From: a virus
Virus record (IMG/VR): IMGVR_UViG_3300031999_001962
Location: 1-45,019 of that record
Length of the DNA stretch: 45,019 nt
Reading direction: 5' to 3' (one strand)
Of this stretch, positions 1 through 45,019 are shown one piece after another. Below the pieces are notes generated by a model, which saw only the letters and a program-made list of their open reading frames with translations, made no database searches and was not told where the DNA came from. A program made the position numbers and the translations under genes. Each line of letters opens with the position of its first letter. Position 1 is the stretch's first letter.

Positions 1-2
1 CT

Positions 3-53
3 TTGTTTTTGGGCATGGGTAATTTAAGAAAAGGAAAAAAGGAGATAGTATGA
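3..53 (+). CDS. possible 3' end of an upstream gene (partial)
   Basis: An open frame enters from the left edge and stops at TGA 51-53. It overlaps the ATG at 50 in the ATGA arrangement used repeatedly in this window. Only about 16 residues are visible, ending in a basic tail (LRKGKKEIV), so no function can be given. The portal gene would be expected just upstream in a T4-like head cluster. The other two frames also stop within the first 30 bases, so which frame is real is uncertain. Confidence 0.3.
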   Translation: MFLGMGNLRKGKKEIV

Positions 54-406
54 AAAAAGTAAATGTGTCTGATTTCAAGACTATTTTACTAGAGGGTGGT
101 CCGGGTAGTGGGCGTAGACCGGGAGGTGGAAGGAAGGGAGTCGGGCCAAGTGGAGTGACGGCTTCTAAACTTATTTCCCTAGCCAACAGGAGGGATGACA
201 TTGGTCAGGTAGTCATTAGAGCAAAATCTTGGAATGCCAAAACAAAACTTGGAGAAAAAAGATATATCAAGGCTCTTGGTTGGATGGAGAAAAACGCCGA
301 AAAATTATCGAAGGGAATGAAGATGAAGAGCAAGGCGTGGAGCAAGAGGTATAGTATGTCAGCCTCTGCTAAATCTAAAAAATACGGACCCATGTACGGA
401 GACTAA
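50..406 (+). CDS. small basic protein with prohead-protease leader, putative capsid internal protein
   Basis: 118 residues. It starts with a 15-residue leader MKKVNVSDFKTILLE followed by GGPGSGRRPGGG, then a Lys/Arg/Ser-rich body with no recognised domain. The leader ends in LLE-G, which fits the (L/I)xE cleavage rule of T4 gp21-type prohead proteases; such a protease is encoded at 7863. T4 internal proteins have the same design: a short N-terminal capsid-targeting peptide, cleavage after Glu and a basic DNA-compatible body. AAAGGAG lies just before the ATG. The next three genes have nearly identical leaders but different bodies, so this looks like a family diversified behind a shared tag. 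Packaging into the head is inference; the leader and linker are seen directly. Confidence 0.8.
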   Translation: MKKVNVSDFKTILLEGGPGSGRRPGGGRKGVGPSGVTASKLISLANRRDDIGQVVIRAKSWNAKTKLGEKRYIKALGWMEKNAEKLSKGMKMKSKAWSKRYSMSASAKSKKYGPMYGD

Positions 407-408
407 CT

Positions 409-843
409 ATGAAAAAAGTAAATGTTGAAGATTTCAATACTGTTCTAGTAGAAGGTGGTCCGGGTTCTGGAAGACGGCCCGGAGGGGCAACAGCCAGAAC
501 TTATCTGGTCCATAAGGTCCGAAGACTCCGGGCTGCGGGAGAGAAAGATATTGCCAAGGGTGCATTGAAAATAGGTAAGGCTAAACTTATTGCTCCGAAA
601 GGAAATAGAAATTGGAGAGCTGCTGCGTACAAAGCGGTTGGAATGGTAAGTTATCGTCAAGGCGGAAGGGTCCACTGGGAGAACTTTCAAGAGGGTGCAA
701 AAAAGCCCAGACCTAGAAATTCTGAAACAGTCATGAAGAATTTTGGTCTCCATAGGAAGCCGGACAAACCTTTTATAAAAAACTGGACTGACCGAGCAGA
801 TAAGAAGGTCAAGTTAGCTGGGAGGAAGAAATGCGAAAAGTAA
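409..843 (+). CDS. small basic protein with prohead-protease leader, putative capsid internal protein
   Basis: 144 residues. The leader is MKKVNVEDFNTVLVE followed by GGPGSGRRPGG, so a predicted LVE-G cut leaves the same GGPGSGRRPG amino end as its neighbours. The body is Lys/Arg-rich (for example PKGNRNWRAAAYKA) and ends in a strongly basic tail. No enzyme motif was recognised. The start is two bases after the previous stop and the end overlaps the next gene by 13 bases, so the four small genes are almost certainly one translational unit. The body shares no clear similarity with 50-406 beyond the leader and linker, which argues for a shared targeting tag rather than simple gene duplication. 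Confidence 0.8.
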   Translation: MKKVNVEDFNTVLVEGGPGSGRRPGGATARTYLVHKVRRLRAAGEKDIAKGALKIGKAKLIAPKGNRNWRAAAYKAVGMVSYRQGGRVHWENFQEGAKKPRPRNSETVMKNFGLHRKPDKPFIKNWTDRADKKVKLAGRKKCEK

Positions 844-1094
844 ATGCTTCTGAATTCACCACAGTCTTACTTGAGGGTGGCCCCGGTAGTGGACGGAGAC
901 CGGGAAGGGCGGGAGCGAAAGCTGATTGGCCTTCTCAGCAAAAACGATATGGAGATGTGTGGAAGAAGGTAGGAGATAGAGTTCGTTCTAACAATAAAAA
1001 GTATGCGCTGCATAGATTTAATAGGCTTGTAAGGATGTCTTTTGACACATCCTCTGGCTGGAAAAGAACTATAGATAAATATAGCAAGCCATAG
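831..1094 (+). CDS. small basic protein with prohead-protease leader, putative capsid internal protein
   Basis: 87 residues, the shortest of the four. The leader is MRKVNASEFTTVLLE followed by GGPGSGRRPGR. The mature part would be about 72 residues, very basic, with aromatic residues spread through it. The ATG lies inside the end of the previous gene, behind a GGGAGGAAG ribosome-binding site at about 820-828, so this start is well supported. The role is inferred only from the leader, the charge and the position between the expected portal and the capsid protease. It could be a head-core protein that is cleaved and lost, as T4 gp67 and gp68 largely are, rather than an ejected protein. Confidence 0.78.
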   Translation: MRKVNASEFTTVLLEGGPGSGRRPGRAGAKADWPSQQKRYGDVWKKVGDRVRSNNKKYALHRFNRLVRMSFDTSSGWKRTIDKYSKP

Positions 1095-1103
1095 GAGACA
1101 CAA

Positions 1104-1604
1104 ATGAGAAAAGTATTCCCCGAAGATTTTGAGACTATTCTGGTAGAGGGTGGTCCGGGTTCGGGGAGAAGACCGTCCGGGTTGTCTCAGCCTAAAGCTT
1201 GGGCTAAGAATATTAAGAATACAAAAAATCCAAGAGAAGTTAATAGAATACTCCGGAAGTTAAAACTTAGACGATTTCAGGCTAAAAGTCCTTACCGGGC
1301 CGACGATAATCAGACGAGGACATATCCTCCCAAAGAAACTACGAAAGACAGATTGAATAAACTTATAAATGCCCTTAAAAACACTCCTTCTACGGTACAG
1401 CAGATAAAAATACTCAAGGGAGAAAGGGATTGGAGGAAGGAGGGGTCCAAGAATGCTATATTGGCAGTTCGGTCATCTAATGCCGCCTCTCCAGCCGCAA
1501 AGAAAGCGACTGTCCAGTGGGCTAGGCAGTGGTCTCGTCAGGCAAGGAGGGTGGATAGGGTGTTAAATCGTGTCTCAAAGATGAGAACCGGAGGTTGGGA
1601 TTGA
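1104..1604 (+). CDS. small basic protein with prohead-protease leader, putative capsid internal protein
   Basis: 166 residues. The leader is MRKVFPEDFETILVE followed by GGPGSGRRPSG. The body is basic and helical-looking (for example RKLKLRRFQAKSPYR) and ends RVSKMRTGGWD. No domain was recognised. GGAG sits upstream of the ATG. The stop TGA at 1602-1604 overlaps a TTG start at 1601 for the next gene, an analogue of the ATGA coupling seen elsewhere. The Phe in 'DF' at residues 9-10, five to six residues before the cut, is shared with the other leaders and with T4 leaders of the 'EFIAE' type. This supports a common recognition element. Confidence 0.78.
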   Translation: MRKVFPEDFETILVEGGPGSGRRPSGLSQPKAWAKNIKNTKNPREVNRILRKLKLRRFQAKSPYRADDNQTRTYPPKETTKDRLNKLINALKNTPSTVQQIKILKGERDWRKEGSKNAILAVRSSNAASPAAKKATVQWARQWSRQARRVDRVLNRVSKMRTGGWD

Positions 1605-2875
1605 TTAGGAAAATCCCCGGTAACTCGATGGTCCTGACAGAGGAGATTGATAAGTTCTGGCTTACCGAGGGCCGCAAGTTCCTCTTTGGTGGTGGGTGGA
1701 AGGCGGAGACTGAGAGGGGTATATGGAGTCAGGCATTGGGGTCTATCGGGGGGTTTGACCGTGGGGCCGCTAGGCAGGGTCTGGCGGCGTTTAGTGATAT
1801 TAAGGATGAGTTTGCTACGCGGCTGAAGGACTTGACTGGAAGAATAGACGCAGGGGTTATATCGCCTGCGGATGCTCTTTCGGAGTTCAAGGAGTTCGGT
1901 CCTGACTTTTACAAGCAGGCGTTTAATGCTGGGGCCATGCATTCTGGGAATCCATTTTATCAGTCACAGGGAATGACGGAGCCGGATGAGCGATTCTCTA
2001 ACATTGCTCTAAGGCAGGAATCCCGGTATGCAAAGAATGCCTTTGGGCAGATAGGGAATCATGAGTCTCTTAAGGGAGCGGAGGCCCGCGCCGAGGATTA
2101 TGCGGATTCTCTTGAGGCACAGTTCTGGAACGGATACGTTGCTGGAGGTCAGGACTGGGATGGGGTTTTGATTCACTGGGAACTAGGACATCCTATTGGG
2201 GACCACTGTTCGGATTGTCTTGATATTGCAGCAAATTCTCCATATACAAAAGAAACTCTTCCCACGGTCCCAAAATCAGGGGATACGGAGTGTCTTTTCA
2301 ATTGCTTGTGCAGGCTTGTTTATGTTCGGGAAGACATGCAGGACACAGACGGCTCTGGTGGTGTTGCGTTGTCTCCGGAGATAATAACGGGGCTGGACAG
2401 GCTTGCTGCATTCGTTACGACAGCCGAGGGTGCGCCCGTGACCGGGAACGTGGCAGACTTGTTTGATGATTTGTTTAGCCAGATGAATGCTTCTCGGGCT
2501 AAGATTGCTATTACTGCGGGAGTAGAACAGGAATTTTTTATAACTCAGAGGAAGGTACTGAACGACCAGATTATAAACCTCATGAATGCTACGGGATACA
2601 GGGCGGTCCCGAGATTTGCAGTCGAGAATATCGTCAGTAACGCAATGACTCTGGTCAATAACGGAATGCAGCTCATCAGGCCAGCTGCCATGATGGAGTT
2701 TGGGATATCTGCAGCCACAATTCCTGTTGGGGCGACTGTTTGGGAACTAGATGGAGTTCTTGTTCGGGTGGGGGTTGTAGAGAGAGTAGAAAGAGGGGGT
2801 TTCTGGCTTCAGAGGAATGACGGAGTTGTCTTTCGCACTCCTGAGGGGTCTGTTTTGATGGCGGAGGGGAGATGA
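1601..2875 (+). CDS. MuF-like head morphogenesis / minor head protein
   Basis: 424 residues from TTG 1601. That start has GGAGG at 1590-1594 with a 6-base gap and overlaps the previous stop; an in-frame TTG at 1595 is too close to the GGAGG. The middle part carries the Trp/His/Cys signature of phage minor head proteins near the portal: WELGHPIGDHCSDC, then SPYTKETLP, then a CLFNCLCRLVYV block (about residues 195-245). The N-terminal part contains LTE-E and LTE-G sites that the prohead protease could cut. The C-terminal 170 residues are not recognised. Proteins of this type usually sit just after the portal and act in head assembly or at the portal vertex. The family call is by motif pattern. 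It carries the first TAGGAAAATC repeat, in its first codons. Confidence 0.7.
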   Translation: MIRKIPGNSMVLTEEIDKFWLTEGRKFLFGGGWKAETERGIWSQALGSIGGFDRGAARQGLAAFSDIKDEFATRLKDLTGRIDAGVISPADALSEFKEFGPDFYKQAFNAGAMHSGNPFYQSQGMTEPDERFSNIALRQESRYAKNAFGQIGNHESLKGAEARAEDYADSLEAQFWNGYVAGGQDWDGVLIHWELGHPIGDHCSDCLDIAANSPYTKETLPTVPKSGDTECLFNCLCRLVYVREDMQDTDGSGGVALSPEIITGLDRLAAFVTTAEGAPVTGNVADLFDDLFSQMNASRAKIAITAGVEQEFFITQRKVLNDQIINLMNATGYRAVPRFAVENIVSNAMTLVNNGMQLIRPAAMMEFGISAATIPVGATVWELDGVLVRVGVVERVERGGFWLQRNDGVVFRTPEGSVLMAEGR

Positions 2876-3594
2876 CATACGTTATTGTTAAACCCAGATT
2901 TAGGAAAATCACTGAGGGTAATGCCAATTCGGGTGAGAATCCGGGGCATCCTTTCAGGGGAAACCAGTACACTTCGGGCGGCGGTAGTGGTTCAACCGAG
3001 CCTGAAATAAGGGTGGGAATAACGAGTTACCGAGCTGGCGGGTCTACCCACGAAGTCTATAGGAAGATGCAGGAGTTTGAGAAAATCCTCATAGCCATAC
3101 CCGGTGTGAGGGATGCGAAGGTTAGTTTTGGGTCTGGCATATATGGGGGGGTGGAGCCGACATGGGTTGTCTCTTATAAGGGTAATGGCAAGGCTAGGGC
3201 GATGATAGCTCAGACTGCCAAGGATAACGACCAAGACGCTGTCCTGATGCTGACTGCGGCTACAGGTTCGGAGGCCAGTCCGATGACTCATTTTACAATA
3301 GAAGATAAGGTAACTCCACAGCTTAAAAAAGACATCGTTGACTTTTTGTCTTCTAAAGAAATGGGGATGACTTGGTTCAAGAGGAGTGGAAAAGTATCGT
3401 TCTTTATAGCGTCCGTTCCTCAGTTCGGTAACGAGGATAGGAAAATCCTTGAGGGTATTAACGGAGTTCATGACCTTCTTAACCAAAAAGGAATTAAGGT
3501 TCAACGAAAAGATATTATGATAAAGCCGATTGTCATGACAAAGGAGGATGGACCGTTCACCTATGATTTTTTTATAAAAGGAGATAGAAAATGA
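2872..3594 (+). CDS. leader-tagged protein of unknown function, putative head cargo
   Basis: 240 residues, ATGA-coupled to the previous gene. Residues 1-15 end in RKITE and are followed by G16, so this is another (I/L)xE-G leader, again exactly 15 residues. The linker differs from the others and contains HPFRGNQYTSGGGSG, a Gly-rich block that recurs in phage head-associated proteins. The remaining 200 residues look like a folded alpha/beta domain with no motif I recognise. Two TAGGAAAATC repeats lie in this gene (2901-2910 and 3438-3447). The leader makes it a candidate cargo or core protein; its activity is unknown. Confidence 0.7.
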   Translation: MTYVIVKPRFRKITEGNANSGENPGHPFRGNQYTSGGGSGSTEPEIRVGITSYRAGGSTHEVYRKMQEFEKILIAIPGVRDAKVSFGSGIYGGVEPTWVVSYKGNGKARAMIAQTAKDNDQDAVLMLTAATGSEASPMTHFTIEDKVTPQLKKDIVDFLSSKEMGMTWFKRSGKVSFFIASVPQFGNEDRKILEGINGVHDLLNQKGIKVQRKDIMIKPIVMTKEDGPFTYDFFIKGDRK

Positions 3595-3981
3595 ATGTTT
3601 TTACTTGTGGGAAGATTAATGGGTAAATTGGCACAAGGAAAAGATGGGGTTATGCACAGGGCAGACTGGGTTACATTGCGAGATTACGTTGATTCCCGTT
3701 TTGACGCACTGTGTGCTGAAATGGCTAAGAGCGATGAGGTAATGAATGCTCGTTTATCTTCTATGAATGAGTTTCGACAAGCCATGAGCGACCAATCTAA
3801 GAATTATTTCACACGGGCGGAAGCAATTCTTTCTCACAAGGTGTATGATGACGAGTTGCGGGAAAGCCGAGACTTTCGGTCCAGCCACCAAGGCAAGGCT
3901 TCACAGGGGCAACTCTGGTTCGTTTCTGGTATTTCCATACTCGGGGTAATTTTGGGGCTTATACATTTATTTACAAAATAA
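3595..3981 (+). CDS. small membrane protein with C-terminal transmembrane helix
   Basis: 128 residues from ATG 3595, behind AAAGGAGA at about 3577-3584. An in-frame ATG at 3619 is an alternative start. The first 90 residues are soluble and probably helical. The C-terminus has one clear membrane segment, WFVSGISILGVILGLIHLF, then a short Lys tail. This layout (soluble helical part, C-terminal anchor) is seen in XhlA-type holin-associated proteins, but no family-specific motif was found. It lies a few kilobases before a holin-like and a spanin-like gene, so a part in lysis is possible. The N-terminus has no (L/I)xE leader, unlike its neighbours. Confidence 0.55.
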   Translation: MFLLVGRLMGKLAQGKDGVMHRADWVTLRDYVDSRFDALCAEMAKSDEVMNARLSSMNEFRQAMSDQSKNYFTRAEAILSHKVYDDELRESRDFRSSHQGKASQGQLWFVSGISILGVILGLIHLFTK

Positions 3982-3982
3982 A

Positions 3983-4120
3983 ATGAGAGAAAATATAGAA
4001 CCTGATATCGAAACAGACGATGAGTTTTCTGTGTGGCTTGACATGTTGCCGGAAATAGACGAATTTCCTACTGATGATGATTCTGTCATTACTATTCTTT
4101 TAAAAAAGAGTGATAAATAA
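3983..4120 (+). CDS. short acidic hypothetical protein
   Basis: A 45-residue frame from ATG 3983, one base after the previous stop, to TAA 4118-4120. It overlaps the GTG start of the next gene by 11 bases. The peptide is strongly acidic (for example EPDIETDDEFSVW and EFPTDDDSV), unlike the basic proteins nearby. There is no good ribosome-binding site, so it would depend on coupling to 3595-3981. It fills an otherwise empty gap in a densely packed region, which supports it being real. Function unknown. Confidence 0.45.
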   Translation: MRENIEPDIETDDEFSVWLDMLPEIDEFPTDDDSVITILLKKSDK

Positions 4121-5156
4121 ATTGAGCTACGACATCTTACGCCTGCGATTCAATCGTGGTGTTTTGGATATTTTAGAAGGCGGACCCGGTTCAGGAAGAA
4201 CCGTAGGTAGTAGGTATGGACATGATATGGGAAGAATACCGAGGGAACAGAATCCTACTATTTCCGCTCCTGAAGATAGAAGCAATCTTCAGGATGTCCT
4301 TATTTCTAGAGAGGTGTCAAGGACAGAACCTAATTCTGATACCCGCGCTACGAGCCTTTCGTTCAAACTGTATATGAAATTTGGGGATGAGGAATTAAAA
4401 ACTTGCTTCAAACCAAAGAACGGAGAATGTATGGGTAGGGATAGACAAGGAAATCTAATAATCCCTCGGGGTGAAAAGTTGAGAAATTTTGTAGAAAAGG
4501 GTACTTTTTATAAAAGAGAGATTTTGGCTTGTGTTATTGATAGAACGATGGGGCTTGGACTAGTTCCAGATACGGATTTATTTGTTCATCCAGAGAAGGG
4601 AATAGGTTCTGCGCAACGGTGGATAAAGGGAATAAACGGAGAGGTGGAGGATAGAAATAATGGGGCCGGGGCATTTGACAGGATGCAATCTAGGTTTGCT
4701 GAGTCTCATGTGGACCAAGTAGAAAAACTTTTTCTACTTGATACAATCACAGGTAATTCGGACAGGCATGGAAATAATATTATGATTGATGAAGAAAATG
4801 GTAAGCTTCATGCCATAGATAATGGACTTTGTATTCCTCAGCGGACAGGTAGTCCATATATTAGAATTAGTGTTTTTGACGATTTTAAACTTAATCCCGA
4901 AGAGAAGCCTTTATCTGAGTCATCTATAAATTCTATTAATAAACTTTTAGCGGGTAAGGAAAAAGTATTTAAAGCTGCAAAAAAATTGAAAATGAGCGCA
5001 GCAGATATGCGTGGAGTAGAGGATATATTTACTCGGGCGGAAGCACTGAAGACTAGTGGTAAGTTTTTACCGAGAACTCAGTATTATATGGGTAATAGTG
5101 GAACTTTTATACGGAACAACCGAGCTGCTGTGCCGCATGTGCTGGGGAGAGGGTAA
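4110..5156 (+). CDS. leader-tagged PI3/4-kinase-like (kinase-fold) protein
   Basis: 348 residues from GTG 4110; TTG 4122 is an equally plausible start, and both have weak ribosome-binding sites. The leader ends DILE, followed by GGPGSGRTVGS, the tag carried by the small basic proteins. The body has a kinase catalytic core of the PI3/PI4-kinase and HipA type: a catalytic loop GNSDRHGNN with D218, R219, H220 and N223, followed by HAIDNG with the metal-binding D237. Ser/Thr-, lipid- and HipA-type kinases share this DRHxxN plus IDN arrangement, so the substrate cannot be named. A paralogue follows at 5452. With the leader it would be processed by the 7863 protease and could be packaged and injected, by analogy with T4 Alt (a different enzyme). 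The kinase fold is fairly sure; delivery is inference. Confidence 0.75.
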   Translation: MINKLSYDILRLRFNRGVLDILEGGPGSGRTVGSRYGHDMGRIPREQNPTISAPEDRSNLQDVLISREVSRTEPNSDTRATSLSFKLYMKFGDEELKTCFKPKNGECMGRDRQGNLIIPRGEKLRNFVEKGTFYKREILACVIDRTMGLGLVPDTDLFVHPEKGIGSAQRWIKGINGEVEDRNNGAGAFDRMQSRFAESHVDQVEKLFLLDTITGNSDRHGNNIMIDEENGKLHAIDNGLCIPQRTGSPYIRISVFDDFKLNPEEKPLSESSINSINKLLAGKEKVFKAAKKLKMSAADMRGVEDIFTRAEALKTSGKFLPRTQYYMGNSGTFIRNNRAAVPHVLGRG

Positions 5157-5450
5157 ATGAGACAAGTGTTACGGGTAGATATATTTAACTCAGAGTGGGA
5201 AGATGGAAAATCACCCATCTACGCCATTGGTGCGGACCTTTCTGGCGGGCCTGCGTTTGAAATTAAAACATCGGAAGACTTTCCGTTGGCTGTTGCTACA
5301 AAACGGCTGGCGGAGCCTCTTTTGGATGAAAAGACAAGAGATATTGTTTTCTCTTCTGAGGGATTACGGTTTATCAAGCTTATACCCTTTGAATACCATG
5401 GCAGCAGGTCGTGGTCGAATGCTCCTTATGAGGAATCAATAGAGGACTGA
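5157..5450 (+). CDS. hypothetical protein between the two kinase-like genes
   Basis: 97 residues, starting directly after the previous TAA and ending one base before the next ATG. It is mildly acidic, with no leader, no membrane segment and no recognised motif. Its tight placement between two paralogous kinase-like genes suggests a functional link, perhaps a partner, inhibitor or chaperone that stays in the producing cell because it lacks the (L/I)xE tag. That role is speculation from position only. A second, overlapping open frame at 5203-5442 looks like a shadow. Confidence 0.6.
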   Translation: MRQVLRVDIFNSEWEDGKSPIYAIGADLSGGPAFEIKTSEDFPLAVATKRLAEPLLDEKTRDIVFSSEGLRFIKLIPFEYHGSRSWSNAPYEESIED

Positions 5451-5451
5451 G

Positions 5452-6489
5452 ATGGGATATTACAGGGTAGTTCAAGAATTCTCTAAGAGATTCATTGAGG
5501 GTGGTCCTCCGGGTAAAAATGGTGGTCCCGGCTCTGGAAGGCCGCCTAATTCTGCTAGGGGTAATGATAAGGGAAGAATAGCCAATAGTTTAAAGATTCC
5601 CAAAGATATTTTAGGAACTAGACCTCTTGTGGACCAAGCCAAAGCAGACTTTATTTTAAACGGTAATATTATCAATATTAAACTGAATGGAAAACAGGGC
5701 ATTAGCAAAACGTGGAAGACGGTTCTTAGGGGTCCGGATGGGGAAGAAAGAACCTATGCCTATAAACCGGAAGAGCATGCGTTAGGTGGTGGGGATAAAG
5801 GGTCATCCATGATGCGCGATGCTTTGAGTTATGCTATAAGCAGAGCAATGGGGTTTGATATCGTTCCGGAGACGATAATAAGAGAGGGTCCGACCATTGA
5901 AGAAATAAAGATGGGATATCAGGCCGGGATTGAAGCTGTGCAAGCTGGAGAAGGAGATGATGAACTAAATCGTATTCAGGAGAACCACTTTGGTATCGGT
6001 TCTTGGCAGAGATGGGATGAGAAGGGGACTCCGGTAGGTATGGTACAAACAGGTAAGAACGGGGCTGAGCAAGAGTCATGGGACGAAATGATGGCGTTGG
6101 ATATAGTTATAGCGAATAGTGATAGACATATGAATAACTATTTGATAAACGAGTCTACTAAAAAAGTAATTGCCATAGATAATAATCTTTCGTTTTCTCA
6201 TGATTTTTACTATATGACGCATGCGGAAAGTAAATCTGGAAACCAACCTATCTCTCCAAAAATTCATGCCGCGCTTGAAAGGTATGTCAGTAGAGAGAAA
6301 GATATCATGGCTATGGCTCAAAAAATAGGGTCTCCTCCAGAACTTATACGACATGTGGAAAACTCTTTTACCAGAGCAAAGATTTTAAATACCATGGATA
6401 AATTTCCCGGAAACCCCGGACTTTGGGATACGAAGGCTAGAGAAATAATCGACAAAAGCAATAATAAATTTGTTATGAAGTATGAATGA
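5452..6489 (+). CDS. leader-tagged PI3/4-kinase-like (kinase-fold) protein, second copy
   Basis: 345 residues. The leader MGYYRVVQEFSKRFIE is followed by GGPPGKNGGPGSGRPPN, so FIE-G is the predicted cut and the Gly/Pro/Arg linker is partly duplicated. The kinase features are a candidate ATP-binding Lys in YAYKPEEH (K105), the catalytic loop ANSDRHMNN (D224, R225, H226, N229) and the metal-binding IDNN (D243). The C-terminal helix ENSFTRAKIL matches EDIFTRAEAL in 4110-5156, so the two are paralogues. They differ most between the N-lobe and the catalytic loop, as expected if they act on different targets. All key residues are present, so it looks active. The closest general match is the PI3/4-kinase or HipA-like superfamily; the substrate is unknown. 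Confidence 0.75.
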   Translation: MGYYRVVQEFSKRFIEGGPPGKNGGPGSGRPPNSARGNDKGRIANSLKIPKDILGTRPLVDQAKADFILNGNIINIKLNGKQGISKTWKTVLRGPDGEERTYAYKPEEHALGGGDKGSSMMRDALSYAISRAMGFDIVPETIIREGPTIEEIKMGYQAGIEAVQAGEGDDELNRIQENHFGIGSWQRWDEKGTPVGMVQTGKNGAEQESWDEMMALDIVIANSDRHMNNYLINESTKKVIAIDNNLSFSHDFYYMTHAESKSGNQPISPKIHAALERYVSREKDIMAMAQKIGSPPELIRHVENSFTRAKILNTMDKFPGNPGLWDTKAREIIDKSNNKFVMKYE

Positions 6490-6761
6490 GGTTAAAGATG
6501 CTTGGAATTGATGTTGTCTTTCCACACAGAGACGATGATGATGTTGATATCATAGCTACGTTTGGATTTGATGGGACCAATATTATTATTTTGAAAGATA
6601 CTAACGGGTTTGCTAAAGAAATATTGGATGACGGAATTGTATACCAGAGAAAGTCTTACAGTACGGCTAATCCAAAAGAGTTCTTTGATGCTCTTCCCCA
6701 AATCTTGGATGGGAGAAGGGTTTACGCTACTTTACCATACCAAATAGGAGGTACATCATGA
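6486..6761 (+). CDS. hypothetical protein
   Basis: 91 residues, ATGA-coupled to the second kinase-like gene and to the next gene. An in-frame ATG at 6498 is possible. It is acidic near the N-terminus (PHRDDDDVDII) and looks like a compact alpha/beta protein, with no leader and no membrane segment. I do not recognise it. Like 5157-5450 it follows a kinase-like gene directly, so each kinase has a small untagged protein behind it. This could reflect kinase-partner pairs or be coincidence. Confidence 0.6.
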   Translation: MRLKMLGIDVVFPHRDDDDVDIIATFGFDGTNIIILKDTNGFAKEILDDGIVYQRKSYSTANPKEFFDALPQILDGRRVYATLPYQIGGTS

Positions 6762-7048
6762 TTTATGACCCGATTATCACGCAGCTTATTCTTGCGGGAG
6801 TTGGGGGCATCCTGAGTGTTCAGGGTGTGACGGAGTACATTAAGAAACTCTTTACGGGCGCGAGTGACGCGACCAAGAAGATTCTTGGCTACGTTATTTC
6901 TATGCTTGTATCGGGTGCGTTTACGGGCGGTTACTTGCTTTTCACCAAGCAATTCACCCTGAGCGCATTCTTTTTGTACGCTGTTTCCGTCTGGTTTGTT
7001 GCCAGTGGTCTGTACGACGTTTGGCATCCGAAGACGACAGTCAAGTAA
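6758..7048 (+). CDS. holin-like small membrane protein
   Basis: 96 residues with a strong ribosome-binding site (AGGAGG before ATG 6758), ATGA-coupled to the previous gene. Three hydrophobic stretches are visible: about residues 6-24, 43-63 (for example GYVISMLVSGAFTGGYLLF) and 66-86 (FFLYAVSVWFVASGLYDV). Size and layout fit a three-helix holin, and a spanin-like gene follows. No holin family was identified by sequence and no endolysin is visible nearby, so lysis function is a reasonable guess, not established. Codon use is more GC-rich than in the kinase-like genes just upstream. Confidence 0.5.
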   Translation: MIYDPIITQLILAGVGGILSVQGVTEYIKKLFTGASDATKKILGYVISMLVSGAFTGGYLLFTKQFTLSAFFLYAVSVWFVASGLYDVWHPKTTVK

Positions 7049-7091
7049 GGGTATTAGAACCGAGGTGGAGAGAGGGTTTTAGGAGTCTAGC

Positions 7092-7802
7092 ATGAAAACC
7101 TTTGTGTTGTGCGTTGTTATTGTTCTCTTGATAGCCGGATGTTTGTATCTATATGATTCAAAGCTGCAGTCTGAAAAAAAGGCTGCTGCCGCTGAGGAGT
7201 TGTTCAAAGATATTGATTCTGAATATAAATCGTTCAAGCTTCAAGCCGAGGCTAAGATTTCTGATTTTCTTCTGCAGATAAATAACACAAACCAGCTTAT
7301 ACTTCTGCGGGACGAAAGGATAAAAGAACTTGAAGAAAAACAGATACAAACAGAAAAAGCCCTCGCTAACGAGAAGTCCAAAACTAAAACCCTCTCTCCT
7401 AATGAACTTGTTACAAAGATTTCAAGTAGGGTTGGGACAGAAGTTCGTCTGACTGGCCTACAAACATACGACTTCACTCGTTCCGGAGCTGAGTCCACCC
7501 TTAATATCTTTCTGTCTGAGGAAGCATTAGGAAAATCACTTGGGGACCAGATATCTGTGACTAAAGAGTTGGTAGACAAATTTACTCTATGTTCTGGTAG
7601 TGTTGGTAAGTTGCAGGAAGCATTACAACTTAGGGGCGAAGAGTTGGTTAAATGTGAATTTGCAAAAGACTCTGCCGAGACAGCTATGAATAAGTGGAAA
7701 AGAGAATACCAAAAGTCCAAATGGAAAAAGAGGGCAGAGGGGTTTGGGATTGGTGTTCTTTTAGTTATTGTTTTGCAATCTATCAGTGGAAGTGGTAAAT
7801 GA
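7092..7802 (+). CDS. lipobox protein with C-terminal membrane helix, candidate unimolecular spanin
   Basis: 236 residues. The N-terminus is a signal-like helix with a lipobox (I14-A15-G16-C17 within VLLIAGC), then a long charged helical and coiled-coil region (for example RDERIKELEEKQIQTEKAL). A second membrane helix GFGIGVLLVIVLQSI lies at the C-terminus. N-terminal lipidation plus a C-terminal inner-membrane anchor is the layout of unimolecular spanins such as T1 gp11, which link the outer and inner membranes at lysis. This protein is longer than T1 gp11. A holin-like gene sits 43 bases upstream. An ordinary N-anchored i-spanin or another envelope protein is the alternative. It would imply a Gram-negative host. 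AGGAGT precedes the ATG. Confidence 0.5.
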   Translation: MKTFVLCVVIVLLIAGCLYLYDSKLQSEKKAAAAEELFKDIDSEYKSFKLQAEAKISDFLLQINNTNQLILLRDERIKELEEKQIQTEKALANEKSKTKTLSPNELVTKISSRVGTEVRLTGLQTYDFTRSGAESTLNIFLSEEALGKSLGDQISVTKELVDKFTLCSGSVGKLQEALQLRGEELVKCEFAKDSAETAMNKWKREYQKSKWKKRAEGFGIGVLLVIVLQSISGSGK

Positions 7803-7817
7803 CAAAATTAACAATAC

Positions 7818-7845
7818 TTGACATGTTACAAACTATGGATAAAGT
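7818..7845 (+). promoter_or_regulatory. sigma70-like promoter before protease/capsid genes
   Basis: TTGACA at 7818-7823, a 16-base spacer and TAAAGT at 7840-7845. The site lies in the gap before the protease gene, so transcription would begin just ahead of its ATG 7863. It shares TTGACATGTTA and the 16-base spacing with the site at 38611-38638. A -35 matching the consensus at all six positions in a non-coding gap supports the call; the -10 is weaker. Confidence 0.5.
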
Positions 7846-7862
7846 CATACATGGAGCATAGA

Positions 7863-9146
7863 ATGCCCGAAAAACTTTTAGTTGAAACAACTTGGAGCAA
7901 CCTCAGGATTGTAGAGGACGCTGTCGAGGGACAGACCGAAAAAAGAATGAAGGTTACTGGTGTTGTACAGGAAGCCGACATTCCCAATCGGAACAAAAGA
8001 ATCTACAAGAAGGAAGTCCTTGAGGAAGCACTTGCTGGTCTGAAAGACCGTCTTCAAGAAAACCGTGTATTCGGAGAGGTTGACCATCCTGAGGTGCGAG
8101 GGAGACTGAAGGAAACGTCCCATATGGTCACAAAGCTCTGGTGGGACGAGTTTCAACCTAGCCGTATTCTTGGTGAATGTCTTATTCTTAATACCCCGGC
8201 AGGTCTTGTTTTGAAGGAAATTTTGAGAGCTGGTGGAAGGCCGGGATTTTCCTCGCGTGGGGCTGGTAACAGTAAGAAAGTTACTGTCAACGGAGAGGAA
8301 TTGGAGGAGATTGAAAAGGGTTATAAGTTGGAGAGTGTTGATTTTGTGATTGACCCGTCTGTTCAGTCCGCTCAGATTCACAAAATCATAGAACAGGCGG
8401 ACGCAAATGAAAAAGTCATACAGGAGGAAGCAATGTCTGAAGAACTAACTCTGGCTTTGCTGAAAGAAAAGCATCCTCAGATTATAGACGAACTGAAGGC
8501 TGAGTTCTCCAAAGAATTTGAGCCTAAGGTTACAGAGGCGGATGCTAAACTCAAGGAGAACCTTGGGCGTGTCTCTCAGTTGGAAGCCGAGCTGAACACG
8601 AAGGACAAGGAGATGGAAAAGCACCTTTCTGTCCTTGAGGGAATTGTTGATATCCTTAGCTCTAGCGGATATCTTGAAGAGTACATCGTTAAGGAAAATC
8701 CCAAGGCGGCAAAGGTGGCGGACGAGGAACGGCAGGCTCTGATTGACAAGGTCACTCTTTTAGAGAAAACAATCACTGACCAGACAGCCGTTTTGGATGC
8801 TCAGAAGGAACAGGCAGCCAAGGTTGCCGAGGAAAAGCTCAAGCAGGAACTTCGTAATTCTATTGACGAAGGTGTGCAGGGGTTGAAGTTTGGAGCTTTG
8901 GTTAAGACCCGTCTGGTCGAGAAACTGGATTCGGGTATTATCAAGACTCCGGAAGATGTGGCTAAGTATCTGAAAGAAGACGAAGATTTCGCCAAAGTCC
9001 TTGCCAGTGAGGAATCTAAAATCCTTGAAGACAAGGGCAAAGGGGTGGTTAAACCTTCCAATGACGGGAATGACCCGATTGCGGAGGACTTTAAGAGGAA
9101 GATGCAGTCCTTTGGTGGTATGAAAATTAAGAAGGAGGATAAGTAA
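7863..9146 (+). CDS. T4 gp21-like prohead protease (S77) fused to scaffold-like domain
   Basis: 427 residues from ATG 7863 (GGAG 7 bases upstream); an in-frame TTG at 7818 is discarded because it overlaps the promoter. The N-terminal 200 residues match T4 gp21: start MPEKLLVETTW, then NRNKRIY, GEVDHP with catalytic His75, a WW pair, and PGFSSRG with catalytic Ser at 130-131. T4 gp21 is about 212 residues. The extra 220 here are Glu/Lys-rich and coiled-coil, and look like a gp22-type scaffold joined to the protease. The enzyme should cut after (L/I)xE. Such sites occur at its own residue 8, in the capsid protein and in the leaders of the upstream cargo proteins. A scaffold-protease fusion would bring the protease into the prohead automatically. 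Family assignment is confident. Confidence 0.9.
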   Translation: MPEKLLVETTWSNLRIVEDAVEGQTEKRMKVTGVVQEADIPNRNKRIYKKEVLEEALAGLKDRLQENRVFGEVDHPEVRGRLKETSHMVTKLWWDEFQPSRILGECLILNTPAGLVLKEILRAGGRPGFSSRGAGNSKKVTVNGEELEEIEKGYKLESVDFVIDPSVQSAQIHKIIEQADANEKVIQEEAMSEELTLALLKEKHPQIIDELKAEFSKEFEPKVTEADAKLKENLGRVSQLEAELNTKDKEMEKHLSVLEGIVDILSSSGYLEEYIVKENPKAAKVADEERQALIDKVTLLEKTITDQTAVLDAQKEQAAKVAEEKLKQELRNSIDEGVQGLKFGALVKTRLVEKLDSGIIKTPEDVAKYLKEDEDFAKVLASEESKILEDKGKGVVKPSNDGNDPIAEDFKRKMQSFGGMKIKKEDK

Positions 9147-10348
9147 TGGAAATTTATGAAGACCTGAAGTCTCAGTACGACCTCCGGCAGCAGGCCGCTC
9201 CGGAAGTGAAGATGTTGGTTGAAGACCCGGTTAAGTTTCTGTCAAACTCTTACGCGGCCCTGACGGAAGATTTTGACAAGTTCAAAATGGCGAATGACCC
9301 CTCATCCAAGGACTGGATTATATCCAAAGTCCTGAGGCAGCAGGCCAAGCACCTGTTGGAGGATACGACTACGACAACTCCGTCCGGTCAGTCCTTTACC
9401 TTTACGACCATCGCCATGCCTCTCGTTAGGAAAATCTTTAGTAAGCTTTTGGCTATGGACCTTGTTTCCATTCAGCCGATTGCACAGCCTACGGCTAAGA
9501 TTTTTTATCTCGACTTCCAGTATCACAACACCTTTGACCAAGCTACTGCTGATGACAGCGTAGCCGAAGTCCGGTCTCCCAATTATGCTACTACGACTGA
9601 GAGTGGGACGGTGCAGGAACTCGACCTGAAAATCACCAACGAGACCGTCACGGCTATCGAAAAGAAGCTCAAGGCTATCTGGACGGTGGAGTTGGAGCAA
9701 GACCTCATGGCTTACCATGGTCTTAATGCCGAAACTGAACTCATGACCGTGCTGCAGGAACAGATTGTCCGTGAAATTGACGGTCTTATTATCACTGCTC
9801 TCCTCGCGGGAGCGGGCGGCTCTGGGTACGGAACAGGCACGGGCGCAGGAAACGTCAACTGGAATATCAACGGTCAGCTGGCTGGCGATACTTCCACGAC
9901 TTTCCTGAAGGATTACAAGCGGACTCTTTACGAAGCCGTTGTGGATGCATCGAACCTCATTTACAAGAAGAGATATCGCTACGCCAATTGGATTATCGGA
10001 CATCCCGATACCATCGTGCGTCTTGAGAAGCTTGAAGAGTTCCGGTTCTCGCCTGCCAACGACCCTTCTGAATTTGCAATTGGTCGGCATCTCTCGGGGA
10101 CGCTCAATGACAGATACCGGGTTTACAAAGACCCGTTCTTCCCTGTCACGAACAAGCTCCTCATGGGATATAAGGGAAATACTTGGACAGACTCTGTTGG
10201 TTTCTACTCACCCTACATTCCTCTCTATGTGACTCCGAAGATTGTGGATACCAACGACTTCACGCCTAGAAAGGGTCTGATGACTCGATTCGCGTATGGT
10301 ACGCTTATCAAGGACGGACTGGCAACCGTTACCCTCACACAAAGTTAA
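9146..10348 (+). CDS. major capsid protein, T4 gp23-like
   Basis: 400 residues, ATG overlapping the previous TAA, AAGGAGGAT upstream. Similarity to T4 gp23 is clear in VELEQDLMAYHGLNAETEL (gp23 has IELAQDLRAVHGMDADAEL) and in YRVYKDPFF, GYKG, YSPYIPL and the C-terminal MTRFAYG. The N-terminus has candidate protease sites MLVE26-D, ALTE41-D and HLLE72-D. The last is close to the place where gp23 is cut (after residue 65), so the mature protein probably starts near residue 73. At 400 residues it is shorter than gp23 (521), mostly in the central insertion region. A strong terminator follows. Codon use is more GC-rich than in the neighbouring sugar genes, as is common for highly expressed capsid genes. 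Confidence 0.92.
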   Translation: MEIYEDLKSQYDLRQQAAPEVKMLVEDPVKFLSNSYAALTEDFDKFKMANDPSSKDWIISKVLRQQAKHLLEDTTTTTPSGQSFTFTTIAMPLVRKIFSKLLAMDLVSIQPIAQPTAKIFYLDFQYHNTFDQATADDSVAEVRSPNYATTTESGTVQELDLKITNETVTAIEKKLKAIWTVELEQDLMAYHGLNAETELMTVLQEQIVREIDGLIITALLAGAGGSGYGTGTGAGNVNWNINGQLAGDTSTTFLKDYKRTLYEAVVDASNLIYKKRYRYANWIIGHPDTIVRLEKLEEFRFSPANDPSEFAIGRHLSGTLNDRYRVYKDPFFPVTNKLLMGYKGNTWTDSVGFYSPYIPLYVTPKIVDTNDFTPRKGLMTRFAYGTLIKDGLATVTLTQS

Positions 10349-10381
10349 TAGTCTAATAATTAACTGAGGGACGTTTGTTCA

Positions 10382-10423
10382 GAACGGGGGGGAAGAATTC
10401 CCCCTTCCCCCCCGTTCATTTTG
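10382..10423 (+). terminator. strong rho-independent-type terminator after the capsid gene
   Basis: A perfect 14-base-pair stem, GAACGGGGGGGAAG (10382-10395) pairing with CTTCCCCCCCGTTC (10404-10417), has an 8-base loop and is followed by ATTTTG. It ends the capsid transcript before the sugar island. The T-tract is short, but the stem is exceptionally stable. Nothing else is visible in the 100-base gap apart from the ribosome-binding site of the next gene. Confidence 0.8.
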
Positions 10424-10448
10424 TATATACGGTACGGGGAGGTGGTAA

Positions 10449-11417
10449 TTGGTTTACAATGCGGGTGGACTTGAGATATTCTACGACAGGCTCAACGACC
10501 CTATTGTAATCCCTCCCCGCACCGCTTTTGATTTACCCTACGATAGAATCCCTTTATCAAAAACACTCAGAAAAATAGAAACATATACAGAGGTTATGAA
10601 AGGGGTTTGTGACGTAGCCTTTATACGCAGGTACGCGCTTGGGGATGTCCTTATGTTCCTCCCCGTGGCCCGCGAGTTCAAAGAAAAACATCCAGATGTA
10701 AAGATACACCTGATAACGAACAAAGACCCCGCTAGAGGATTTCGATTTATAGAAATTTTTAACGAGGGTATTTTTTCTTCGTTTATGTCTGATACAAGGA
10801 CTCCTAGAAAATATGATGTCTCTTTCTACCTTGACAACCTTGTTGAGAGAGACCTTTATCTTGAAAAATATCACTCTATGCACAGGGTAGACATATTCAG
10901 GGAGTTTTTTGGGTATGACCAGAAGCAGGAGCCTGTCTGGTCTCTGGAGCAACCGACAGTTGGGACGGGCGGGATAGTGTTTTGTCATAGTGGTTCTAAG
11001 CCTTTGAAGACTATACCAAAGGAGACTGTTGACTATCTTGTACCCCGGCTAGAGAAGATAGCTCCTGTTTATGTCATGGGAGAAAATAGGAAAATCCCAC
11101 CAGACGAAACGGTTAAGCTACTCCGGGACGCGCTTGTTCTGATAACGGTTGATTCTGCCGCTTTGTGGATGGCTCACTTTACCCGTACCCCTGTAGTTTT
11201 TTTGTCGGGTCCGTCCAGAGGGTCTGAGAGAATATCTAAACATCCTTTAAGGCCGGAAGGTGCGACAGAGGTAAGTCTTAGTAAACTTATTGGGTGTGTT
11301 CCGTGCTTTGAAAAGATGGAAGCTTGTGGAAGCAAGTATAAGTGTATGTATGCTGATAAAGAAAAAGTGTGGCAAGAGATTGAGGCGGCTGTAGAGAGAG
11401 TCAGATGGAAGATATGA
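10449..11417 (+). CDS. GT9 (heptosyltransferase-like) glycosyltransferase
   Basis: 322 residues from TTG 10449, behind GGGGAGGTGG. Residues 1-30 carry a small module LEIFYDRLNDPIVIPP also found in 11405-14212 and 18562-18831. The rest is a GT-B fold of the ADP-heptose:LPS heptosyltransferase type: an N-lobe loop RRYALGDVLMFLPVAREF, a strand HLITNK, and the C-lobe sugar-nucleotide site TVDSAALWMAHFTRTPVVFL. A C-terminal Cys cluster (GCVPCFE, EACGSKYKC) could bind metal. The sugar donor and acceptor are unknown. Phage GT9 proteins may modify host LPS or the virion; the position straight after the capsid gene and the shared module favour a virion-linked job, which is inference. Confidence 0.75.
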   Translation: MVYNAGGLEIFYDRLNDPIVIPPRTAFDLPYDRIPLSKTLRKIETYTEVMKGVCDVAFIRRYALGDVLMFLPVAREFKEKHPDVKIHLITNKDPARGFRFIEIFNEGIFSSFMSDTRTPRKYDVSFYLDNLVERDLYLEKYHSMHRVDIFREFFGYDQKQEPVWSLEQPTVGTGGIVFCHSGSKPLKTIPKETVDYLVPRLEKIAPVYVMGENRKIPPDETVKLLRDALVLITVDSAALWMAHFTRTPVVFLSGPSRGSERISKHPLRPEGATEVSLSKLIGCVPCFEKMEACGSKYKCMYADKEKVWQEIEAAVERVRWKI

Positions 11418-14212
11418 TGCTTCAAAAGGGTGGAGGAGGTTTTAGGTTGCCAAAAGGTAAATTATGGGTTAATAGCAGTAAGTCTTCGGAGATATTTTAT
11501 AATAGGAATCACGAACCTATTGTCATTCGTCCCGGAGAAAAAATGTTTGACCAGTTTTTGAGTGATGCGGATATAAAAACATATTTTGTTTCTCCGGAGC
11601 TTTGGAACGCGCATAGACTGACAGAAGAATTGTTCCGTGAAAAAGATAAGATTTCAATTCTTATTGATGCTTCAAAGATAGACAAACTTGGGGATAGCGT
11701 GATGATAACCGTTATCCCAAAAGCATATAAAATAGTGTATGAAGGAAGAGTAAAGATTTATGTAGCTGCCAACGAAAAATTTAAGAGCGTCTGGGAAAAT
11801 AATCCATACATAGAACCGGGTGGAGTTTTATACGAAGTTCCAACCGATGTTAAGATTATGTTTGATTCAGTTCTCGATGTAAACGGTCTGGAGCTGAAAT
11901 GGAGGGAGAAAGCTGCTGACAGACGTTATGGATACAGAAATAGGAACGAGGTTATTTTAGAGAATCTTGGTCTTTTCTTATTTGATAGAAATCCTGTGTG
12001 GGCTGTTACGGAGGATGAAAAAGCTTGGGCAAAAACTATCTGTAATAAATTACCAAGACCCCTTATTGGATTTCAGACCGAGTCTAGTTGCAAAACACGG
12101 ACGGTCCCGCAAACGCAAGAGTTAATAGATAAAATAAAAAATAAGTATTCTGTCATACAACTAGACGAAAAGATTTCAGTAATAAATTTTTTAGACAAGT
12201 TTTGTACGAACAAGGATTGGGCATATAAATTTACCGTCAGAGAGATGGCGGCTATTATCAATGAATGTGATGTAATCGTAGCTCCGGATTCGGCAGCGTT
12301 TCATATTGCAGGAGCATTGAAAAAGAGAACCGTTGCTCTGTTTGGGCATACGGACGGTAAGATGTATTGTGAAGATTATGAGAAGGCTGATTTTATTCAA
12401 GGGTCTTGCCCTCTTGGGATTGGTCCGTGTTGGTGGACTCTTGATTGTATAGACGGTTCATCTTACCAAGAAAAAGCAGATAAAGAATATACTCGTTGTC
12501 TTAAAGATATTAAGGCGGATGATGTTATAGCTTTAATAGAAAAGCATCTTACAAAGCCTAAAAAAGTTCTTGTTTGCATGCTGACATACAACCTTCTGGA
12601 GATGACTAAAAAAGCTCTGACTTCTATCCGAGCATGGAACGACTACGATGTATTCGTAGTGGATAATGCGAGTACGGACGGGACACCTGAGTGGTTGAAA
12701 GCGCAGGGGATTGATTACGAGTCTAAGAGAACGGGTGTTGCGGCTGCACAGAACATAGGTCTAAAAAAGTTTCTTGCCGGGGATTACGACCACTTTCTTC
12801 TTGTAAATAATGACATCACTCTCCGGTTTGACTGCATAGACAAACTTGTAGATTTTCTTGAGAACAATAATGATGTGTACGGAGTATTTGCTACAACGGC
12901 ACAGTGCGCCCCGTGGTTCATAGATAGTCAGACTCCACAGAAGAGCATGGAAATCGTAACGGACATACCTCCGGGTGCGTACTCGGCTACTCTTTTTTCA
13001 AGAGAGTGCGTTGAGGTTGTGGGTATGTTTGATGAGAGATTCAAGCCGAGATATATTGAAGATAACGACTATACGTTACGGATTCGGTTGGCGGGGAAGA
13101 AGTTTTGCAGGACTGGGGCAGCCTTGTTCTATCATGTTCTGGGTGGAGTCATTAAGACGAATGAGGAAGAAATAAAATCAAGGGATATCCATTGGGTCAC
13201 TAACATCCGGCTGTACCAAGAGAAGTGGGGAATCCATCCACATGAGAGTCAGGCACTGGGAAAGATAAAGAAAAATATAATAGACACGGGAGCGAGTCTT
13301 TACCGTATGAGCGAATTTATAATTTCCAAGGGGACATTTCATCTTGCGATAAGACGCTGGATGGGTGGCCTTGGGGACCATATATTTATGTCGGTTATCG
13401 CTGAGGTTGTAAAGAAAAAGTTCCCTACCTGCGAAATAACATATGTTGTTCCCAAAGCGTTCAAAGAAGCCTATGCCTTTAACAAATTTATTGACACAGT
13501 TCAGACGGACGATTGGGAAAATCTTCAGGCGGATATGAAGATTGACTGTACTGACATTGATTATAAGTTTGAACTTATTGAGATGCAAAAGTACGGTAGA
13601 ATTGTAACTCCCAGAGACCAGATTTATCTGAATTACATAAGTATTTTCGGGGACGAAACTCATCCTACGATTAAGGTGGACGAAGCTGCCACGGATTGGG
13701 CAAATAAAGAATGGGGCGTAGAAGATGGAATTAGGAAAATCGCCATAGCTAAGGAGACGACAAACCTGTTGAAGACTTGGCCCGGTATGACGGCTCTGAT
13801 AAACAAGCTAAAAGAGCTTCCGGGAGTGTGCCTTAAAATACTGGATGAAAAATCAGGTCTGACATACAAGTATTCCTTCACAGAAGCCCTTAAATTGATG
13901 TCTGTGGCAGATGTGGTCATTTCCTTGGACTCGGCCTTTTCTAACGCAGGGGGAGCCTTGGGGGTGCCTACAATAGCCATTTTTGGGTATAGGGGGGGAA
14001 GCGTCTTCCAGAAAATGTTCCCTTCCATGGAAATTGTACAGATTCCATGCCCAATTGATGGTAAAACGCTTGGTTGCGATTATAGCGTCAAATGTATTGA
14101 CGGAGCAGACCATAGGTCTAAAGAGAATAGGAAAATCCCTCCCTGCCTGAGTGGGATACCAGTCGAGGTTGTTCTAGCCAAAGCAAAGGAGTTGTTATGC
14201 GAAAAGTCATAA
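11405..14212 (+). CDS. three-domain glycosyltransferase fusion GT9-GT2-GT9
   Basis: 935 residues, overlapping the previous gene by 13 bases. Order: the shared module SSEIFYNRNHEPIVIRPG (about 25-45); a GT9-like GT-B domain (about 80-375) with DKLGDSVMI and APDSAAFHIAGALKKRTVALF; a GT2 domain (about 383-640) with MLTYN, VVDNASTDG and a metal-site NND at 468-470, followed by a candidate acidic base in IEDNDY; a second GT9-like domain (about 645-935) with GGLGDHIFM and LDSAFSNAGGALGVPTIAIFG. Each GT9 part is followed by a Cys pattern (GPCWWTLDC; CDYSVKC) also typical of the family. Such a fusion could add several sugars in sequence. No inactivating change was seen, although the first N-lobe is divergent. 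It carries two TAGGAAAATC repeats. Confidence 0.82.
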   Translation: MEDMMLQKGGGGFRLPKGKLWVNSSKSSEIFYNRNHEPIVIRPGEKMFDQFLSDADIKTYFVSPELWNAHRLTEELFREKDKISILIDASKIDKLGDSVMITVIPKAYKIVYEGRVKIYVAANEKFKSVWENNPYIEPGGVLYEVPTDVKIMFDSVLDVNGLELKWREKAADRRYGYRNRNEVILENLGLFLFDRNPVWAVTEDEKAWAKTICNKLPRPLIGFQTESSCKTRTVPQTQELIDKIKNKYSVIQLDEKISVINFLDKFCTNKDWAYKFTVREMAAIINECDVIVAPDSAAFHIAGALKKRTVALFGHTDGKMYCEDYEKADFIQGSCPLGIGPCWWTLDCIDGSSYQEKADKEYTRCLKDIKADDVIALIEKHLTKPKKVLVCMLTYNLLEMTKKALTSIRAWNDYDVFVVDNASTDGTPEWLKAQGIDYESKRTGVAAAQNIGLKKFLAGDYDHFLLVNNDITLRFDCIDKLVDFLENNNDVYGVFATTAQCAPWFIDSQTPQKSMEIVTDIPPGAYSATLFSRECVEVVGMFDERFKPRYIEDNDYTLRIRLAGKKFCRTGAALFYHVLGGVIKTNEEEIKSRDIHWVTNIRLYQEKWGIHPHESQALGKIKKNIIDTGASLYRMSEFIISKGTFHLAIRRWMGGLGDHIFMSVIAEVVKKKFPTCEITYVVPKAFKEAYAFNKFIDTVQTDDWENLQADMKIDCTDIDYKFELIEMQKYGRIVTPRDQIYLNYISIFGDETHPTIKVDEAATDWANKEWGVEDGIRKIAIAKETTNLLKTWPGMTALINKLKELPGVCLKILDEKSGLTYKYSFTEALKLMSVADVVISLDSAFSNAGGALGVPTIAIFGYRGGSVFQKMFPSMEIVQIPCPIDGKTLGCDYSVKCIDGADHRSKENRKIPPCLSGIPVEVVLAKAKELLCEKS

Positions 14213-14583
14213 CTTATGGAACCTTTGACATACTTCATTATGGGCATATAAACTTTTTGCGAAGAGCTAAAGAACTCGGAGACCACTTGACTGTTGCGCT
14301 ATCCTTGGATGAGTTCAATAGGCTAGAGAAGAATAAGCTCTCTTATTTTTCTTACGAGGACCGTAAAAATGTACTGGAAGCAATTCGTTATGTTGATGAA
14401 GTTATACCGGAATATGAGTGGGAGCAAAAATATAATGATATTCTACGGTTGGGGATATCTGTTTTTGTTATCGGAGATGACTGGTCCGGAAAGTTCGATT
14501 TTTTGAAATCATGTTGTGAAGTTGTTTACTTACCCAGAACTCCTAATGTTTCGACTACTGAAATAAAAGGGCATATCGTATGA
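14197..14583 (+). CDS. glycerol-3-phosphate cytidylyltransferase (TagD/GCT-like)
   Basis: 128 residues, the full length of the family. The nucleotide-binding HxGH motif is H14-Y-G-H17 within TFDILHYGHINFLRRA. The second signature RTPNVSTTEI (114-123) matches the RTxGISTT block that binds CTP. These enzymes join CTP and glycerol 3-phosphate (or a related alcohol phosphate) to give the CDP-activated form used to build teichoic-acid-like or phosphoglycerol-substituted glycans. A LicD-type transferase follows with an ATGA overlap, so the pair could make and then attach phosphoglycerol or a similar group. AAGGAG lies upstream of the ATG inside the previous gene. Substrate by family resemblance only. 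Confidence 0.85.
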   Translation: MRKVITYGTFDILHYGHINFLRRAKELGDHLTVALSLDEFNRLEKNKLSYFSYEDRKNVLEAIRYVDEVIPEYEWEQKYNDILRLGISVFVIGDDWSGKFDFLKSCCEVVYLPRTPNVSTTEIKGHIV

Positions 14584-15188
14584 GCCAAGAACTTGGATTT
14601 TCTAAAATAGGAATGAACCGTGTTGTGGATGAGTTTGTTCTTTTGAAGCAGCGTCTTGATTCTATTGGTGAAGAAGTTTTTCTTATGGCAGGAACTCTGC
14701 TTGGTCTTATTCGGGATGGAAGGCTTATTGAATACGATAAGGATATCGACCTTGGAGTAATGTCAGAAGATAGTATGGAGCATATTCTTTATGAACTAGG
14801 TCCGTTATACGACGAAGCCCATTTTACGGGTCAGGAAATTAGAAACGGACGTATCTTGTGGTTAAAGACGCATTTTGATGGAGATACTCTTGTACTTCCT
14901 TTTGAGATTCAGTGCCATTATAGACAAAAAGATTTGTTCTTTTATAATCGGAGAATGGGGAAAACATGGAAGTGTTATGAAACGCATACAGAGTACCCCG
15001 TAAATATTCTAAAAGAATTTACAACTGTACCATTTGCTGGAGAGATGTTCAAAGTACCAAGTCCACCCGAAGCTTGGTTGGATGTCTTTTTTGGTCCAGA
15101 TTGGAGGACTCCTAGTAATTATGCTGATTGGAGATATCATTGTCCTATTCTTCATGGGGGATATATGAGCGAGTGGTCAAATGAATAA
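14580..15188 (+). CDS. LicD-family phosphotransferase
   Basis: 202 residues. It has the LicD/fukutin nucleotidyltransferase-fold signature AGTLLGLIRDGRLIEYDKD (about 37-55), with metal-binding acidic residues D53, D55 and D57. LicD proteins transfer phosphocholine or other phospho-alcohols from a CDP-linked donor to a sugar. The donor here could come from the TagD-like enzyme encoded immediately upstream. The C-terminal part has EYPVNILKEF and FGPDW, typical of the family end. ATGA coupling with the upstream gene and an 8-base overlap with the next show one operon. The acceptor is unknown; sugars placed by the adjacent glycosyltransferases are the obvious candidates. Confidence 0.82.
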   Translation: MSQELGFSKIGMNRVVDEFVLLKQRLDSIGEEVFLMAGTLLGLIRDGRLIEYDKDIDLGVMSEDSMEHILYELGPLYDEAHFTGQEIRNGRILWLKTHFDGDTLVLPFEIQCHYRQKDLFFYNRRMGKTWKCYETHTEYPVNILKEFTTVPFAGEMFKVPSPPEAWLDVFFGPDWRTPSNYADWRYHCPILHGGYMSEWSNE

Positions 15189-15717
15189 AAAAGTATTTGA
15201 AATTTATCCTATCCCATGGCAAAACCCTTCTGAGTGGTTCTTGTTTTTAAATTTTGTAGAAAGCTATTTTATACAGCAACAGATAACAAATCCTGTTGTT
15301 GTTGAACTTGGTGTGTACGAGAACAAGCAACGAATTTTCTATGAGTTCGGTCTTGGTGCTACTTGCATTGGGATTGATAGTTCTGCTGAAAAGTCTACTC
15401 CAGATATACTTGGGGATACGCATGACCCAAAGACGTTAGAGCAATTGAAACTGATATTGAAGGTACGAAGAATAGACCTTCTTTTTATAGACGCTTGTCA
15501 TACATACGAATCGGTTAAAAAAGATTATGAAATTTACTCTCCATACGTTACTGGTATTGTCGCTCTTCATGACATTTTCAATCAAAAATACGAAGTTGAA
15601 AAGTTTTGGAACGAACTTACTACAAAGAAACAGGGGATGGACGGTAAATCGTTTGTAACCATTCATGCAAAGAAAGGGTTTGCAAATCATGGCATTGGTA
15701 TTGTTATAGGAGAATGA
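15181..15717 (+). CDS. class I SAM-dependent methyltransferase
   Basis: 178 residues. SAM-binding motif I is VVVELGVYENKQ, a slightly unusual form, followed by the acidic loop IGIDSS. The block RIDLLFIDACHTYESVKKDY and IVALHDIF is the motif IV-V region of the methyltransferase-24 / TylF-like group, where D and H residues can bind a metal for O-methylation. It sits in the sugar island, so O-methylation of a sugar is likely. The start overlaps the end of the LicD gene and the stop overlaps the next ATG. Confidence 0.72.
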   Translation: MNKKVFEIYPIPWQNPSEWFLFLNFVESYFIQQQITNPVVVELGVYENKQRIFYEFGLGATCIGIDSSAEKSTPDILGDTHDPKTLEQLKLILKVRRIDLLFIDACHTYESVKKDYEIYSPYVTGIVALHDIFNQKYEVEKFWNELTTKKQGMDGKSFVTIHAKKGFANHGIGIVIGE

Positions 15718-15968
15718 CTATGGAAACTCCGGGCAGTCTTATTGACAAACTTGCAATAGTAAATCTTAAACTATGGCATCAGGAAGAGGTTGCACACGAC
15801 CCCAAAGCCGATGACCATACTGTAGCTGTAGCGAAAAGAAAAATAGATGGATTGAATCTTCAGAGAAATGCGCTGGTTCAGGAGTACGATGAGATGATGT
15901 CTACCATTATAAACGGAGGGCATTGTTATCCTGTGGTCCCGCAATATAAGGACTATAGCAAAAAATGA
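15714..15968 (+). CDS. small helical protein of the sugar island
   Basis: 84 residues from ATG 15714 (or ATG 15720), ATGA-coupled at both ends. It begins ETPGSLIDKLAIVNLKLW and continues with AKRKIDGLNLQRNALVQEYD, two amphipathic helices. I have a vague recollection of similar TPGxLIDKL/NLK proteins (perhaps DUF4254-like) next to carbohydrate genes, but cannot confirm this. No catalytic motif was seen. It may be an accessory subunit of an enzyme in the cluster. Confidence 0.6.
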   Translation: MTMETPGSLIDKLAIVNLKLWHQEEVAHDPKADDHTVAVAKRKIDGLNLQRNALVQEYDEMMSTIINGGHCYPVVPQYKDYSKK

Positions 15969-17200
15969 ACGTAATACTTATCGTCGCTGATTCTCTTCGC
16001 TCGGATACTGCATACAATAGTGATTGCATGCCGTTTCTTAACGATTTTATCGATAAAAAATGCACTAAATTTCTTAATTCTTACACAGCTGCTCCGTGGA
16101 CCTTGGCTTCAAATATGTCCTTGCTTTGGGGAATGTACCCAAGAACTCTTGGAGTTCAGGACTTGTCCCGCAATGAGATATTTTCAATAATGAAGAATCA
16201 TCCTGAGTTTTATTCTCCCAAGATTCACGAAGGACTTAGTCTGGCTTCTGCTCTGCACAGAAGGGGGTACAAGACGGTTGCCCGGACGGGTGGGGGGTTT
16301 CTGATTGATACCTTCAAACTTAATGACGGATTTGACTCTTTTAAGGCCAGAGACTGGATATATCTTGAGGAAAAAGAATTCATGGATACTGTTCAGTCAC
16401 TTAAAGAAGAGCCTCCTTTTTTCTTTTATTCTCAAGACTTTGACACGCATGAATCTTATGGCGCGTGGGAAAGGCGAAACAAGCATAAGGATTTGATTCC
16501 AAGACAGAAAGAAGGGTCTTTCAATTCATACAAGACATCTTCGTCTCCGGCTGCCGATGTCACTCTGCGAAGAGAAGCCATTCATTATTACGGAGAAGCT
16601 GCGTTTCAGTACGATATGAAGCTTGGGAAAATCTTCGTATTCCTTGAGGAGTACGGATATTTAGATGATACGATGGTCATATTTACATCTGACCACGGAG
16701 AGGAGCTGTGGGACAAGGGGTGGGGAGCGCATTCCTATAGCCTTTACGAGTCTGTCATAAGCGTTCCTCTTGCTGTCTACTATCCCGGACGGGTTGCTGC
16801 AACCAGTGAAAAATTAGTTTCTCTTATCGATATAGCTCCAACTATTCTTGACGTTGAGTCGTATGGAGATGGAATAAATCTGCTATCTGATAAATCACAT
16901 GACTTTATTGTCAGTGAGGTTTGGACAGATAAGATTTGGGAAAATCTTGAGCCTGCATCTTTCTTAGCATTATTTAACTTCACAAGAAAAAAAGCAATTT
17001 TGGCTGGAGAGTATAAGTATATTTTAACAAACGACGAAGCAGAAGAACTATACGACCTTGAAACGGACCCGCAAGAGGGAGGGGATATTAAGACATTTGG
17101 GTGCGTTAATTTGGAGTTGGAAAACTTTAGAAAATTGAATAAAGAGTTTGAGGAGACACATGAACGAAGAAGCAGGAAATGGCAGAAAATGGAGTCGTAG
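15965..17200 (+). CDS. sulfatase / phosphoglycerol-transferase-like alkaline-phosphatase-superfamily enzyme
   Basis: 411 residues. It has the superfamily layout: first metal site ILIVADSLRSD (D9), nucleophile region SYTAAPWTLASNMSLLWGMY (about 39-58), and the second metal site TSDHGEELWDKGWGAHSYS (D243, H244) followed by SVPLAVYYPG. The position of the formylglycine Cys/Ser of true sulfatases is not a C-x-P-x-R motif; T46 is the likely nucleophile, as in LtaS and EptA-type transferases. It may therefore move phosphoglycerol or phosphoethanolamine, or hydrolyse a phosphodiester, rather than sulfate. No signal peptide or membrane anchor is present, so it acts in the cytoplasm or on the virion. 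The context with TagD- and LicD-like genes favours phospho-alcohol chemistry. Confidence 0.75.
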   Translation: MNVILIVADSLRSDTAYNSDCMPFLNDFIDKKCTKFLNSYTAAPWTLASNMSLLWGMYPRTLGVQDLSRNEIFSIMKNHPEFYSPKIHEGLSLASALHRRGYKTVARTGGGFLIDTFKLNDGFDSFKARDWIYLEEKEFMDTVQSLKEEPPFFFYSQDFDTHESYGAWERRNKHKDLIPRQKEGSFNSYKTSSSPAADVTLRREAIHYYGEAAFQYDMKLGKIFVFLEEYGYLDDTMVIFTSDHGEELWDKGWGAHSYSLYESVISVPLAVYYPGRVAATSEKLVSLIDIAPTILDVESYGDGINLLSDKSHDFIVSEVWTDKIWENLEPASFLALFNFTRKKAILAGEYKYILTNDEAEELYDLETDPQEGGDIKTFGCVNLELENFRKLNKEFEETHERRSRKWQKMES

Positions 17201-17414
17201 AGTTCGGGTTGCTATTGGGTGGGCAGTTCTGAACTTTGGTTCTTTGTATCTTGTAAAAATAGCAAGTCTTGATATGCCTCTACTGACAAGTCTGGTAGAT
17301 AAATCAACTTGGATAGCTTGTATCTTAATTGCAGGTATTTCTGGAACTGACGCTATAAAGTTGAAATACACAGCAGCACAATCAGCTGATAGAACAAAGA
17401 AAAATTTGAAGTGA
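17160..17414 (+). CDS. small membrane protein
   Basis: 84 residues from ATG 17160 (AGGAG 4 bases upstream); an in-frame start at 17148 is less likely. Two hydrophobic segments are visible, VAIGWAVLNFGSLYLVKIA and STWIACILIAGISGTDAI, with charged ends. The start lies inside the end of the sulfatase-like gene. It may anchor a product of the island to the membrane or act as a small holin-like protein; no family was recognised. Confidence 0.55.
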   Translation: MNEEAGNGRKWSRRVRVAIGWAVLNFGSLYLVKIASLDMPLLTSLVDKSTWIACILIAGISGTDAIKLKYTAAQSADRTKKNLK

Positions 17415-17426
17415 AGGAGAATTCTA

Positions 17427-18512
17427 ATGTGGAAAGAATGGACATATAATTATCATAGTTTTAATAGTATGAGGATTCTTGCCGAAAAAGAACATGCTGA
17501 AAAAGTTCTTGTCTGGATGAGAGGAGATAGTAAAGAACTTCCTCCACCTCTTTCTGTTACAGTTGACCCAACAAACAACTGCAATGTCAACTGCATGTGG
17601 TGCAAGAATAGAGATTTTAGAAATAACTCTCCAACATCGATTCCTGACGGTATTTTCATTTCTCTTCCTAATAACCTCTCAGAGTGGGGGGTTAAAAATA
17701 TTACTCTTTCTGGAGGAGAACCTTTACTACATCCTAAAATACAAGAATTTTTAGCTGCGGCATATAAGAACGAACAGCATATAGGAGTAAAGACAAACGG
17801 AACTTCTCTTAACAATGAAAAGATACGAGAGCTATTATTACGAGCCTCTTGGGTTGGTGTTACCGTTGATGCCGCTACCGAAGCGACATATCAGAAAATT
17901 AAGAAAGCTCCGTTGGGGACGCTTGAAAAAGTTATAAATGGGATTCAATCTCTTGTTTCTGAAAGAGGAAAAGAAAAATCTCCGGTAATCACGATGAAGT
18001 TTATTATTCATCATTTAAACTATGCTGATATACGCTCCTTTTGCAGCATAGCAAAACGCATAGGTGTTGACGAGGTTCATATCAGACCTATGTGGCTTCC
18101 TCATTACAAGTATGGAGTCGGAGTTAGGAAAATATCTGAAATATACATTAAGGATGCTAGGCTTGAACTTGAATCTCCTGACTTTCATATCTACGGGATT
18201 GTTCAGAAAGTTGGAAGAGATTGGGATAAGATTGTCAGATTTGAGAGGTGTTCAGTACTACCATTGACGGGTGTATTTGCGGCAAATAAGGTATTTTACC
18301 TGTGTCCTGACCGCAGAGGAGATAATACTTTAAATCTTGGAAAGTACGATAATTTTTCGGAGCTAATAAAGTTGTGGGGAAGCCAAGAGCATCTTGAGAA
18401 AATTATATCTATAAACCCAAAAGATTGTCCAAAATGTGGTCTGACCCTTACCAATGAGGTAATTGAGTCCTGTTTATCTGGCAGAGACAGGCTTCTTTCG
18501 GAGTTTATTTAG
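17427..18512 (+). CDS. radical SAM enzyme with SPASM-like C-terminal Cys cluster
   Basis: 361 residues. The radical SAM cluster motif is C52-x3-C56-x2-C59 in NCNVNCMWC, followed by the SAM-binding ITLSGGEPLLHP. C-terminal cysteines (FERC, FYLCPD, DCPKCGL, IESC) fit a SPASM-type auxiliary cluster. Such enzymes modify peptides, sugars or cofactors by radical chemistry; the substrate is unknown. It closes the island, behind AAGGAG, and lies just before the small protein 18562-18831 with the shared EIFYN module. Dependence on reduced iron-sulfur clusters hints at a host able to support anaerobic-type chemistry, but this is weak evidence. A near-match of the TAGGAAAATC repeat is at 18123. Confidence 0.85.
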   Translation: MWKEWTYNYHSFNSMRILAEKEHAEKVLVWMRGDSKELPPPLSVTVDPTNNCNVNCMWCKNRDFRNNSPTSIPDGIFISLPNNLSEWGVKNITLSGGEPLLHPKIQEFLAAAYKNEQHIGVKTNGTSLNNEKIRELLLRASWVGVTVDAATEATYQKIKKAPLGTLEKVINGIQSLVSERGKEKSPVITMKFIIHHLNYADIRSFCSIAKRIGVDEVHIRPMWLPHYKYGVGVRKISEIYIKDARLELESPDFHIYGIVQKVGRDWDKIVRFERCSVLPLTGVFAANKVFYLCPDRRGDNTLNLGKYDNFSELIKLWGSQEHLEKIISINPKDCPKCGLTLTNEVIESCLSGRDRLLSEFI

Positions 18513-18561
18513 GACTGGAAATGTTTAGAAATTTGTGGTCATCTTATAAGAAGGAGTAATC

Positions 18562-18831
18562 ATGACAGAAAAAAATGGTGTTGTTCTTACAGACAGGATT
18601 CAGTACTACAAGGAGATAGTGACAAACAAGGGGAAGAATCCTGAGATTTTTTACAATGCTTTGGGAGACGCAGTTGAAGTCAAACCGGGAAAGAGTGAAA
18701 ATATACTTAGGGCAAAACTTGCTCGGGAGAAGGTCTTGGTAATTAACGCAGAGGACATTGTTCCTGACGAAGACGAGGAGGAATCAAATGCCAGTGAGGG
18801 AAGCGGTAGTCCTGAGCCGGACAAGGGCTGA
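18562..18831 (+). CDS. small head-neck region protein with EIFYN module
   Basis: 89 residues, AAGGAG upstream. The centre has KNPEIFYNALGDAVEVKPG, matching the N-terminal modules of the two glycosyltransferase genes at 10449 and 11405. The C-terminal 25 residues are acidic and Gly/Ser-rich (DEDEEESNASEG), like a disordered tail. It overlaps the next gene by 44 bases. Position after the capsid block and before the neck genes suggests a small virion protein, perhaps a decoration or connector protein. The shared module is the main clue; its function is unknown. Confidence 0.6.
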   Translation: MTEKNGVVLTDRIQYYKEIVTNKGKNPEIFYNALGDAVEVKPGKSENILRAKLAREKVLVINAEDIVPDEDEEESNASEGSGSPEPDKG

Positions 18832-19483
18832 GTCAGGTAATCCTAAAGAAGACGAAATAGCTGATAATGATATTACCCAGATGGTGCAGGACTGTCTGGA
18901 TAAAATCAGCGAATCTGTATCTAACTGGAATATATATTCCATCACGACTGTCAAAAACCAGCCAGATTATTCTTTAGCTTCTGGAATTAAAGATGTCTTG
19001 TTTTGTGACTGGAGTGGTGGGTCAACTCTTGGGGATTTGTTCGATACGGATTTTGACGTTTTCATTCCGGGCGTTACTCCCGGACCTTACGATGTAGAGA
19101 CCGGAATTTATAAGGAATTTGTCGATGCGTTGGCAAAGAAAAAGGTTCGGGATACGCATGACTGGATGTTCAGAATTCAGGATAACAAGTTGTTCTTGAT
19201 TCCTCCTCCAACGACTGCAGGAGACAAAGTCTGGTACATAGGTGTTTCTCGCTGGACTCTTGACTCCCTTCCAGACCGCTTTGAAAAACTAATGGTCTGG
19301 TACTGTACGGCAGAAGCTCTTGAGTTCGTAGCTAGAAAAAGACGGAGACTTACGGCTGTCTCGCACACGGGCGGTATGCTTCCGTGGTCTCAGGCGGACC
19401 CAACTCTTCAGGACGCTCAGAAATTACGTCAAAGATTCAATGAGTATCTTAGCGTTGAATCAAGGAAGAATATGTTCCCATGA
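18788..19483 (+). CDS. putative head-tail connector (adaptor) protein
   Basis: 231 residues from ATG 18788, chosen because GAGGAGG stands at 18775-18781; an in-frame ATG at 18758 is within the previous gene. It has a helical N-terminal part and a mixed C-terminal part (for example FEKLMVWYCTAEALEFVARK). No family motif was recognised with confidence. The order capsid - this protein - HK97 gp10-like - two tail-terminator-like proteins - tube is the usual siphophage neck order, so adaptor is the best guess. Confidence 0.5.
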   Translation: MPVREAVVLSRTRAESGNPKEDEIADNDITQMVQDCLDKISESVSNWNIYSITTVKNQPDYSLASGIKDVLFCDWSGGSTLGDLFDTDFDVFIPGVTPGPYDVETGIYKEFVDALAKKKVRDTHDWMFRIQDNKLFLIPPPTTAGDKVWYIGVSRWTLDSLPDRFEKLMVWYCTAEALEFVARKRRRLTAVSHTGGMLPWSQADPTLQDAQKLRQRFNEYLSVESRKNMFP

Positions 19484-20049
19484 AATTCAAGTTACAGACT
19501 CCAGATGCCGTCTTCGCCGCCGCTATAGGGGAGATGAAAAACTTTAAGAAGTATGCCGGAGATGTTGTTTGGAGCCTTACCGCAGACGAGGTTACTACCA
19601 TAGATGGGCAAGAGGGGACTTTGGCTATGCTGAAACGTCTTACCCCACAGATGCATAACGCCCCCGACCACGTTGGTAATTATTGGACGAGAGATGCTGA
19701 GTTAGATAACGAAGGGTTTATTGATAAAATAATCATCCATAATACGAGTCCGAATGCGTATCCTCTTTTGCGATTCCTTGAATACGGAACGAGGCCGCAT
19801 TTTATCCGTGGTGGAACTACCCCGGTTGTCGTACCCGGAAAACCACTTCACTTTACTATTTCTGATGGAACTGAGATTTTTGCCTCTTTAGTTTGGCATC
19901 CCGGAACAACTCCTTATGGCATGGTCCGGCAAACAAAAAGAGCTTTGTTCAATCAACTTACCGAAGTCAATAAAGCAATTTCGGATATTGTACAGTACAG
20001 TATAAGAGTAAAAATGCAAGAAGCAAGTAAAGAAGCGGAGCCGCAATAA
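19480..20049 (+). CDS. HK97 gp10-like neck / tail completion protein
   Basis: 189 residues, ATGA overlap with the previous gene. The block PLLRFLEYGTRPHFIRGG, then LHFTISDG and HPGTTPYGM, is the typical core of HK97-gp10-like proteins (Y-G-T-x-P-H followed by H-P-G-T). These proteins sit in the neck and help join head and tail. The length is a little above the usual 110-150 because of an N-terminal addition. The call is by motif pattern and position. Confidence 0.72.
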   Translation: MKFKLQTPDAVFAAAIGEMKNFKKYAGDVVWSLTADEVTTIDGQEGTLAMLKRLTPQMHNAPDHVGNYWTRDAELDNEGFIDKIIIHNTSPNAYPLLRFLEYGTRPHFIRGGTTPVVVPGKPLHFTISDGTEIFASLVWHPGTTPYGMVRQTKRALFNQLTEVNKAISDIVQYSIRVKMQEASKEAEPQ

Positions 20050-20465
20050 TGGGAATTTATTTTGGAACAAGGGAAGCAATAGCTGCATGGCTTGAGTCTG
20101 CCCTGCTGGGAATCTCTGGAATGAAGCGGGTAGACAGACAGCACATGGAGAATTTTGAGAACTATGAATACCCGTCCGCCTTTTTGAACGAACTTCGGGA
20201 GAGTAGAAAATATGTTTGCTCGGATGTCCTTTTAATAACTGCATCTTACACGGTTGTAATTTTTAGTAAAAGCGAAGATGGTAATATGTCCACTCTTTTG
20301 AACACTCTTATTACGCAGGGTCTTACTGCGCTTACTTCCGATGGTTCTGCGGGTGGCGTGGCCTATGGGGTAGAAGTAGCCTCAATTAGTACGGACCAAG
20401 GGTTTATGGAGCCACACTGTGCGGCTATCTTTATGGTCAACGTCTCATATCTAGGGCAGGTTTAG
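20049..20465 (+). CDS. neck or tail terminator-like protein
   Basis: 138 residues, TAATG overlap with the previous gene. It begins with a helix (TREAIAAWLESALLG) followed by alternating strands, as in tail terminator proteins, but no diagnostic motif was recognised. Its stop codon TAG (20463-20465) is the first three bases of a TAGGAAAATC repeat, the only copy lying mainly between genes. Either this or the next gene could be the terminator (lambda gpU-like). Confidence 0.5.
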   Translation: MGIYFGTREAIAAWLESALLGISGMKRVDRQHMENFENYEYPSAFLNELRESRKYVCSDVLLITASYTVVIFSKSEDGNMSTLLNTLITQGLTALTSDGSAGGVAYGVEVASISTDQGFMEPHCAAIFMVNVSYLGQV

Positions 20466-20475
20466 GAAAATCATC

Positions 20476-20898
20476 ATGGCAGACTCTACTCGTCACTTGC
20501 AACTGGACAGATTGGCTACAATACTTATGACTACAAGTATGAAAACAGTAGTTGTTTCATCTGGACCAATAGACACTGATGAGTATTCCGCCGCAGAATA
20601 CCCTTTGATAGAAATAGTACCGAGTTCTGAGATTCCTATGCCGTATTTAACAGGCAGGCATGCCTTGTGGAGAAACCGGGTTGTGTTGACTTGTTACTAT
20701 TTGGGTGTTAATACAGACTGGGAGCAGGGTGAAGCCCTGTTCAAGGAGGTAAAAGATGCACTTGGAGGAGACCCTACATTGAACGAGACCTGCGCTTCTG
20801 TATCGGTTTCGGATATTAGAAATTCAGGGGAATTCCCCATGTGGAAGGTTATTGCCACGATAGAAATGAAGTATGAAAAGAGGATATCAGATGCCTAA
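20476..20898 (+). CDS. tail terminator-like protein
   Basis: 140 residues. Features resembling tail terminators: a start helix HLQLDRLATILMTTS, then YPLIEIVPSSE, a strand RVVLTCYYLGV, then a helix EGEALFKEVKDAL-like segment (seen as QGEALFKEVKDAL) and a final strand KVIATIEMKYE. The pattern fits a lambda gpU / minor-tail-like fold. The TAGGAAAATC repeat overlaps the place where the ribosome-binding site would be; its AGGA part stands 8 bases before the ATG and may serve as that site. Confidence 0.55.
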   Translation: MADSTRHLQLDRLATILMTTSMKTVVVSSGPIDTDEYSAAEYPLIEIVPSSEIPMPYLTGRHALWRNRVVLTCYYLGVNTDWEQGEALFKEVKDALGGDPTLNETCASVSVSDIRNSGEFPMWKVIATIEMKYEKRISDA

Positions 20899-21154
20899 TT
20901 ACTATCAACCAAAGAAACAAAAACAAGTGGAACCGCCCATACAAAAACCGAAGACATTCACAATTTCTAAATACTATGTTAAGTCTAGCAATGCCAATAG
21001 GAAAATCTCTGGGTTCGGAGAAGCACCTATGGGGGTTTGGGTAGAAGTCCCTGAACGAGTCTTTAACAGCATTAAGACTTCTGTTTTGATGTATGGAAAA
21101 GCCGTGGGATGGGAGGTAAAGACGGAACTTATCAAATTGGAGGATAACAAATGA
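20891..21154 (+). CDS. hypothetical tail-region protein
   Basis: 87 residues from ATG 20891 (AGAGGA upstream), overlapping the previous stop; an in-frame ATG at 20873 is less likely. It starts with a Lys/Gln/Pro-rich segment (YQPKKQKQVEPPIQKPK) followed by a small beta-rich part. ATGA coupling to the tube gene suggests a structural or assembly role. It carries a TAGGAAAATC repeat at 20998-21007, coding NRKIS. Confidence 0.55.
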   Translation: MPNYYQPKKQKQVEPPIQKPKTFTISKYYVKSSNANRKISGFGEAPMGVWVEVPERVFNSIKTSVLMYGKAVGWEVKTELIKLEDNK

Positions 21155-22305
21155 AGAAATTTTCTCTTGCAAACGAAGAGCAACTGTTTGTCAAGAAGGA
21201 GCAAGTCGAAGGTACTCTGGTTTACCCGACTGCAACGGATATGGTCCTTGCGGTTGGTGCGGCTACTACGAATCAGGAAATCGAATTTCTTGATGACGCT
21301 CAGGTCAGGGCGCGGCGCAGTCGTTCTACCCCTATCAAGGCCCGGACGAATCCCGGTTCTTGGAGCTTCAATACCTATGTGAAGCCCTCCGGTGTTGCCG
21401 GGACCAAGCCTGAGACGGACGTTCTTTGGGAATGTCTTATGGGCGATAACACGCCTACTCCAAATGTCAAAATTGACTACACGCTTGACAGCACTACGAA
21501 CCTGCCGTCTTTTTCTCTTCTTAGAAAGGTCGGTCATACGGTCTTTTACATGGCAGGATGCACGGTCAATCAGGGAGAAGTCAACGTCTCGGGAGCCGAC
21601 ATAGCTTCTGTTGCGTGGAGCGGGCAGTTCATGAAGTGGTATCGGGCGGGTCATTCTATTTTGGCTACGACTACAGCTGCCCCCGATGACCATATTCATG
21701 TTGATGATGCCACTCGTTACACAGAACTTTCTAGGGTTACGATTGGGTCTGCTACTAATACCGGATTGGGGTTTCTTGTCACTGGCGTAAACTACACTAC
21801 AAATACTTTGGCTATTAGTCCGGCTGTTGGAGCAGTTGTTAATTCCGGGTCCGCTGTTGAGGCGTGGTTCCCTGCCAATGGAGTTGAAGTGGGTGCGCCC
21901 GTACACGGAAAGCTCGGCTATCTGACCATTGATACGAATACGGCTATTGTTCTGTCGGCTACGATTACGATTAACAACAACATCAAGTACTATACAGACC
22001 TGAAGAACGGGCTTGTTGTCCCCACGATTTACGGCGCACCGGGATTCCGGGATGTGTCGGGGACACTGAGACTTTACTTCTACAAGAACATGCCGACTTA
22101 TTTCTATCGTTCCGACTACCAGATTCAGGACGCGCTTATCGTTCCTGCTGGCAGCGTTGCGGGAAAAATCATGGAGATTTCCTGCCCGAAGATTGAGTAC
22201 AAGACTCCGGTCATTTCTGGGGACGAGGAAATCATGATTGAACTTCCGTTCACAGCCGTTGGTGGGGCAGCCGGAGACGATGAAATAAAAGTGACGTTTA
22301 AGTAA
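21151..22305 (+). CDS. major tail tube protein
   Basis: 384 residues, ATGA-coupled. The first half resembles siphophage tube proteins: a start motif LFVKKEQVEGTL, paired strands around WSFNTYVKPSG, and SVAWSGQFMKWY. The segment from about 165 to 270 (HIHVDDATRYTELSRVTI onward) looks like an inserted beta domain that could be exposed on the tube surface. Position between terminator-like and chaperone genes is the normal place for the tube gene. Codon use is GC-richer than in the sugar island, as expected for a highly expressed structural gene. No sheath gene precedes it. Confidence 0.75.
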   Translation: MKKFSLANEEQLFVKKEQVEGTLVYPTATDMVLAVGAATTNQEIEFLDDAQVRARRSRSTPIKARTNPGSWSFNTYVKPSGVAGTKPETDVLWECLMGDNTPTPNVKIDYTLDSTTNLPSFSLLRKVGHTVFYMAGCTVNQGEVNVSGADIASVAWSGQFMKWYRAGHSILATTTAAPDDHIHVDDATRYTELSRVTIGSATNTGLGFLVTGVNYTTNTLAISPAVGAVVNSGSAVEAWFPANGVEVGAPVHGKLGYLTIDTNTAIVLSATITINNNIKYYTDLKNGLVVPTIYGAPGFRDVSGTLRLYFYKNMPTYFYRSDYQIQDALIVPAGSVAGKIMEISCPKIEYKTPVISGDEEIMIELPFTAVGGAAGDDEIKVTFK

Positions 22306-22329
22306 ATTTACTTATAGGAGGTAGGATTA

Positions 22330-22791
22330 ATGGTAGACCTTCAACGGTTAATTGACAGTACGCAGATGAAAGGCGTTACTGTCTGGATGGAGTATCCCAG
22401 TATTTCTGGGTTTCAGGTTGAAATAGCATTTGTCGGGAAGCAGGAGATGCTTCGGATTTATGACGAATCCACTATTAGAAAGTGGAATGCTGAAACCCGG
22501 AAGCAGGAGCAGGAAGTGGACCGCAGGCGTGTTGCCAAGGTCTGGGCCGAAAGCGTGGTCAAGGGATGGAAGGGATTGACGGTAGCCAAGTTCAAGAGGC
22601 TCTGGCCCGTCAAACTTGACTCCGGCGTTAGCGATGATATGGAAATCGAGTCCAATTTGGAAAATCGCATTTCCCTGCTCTGGAACAGTTCGGACTTTGA
22701 GAACTGGGTACTTTCCATTGCCACGACTCCGGAACAGTTTGAAGAAGACAAAAAGAAGGCCGAGAAGGAGATGACGAATCTGGAAAAATAG
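22330..22791 (+). CDS. tail assembly chaperone (lambda gpG-like)
   Basis: 153 residues behind AGGAGGTAGG. It is a charged, mostly helical protein placed between the tube and tape-measure genes, the position of gpG. The end of the gene reads GGAAAAA directly before TAG (22789-22791), with a second A-rich site CAAAAAG at 22749-22755. The -1 frame is open from 22743 and continues into 22743-23183, so a programmed -1 shift would give a G-GT fusion. Family by position and frameshift layout; sequence similarity to gpG was not assessed. Confidence 0.68.
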   Translation: MVDLQRLIDSTQMKGVTVWMEYPSISGFQVEIAFVGKQEMLRIYDESTIRKWNAETRKQEQEVDRRRVAKVWAESVVKGWKGLTVAKFKRLWPVKLDSGVSDDMEIESNLENRISLLWNSSDFENWVLSIATTPEQFEEDKKKAEKEMTNLEK

Positions 22792-23183
22792 TTGCGTGGG
22801 TAGAAACTCCAAATGCCAAGAACTGCAAGGATTGTAAAAGGGTATTTGACCAGCTTCCGAAGAATCTTAGACCGAATTGCGAGAAGCTGGACGAAGATGG
22901 CCTGTGTCCCAAAGGCGTTCCTTCGCTCTTGCAGGCGAATTCGGACGCATGGTTCATCTTCGGGATTCTACTCACGCAATCTGTCGATACCAATGTCGGT
23001 ATCTTAAAATTTGACCCTCAGTTGGTCAGGTCATTATGCGACTTGTTAGAAGTCGGTGAGTCAGCGGCTATCAGGCTGTCCGGTAAGCTTCTGTACATGA
23101 TTGATGTTGCCAATGAGAAGCGGTTGGCAAAGAAGGAAAATCGTCCTTCTGACGATATGAAAGGCCGAGCCGATGGCGAATGA
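22743..23183 (+). CDS. -1 frameshift extension of tail chaperone (gpT-like)
   Basis: An open frame, -1 relative to 22330-22791, from 22743 to TGA 23181-23183. It would be translated by slippage at GGAAAAA (22782-22788) or CAAAAAG (22749-22755). Past the stop it continues KIVAWVETPNAKNCKDC and has four cysteines (NCKDC, PNCEK, GLCPKG), possibly zinc-binding, then a helical region. There is no good independent start with a ribosome-binding site before 22929, which supports the fusion model. It overlaps the tape-measure start by 11 bases. In lambda the T part binds tail tube subunits. Confidence 0.6.
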   Translation, partial: RRQKEGREGDDESGKIVAWVETPNAKNCKDCKRVFDQLPKNLRPNCEKLDEDGLCPKGVPSLLQANSDAWFIFGILLTQSVDTNVGILKFDPQLVRSLCDLLEVGESAAIRLSGKLLYMIDVANEKRLAKKENRPSDDMKGRADGE

Positions 23184-26100
23184 ACAGTTAGAACTTCCTT
23201 TTGTAATCACACTCGATAATCAAGGGTCTGTCTCTATAATTAATTTTGGAGACGATTACGTTAATGCCACAGACAAGATGAAGGTGGCTACCGAGGGGGT
23301 AGGGGCGGCTGTTGGGGGGATGGAACAGACTACGATGAGTTTGCGCCAAGCTCTTTCAGCAACGGCAAAGGGGTTTCAAGAGGCTCAGGGATTTGCTGGA
23401 AAATTTGGTTTTGCTATAGATGTAGCGAAGGGCTTTATGGGGGGACTTAGTGAAGTAATGGCTGGTGTGAACCAGAAATTTGGTGGATTTATAAATTCAT
23501 TTACACAGAGTGGTCAAGCTATACAACAAATAGGAATGAAACTTACTGCCATATTTACGCTTATTACTGCGGGTGCGGTTATGGCAACAAAACAGGCGTT
23601 GGCTTATGCTGAAAGTCTTTGGTATATGCATCAACGGACTGGTGTTTCTGTAGAAGACTTGTCTGCTTTGCAACTGGCTGCGGCAAAGTCTGGGGTTTCT
23701 TTACAGTATGTTGGATATGGTATGCAACAACTTGGTAGAAATATGGCGATGGCAGAAAAACAAACATCTTTGATGGCAAAGACATTTAAAAAGTACGGTA
23801 TTGAACTTGTGGATGTTGCAACAAAGCAGAAAAGAAATATTAAAGACGTTCTTATGGATGTTTCAAAAACACTTGCTGAAATGGACGATGTAGGAAAGAA
23901 GTTACAAGTTTCACAAATATTAATGGGTAGGTATGGAAGAGCATTGATTCCATTTTTGAATCTTGGTCCGGAAGGATTAAAAGAAGCTATGAAAGCGGCG
24001 GAAGAACTTGGAGCGGTTATTAGTGAGAAGACCGCTAGGGCCGCAGAAGACTTTAGTGGAAAAATGGAGGAGATGAAACTTGGTCTTAAAGGTGTTTATT
24101 ATCAACTACTTGATGAGATGCTTCCTACCTTAAAATCATATGTGAGTTGGATAGTTGAGGTTGTTAAGAGTATGAATGGCTGGATAGGAAAACATAAAGA
24201 GGCTGCCGGAGCCATCGCTTCTACCGGAGTAAAGGCTGTTTTGCTTATGACGGCTGTATCTCCATTGATAGCCATTTTTGGTACTCTTATGAGTACGGTA
24301 AATAATGCCACTCAAGTTTTGGCTAGGTATATAGTTAATCTTAAGGGTGTAAAAGATGCATCGGAAGCGGCAAGATTGTCTACATTGGCTATGAATAAAG
24401 CAGCTGCTTTTATTGGCTGGGCTGGAATTATTACGCTCGTTATTGGTGGATTGGTAACTCTGTATAATTATCTTACAAAAGTTAATGAGTACAAGATGCA
24501 TGGGAATCCTCTTAAAGAATGGGGAGAAAATGTTGATAAAGAACTTAGAGCTGCCAGAAAAAAACTTAAAGAGTTTGGTGACGAAGATAATATGTTCAAG
24601 CCCGTCAAAGAAGAGCCAAATTCTACTAAATCTGCCAATAGTAAAAACGTAATTTCAAAAATTGTAGATGTTGGAAATGATATAACAGACGGAATAGATA
24701 CTTTTGCTAATAATATACTTGATACTACTGAGGGAGGAATTAAATGGATTGAAAATGCGGTTATAGATGCATCACAATTTTTTATGCGTATCGGAGATGC
24801 AGGAACTAAAGCTGTAAATAGTTGGTTTGGGGTTTATTCAGAAGAAGAAAAAAAGGCAAGAGCTGCCAGAATATTATCAGTTAAGGCATTTCAATACGCT
24901 TTAAAATTATCGGGTACGACTCTGGAAGGAATAGAAAAAGAATTTGGTAAGGGAGAAGATGGAGTAAATAAATTTTTTCTTGCTGTGGCAAGCGGGGCAA
25001 AAAATAATATATCTGTTTTAAGTTATTTAGAGCAGTTTCAACCTGATTTTCTTTCCGCCGTTAAAACGGATGAATTGAAAAAGAGAATAAAACAATTAGA
25101 TGATGACCTTAGTAATCTCGGTGTAAAAACAATAAAAGATTTAAATGATACTCTAGATTTGAATATAGAAAATTTAGAAAGACTTAGTAAGGCGGGCTTG
25201 CTTACAGTTGATATGACAAATGCACTCGTAGTTTCTATTACAAAAGGAAAAATGGCTCTTGGACAAGCTTATACGATAGAGGAAGCATATTCTCTTCTTG
25301 TAGAAGAGGGACTTAAAGATAAAGAAAAACAAGAAAAAGCGTATACCCTTATAGAAAAACAACTGAAGGGTGTACATGATGAATATGTTCGTGGAAAGAT
25401 ATCTTTACAGACATATACCGAGCAAACTAAAAAATTAACTCTTCAGCAAGCCCTTCTAGCTATAGAGCAAGGAAAATCCCTATCTGCAAGCCAGAAAGGA
25501 GCTATAACTGCTTCTTACGGTATTACAACTGTGGAAGAGCAAAAAACAGAAACAGTCAAGTTACAAATAGCCCTTGACTCAATTAATGCTGAATTTTCGC
25601 GCACAGGAAATGTTAATAAGTATGTTGCTTCCCTTAAGGCTCTTGGAGGAGCTGCGGGTAAAGGAACCGATGAATTTAAAAACCTGATTCAAACTACATT
25701 AACTCCATTTGAAAGGTCTTTCAAAAATATTGATGAGTATGCACAACAGATTATAACTGTTTTTGATAATCTTAAAGAAAAGCAAAGGGAGTGGGCTGAC
25801 TGGGGCAAGGACCAGTTCAAGTCTTGGGTAACTGGAGCGGTGTCGGCGGCAAAGGAAAGTGGAAAGGCTTTGCTGGATATAGAGACTGAACTTGCTAGTT
25901 ATGATAAGCCCGTATCTAAAAAACCAGTTACGGCTAAAACTGCAGCTTATCAGGGAGCGATAAAATTGGAGGAGGCTCGTCATGCCTCAGTCATGGCAGC
26001 TCTTACCGCAGAAGAACTCAAGTGGAACGAACTGTATGCTGAAAAGGCTAGGCTTATAGAAGACTACTATAAAAATGAAAAAATAAAGCTTGATTTAAGC

Positions 26101-28914
26101 TTGCAGTTGCGCATGAAGGATGCCGAGTTGGATTTAGCTAATGCTCAATTTCGCAGGGATTTAGCAGCCGAGAGTGACCCAAAAAAACAAGCGGACTTAC
26201 TCGCCGCGTTTAAAACACAAGCAGCAACGATAGGGGCCGCTTACGAAAGTTCTCTGGCCTCCGCTAAGGGGGCGGACCAAGCGAGATTGCTCGTCTGGAA
26301 AACTCAGTGGATGGACCCTATTATTAAAAATATTGTTAGACTCAAAGATAAAGAAATAGTTACAAATAAAGAAATGTATGCTAGGCTCAAAGAACTCAGA
26401 AAAAAGGGTGTTGGGGCTACTGCAGAAGAGATGGACGAGATAAAAAAACTTCATGAGGCTACGGCTACAGATATTAACTTTATTTGGTCTGCCGTATTCT
26501 CTGTCGCTGGGGGAATTTTCGGTACGGTTGGGCAGTCAATGGCTGATTCCGCTTCCCGAATGGTGGAAAATATTACGGACGATATGACTTATCTTCAAAA
26601 GCAGACAATACAAACAAAGGCAGCAGTGTTATCATCTTGGGGTCAGGTTGCCGTTGGAATTGGACAGATTGGGGGAAGGATTTCTGCTAAATTTGCAGAG
26701 ATAGCAGAGAATAATAAAAAATCCACAGTAAAAATAAAAGCTACAGTAACTGATATGCTGGTAGCGATTGGCCCCGAGCTTGCGGCTGCTCTTGGAACTT
26801 CTATTGGAAATGCTATGGGAGCAGCGGCTGGAAGAAGAACATATGCGGCTGAGGGTTCTGCTGTTGGTGGGCTGGTAGCTGGTATAGCTTTGGTAATTAT
26901 TGGTGGTGTTGGTGTGGCTGTTGTAGCCGCCGTTACTGCTGTTGCATCCCTTCTTGGCGGTATTCTTGGAGGGCTTTTCAAAAAATCAAAAACACAAGCC
27001 GAAAAAGATGCCGAAGAACTTGAAAAATATACAGACGCTCTAGTTGCAAAAATGAGCAGCTATGGAAAAATAACAAGAGAAACGGCGGCACAAGTAACAA
27101 GTCTGTATAAAGAAATGGGGAAGGCGGCTGCGGAAGCGTACAAGTTTTCAATTATGATTGAGGCTATGGGAGTTAATATTGGTAATATTAATGCCCTCTG
27201 GGGTAAGTCTATTGCTGCTCTTACCGAATACAACAAAGGAACGCTTAAAGCGGAGGAGGCCGCCGAGAGTTTAGGAAAATCCTTTGACCTTCTTTTGGCG
27301 GGGGCTGAAAGAATGGGAACTCTTGGTTCCAAGTCTATGACAACCTTTATCACTACGGTCATGCAGTCTGGACTAAAGGTCAAGGAAATTACAGATTATG
27401 TCTACGGGATGCTTGGAGTGACACAAAGAGGCACACTTTCTGCCGTTCAGGGATTACAAATGATGATTGCCGCAGCTGGTCCGGGACTGACAAAGTTGGC
27501 AGAAGAGCAGACGGCCCTGATGGAGAAGTTGGCAGATAATGCTCTCAAGCCGTGGGAAAGGATTCGTATTGAGGATAAGTTGAAGGCCATAAAGGATAAG
27601 ATGGCAGGTATGGCAGGGGATGTCGTTCCTGCTCTTGCGCGGATAGAACGGCAGGCTATGGCAACCTTCAATGCCATGACAAAGAACGGGGTCTCGTTTA
27701 TTGATGCTCTGAACTCTCTTGCGCCCGTGCTTGATGCAATAGTTGAAAAACACAAGTTAATGGGAACAACGGCAAGTTCTGCAATTACTGAACTACTTAA
27801 AATCCGTAACGTCCAGAAAGCCAACGAGGAGTTGTTCGCTGCGGTAGAGGGAAATCTAGCTGTTATGAATGCCCTTCTTAATACAGGGTCAATGACGCAG
27901 GAAATTTTCTCTGACTCCGAAGGGGCGATGCTTGATTATTACCAGAAGATGATGGAGGCTGGTCTTACGCAAAAGCAGTCGCTTTCCCAAATCGCCCCAA
28001 CCCTTGAGCGGTTGAGGTTCATGGAAGAGGAATATGGGTATCAGATTGACGATACTACTAAACATTTGATTGAGCAGGCCGAAGAACAGGGACTCATGTC
28101 TAAGAAGCAGCTTCAGACTAACGATATCATGATGGCTGGGTTCGGAGAGATAATCCGCGCCCTTGGCGGGGCTGTTCCTGAGGCGTTTAGAGAGTCTATG
28201 AAGCGGGTCAAGGAGTTTGGAGAAGAGGCTGCCTCGGCTGCTAAGGAGCAAGCTAGAGATGTTTCATTAGCTGCGGTGCAAGAAGCTGCGGATGCCCTGA
28301 AAAAAACTACTCCTCCTGAAACTCCTATTAATATTACCCCCGTTATAAAAACAGATGATTTATATGAGGTTTTACTACAGGCTGGCATGACCACAAAAGA
28401 AGCAATGGCAGAAGTTTCTTCTAGTACGCAGGCTGCAGTTGAAGATACTATTATCAAGATGTCGGCTATTACAAATCCGATTGACGATATGATTGCGAGA
28501 GTTGTGACGGCGACAGAAGCCATGAATACCCTTGGGAAGAGTATTAACGACTTGCCAACTCCTTCTGCAGAAGTCAATGTTTCGGCAAATGGAGAGGATG
28601 TCATACAGGCAAAGGAGGGGGGTACTTGGCAGATGGGTAGTAAGTCACAGCTCTTCCGGATGCATCCCGGAGAAGTCGTTAAGGTTGCCGCCCGAGGGGA
28701 TGACACGGGGGAAATTAGGAAAATCCTCAGCGACCTTGTGATAGCTATCCGGGCAGGGTCGTCTAAGGTCGAGGTTAATAATGAGTTCAATGTCTCTACC
28801 ATAGATGCAGATTCTTTTGACGCTGTTATTAGAAAGAAAATCGTCCCTCAGCTTGAGGCTATGTCGAAAAGAGAAACATTCCTGACTCATCCAAAGAGTG
28901 TTCGGGGGTACTAA
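23173..28914 (+). CDS. tape measure protein
   Basis: 1913 residues, the longest gene in the window. It has long helical stretches, a tape-measure-type N-terminal region (LSALQLAAAKSGVSLQYVGY, then GRYGRALIPFLNLG), membrane segments near residues 115-135 (LTAIFTLITAGAVMATKQAL) and 1230-1265 (VAGIALVIIGGVGVAVVAAV), and coiled coils. Such proteins fix tail length (about 1.5 angstrom per residue, so near 290 nm if fully extended) and help DNA cross the inner membrane. The central third is much more AT-rich in codons than the ends, possibly a recombined piece. No peptidase or lysozyme motif was recognised. Two TAGGAAAATC repeats lie at 27272 and 28716. Confidence 0.9.
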   Translation: MANEQLELPFVITLDNQGSVSIINFGDDYVNATDKMKVATEGVGAAVGGMEQTTMSLRQALSATAKGFQEAQGFAGKFGFAIDVAKGFMGGLSEVMAGVNQKFGGFINSFTQSGQAIQQIGMKLTAIFTLITAGAVMATKQALAYAESLWYMHQRTGVSVEDLSALQLAAAKSGVSLQYVGYGMQQLGRNMAMAEKQTSLMAKTFKKYGIELVDVATKQKRNIKDVLMDVSKTLAEMDDVGKKLQVSQILMGRYGRALIPFLNLGPEGLKEAMKAAEELGAVISEKTARAAEDFSGKMEEMKLGLKGVYYQLLDEMLPTLKSYVSWIVEVVKSMNGWIGKHKEAAGAIASTGVKAVLLMTAVSPLIAIFGTLMSTVNNATQVLARYIVNLKGVKDASEAARLSTLAMNKAAAFIGWAGIITLVIGGLVTLYNYLTKVNEYKMHGNPLKEWGENVDKELRAARKKLKEFGDEDNMFKPVKEEPNSTKSANSKNVISKIVDVGNDITDGIDTFANNILDTTEGGIKWIENAVIDASQFFMRIGDAGTKAVNSWFGVYSEEEKKARAARILSVKAFQYALKLSGTTLEGIEKEFGKGEDGVNKFFLAVASGAKNNISVLSYLEQFQPDFLSAVKTDELKKRIKQLDDDLSNLGVKTIKDLNDTLDLNIENLERLSKAGLLTVDMTNALVVSITKGKMALGQAYTIEEAYSLLVEEGLKDKEKQEKAYTLIEKQLKGVHDEYVRGKISLQTYTEQTKKLTLQQALLAIEQGKSLSASQKGAITASYGITTVEEQKTETVKLQIALDSINAEFSRTGNVNKYVASLKALGGAAGKGTDEFKNLIQTTLTPFERSFKNIDEYAQQIITVFDNLKEKQREWADWGKDQFKSWVTGAVSAAKESGKALLDIETELASYDKPVSKKPVTAKTAAYQGAIKLEEARHASVMAALTAEELKWNELYAEKARLIEDYYKNEKIKLDLSLQLRMKDAELDLANAQFRRDLAAESDPKKQADLLAAFKTQAATIGAAYESSLASAKGADQARLLVWKTQWMDPIIKNIVRLKDKEIVTNKEMYARLKELRKKGVGATAEEMDEIKKLHEATATDINFIWSAVFSVAGGIFGTVGQSMADSASRMVENITDDMTYLQKQTIQTKAAVLSSWGQVAVGIGQIGGRISAKFAEIAENNKKSTVKIKATVTDMLVAIGPELAAALGTSIGNAMGAAAGRRTYAAEGSAVGGLVAGIALVIIGGVGVAVVAAVTAVASLLGGILGGLFKKSKTQAEKDAEELEKYTDALVAKMSSYGKITRETAAQVTSLYKEMGKAAAEAYKFSIMIEAMGVNIGNINALWGKSIAALTEYNKGTLKAEEAAESLGKSFDLLLAGAERMGTLGSKSMTTFITTVMQSGLKVKEITDYVYGMLGVTQRGTLSAVQGLQMMIAAAGPGLTKLAEEQTALMEKLADNALKPWERIRIEDKLKAIKDKMAGMAGDVVPALARIERQAMATFNAMTKNGVSFIDALNSLAPVLDAIVEKHKLMGTTASSAITELLKIRNVQKANEELFAAVEGNLAVMNALLNTGSMTQEIFSDSEGAMLDYYQKMMEAGLTQKQSLSQIAPTLERLRFMEEEYGYQIDDTTKHLIEQAEEQGLMSKKQLQTNDIMMAGFGEIIRALGGAVPEAFRESMKRVKEFGEEAASAAKEQARDVSLAAVQEAADALKKTTPPETPINITPVIKTDDLYEVLLQAGMTTKEAMAEVSSSTQAAVEDTIIKMSAITNPIDDMIARVVTATEAMNTLGKSINDLPTPSAEVNVSANGEDVIQAKEGGTWQMGSKSQLFRMHPGEVVKVAARGDDTGEIRKILSDLVIAIRAGSSKVEVNNEFNVSTIDADSFDAVIRKKIVPQLEAMSKRETFLTHPKSVRGY

Positions 28915-29676
28915 ATGAAATGCCGATTTATGTACAATAATCAGTGGGTTCCTAGTGTGGTTACTGGTTCTTCGGCTGACCCCAATTTTCCTGTATCGAA
29001 TTCTCAGCACCGTTGGTTCACAAGAACTTGGAGGTCAGAAACAGGACAAGTTAGCGACCAATATTTAATTTGTGATAGGGGTACTCCGCTTCCGTCCAAT
29101 AACGTGATGGTTTTTATAACGAAGTTCAATAATTTTAGTCCAACTGCGGTTGTAAAGATTCAGGGGAACGCATCGAATTCTTGGGGTGGACCCTCTTATG
29201 ATTATACATTTCCCGTAATTAACAACGATGTTATGATACAGTTTCTAGGGGCTGATTATTATTATCAATACTGGAGACATTTTATAGACGACGATTCTAA
29301 TACTGATAGCTATATTGAGGTTGGTCTGAATTATCTTGGTCCGTACTTTGAACCGACTAGAAACTATGATTATGGAGAGCAACTTCCTCAGCTTGACCCT
29401 AGTTCTATCCGGGCCAGCGAGGGCGGACAATTATCGTCTGTAGTTAAAGATAAGTATTGGACTAAATCGTTTAAATTCTCCAACGTCACTCCACTAGAGA
29501 AACCATACTTTCAGCTTGTTTTTGATTCGGCAGGAACTCATAAGGGGTTTTTCTTTACAGAAGATACCTTAGACCCGTATGTCACTACTAATTATGTAAG
29601 ATTTTTTAAATTTGATTGGACCTATGTGAACTGGAACAACTGGACTCTTGATGTCGGCCTTGAAAAAATGAGGTAA
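28915..29676 (+). CDS. distal tail-type protein
   Basis: 253 residues starting directly after the tape-measure stop. It is rich in aromatic residues and beta strands (for example HRWFTRTWRSETGQVSDQYL, then KYWTKSFKFSNVTPLEKPYF). This looks like a jelly-roll or carbohydrate-binding-like fold of the type found in distal tail or minor tail proteins. No family motif was recognised; the call rests on position between tape measure and hub. The start ATG has no strong ribosome-binding site, so it may depend on coupling. Confidence 0.55.
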   Translation: MKCRFMYNNQWVPSVVTGSSADPNFPVSNSQHRWFTRTWRSETGQVSDQYLICDRGTPLPSNNVMVFITKFNNFSPTAVVKIQGNASNSWGGPSYDYTFPVINNDVMIQFLGADYYYQYWRHFIDDDSNTDSYIEVGLNYLGPYFEPTRNYDYGEQLPQLDPSSIRASEGGQLSSVVKDKYWTKSFKFSNVTPLEKPYFQLVFDSAGTHKGFFFTEDTLDPYVTTNYVRFFKFDWTYVNWNNWTLDVGLEKMR

Positions 29677-29678
29677 GA

Positions 29679-32216
29679 ATGCCCGACATTGACATATCTG
29701 TAGTTGATATAATATCAGTTTCTCAGACTAGCACACTTGTTCTCTCTGATATTATTGTTCCGGTGCTTTCTAGCACAGTAACCATATCTGAATCAAAAAA
29801 TTTGAGTAGTGGAACTATCGTTATTCCAACTCGTATTGCCACAATAGTGGTACAAGATGTAAATTCAACTCTTCTTCCTGAATACTTTCTTTCTGTTGCA
29901 GAAAGCAACATTATTGTATCAGAGAAAGGGTTTACTTCCGGATTACTCTCATCTTTTCAGCTCTTGGCGGCGGAACCCGATATAGGGAGAGTATTTATTG
30001 TTGAAGTTCATGCGGGCAGGGAAATAGAAGGAGAATCTTGGGTTGATTCTTCGGGGGCTTGGTCAATTCCATTCAGTTCATTTACATACGGAGAAGTAGA
30101 TGCTGTTGAAGAAGGAGCAGTTAAGGGTGGTGTATATGCCTTGATATCCTACACTCCGACTGCTAGTATCGGAGCTTGTCAAAGTACCGCTTCGTCATTC
30201 TACTTTGATTTTAATAATCAAACTCTTTATATTCATACGTCTGGAAATAACAGTCCGGCAACCCAAACCGGAGGAATTTATGATTATTGTATTATAGCAA
30301 GATTTAATGTTTGTTTTACAAACAGACAACCCAAAGATAATAGGGTTATTTATAGTCCTAAATCCGTAGCCAATCCTACATTATCATTGCATGAAGTTTA
30401 TTATCTTCCTTATCTGAACGATGAATCATTTCCGACAATAACTCAAGGAGTTGGAGATTACTATATTGGAGACTTGCAGATACAATTTGGCTCTTTGACT
30501 TTTGTTAATGATGGTTGGTTGTACTGGGCATTTGAATCAATAATATGGCACAATGCTTCAGTCTACGTTAAAGTTGCAGAAGAAGGCTCCCCTTATTCCG
30601 ATTTTGAGACCTTATTTATAGGGATTGTAAGAAATCCTACTATCAATGATGAGCAAGCGGAGTTTGAAGTCACTGATAGTAGGGTCAATGAACTTAGGGA
30701 CATACCCCTGACGACATTTGACCCTCTACTTCCCGAATATCAATATACTGAGGAAAGTAGTTATGGCTCTCCTATTCCAATTCCGTTTGGTACATGCAAA
30801 GGAATAATTGCAGTACAATCCAACCAGTCTATATACAAATATAAAATTTCTGCTTACCCAATAGAGGAAGTGACAAATGTTTACCGTGGCGGAGTTTTAT
30901 TAACTCCTTCGGATTACTCTGTAAATCTTACTGACGCAACAATAACTTTAGTCAATAACATCAACGACCTTGTTGTTACCTGCGATGTCAAGGGAGTAAA
31001 GTGTTCTAGTTCTGGAACGTGGTCGGAGCTATTTGGGGATGGTGTTTTTTTTATTCTTAATACTCTTAACTCAATACCATATGAAAATATAGATATTTCG
31101 TCTTTGCTGGCACTTAATGCGGCTCGGACAGCAAAGATGGGGTTCTATCTAGATTCTTCGATGCCAGCTTTGGACCTTATACGAATCTTCCAGCAATCGG
31201 CTGTTTTCCATTGTATTCCGAGAATGGATGGCGTTTGGACGTTTAAATACTATACCTCTGCCATGGAGGGGGCTGTCAGAGTTTATAAAGAGGATTTAGA
31301 AAAACTTGGCCTAAAGTATTCTACTGATGGAACATATCATACTGTCATATTAAATTATGATAAAAACTGCGGAACTGGGGAGCTAAAGAAAGTTACTGTT
31401 TTTGATGACAAGGTAAAATATCGATATAAGGAAAAGGGTGTTCTTACGGTAGAAACAGCCCTTTACGACCCGACAGAAGCTACTCTTTTGGCTACTTTTT
31501 ATCTGGCGATGGTAAAAGTCCCTCCAAAATCCGTTGAAGGTATTATGGGGATGGACGGATTCAATCTTCTTCCATCCGATAAGATTATTATTTCCAAGAC
31601 TATAAAGGACTCTAATGGAAATGACATAACCGTTCTTGCTGATGCAGTTTATCGCGTTCTTGAGTTTCAGAAGAACTTAGCCCCAGCCAGTACTGGTTTC
31701 TCGGGAGTAGACGACTCTCAGTCTTATGGAAATTACCATGCCGATACTGCCTACCAAGATTCACACGAAGCCGTTTACACAGACATATCCTCTGTTGAGC
31801 ATGCTGATGCTGACCACGGAGATGTTGCCCATGCAGATGTGGACCACGGAGACGCTTACACAGATAATTATTCAGATTATCATACGGATTTAGGGCATTG
31901 GGCGCATTTGGAACATGTAGATTATACTATGCACCCTGACCATTATGATTATTTGGATGGTGAAAAAGTTAGTACTTGGATGGGACCACCGGAACCTCCG
32001 TTTATTAATTGGTATGATTATGGAGATACTGGAATTTGGTATCTGTGGGATGATGCAAGTGGTTATTCTGATGAAGCAACTCGTATTTTTGTGGAACACC
32101 AAAATATTATGGAGGTTATTGTTGGTCACTTGGATACTCCTCATATTGACTGCGCACATGGGGATTCTTACGCAGACGTTCATACTGATATGTCTCACGC
32201 AGATTCTCAGTTCTAG
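29679..32216 (+). CDS. tail hub / baseplate-like protein with C-terminal His-x-Asp repeats
   Basis: 845 residues. Residues 1-90 are a repeated beta motif (ISVSQTSTLVLSDII, then VTISESKNL) also found in 43844-45019. The middle (about 100-680) looks like a tail-hub or tail-tip scaffold with many strands (for example FESIIWHNASVYVKVAEEGS, FGTCKGIIAVQSNQSIYKY). The end (about 684-845) is very unusual: tens of His-x-Asp and Tyr-x-Asp units such as HADADHGDVAHADVDHGDAY, interrupted by a Trp/Pro/Tyr-rich segment, ending SHADSQF. These could bind metals along a fibre or be a substrate of the radical SAM enzyme encoded 10 bases downstream. Hub call is moderate; the repeats are seen directly. Confidence 0.65.
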   Translation: MPDIDISVVDIISVSQTSTLVLSDIIVPVLSSTVTISESKNLSSGTIVIPTRIATIVVQDVNSTLLPEYFLSVAESNIIVSEKGFTSGLLSSFQLLAAEPDIGRVFIVEVHAGREIEGESWVDSSGAWSIPFSSFTYGEVDAVEEGAVKGGVYALISYTPTASIGACQSTASSFYFDFNNQTLYIHTSGNNSPATQTGGIYDYCIIARFNVCFTNRQPKDNRVIYSPKSVANPTLSLHEVYYLPYLNDESFPTITQGVGDYYIGDLQIQFGSLTFVNDGWLYWAFESIIWHNASVYVKVAEEGSPYSDFETLFIGIVRNPTINDEQAEFEVTDSRVNELRDIPLTTFDPLLPEYQYTEESSYGSPIPIPFGTCKGIIAVQSNQSIYKYKISAYPIEEVTNVYRGGVLLTPSDYSVNLTDATITLVNNINDLVVTCDVKGVKCSSSGTWSELFGDGVFFILNTLNSIPYENIDISSLLALNAARTAKMGFYLDSSMPALDLIRIFQQSAVFHCIPRMDGVWTFKYYTSAMEGAVRVYKEDLEKLGLKYSTDGTYHTVILNYDKNCGTGELKKVTVFDDKVKYRYKEKGVLTVETALYDPTEATLLATFYLAMVKVPPKSVEGIMGMDGFNLLPSDKIIISKTIKDSNGNDITVLADAVYRVLEFQKNLAPASTGFSGVDDSQSYGNYHADTAYQDSHEAVYTDISSVEHADADHGDVAHADVDHGDAYTDNYSDYHTDLGHWAHLEHVDYTMHPDHYDYLDGEKVSTWMGPPEPPFINWYDYGDTGIWYLWDDASGYSDEATRIFVEHQNIMEVIVGHLDTPHIDCAHGDSYADVHTDMSHADSQF
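31729..32213 (+). repeat. His-x-Asp repeat region at the end of the tail protein
   Basis: The last 160 codons of 29679-32216 encode short repeats of the form H-(A/G/T)-D and Y-x-D, first at 31729-31962 and again at 32141-32213. They are degenerate at the DNA level (GAT/GAC and CAT/CAC are mixed), so they are kept for their protein sequence, not as a recent DNA expansion. Confidence 0.85.
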
Positions 32217-32225
32217 GGTAGCAAT

Positions 32226-33536
32226 ATGGGATACAATATAAAAATCCTTAATTGTAATGGTCTTTGCGGTTCGTGTTACGAAACAAAAATACGAGATAGA
32301 GTAGGATTTAAAAAGTACGACATTGATAAAATACTTAAAAGACTCAGAGAAGAAAGTAATAAAGTATCAAAGGACGACAGGAACGACAGAAAAAAGAGGG
32401 CAACCCCTTGTTTTCATGGCGGGGAACCTATGTTAGTTCCAATAGAAGATTTTAATAAAATTTTAGAAACAACATATGAGTTGTGGGGAAGAACTACGAT
32501 ACAGACAAATGGACTTCTTTTAACCGAGAAGCACATTGATATTTTTAAACAGTTTCAAACACATATAGGGTTTAGCCTAGATGGAGATACATCTAAACTT
32601 AACTTTGGTAGGTGGAATAGCCGATTTGTTCCGGTTAATGAAATAGAGGAAGGAACAAAGCTTGTTCTTCAGAATATGAAAAAATGCTCGGATGCTGGAC
32701 TGTCTATTAGTGTAATATCGGTTCTGCGGCAGTATAATGCCTCAAAAGAATCCTTACCGGAATTCATAAAGTTTCTTCTCCGGCTGAAGAATGAATTTAA
32801 TTGCACCAGCGTTAGAACAAATGAGGGGGTTGTCTACGACAAGAAAAAATTTCCATACGAAGAACTTGATTCCGGCTCCCTTGGATATTCTTTTTCTGTT
32901 CTTTCTGATACTTGCTTTTCTGACCCCGCCCTTGATTGGCAGCCTTATCGGGATGTTGTTGACCTAATGCTGGGGCATATGCAACAAACCTGTGTTTTTA
33001 CTGAATGTGATATATGGAAAACATCTTCAGAAACAACAATCGATGAGGAAGGTAATCTAGGTAATTGTTTAAAGGGTGGAGGGGCGATTGACGGTATTCA
33101 GGTACTGGCAGCTGATTCTTACGCCAGCGAGCGTTATCTGGCCCTTGCTCAAACTCCTCAAGCTTTTGGAGGATGTAAAGACTGTAAGTTTTGGATGATA
33201 TGCAAAGGGGGGTGTCCGGGAGAGGCAATTGATGATGACTGGAGAAACAAAACTCGTTTTTGTCTGGCTTGGAAAACTCTGTTCAGTCATATAGAGAATA
33301 AAATTATAGGCTTGTTTCCTAATATGCTAACCTTGTCTGGTAATAAACTGTTTCCTTCTCCTGCTGTAGCTGTGGCAAATTTAATGCCCGGAGGAAGTAG
33401 TTGGAGGTCCGATAGAAGGTTGACTGAAAATCAACTGAAGACAATTAAGGATGGAAAATCATTAAATTCTACTCTTTCTCCTTACAAAGATTGTCCTCAT
33501 GGGGACCATACTGACAGAGTAAAGGCAGGAGTTTAA
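32226..33536 (+). CDS. radical SAM/SPASM enzyme, anaerobic-sulfatase-maturase-like
   Basis: 436 residues. The radical SAM motif is at the very start, C10-x3-C14-x2-C17 in LNCNGLCGSCYE, followed by CFHGGEPML and the substrate-sheet motif GFSLDG. The C-terminal GGCKDCKFWMICKGGCPGEA plus RFC is a SPASM domain carrying auxiliary iron-sulfur clusters. This architecture is that of peptide- and protein-modifying radical SAM enzymes. It lies directly after the tail protein with His-x-Asp repeats and before a Cys-rich protein, so the tail protein is the obvious candidate substrate. Its own last residues (CPHGDHTD) echo the H-x-D motif. Between SAM and SPASM domains there is an insertion of about 30 residues with no clear match. 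Enzyme class is confident; substrate is inference. Confidence 0.88.
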   Translation: MGYNIKILNCNGLCGSCYETKIRDRVGFKKYDIDKILKRLREESNKVSKDDRNDRKKRATPCFHGGEPMLVPIEDFNKILETTYELWGRTTIQTNGLLLTEKHIDIFKQFQTHIGFSLDGDTSKLNFGRWNSRFVPVNEIEEGTKLVLQNMKKCSDAGLSISVISVLRQYNASKESLPEFIKFLLRLKNEFNCTSVRTNEGVVYDKKKFPYEELDSGSLGYSFSVLSDTCFSDPALDWQPYRDVVDLMLGHMQQTCVFTECDIWKTSSETTIDEEGNLGNCLKGGGAIDGIQVLAADSYASERYLALAQTPQAFGGCKDCKFWMICKGGCPGEAIDDDWRNKTRFCLAWKTLFSHIENKIIGLFPNMLTLSGNKLFPSPAVAVANLMPGGSSWRSDRRLTENQLKTIKDGKSLNSTLSPYKDCPHGDHTDRVKAGV

Positions 33537-34375
33537 TGAACCTTATAGAGAACTTTAATACAGGGTCATTTTCAAGAATGATATGGCTTTCTCAAAAGGC
33601 TAAGGATACATGGAAAGACCCTCTGGATAAAATTTCTGCTTTGGTTCATGAACTTGAAGTAGATAGTGTTGTTGCCGAGCATAGATTGTGCGCGTGGCAG
33701 ACTATTGGCGAAGAGTCAGTTCCAGAATCTTCTGCAAGATGGGCAGAACACGGACTTGTTTCTCTTCCGCTGAAAAGAGTGGTTTCGTTTGGTGGATTTT
33801 CTCACAAACACGAAGAACCTCGGAGTGGACAACCCGCGTCTGTTTGTTTGGTTGTAGCAAGGACTATTAAGGATTGTTTGGATTTTAAGGATGCCTTTAT
33901 AAACGGAGACAACTATCGTCAGGGTGTTATGTTAGGATTTCCAAAGTGCTGCTGCAAATTTTTTGACGAGTCGTGGTCTGGAGGGTTCTTTGACCCGATG
34001 TGGCAAGCGGCGCAAGCCTCCCCCGCGATAGAAGAAAATGAAAATCTCATTCTGGTAAAATCTCATCCGTACTCAAATCCTCTTCTTCGCTATATTGGAG
34101 TAAGGATAGGATTTCACATCCCTTGTTCTTTTAACTGTGGTGAAACTATCGCTTTGTCTACAGAGCGAATGAATCTAGCCCGTATTAAGAATAAGGACTT
34201 GTCTATGATTTTAGATTCTCTTTTACAGATGCCTATGGAATGGAGTAGTCTTCATGGGATAGGGATGGTGAAAACACCTATATTCTACATCGTTGTTCAG
34301 TCTGTCCCTACTCTTGAAAGATTCGTTGTTAGGACAGACGGAACTTTTATACCAAAGGAGTCGTGCCATGGCTGA
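33536..34375 (+). CDS. Cys-rich protein, probable partner of the radical SAM enzyme
   Basis: 279 residues, TAATG overlap with the radical SAM gene. Two conserved-looking cysteine blocks stand out: GFPKCCCKFFDESW and HIPCSFNCGETIALSTERMN. The pattern (G-x-P-x-C-C-x-x-F-F, then P-C-S-x-x-C) suggests a metal or iron-sulfur site and recalls uncharacterised DUF483-like proteins. Tight coupling argues for a shared job, such as recognition of the substrate or transfer of the modification. The C-terminal third overlaps the start of the fibre gene. The function is not known. Confidence 0.6.
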   Translation: MNLIENFNTGSFSRMIWLSQKAKDTWKDPLDKISALVHELEVDSVVAEHRLCAWQTIGEESVPESSARWAEHGLVSLPLKRVVSFGGFSHKHEEPRSGQPASVCLVVARTIKDCLDFKDAFINGDNYRQGVMLGFPKCCCKFFDESWSGGFFDPMWQAAQASPAIEENENLILVKSHPYSNPLLRYIGVRIGFHIPCSFNCGETIALSTERMNLARIKNKDLSMILDSLLQMPMEWSSLHGIGMVKTPIFYIVVQSVPTLERFVVRTDGTFIPKESCHG

Positions 34376-36824
34376 AAGATATGTAAAAATTTCCGAGTAT
34401 GCGCGAGCAATTATAAATCTTAAGAAGTTGATAAAAAACGCCGGAAGTATTGGACCCGTAGGAATCCATAATCTTCTAGACGGAACCGTTCACCCCGATA
34501 CCGATAATGATACTGTTGCAAAAGGAGATATTGTTAGAGGTTCTGTAGGAGATAAATGGGAACGTCTTGCGCGAGATAGAAATGGAGAAATACTTACGTT
34601 AGACAACGACCTTCCCGAATGGAAACATAAAATTACCATAAGTAGTGACAGTCCTTCCGGAGGTGAGGACGGTGATATATGGTTTCAAACGCCCATAGAA
34701 GAAGAAGATTTGTTTCTTATGGTTTCTAACGGAGCGTACAATGATTTTGCGTGGCGTTGGCATAATTTAGATACTGTTGCTCCAGAAGGTTACATAATGC
34801 CGGGGGATTTCTGGTACGACGTATGTTGGGACGCACCAATTTGGTTTACTGGGGTATGTTACCACGATGGTTACATTTATGCAGTTAGATGGAGTGGCTC
34901 GGCCGACTGGATTGATAAGATAGATGCTGAAACTGGCGAGATTATAGCAGAGAGTCCTACTTTTATTCCAGACCCCCTACATCCCGAAGACCCGGACCCC
35001 AACAATTGGTGGAGTCTTTATGTTGCAATGCAGATTTGCTCGGATGGAACGTATGTTTATATTGCAGATTGGTCTAGTTCTAGAATAGTTAAGTATGCAA
35101 TGTCCGATTTATCTTATGTTGCTCAAACACTTGTTTGGACACCGGGAGAAGGAATTGATTGGATACACCCGCATGGAATTTGTACCGATGGAACTTATCT
35201 TTATGTAGCATCAAACGATAATGGCACTGCTCGACGGTCCTTGAGCAAATATCTTTGCAGCGACCTCAGTTTAGTTAGTAGAGTTATAGGCCACGGTTTG
35301 GGAGATAATCAGTTTATATGGCCAGCTGATATAACTACTGATAACACCTATCTTTATATGCTGGATGGGGGCTACGACACTTTAGGAGGTCAATTAAAAG
35401 TTCATAGATGTTCGGATTTATCCTATGTTACCAGATTGAATCTTGGCGGAGCGTATGAAATAAATGCTCTATACGGAATTGTTTACTATAATGGTTCACT
35501 GTACTTTCTTATAGTTCATTCTGCTGATAATGCTGTTACGCACGTTAGAAAATATAATGCTTCGACATTAGTACTTGAATCTGAATATGATGCCGACTCA
35601 GCCGTTGAGGGAGAAGAGTATTATTACCCTAACTCATATCTGCTTACTACCGTCGCACCCAAAATATCGTGGACAACCGTTCCAGATGAAATAACAGTTC
35701 CTGCGGGAGTAACAGAACTAATCGTTGAGGCTTGGGGACATGGTGGAAAAGGCGGGGCTGGAGGTTCTACTTATGGCGGCGGAGGCGGAGGCGGGGGAGC
35801 ATTTGCTCAGAGAACAATAACAGTATCACCGGGGGACTACTACTATAGTGTTCTTAATGAGGGCAGTGGAGAACACACGGAGGTGTTCAAAGGAGATGTC
35901 TCCAATCAAAAAATTGAAGATGGAGGATTTGAGAATTGGACAGATGAGCATACTCCTACGAATTGGAATCTTATAAGTTATGGCGAGGAAACTATAAATG
36001 AAGAGAGTTCAATAATCCACGAAGGATTAAGGTGTATTAGGGTAGACCTTACAGAAGACTCAAAGACTGGGGCTTTTTCGGATGAAAGTTTTAATTTAAC
36101 TCCTAACTCTTTGTATAGACTATCTTATTGGACTAGACAGAAAAACTCAGTAAATGATTGGCCTATAGGCGTACATCTTTGTGATACAAGTGAAACTGTA
36201 TCTGTTCAGTGGACCGAAGGCGACGGTATTTGGAGTCAAGGATGGACTACGGACTTTTATACAATAGAGAACGGCCTACCAGACGAAGATGTGTGGGTAA
36301 AAACAACTATATTATTTTACGCCCATCCAGATTATACAGATTACAAGATAATATTTGATATGTGGCATCCACAAACAATAATTGGTGTTGTAAATCTATA
36401 TATCGACGATGTACGCATAGAAGAAATAGACCCAACACTTATTTTATCTGCGGCTCCGGGTACGGACGGCTCTCCTTCTGCGGCAGGAGTTGGCGGAGCG
36501 GCGGGAAGTTGTGTCAATGCTGATGTGGCTTACTCAGGGGGAGTTGGATACTATTCGGGAACTGGAACGGCGGGGGGAGGCGGAGGCACTTCAGCCGGAA
36601 AATTTATGAATGGAGTTCATAGCTACATTGATGAATTAACCGCACCTAGATATGGATTTGGTCCTCCGTACTCTGGATTTGGTGGTGACGGGAGAGGTAC
36701 TGGAAATACGGGGTATGACGGTTATGCTCCCGGTGGCGGAGGAGGAGGTTCCGGTAAAAACGCTTCCGGTACTTCTTCTGGTGGATTCGGGTTCGTTCAA
36801 TTCAGATATAAGAATCCGGTATAA
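34368..36824 (+). CDS. large tail fibre / receptor-binding-type protein with beta-propeller and glycine-rich domain
   Basis: 818 residues from ATG 34368 (AAGGAG 7 bases upstream; an in-frame start 75 bases earlier lies inside the previous gene). Order: a fibre-type attachment part (GIHNLLDGTVHPDTDNDT, about 25-45); a beta-propeller (about 147-424) made of repeats such as CSDGTYVYIADW and CTDGTYLYVAS; the first half of a glycine-rich tail-tip domain (about 430-512, ELIVEAWGHGGKGGAGG); an inserted carbohydrate-binding-module-like jelly roll (about 514-689, beginning KIEDGGFENWTDEHTPTNW); and the second glycine-rich half (about 690-818, ending FGFVQFRYKN). A propeller and a sugar-binding-like insert fit a receptor-binding protein. 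Domain calls are by pattern. Confidence 0.72.
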   Translation: MAERYVKISEYARAIINLKKLIKNAGSIGPVGIHNLLDGTVHPDTDNDTVAKGDIVRGSVGDKWERLARDRNGEILTLDNDLPEWKHKITISSDSPSGGEDGDIWFQTPIEEEDLFLMVSNGAYNDFAWRWHNLDTVAPEGYIMPGDFWYDVCWDAPIWFTGVCYHDGYIYAVRWSGSADWIDKIDAETGEIIAESPTFIPDPLHPEDPDPNNWWSLYVAMQICSDGTYVYIADWSSSRIVKYAMSDLSYVAQTLVWTPGEGIDWIHPHGICTDGTYLYVASNDNGTARRSLSKYLCSDLSLVSRVIGHGLGDNQFIWPADITTDNTYLYMLDGGYDTLGGQLKVHRCSDLSYVTRLNLGGAYEINALYGIVYYNGSLYFLIVHSADNAVTHVRKYNASTLVLESEYDADSAVEGEEYYYPNSYLLTTVAPKISWTTVPDEITVPAGVTELIVEAWGHGGKGGAGGSTYGGGGGGGGAFAQRTITVSPGDYYYSVLNEGSGEHTEVFKGDVSNQKIEDGGFENWTDEHTPTNWNLISYGEETINEESSIIHEGLRCIRVDLTEDSKTGAFSDESFNLTPNSLYRLSYWTRQKNSVNDWPIGVHLCDTSETVSVQWTEGDGIWSQGWTTDFYTIENGLPDEDVWVKTTILFYAHPDYTDYKIIFDMWHPQTIIGVVNLYIDDVRIEEIDPTLILSAAPGTDGSPSAAGVGGAAGSCVNADVAYSGGVGYYSGTGTAGGGGGTSAGKFMNGVHSYIDELTAPRYGFGPPYSGFGGDGRGTGNTGYDGYAPGGGGGGSGKNASGTSSGGFGFVQFRYKNPV

Positions 36825-36826
36825 TA

Positions 36827-36946
36827 ATGATTGAAAGAATTTATTGTTGTTTTGGATTCATACTCTGGCTTTCGTGGCATATAGTGTTTATTTGCTGGGC
36901 ACACCAAGAAGTTGTATTTAAGGGTCGTAGGGTCTTCAAGATATAG
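36827..36946 (+). CDS. very short membrane peptide
   Basis: 39 residues from ATG 36827, two bases after the fibre stop, to TAG 36944-36946. One membrane segment is seen, FGFILWLSWHIVFICWA, with a basic end (FKGRRVFKI). There is no clear ribosome-binding site, so coupling to the fibre gene would be needed. It fills the only gap between this gene and the next. Possibly a small lysis or membrane-insertion peptide; evidence is thin. Confidence 0.45.
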   Translation: MIERIYCCFGFILWLSWHIVFICWAHQEVVFKGRRVFKI

Positions 36947-36955
36947 GAGATTACT

Positions 36956-37150
36956 ATGGCTGACCTTTTCATTAATAGTTTAGAAGAAGTAGATGTCGAA
37001 GAAGGCTTTGTAGTTAGCGTTGAAGATAGGGGAACTGTTTATGTTAAAGTCGGAGGGGTTTGGACTCTTACAACAACCGTCTGGGTACATACGGGTGGGG
37101 TTTGGGTCGCCAGCACTCCTTATACGAAGGACGAAGCTGTATGGTTATAG
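36956..37150 (+). CDS. small beta-rich structural-type protein
   Basis: 64 residues behind AGGAGA. It consists of short strands in two similar halves with repeated 'GGVW' units (KVGGVWTLTTTVW, HTGGVWVAST), a pattern seen in small phage tail or fibre-cap proteins. It lies between fibre-type genes, so a small virion protein is likely. The stop is followed by a short region without a clear gene until 37238. Confidence 0.55.
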   Translation: MADLFINSLEEVDVEEGFVVSVEDRGTVYVKVGGVWTLTTTVWVHTGGVWVASTPYTKDEAVWL

Positions 37151-37193
37151 ACAAAGGACTTGAAAAGTTAATGAATATCCTACAATATGGAGG

Positions 37194-37571
37194 TGAGAGT
37201 GCGGAGGTTTTATACTTTTTTTGTGGGAGGTGCAGCAATGCGATTTGACATTTACCATCACACGATGGAGTATCTGGACGTAAACGAAAAACTCGACAAA
37301 CTCCTTCATCTTACGAAGGAAATTTTAAAAAAGGAGATACATATGACCATTGAACTCGACACGTTGACCACTGAGGTAGAAGAGAATACCGTTGCAGTTG
37401 ACTCTGCAATCGCCCTGATTGAGGGTATTGCCGCGCAGTTGGTTGCGATTAAGGATGACCCCGCTAAGATTCTGGCTCTTGCCAATACGCTTGATGCGAC
37501 CTCGGCTAAGTTAGCTGCCGCCGTTGTTGCAAACACCCCCGCCGAGTAAGAGCGTGACCTCCGCACTCTCA
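37194..37571. repeat. 15-base inverted repeat flanking a small gene
   Basis: The left arm, TGAGAGTGCGGAGGT, is at 37194-37208. The right arm, ACCTCCGCACTCTCA, at 37557-37571, is its exact reverse complement. They enclose 348 bases holding the gene 37238-37549. A chance 15-base match at this distance is very unlikely. It may be an inversion or recombination site, or the right arm may be part of a terminator. Confidence 0.75.
37238..37549 (+). CDS. small helical virion-type protein with two in-frame starts
   Basis: 103 residues from ATG 37238 (GGAGGT upstream), or 68 residues from ATG 37343, which has a strong AAGGAG at 37331-37336. The 68-residue part, beginning MTIELDTLTTEVEENT, with AIALIEGIAAQLVAIKDDPA and ending AAAVVANTPAE, matches a type of short Ala-rich helical phage protein often found near tail fibres. 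The first 35 residues (IYHHTMEYLDVNEKLDKLLH) would be an extra helix. Both starts look usable, so two products may be made. The shorter is probably the main one. The codon use of the 68-residue part is GC-richer than its surroundings, as for well-expressed virion genes. Confidence 0.65.
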   Translation: MRFDIYHHTMEYLDVNEKLDKLLHLTKEILKKEIHMTIELDTLTTEVEENTVAVDSAIALIEGIAAQLVAIKDDPAKILALANTLDATSAKLAAAVVANTPAE

Positions 37572-37581
37572 TTTTTTATTT
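37551..37581 (+). terminator. probable rho-independent terminator
   Basis: An imperfect hairpin (AGAGCG with CGCACTCT, one bulge) is followed by ATTTTTTATTTT directly after the stop of the helical gene. The T-tract is good and the stem is short. It overlaps the right arm of the 15-base inverted repeat, so the dual use is ambiguous. Confidence 0.5.
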
Positions 37582-37602
37582 TAAGAAAGGGTAAAAAGTA
37601 AT

Positions 37603-38592
37603 ATGAATCGACTCCTAATTACTGGTTCTGGTGGTTTTGTAGGTCATCATGTAGTGGAGTGGTATCTGGAGAAAACAGACTGGGAACTTATAGGGCTGGA
37701 TTCTTTCCGCCACGCCGGAGACAGCCTACGCGTTCAAAAAGACCAAAGATACAAGGTTTACTGCCACGACTTGAACGCTCCTATAAGTACCCGTCTGGCA
37801 GCTGAGTTTGGGAAAATCGACTACGTCTTAAACCTCGCAAGCTGTTCTGATGTTGACCTGTCTATGAAAGAACCACTCCATGTCTGGGAAAACAATACAA
37901 AACTCATTGGAAACATCCTTGAGTTTGTGCGAGGGAGAGACATCGAGATGTTCATTCAGTGTTCGACGGATGAGGTCTTCGGACCTGCTCCAGACGGTCA
38001 TTATCACACAGAATGGGAAACGGCTATCCCCTCTAATCCCTACTCTGCTTCTAAAGCTGCGCAGGAAGCCCTGTGTATTTCTTATTGGAGAACTTATGGT
38101 GTCCCTATTGTCATTACGAATACTATGAATATGATTGGAGAACGACAAGAGGTATCAAAGTATCTCCCTAAAATTATCAGGGCGATTTATCGCGGGGAAG
38201 AGATTGTTGTTCATGGCACTCCAGATAGGATTGGTTCTCGTATGTATCTTGATGCCAAAAACCTTGCCGATGCATGGCTGTTTTTGATGGAAAATCTATC
38301 CCCTCGGGTCTACCAAGACGGTCCGGACGCGCAGAGGCCGAGTCGTTACAATGTTGTGGGGCAAGAAGAGGTTTCAAACTTGGAGTTGGCAAGGCGGGTT
38401 GCTGAAATAATGGGTAAGACGGCTAATTATAGGTTTGAGGATTTTCACAGTGTCAGACCGGGTCACGATAGACGGTATGCTCTGGACGGGACGGCACTAC
38501 GAGACTTCGGTTGGAAACATCCATTCCCTCTGGGTGAGACCCTCCGTAGAATCGTAAAATGGACGATTGAAAATCCAAATTGGCTGCTCTGA
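37603..38592 (+). CDS. extended SDR sugar-nucleotide dehydratase/epimerase, RmlB-like
   Basis: 329 residues. The NAD-binding motif GSGGFVG is at residues 8-14. The catalytic region has S121-T122-D123-E124 (STDEVFG) and Y147-x3-K151 (YSASK). The C-terminal block RPGHDRRYALD is the sugar-nucleotide-binding motif typical of dTDP-glucose 4,6-dehydratase. The Asp-Glu pair after STD is what 4,6-dehydratases use, so dehydratase is favoured over epimerase. The product would be a 4-keto-6-deoxy sugar nucleotide for the nearby glycosyltransferases. No other RmlABCD genes are visible here. AAGAAAGG precedes the ATG. It lies between a terminator and a promoter, so it may be expressed by its own signals. 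Confidence 0.8.
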   Translation: MNRLLITGSGGFVGHHVVEWYLEKTDWELIGLDSFRHAGDSLRVQKDQRYKVYCHDLNAPISTRLAAEFGKIDYVLNLASCSDVDLSMKEPLHVWENNTKLIGNILEFVRGRDIEMFIQCSTDEVFGPAPDGHYHTEWETAIPSNPYSASKAAQEALCISYWRTYGVPIVITNTMNMIGERQEVSKYLPKIIRAIYRGEEIVVHGTPDRIGSRMYLDAKNLADAWLFLMENLSPRVYQDGPDAQRPSRYNVVGQEEVSNLELARRVAEIMGKTANYRFEDFHSVRPGHDRRYALDGTALRDFGWKHPFPLGETLRRIVKWTIENPNWLL

Positions 38593-38610
38593 ATAAGGTA
38601 GGAATTGGTA

Positions 38611-38638
38611 TTGACATGTTATGGGTACTATGTAGAAT
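38611..38638 (+). promoter_or_regulatory. sigma70-like promoter
   Basis: TTGACA (38611-38616), a 16-base spacer and TAGAAT (38633-38638) lie in the 85-base gap before 38678. Both boxes are close to consensus. The first 11 bases, TTGACATGTTA, are identical to those of the site at 7818, which points to a shared phage promoter type used before structural genes. Confidence 0.7.
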
Positions 38639-38677
38639 TTTAGTTGTCTTTAAATCTGTAAACGTGAGGAGGACTTA

Positions 38678-39178
38678 ATGAAGAACATAAGCACAGATGA
38701 GAAAGCCGTCAAGATTAAGGGCTTTTTCAGGCTGCAAATCACAGAGGACAGGGCGGGCAAGCCCCAAAAGATTGTCGGGGACTCCGGCTGGAGAGAGAAC
38801 TCTCTGACTAACGAGGGCTTTGACGATTATCTTTGCCGCCTTATTGCGGCACAGGCTTCGTCCAAGCAGATTGGTTTCATTGCTCTTGGCACGGGTACTG
38901 CCCCCAATGCGACCCATGCGACTCTGAACGGAGAACTCGGTGGTTCGACCAAGCGGAAGGCAGTCACGGTCAGCGTCTCTAATTCCAAGACCGTCCGGTT
39001 TACTGCGACTTTTGGCTCCAGCGACAGTTTTCTCGCGGGTCAGTCCACGCTCCAGAATATCGGCCTGTACGACAACAACGCCACCAATGGTACGTTGTTC
39101 GCTGGCTCGACGTATCCGACTTCGACCTGTGACTCTAACCAGAATGTTAACGTCACATATGATATTCAATTTTCTTAG
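38678..39178 (+). CDS. beta-rich virion surface protein (tail-fibre-associated type)
   Basis: 166 residues behind GAGGAGG. The pattern NEGFDDYLCRLIAAQ, then IGFIALGTGTAPNATHATL, GELG, VRFTATFGSS and LQNIGLYDNN is the pattern of a common phage tail or surface protein family (a small domain with ALGTGT and IGLYD blocks). It is GC-rich in codons compared with neighbours, suggesting strong expression, and it has its own good promoter. Its exact position in the virion is unknown. Confidence 0.65.
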   Translation: MKNISTDEKAVKIKGFFRLQITEDRAGKPQKIVGDSGWRENSLTNEGFDDYLCRLIAAQASSKQIGFIALGTGTAPNATHATLNGELGGSTKRKAVTVSVSNSKTVRFTATFGSSDSFLAGQSTLQNIGLYDNNATNGTLFAGSTYPTSTCDSNQNVNVTYDIQFS

Positions 39179-39225
39179 GTTGTGATTAGTATAGGTAGGG
39201 TAGGAATTTAATTAGTGATTCTTCC

Positions 39226-39254
39226 TTTACTTTTTGATTAGTTTATGCTAGTAT
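39226..39254 (+). promoter_or_regulatory. possible promoter before the HNH gene
   Basis: TTTACT (39226-39231), a 17-base spacer and TAGTAT (39249-39254) preceded by TG one base upstream form an extended -10 layout. A second reading, TTGATT with 16 bases to TAGGTA, resembles the 38611 site but would overlap the ATG. If used, the transcript would begin at or next to ATG 39261 (leaderless). Weak but in a true gap. Confidence 0.3.
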
Positions 39255-39260
39255 GTAGGT

Positions 39261-39806
39261 ATGAAACAAAAATATCTACAACTTGCAGACCGGGAATGGT
39301 TGGCGGCAAAAGTGCAAACTTTTAGGTTAAGAGAGATAGCGGCGGAGATAGGTTGTTCCTACTCTGCCGTTATTGTTTCTCTTAAAAAGTTTGAAATTAA
39401 TGTCCCTACAAGAACAAACTATAGAAAGAGTCTAACAAAATCCGAATCTTGTAAGGCCGCTTACGCTAGAATGTGGCCCAATGGAAGATTCGGTTCTTTG
39501 GCGGCAAATTGGAAGGGCGGTAAAAGAAAAACAGGAAGTGGTTACAAACAGATTTTAATGCCAGAACATCCAAGTTCTGATTGTCAAGGATATGTGATGG
39601 AACATACGCTCATTGCTGAGAAAAATATTGGTAGACAATTAACTAATGAAGAAGTGACTCATCACATAGATGGGAACAAAGAGAATAATAAAGAAGAAAA
39701 TATTGAAGTTCTGTCTCGTAGCCAGCATGTCCAACTCCACTTTGACGCAACCAAAGAAGTCGCTCGTTTAAAGGCTATTCTAGACAAGCGTAAAATTCCT
39801 TACTAA
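39261..39806 (+). CDS. free-standing HNH homing-type endonuclease
   Basis: 181 residues. It has an N-terminal helix-turn-helix (about 22-50, FRLREIAAEIGCSYSAVIVS) and an HNH nuclease core: YVMEHTLIAEKNIGRQL, then EEVTHHIDGNKENN, then ENIEVLSRSQHVQLH. The key residues are the HH-D pair, the N and the final H. Such genes spread by cutting DNA lacking them and carry no virion function. It sits between two structural and sugar genes with no intron visible around it. It is more AT-rich and has a different codon style from its upstream neighbour, supporting recent arrival. Its target may be the corresponding gap in related phages. Confidence 0.85.
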   Translation: MKQKYLQLADREWLAAKVQTFRLREIAAEIGCSYSAVIVSLKKFEINVPTRTNYRKSLTKSESCKAAYARMWPNGRFGSLAANWKGGKRKTGSGYKQILMPEHPSSDCQGYVMEHTLIAEKNIGRQLTNEEVTHHIDGNKENNKEENIEVLSRSQHVQLHFDATKEVARLKAILDKRKIPY

Positions 39807-39822
39807 CTAGGAGGTATAAGGT

Positions 39823-40371
39823 ATGGTAAAGGTGAAAAAGTCTGTTTCGGATGTTTTGAAAGCCAAGGGCGGGATAAGACTCGACCTTGGTTGCGGCGAG
39901 AACAAACAGAAAGGTTTCGTAGGAATTGATTTGCGGAAACTGCCCGAGGTTGACATCGTTCACGACCTTGAGCAGTTTCCGTATCCTCTTCCCAACGAAA
40001 GCTGTCTGGTCATCGTCGGAAGTCATTTGGTTGAGCATATCAAGCCTTGGCTCATGCTCAAGTTCATGGACGAACTGTGGAGGATTGCAAACGTGGGTTG
40101 CCAGCTTGTCTTAGCACACCCCTATGGAGTCAACGAACTTTTTGTTCAAGACCCCACGCACTGCAACCCCTGCAACGCCGCCACTTGGCAGTATTTTGAC
40201 CCCCGCTATCCGCTTTATCAAGTTTACAAGACAAAGCCGTGGAAAATCGAAAAGGGATTTCCTATTTGGCAGCAATCAGGTTGTATGGAGGTCTTTTTTA
40301 CAAAAGTCTCTGAAGCGGAAGGGAAACGTATGTACGAAAAAGAACGTGTATATGATACTGAGGAGAAGTAA
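39823..40371 (+). CDS. class I SAM-dependent methyltransferase
   Basis: 182 residues behind AGGAGG. SAM motif I is LDLGCGENKQKGFVGIDL (about 20-38), followed by DIVHDLEQFPYPLPNES and the methyltransferase-11-type SHLVEHI. Small size suggests a small-molecule or sugar methylation. It belongs to the second sugar-type cluster (37603-42076). Codon use is GC-rich relative to the HNH gene just before it. The acceptor is unknown. Confidence 0.75.
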   Translation: MVKVKKSVSDVLKAKGGIRLDLGCGENKQKGFVGIDLRKLPEVDIVHDLEQFPYPLPNESCLVIVGSHLVEHIKPWLMLKFMDELWRIANVGCQLVLAHPYGVNELFVQDPTHCNPCNAATWQYFDPRYPLYQVYKTKPWKIEKGFPIWQQSGCMEVFFTKVSEAEGKRMYEKERVYDTEEK

Positions 40372-40596
40372 ATGGAAGACCTCGGCATCAACGTAGCAGA
40401 AAAGGTAGGCATGAAAGAGGCAATAGGAAAATCCAAAGAGATTGTCTCGTTCAATGCCGTAGCTGTTGTTAGGGCGCACGAAGACGGAAAACTTGAAGTT
40501 CTTGGAGTTCATTTTATGAATGCGGACAGAAGTATGGTGACTGTTCGTCCCGGAGAAGTGCGCAAGGTTGAACTAAAAATTGAGGGTCCAAAATGA
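40372..40596 (+). CDS. small hypothetical protein of the second sugar cluster
   Basis: 74 residues directly after the methyltransferase stop, with GAGGAGAAG upstream. It has a helical N-terminal part and two or three strands (IVSFNAVAVVRAHEDGKLEV, then MVTVRPGEVRKVELKI). The fold could be a small beta sandwich; there is no known motif. The last strand (TVRPGEV) recalls the I-V-I-x-P-G end of the EIFYN module but lacks the first half, so a link is not claimed. It carries the last TAGGAAAATC repeat at 40424-40433. Confidence 0.55.
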   Translation: MEDLGINVAEKVGMKEAIGKSKEIVSFNAVAVVRAHEDGKLEVLGVHFMNADRSMVTVRPGEVRKVELKIEGPK

Positions 40597-41429
40597 AAAA
40601 AGATAAGGTAATGGTAGAGAGATTCGGAAGTGGTTCGGTCATAATCGGGAAGGACTCAGAACCGCAAAAGAGGCTCATGGTCTCAATTCCCATGACGGGG
40701 TCTGTAAGGTCTGAGTGGATGATGGCTCGTTACGGGCAAATCATTCCTTGTAACTGGAGTCAGACCGACCACATCAGTTGGATTGACCAGTATTCTCCTT
40801 TGAGGTTCTTGGTTCATGATGCAAGAAATCTTGCTGTGGACCATTTTTTGGAATACGGAGCAGATTGGCTTTTGTTCATTGATTCGGATGTCTGTCTTCC
40901 TCCGGCATTTCTAATATCCATTAACGACTACATGCTGAAGGAAAAAGTCCCTGTCGTTTCTGGTTTGTATTTTACCAAGTCGATTCCGGCTGAACCTCTT
41001 GTTTATCGTGGACGGGGAACTGGGTATTACAACAAATGGAAGATGGGAGACAAGGTTTGGGTGGACGGGCTTCCCATGGGCTGTACCCTTATTCACAAAA
41101 CAATCCTACAGGCTCTCTCGGACGAGTCTAAAGATTACGTTGTGGCAGGAAGAAAAATAAAGATGGTATTTGAAACCCCTTCCCGTGTCTTTTACGACCC
41201 AGAAACTCATACATTCAATACGCAGACGGGAACGGAAGACTTGGAGTTCTGCTCACAGATTATGAAACGGGGAATCTTTACTAAGGCAGGATGGCCCGAG
41301 ATTCAAAAGAGGATGCCTTTCCCCTTCCTGATTGATACCCGTCTTTTCTGCTGGCACATTGACCCCAATGGCATGAAATATCCCGCACGAAAAGAGCATT
41401 ATGAGTATGCTAGAAAGGCCAAAAAGTAA
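40593..41429 (+). CDS. GT-A-fold glycosyltransferase
   Basis: 278 residues, ATGA-coupled. The donor-metal motif is DWLLFIDSDVCLPP, with the DxD-like D97-S-D99. The acceptor side has GLPMGCTLIHKTIL and later GTEDLEFCSQIMK, where the ED pair could be the catalytic base region. This layout is that of GT2-type enzymes (Anp1-like group). It does not have the EIFYN module. It sits between methyltransferase and CmcI-like genes, so the cluster could assemble and methylate a sugar on a phage or host acceptor. Donor unknown. Confidence 0.75.
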   Translation: MKKDKVMVERFGSGSVIIGKDSEPQKRLMVSIPMTGSVRSEWMMARYGQIIPCNWSQTDHISWIDQYSPLRFLVHDARNLAVDHFLEYGADWLLFIDSDVCLPPAFLISINDYMLKEKVPVVSGLYFTKSIPAEPLVYRGRGTGYYNKWKMGDKVWVDGLPMGCTLIHKTILQALSDESKDYVVAGRKIKMVFETPSRVFYDPETHTFNTQTGTEDLEFCSQIMKRGIFTKAGWPEIQKRMPFPFLIDTRLFCWHIDPNGMKYPARKEHYEYARKAKK

Positions 41430-42076
41430 TGGAAACTGACGGAGAAAAGATAGTCGCTGCTATTGGGGCGAAGCAGATGGGGGAGGAAGAACTTTCCAGA
41501 GAGTTCAATTATCTTTTCTATTCACACCCCCACCGGACTTGGGCGAACACAAAATGGATGGGCAGACCCGTCAACCAAAGTGTAGCCGACCTGTGGCTTT
41601 ATCAAGAAATTATTTGGGATAGAAAACCAGATATGATTTTGGAGACGGGTACAAGCGAAAGCGGGCTTACATTGTACTTTGCCAACCTACTTGACCTACT
41701 TGGAAAGGGAAAGGTCATAACGGTTGATTTTATCGTCTGGGATTCTCGCCCAAGCCATTCAAGGATTTGTCCTTTGAACGGGGATTCAAGTTCCCCAGAT
41801 ATAGCTGCGATTATTATGGAACACGCAAAGGAATGTAAAGAGGTCTTGGTGGTTCTAGACTCTGCCCACGACAAGGTTCATGTGCTAAAGGAGTTAGAGC
41901 TTTATTCTCCTCTGGTAAAGTCTGGAGGATACTTAATAGTGAATGACACAAATACCGAAGGACCGAGAGAGGCGGTGGAGGAGTTCATTAAGGAAAATCC
42001 AGACTTCTATCCGGAAGAAGGGTTCGATAAGTTCTACTTGTCCTTTAATCCGGGGGGCTATTTAAGACGGAGATAA
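41429..42076 (+). CDS. CmcI-like cephalosporin-hydroxylase-family methyltransferase-fold protein
   Basis: 215 residues. Strong family pattern: WANTKWMGRPVNQSVADLW, MILETGTSESGLTLYFANLL (SAM site), VLDSAHDKVHVLKELELYSP (metal-binding D and H), YLIVNDTN, and the end LSFNPGGYLRR. Family members have a Rossmann SAM-methyltransferase fold with a divalent metal site and are usually found with sugar or rhamnosyl genes. The name 'hydroxylase' is historical; O-methylation of a sugar is more likely. The start overlaps the previous stop by one base. Confidence 0.85.
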   Translation: METDGEKIVAAIGAKQMGEEELSREFNYLFYSHPHRTWANTKWMGRPVNQSVADLWLYQEIIWDRKPDMILETGTSESGLTLYFANLLDLLGKGKVITVDFIVWDSRPSHSRICPLNGDSSSPDIAAIIMEHAKECKEVLVVLDSAHDKVHVLKELELYSPLVKSGGYLIVNDTNTEGPREAVEEFIKENPDFYPEEGFDKFYLSFNPGGYLRRR

Positions 42077-42077
42077 A

Positions 42078-42428
42078 ATGAAAGGATGCAGAGCTTTGCA
42101 TATCTTAGCGAATGAGGATGTTCTCGTCCGTGGGAGTCTCTGTTCTGCAGATACGCTTCTTGGCGTATCCACTAATGAAATAGTATCTGTTACAGAGCCT
42201 ATAAAGTTCAGTATTGTCATTAGGTTCTTATCAGGTATGTTCGTAAAGTTCATTAACAGGTTCGTTTCCAAGAACGATTTAGCTTCCTCTATCAAGGGAG
42301 TTATTTCTACGATTCACTACCACTCGTCTTTCATTGATGCAGAATCTTGTGTTTTCACTAAACAAGCCGGGGTGCTGAAAAGCCCTCCGGCTTTTTTTAT
42401 TTTAGGAGAAAAATATGTACTTATGTAA
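42078..42428 (+). CDS. doubtful ORF in a probably non-coding, structured stretch
   Basis: 116 codons from ATG 42078 (GGAG upstream) to TAA 42426-42428. The protein is unlike anything I know. The frame runs through a perfect-looking terminator at 42364-42398, which is unusual for a real gene. The stretch also holds a 7-base-pair stem with a 6-base loop, GATACGC (42150-42156) pairing with GCGTATC (42163-42169). A structured RNA or leader ending at that terminator is at least as likely as a protein. The opposite strand frame at 42062-42295 looks no better. Confidence 0.3.
   Translation: MKGCRALHILANEDVLVRGSLCSADTLLGVSTNEIVSVTEPIKFSIVIRFLSGMFVKFINRFVSKNDLASSIKGVISTIHYHSSFIDAESCVFTKQAGVLKSPPAFFILGEKYVLM
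42364..42398 (+). terminator. rho-independent terminator
   Basis: AAAAGCC (42378-42384), tetraloop CTCC, and GGCTTTT (42389-42395) form a 7-base-pair stem followed by more T. An alternative larger stem pairs AAGCCGG (42364-42370) with CCGGCTT (42387-42393). Either way it is a standard terminator that would end the second sugar operon before the gene at 42442. Confidence 0.75.
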
Positions 42429-42441
42429 AAGGAGTTATTAA

Positions 42442-42918
42442 GTGATTTCAACTTTGACTGAAAGAATCCGAGCGTGTATGGAAAAACATCCAGAGTGGAC
42501 TGACAGACGGGTTTCTGGCTCCATAAGAGGAGCTACTTTAACCTCTGTTCATAATGTTCGTGCGGGTGTACCCATTCAGGAACAGGAAGAGAAGGAAGGG
42601 GATGTTACCAAGGAAGAGAAACAATCCGTGTCGGGAATTATCTCATTGGACGTTGTTCGTCTGAGGTACGACACCCTTGCCTCTATTAGGAGAGAGTTGA
42701 AAAAGATACCTTTCGGAAAAATCATACCTGAAAGGGAGCTTTGTTTCAGGTCGGCGGGAAAAGATAATGCCAGATTTAGGAGGACGGTTGAAAATAACAT
42801 AGAGGAATTCAAGAACAACCGGGTAAAACTTAAATTGGACCAAGAAGCCTCAGACGGTCAATGGTGGTGGGGTTCTGCAGGGGACGTTAAAGAAGCAATT
42901 CGTCTTCGTGACGAGTAA
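42442..42918 (+). CDS. probable DNA-binding protein with N-terminal helix-turn-helix-like region
   Basis: 158 residues from GTG 42442 behind AAGGAG. The first 40 residues (ERIRACMEKHPEWTDRRVSG, then TLTSVHNVRAG) look like a helix-turn-helix of the type found in phage regulators. The rest is charged and helical, with a Trp-rich end (SDGQWWWGSAGDV). It is followed 11 bases later by a metallophosphoesterase, a pairing that recurs in phages as far as I recall. It could regulate or recruit the phosphoesterase to DNA or RNA. A short 8-codon frame with its own AGGAG (42414-42440) just before it might be a leader peptide. Confidence 0.6.
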   Translation: MISTLTERIRACMEKHPEWTDRRVSGSIRGATLTSVHNVRAGVPIQEQEEKEGDVTKEEKQSVSGIISLDVVRLRYDTLASIRRELKKIPFGKIIPERELCFRSAGKDNARFRRTVENNIEEFKNNRVKLKLDQEASDGQWWWGSAGDVKEAIRLRDE

Positions 42919-42929
42919 GGAGTTTATTT

Positions 42930-43832
42930 ATGAAAACAAAAGAAATTGACTTGGGAAGCCTAGCAGACCTTATAGCCAAGGGTCCGCACGGGAAAGAGAA
43001 ACAGGAGAAACAAGCCGAAGCTATTTCTATCCTTCAACAGACCCTCATGCTCATGTACAAGCGGCAGAAGCCGTATGAAGTACCTGTCAAGTCGGACGGA
43101 AATAGAATCTTATTCGGTCTCATTGGGGACACTCAAATTGGCAGTCTCTATCAGCAGAAGGATGCAGTCACCGCTTTTTACACGCGGTGTGCGGAGGAGG
43201 GGGTAAAGGAAGTTCTTCATACCGGGGACGTTCTTGATGGATGGAAGGTCTACAAGGGGCAAGAATTTGAACTTCGTCCAGACGGTAAATCGTGGCCTGA
43301 GCAGAAAGCGTTGTTTGTAAACGAGATGCCAAAGATTACCGGAATGAAAACTATCTTCATAACCGGAAACCATGACGCTTCATTCAAAAATCTGGTTGGG
43401 TTGGTAGTCGGGGACGAACTGTCTCAGGCCCGCCCCGACTGGAAGTTCGTCGGGCAGGATGTCGGGGATGTTACCCTGCAAACGGAAAATGGTCAGGCGT
43501 TTAGGGTCCGGCTTCTTCATCCCGGTGGTGGAACAGCCTATGCAGTTAGCTACCACGCGCAGAAGATTGTCGAGGCCATGTCGGGAGGGCAAAAGCCGGA
43601 CCTACTCGCTATCGGTCATTATCACAAAGCTGTGTATATGCCCCAATACCGTAATGTGGCTTGCTTAGAAACAGGCTGTTTTCAATCCCAAACTCCTTTC
43701 ATGGTTCGGCAGTCTCTTGCAGCTCATGTCGGCGGATGGATAATCACCGCTTATCTTAACGACAGAAAGAAGTTGACGAACAGAATTCAGGCAGAGTGGA
43801 TTGGATTCTTTGAGGAACAAAAAACCGCTTAG
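42930..43832 (+). CDS. calcineurin-like metallophosphoesterase
   Basis: 300 residues behind AAGGAG. The five metal-binding blocks are all present in order: GDTQIGS (D67), HTGDVLDGW (D100), FITGNHD, a His in LLHPGGG, and GHYHK. The 55-residue N-terminal extension is helical and charged. Related phage proteins act as nucleases or phosphatases; the exact substrate cannot be read from sequence. The upstream helix-turn-helix gene suggests action on nucleic acid, but that is inference. Complete motifs indicate an active enzyme. Confidence 0.85.
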   Translation: MKTKEIDLGSLADLIAKGPHGKEKQEKQAEAISILQQTLMLMYKRQKPYEVPVKSDGNRILFGLIGDTQIGSLYQQKDAVTAFYTRCAEEGVKEVLHTGDVLDGWKVYKGQEFELRPDGKSWPEQKALFVNEMPKITGMKTIFITGNHDASFKNLVGLVVGDELSQARPDWKFVGQDVGDVTLQTENGQAFRVRLLHPGGGTAYAVSYHAQKIVEAMSGGQKPDLLAIGHYHKAVYMPQYRNVACLETGCFQSQTPFMVRQSLAAHVGGWIITAYLNDRKKLTNRIQAEWIGFFEEQKTA

Positions 43833-43843
43833 GAGAGTGAACT

Positions 43844-45019
43844 TTGGCCTCTAGTCTGCGTAATCCGTCAGCTTCCGCTTCTATTGTAGCGGGGTGGACG
43901 ACTCCGGCTAACGTATACGCTTCGGAAGATAATCGAGCAAGTGCGTCCGCCACTACCGCTATTATGGCGGCTACGGGATTCGGATTTTCTGTCAACTCGG
44001 ACGGAACTGTTACGGGCATAAAGATTGAGATTGAGGGTTATGGGGCCGGGACTAATACGGCTAGACGAGGTCTTTCGCCGTCTCCAACTAAGGACGGTTC
44101 TAACAAAGCGGGTGATACAGGAGCGCAGACAGACCTTGGTTCGTCCGAGGGTGCATATCTTGTTTGGGGTGCAGATGGGTCTATGTGGGGGACGACATGG
44201 ACCCCGGCCCAAATCAACGCTTCTACTTTCGGTGTTTTGCTTCAGCCAGCCGGGACAACGGGCTACATTCGCTATGTGGACCATGTTCGGGTTACTGTTT
44301 ACTGGACGGTTCCCAACCTGACTAAAAGCGTTTCTGATTTAATAACAGTAGCTGAAACAAGAACTCTCGTTCTCTCGGACGTTATCATTCTTGCTAGGAC
44401 TGATTCTGTTTCAATTACAGAAACTAGAACAGTAGCTTTTGATGTATCCGTAAACAAAGCTGATTTAGTAACGATAGCTGAAGAAATAACTCTTGTTGTT
44501 TCTTATGATGCTCTATTAATAAATGTTTCTAGTTCTGTTTCTGTTAGTGAAGTTCGTTATGTTACCAACGCTGGTCCGTGGAACTCTGCTGGAAGTTTTC
44601 AATGGACTTGTCCTCCCGAAATCACTGAGGTTAAAGCATACGTTTGGGGTGCTGGAGGCAAGGGCGGAAACGGCGAGGATTTAGGTTTGGGTAACGGAGG
44701 AGGTGGAGGAGGCGGCGGTTATTCCATAGGAACAGCAATCGTATCTGCAGGAACAGTCTATAATATTTTAGTTCCGGCTTCTGGTGGGGGACAGGCTTAC
44801 TTTAATACTGCTTCGACTGTACAGGCAAACGGTGGAACGGATGGAGGGCAAGGAGAGAATGATGACTTTGGGTCGAATGGCCCCGGAGGCTCGGCAGGAG
44901 TTGGAAATATTCAAACCTCCGCAGGTCAGGATGGTGGACAAAGCCCCGGTAACTCTGGTGGTAATTCTGCATATCTTGGTACTGGGGGTACAGGAAGAAT
45001 AACTTTTAAGGTGAGTGGA
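43844..45019 (+). CDS. tail fibre-type protein with repeated beta motif and glycine-rich domain (partial, TTG start)
   Basis: At least 392 codons, open to the window edge. The start is TTG 43844, with AGGAG at 43831-43835; no ATG frame begins before residue 46 in this frame. Residues 1-165 are a beta-rich domain (for example VTGIKIEIEGYGAGTNTARR, YIRYVDHVRVTVYWTVP), like a small jelly-roll unit. Then come repeats (about 165-245) of the form SDLITVAETRTLVLSDVII, shared with 29679-32216. After that a glycine-rich domain begins (EITEVKAYVWGAGGKGGNGE, then GNGGGGGGGGYSIG), like that of 34368-36824. It is therefore probably another virion fibre built of the same parts. The end is cut by the window. 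Confidence 0.7.
   Translation, partial: MASSLRNPSASASIVAGWTTPANVYASEDNRASASATTAIMAATGFGFSVNSDGTVTGIKIEIEGYGAGTNTARRGLSPSPTKDGSNKAGDTGAQTDLGSSEGAYLVWGADGSMWGTTWTPAQINASTFGVLLQPAGTTGYIRYVDHVRVTVYWTVPNLTKSVSDLITVAETRTLVLSDVIILARTDSVSITETRTVAFDVSVNKADLVTIAEEITLVVSYDALLINVSSSVSVSEVRYVTNAGPWNSAGSFQWTCPPEITEVKAYVWGAGGKGGNGEDLGLGNGGGGGGGGYSIGTAIVSAGTVYNILVPASGGGQAYFNTASTVQANGGTDGGQGENDDFGSNGPGGSAGVGNIQTSAGQDGGQSPGNSGGNSAYLGTGGTGRITFKVSG

Follow-up and report, generated by a model that had tools for sequence, protein, structure and literature searches.

Two adjacent genes of a T4-type phage, here termed K1 and K2, encode proteins of PI3/4-kinase/HipA fold that both begin with a predicted head-targeting tag, and each is followed by a small untagged partner protein. 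We consider it probable, though well short of established, that K1 and K2 are kinases injected as head cargo and that the small proteins are their cognate inhibitors. As far as sequence and fold prediction can demonstrate them, the kinase fold, the tag, the locus and the kinase-partner linkage are secure.

Kinase genes, motifs and predicted fold

The stretch of DNA analysed (the window; 45,019 bases) is the linear IMG/VR virus record IMGVR_UViG_3300031999_001962 and contains a myovirus-like head and tail gene set. The same phage was found in contigs IMGVR_UViG_3300031997_000577 and IMGVR_UViG_3300032053_004601 (>99.98% identity over the first 16 kb). The features of the kinase locus are as follows.

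4110..5156, + strand: K1, tagged PI3/4-kinase/HipA-fold protein, 348 aa (PF00454 E 3e-12; Foldseek match to PI4K-II-alpha, E 3e-10)
4410-4412, + strand: ATP Lys101 of K1
4761..4778, + strand: catalytic loop DRHGNN of K1 (invariant in 33/33 sequences at the residues named below)
4818-4820, + strand: metal-binding Asp of AIDN in K1
5157..5450, + strand: K1 partner, small, untagged, 97 aa (held-out profile E 2.4e-4 among 210 window ORFs)
5452..6489, + strand: K2, second tagged kinase, 345 aa, ATG start (PF00454 E 2.7e-7; TIGR03843 E 1.5e-12, below cut-off)
5764-5766, + strand: Lys105 of K2
5818-5820, + strand: Asp123 of K2, replacing the usual Glu
6121..6138, + strand: catalytic loop DRHMNN of K2
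6178-6180, + strand: metal-binding Asp of K2
6486..6761, + strand: K2 partner, small, untagged, 91 aa, with a 4-bp overlap with K2 (held-out profile E 1.6e-11)

A sequence-only reading had described two kinase-like ORFs with complete DRHxxN loops and IDN metal motifs, and both were recovered at these positions with the motifs intact (NSDRHGNN and AIDNG in K1, NSDRHMNN and AIDNN in K2). The K1 start codon is GTG; the TTG at 4122 is equally possible. The proposed PI3/4-kinase or HipA type was borne out by PF00454 (PI3_PI4_kinase), against which K1 scored 47.4 and K2 31.2 bits at a curated cut-off of 27.1, and which matched all 32 full-length kinase relatives. In an alignment of 33 sequences including K1 and K2, residues K101, D211, D218, R219, H220, N223 and D237 (K1 numbering) were invariant (33/33), and Glu137 was kept in 31/33, with Asp in K2 and one other sequence. 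The ATP Lys, the catalytic DxxxxN and the metal-binding Asp are thus all present in both proteins.

The AlphaFold model of K1 had a pTM of 0.74, with pLDDT mostly >90 in the catalytic core and <50 in leader and linker. Its best match in the PDB was 4hnd (PI4K-II-alpha with ADP, E 3e-10); further matches were PI4K-II-beta, CtkA, PI3 kinases, Fam20A and HipT (HipT E 1e-4). The match of the model to ADP-bound PI4K-II-alpha and other kinases supports an ATP site in the K1 fold, and the result that would have refuted the earlier reading, a predicted fold lacking such a site, did not occur. Kinase activity is inferred, and whether the substrate would be a protein or a lipid cannot be told from the fold matches.

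By sequence, the kinase domain is nearest to the SCO1664 family (TIGR03843) and to bacterial PF00454 proteins; against TIGR03843, K1 and K2 reached 47.0 and 47.5 bits, far below the family cut-off of 172.4. SCO1664 proteins are not known to serve as phage cargo. BLAST searches with the kinases K1 and K2 and those of the related loci L100, L103 and L123 gave no relatives in cultured phages. K1 and K2 had been called paralogues: their homology was confirmed (BLASTP E 5e-14, 24% identity), but the tree did not resolve them as sisters and leaves a recent duplication within this genome undecided. The pair is not unique: four other phages (L112, L113, L117 and L127) have two adjacent kinases of the family; these are supported sisters, so kinase doubling happened several times.

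The predicted head-targeting tag

The tags and the head genes that surround them are listed below; the arrow marks the predicted cleavage site.

50-406, 409-843, 831-1094 and 1104-1604, + strand: four small basic tagged proteins (pI 10.6-11.5)
1595..2875, + strand: probable MuF/minor-head-like protein, carries LTE↓G
2872..3594, + strand: tagged 240-residue protein, ITE↓GN, linker ENPGHPFRGNQYTSGGG
4170..4211, + strand: K1 leader end and linker, ILE↓GGPGSGRTVGS (predicted cleavage between 4178 and 4179)
5491..5547, + strand: K2 leader end and linker, FIE↓GGPPGKNGGPGSGRPP (predicted cleavage between 5499 and 5500)
7818..9146, + strand: T4 gp21-type prohead protease, Peptidase_S77 (PF03420 E 2.5e-17; phrog_207 E 7e-39)
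9146..10348, + strand: gp23-type major capsid protein (PF07068 E 1.5e-60)

Both kinases begin with the protease leader and linker that the sequence-only reading had assigned to them, VLDILE↓GGPGSGR in K1 and RFIE↓GGPPGKNGGPGSGR in K2. T4 gp21 cleaves after L/I-x-E; a leader of 10 residues suffices in T4 for targeting a protein to the head (PMC9026906). The ILE↓G of K1 is an exact L/I-x-E site; the FIE↓G of K2 has F at P3, as do 4/23 tags in phages with an S77 protease. A motif [LIF]xEG within the first 45 residues was found in 8/45 window genes (starts at 50, 409, 831, 1104, 1595, 2872, 4110 and 5452) and in 0/37 of the others. The eight genes all lie between 50 and 6489 and adjoin the gp21-type protease and gp23-type capsid genes; the motif, being confined to them, is not due to chance. 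At P3 of E↓GG[PAL]GSG tags, L, I or F occurred in 23/23 cases in seven S77-protease phages versus 10/53 in other phages with EGGPGSG tags (Fisher p 5e-12, an overestimate of the strength, as the phages are related and not independent). The S77 protease was present in all seven relatives of the major capsid protein tested.

The earlier claim that the tag targets proteins to the head is supported by the adjoining protease, by agreement with the L/I-x-E rule and by the statistics of the tags. Head packaging, cleavage and injection of K1 and K2 remain inferences, if well-supported ones. If they hold, the [LIF]xE↓GG tag would offer a simple sequence rule for listing the injected proteins of T4-type phages.

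The four small basic proteins share the leader M[KR]KV....F.T.L.E↓GGPGSGRRP and are likely internal head proteins, as in T4. In the related loci L100 and L103, homologues of the 1595..2875 protein are fused to effector domains. The homologue of the 2872-3594 protein in L016 has EGGPGSG in place of the NPGHPFRGNQYT linker, which indicates that the two linker types are interchangeable; the 2872-3594 protein itself gave only a sub-threshold match to S-AdoMet lyase. In the capsid protein, LLE↓D (LLE, residues 71-73) is a plausible maturation site, again by inference.

The locus in related phages

The region upstream of the protease was examined in thirteen capsid relatives, the compared contigs being fragments, and was found to vary among them. 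In L100 a kinase is fused to a head protein with internal tags, and tagged kinases are present in L103 and in a related record of L108 and L118. A kinase is absent from the near-relatives L099, L101 and L102 and is therefore dispensable; this fits a role as cargo and shows no function. L099 instead encodes an ATLF-like zincin (HExxH), with a match below cut-off, and L103 has an HEFGH motif only. L016, which has homologues of both the 1595 and the 2872 proteins, encodes a linker-bearing ADP-ribosyltransferase (PF03496 E 3.5e-28). As unrelated toxin-type enzymes are exchanged at one tagged locus, we interpret the K1/K2 locus as a slot for delivered effectors. The comparison with the ADP-ribosylating T4 Alt that the earlier reading had drawn is apt, as L016, whose minor head protein is of the same family, carries its tagged ADP-ribosyltransferase at this locus.

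The L100 fusion is a single ORF (5209-8409) encoding a 1,066-residue polyprotein, in which tags separate the head-protein domain, one that is probably ADP-ribosyltransferase-like, a further domain and the C-terminal kinase. Judged from its sequence it would be a processed multi-effector polyprotein, and its internal tags look as processing sites should.

The kinase family recurs in phages with unrelated head modules. A Phage_Mu_F fusion was found in 11/32 kinase homologues; K1 and K2 are without a MuF domain. One such MuF-kinase ORF (L137, 3195-5588) was seemingly the source of an intein match in the family scan. In the next ORF of L137 (5585-8632), KHLPGQHDQ..HGHG linkers connect a partner domain with a GNAT-like and a second kinase-like domain. 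Genes that resemble topoisomerase IB by sequence lie directly 3' of the kinase in two unrelated contigs (L115 5964-6977 and L116 5957-8089). An integrase was seen only in the 94-kb record of L103.

A conserved partner family

A small untagged protein directly 3' of each kinase (5157-5450 and 6486-6761) had been described before, correctly as to position and absence of a tag; that the two belong to a conserved family had gone unrecognised. Neither has [LIF]xEG near its N-terminus. Scanning viral sequences with the kinase alignment yielded 35 loci. For most of the kinases the ORF directly 3', as a rule slightly overlapping, encodes 75-97 residues and carries the C-terminal motif DG..F...L...Y.GSY.rA. 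In a held-out test, a profile built from the other loci was run on every ORF of the locus left out, at a threshold of E <1e-3; the E-values relate to the ORFs of one locus each. By this test a partner stood beside the kinase in 24/28 kinase loci. Nineteen of these partners, including both in the window, lie directly 3', and one directly 5' (L127); the L124 partner is in frame behind a long spurious ORF, that of L143 (5426-5650) is convergent, tail to tail with the kinase and outside its operon, and in L130 and L137 the partner forms the N-terminus of the next, linker-bearing protein. Outside the 24, the partner of L115 is 1.4 kb distant and that of L126 is weak; the held-out profile found none in L116 and L128.

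Among 49 phage records chosen by tag or capsid and not by kinase, a partner occurred in three, the same three that have a kinase. The K2 partner matched the L100 partner by BLAST (2.6e-6); direct BLAST showed no similarity between the two window partners, and only the profile links them. Kinase and partner distances were correlated (Mantel r 0.34, p 0.001, n 21), which fits co-evolution but also simple co-inheritance. Untagged kinase-partner pairs were also found in Patescibacteria chromosomes, with the partner downstream of the kinase in L039 and L146 and upstream in L096 and, weakly, in L095.

Pfam and PHROG gave no match to the partners, save for a weak sub-threshold hit of one member. The K2 partner was modelled with a pLDDT of 91 and a pTM of 0.81, and this model had no significant fold match in the PDB (best E 0.48) or in BFVD. 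The small downstream proteins thus form one family that is new relative to the libraries and papers searched; the library was incomplete, and bioRxiv was not separately covered. It could serve to mark such kinases in unannotated genomes.

Several candidate assignments were rejected. A relationship of the partner to HipS or the HipA N-domain, suspected from secondary structure, was not supported by Foldseek against the PDB or by BFVD. The idea of an acidic inhibitor was prompted by the pI of 4.7 of the window partners, yet the family median is 7.4. In the Haloarcula virus HCTV-6 (L155 3991-5683), gp16, annotated as a phosphatidylinositol kinase, lies in the head cluster, matches the kinase profile (1.4e-20) and is followed by the 76-aa gp17. 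The partner profile did not recognise gp17, leaving gp16-gp17 as a possible diverged pair that it does not confirm. A kinase of Myxococcus phage Mx1 also lies in a head region, but the gene after it had no match to the partner profile.

Proposed mechanism and alternatives

According to the mechanism we propose, the N-terminal leaders would recruit K1 and K2 into the prohead core, where the gp21-type protease would cut at [LIF]xE↓GG and free each kinase behind a flexible linker. Like T4 Alt, the kinase would be ejected with the DNA and modify a host protein as infection begins, here by phosphorylation; a lipid substrate is less likely. Each kinase would be co-produced with its small leaderless cognate partner, which most likely binds and restrains it in the producing cell and so protects that cell. 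With the partner left behind at packaging, the enzyme would be separated from its inhibitor. Packaging, cleavage, injection, activity and substrate are inferred throughout; the inhibitory role of the partner is inferred from gene order and from analogy to MuF toxins and their immunity genes. In L130 and L137 the partner may itself enter the head, because there it makes up the N-terminal part of the linker-bearing protein encoded next. Injected phage enzymes act ahead of any phage gene expression, and few, such as T4 Alt, are understood. If K1 and K2 are delivered in this way, immediate host takeover would extend to phosphorylation, and if the partner inhibits the kinase, head packaging would be a sorting step that arms the enzyme. 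More tentatively, and with less confidence than even odds would imply, the pairs may represent a new kinase-inhibitor module, a toxin of PI3/4K/HipA fold with a partner family of undescribed fold, which resides in bacterial chromosomes, was taken up as head cargo in many lineages of phages and uses the packaging of the tagged kinase alone as its release switch.

The main rival accepts injected kinases and takes the partner as a folding chaperone, a loading adaptor or an activating subunit. We regard it as rather unlikely, though it has real support: the untagged pairing is kept in Patescibacteria chromosomes, where self-protection of a phage cannot be the reason, and in L130 and L137 a partner domain precedes other tagged cargo in a fusion. 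The window partners, however, lack a leader, the convergent L143 partner is less expected of a co-translational chaperone, and for the small genes directly 3' of MuF toxins immunity is the role usually proposed (PMC5576092). It is also conceivable, if improbable, that the kinases act during assembly, in the infected cell or prohead, on head or internal proteins, and that the tag merely places them in the core. Such a role would suit their position among the head genes, with the minor head protein on one side and the protease on the other. It does not suit the lack of a kinase in close capsid relatives or the recurrence of the family across unrelated head modules, and a locus that swaps the kinase for an ADP-ribosyltransferase, a zincin and other effector domains behaves like one for effectors rather than assembly factors.

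That PI4K-II-alpha is the best fold match of K1 could point to lipid kinases that remodel phosphoinositides or similar lipids of the host membrane. This we hold to be quite improbable: the fold is common to the protein kinases CtkA and HipT and to Fam20 kinases, the order of hits shows the fold only, and typical bacterial hosts are not known to have a PI4P pathway. The remaining explanation, a HipBST-like kinase toxin-antitoxin module that is expressed from the phage genome and packaged incidentally or not at all, appears very improbable. The HipA-type fold, the small adjoining gene and the chromosomal pairs of Patescibacteria are what it would predict, but the leaders on both kinases, like the head-protein fusions among homologues, are in keeping with export in the head, by fold the partner matched neither HipS nor HipA, and no HipB-like DNA-binding gene lies beside the pair.

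Relation to known systems

The favoured reading of K1 and K2 as injected kinases has its closest parallel in Alt and the internal proteins IPI-IPIII of T4 (PMC9026906), with which the phage shares the gp21-type protease, the gp23-type capsid, leaders ending in L/I-x-E and basic internal proteins. Alt is likewise an ejected protein-modifying enzyme with immediate action on the host, which for K1 and K2 is inferred. The differences are the PI3/4K/HipA fold, the GGPGSGR linker after the leader and the dedicated partner gene of each kinase. MuF polymorphic toxins of temperate phages (PMC5576092) resemble the locus in their variable head-delivered effector domains and the small gene directly 3', and several kinase homologues are fused to Phage_Mu_F; K1 and K2 differ in being stand-alone and tagged, in a T4-type phage. 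For most MuF toxins a small gene comes next whose proposed function is immunity (PMC5576092), and immunity by the downstream gene was shown experimentally for one MuF toxin family (PMC12226406). The word kinase is absent from the text of the MuF survey (PMC5576092), and the part of a polymorphic-toxin survey that was available (PMC3482391) mentions neither PI3 nor HipA.

Kinases of polyvalent proteins and MuF-zeta kinases, as described in the accessible portion of PMC5512222, are likewise predicted kinases injected early with phage DNA; they belong to a truncated protein-kinase group and to the zeta-toxin kinases, and that portion makes no mention of HipA or of a PI3/4K/HipA-fold kinase accompanied by a partner gene. 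HipBST (PMC10627512, PMC9325769) also comprises a HipA-fold kinase held in check by a small protein; in K1 and K2 the partner is downstream and unlike HipS in fold, HipB is missing and the kinase is head-tagged. Neither small ORF of the window matched a DNA-binding family as expected of a HipB-type antitoxin, and the kinases are separated by no further gene. The inferred delivery thus resembles that of T4 Alt and MuF toxins and is already known in kind; the partner family is named in none of the libraries and papers searched.

Other genes of the window

Two large ORFs directly 3' of the capsid gene (10449-14212) look like heptosyltransferase/glycosyltransferase proteins, although the first has no Pfam match. 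They occur at the same position in L099-L101 (38-45% identity), the first also in L103 and L108, and would possibly act in capsid glycosylation. Genes for a sulfatase (PF00884), two radical SAM proteins and a nucleotide-sugar epimerase lie amid structural ones (15965-18512, 32226-33536 and 37603-38592), which is uncommon in the head and tail cluster of a phage.
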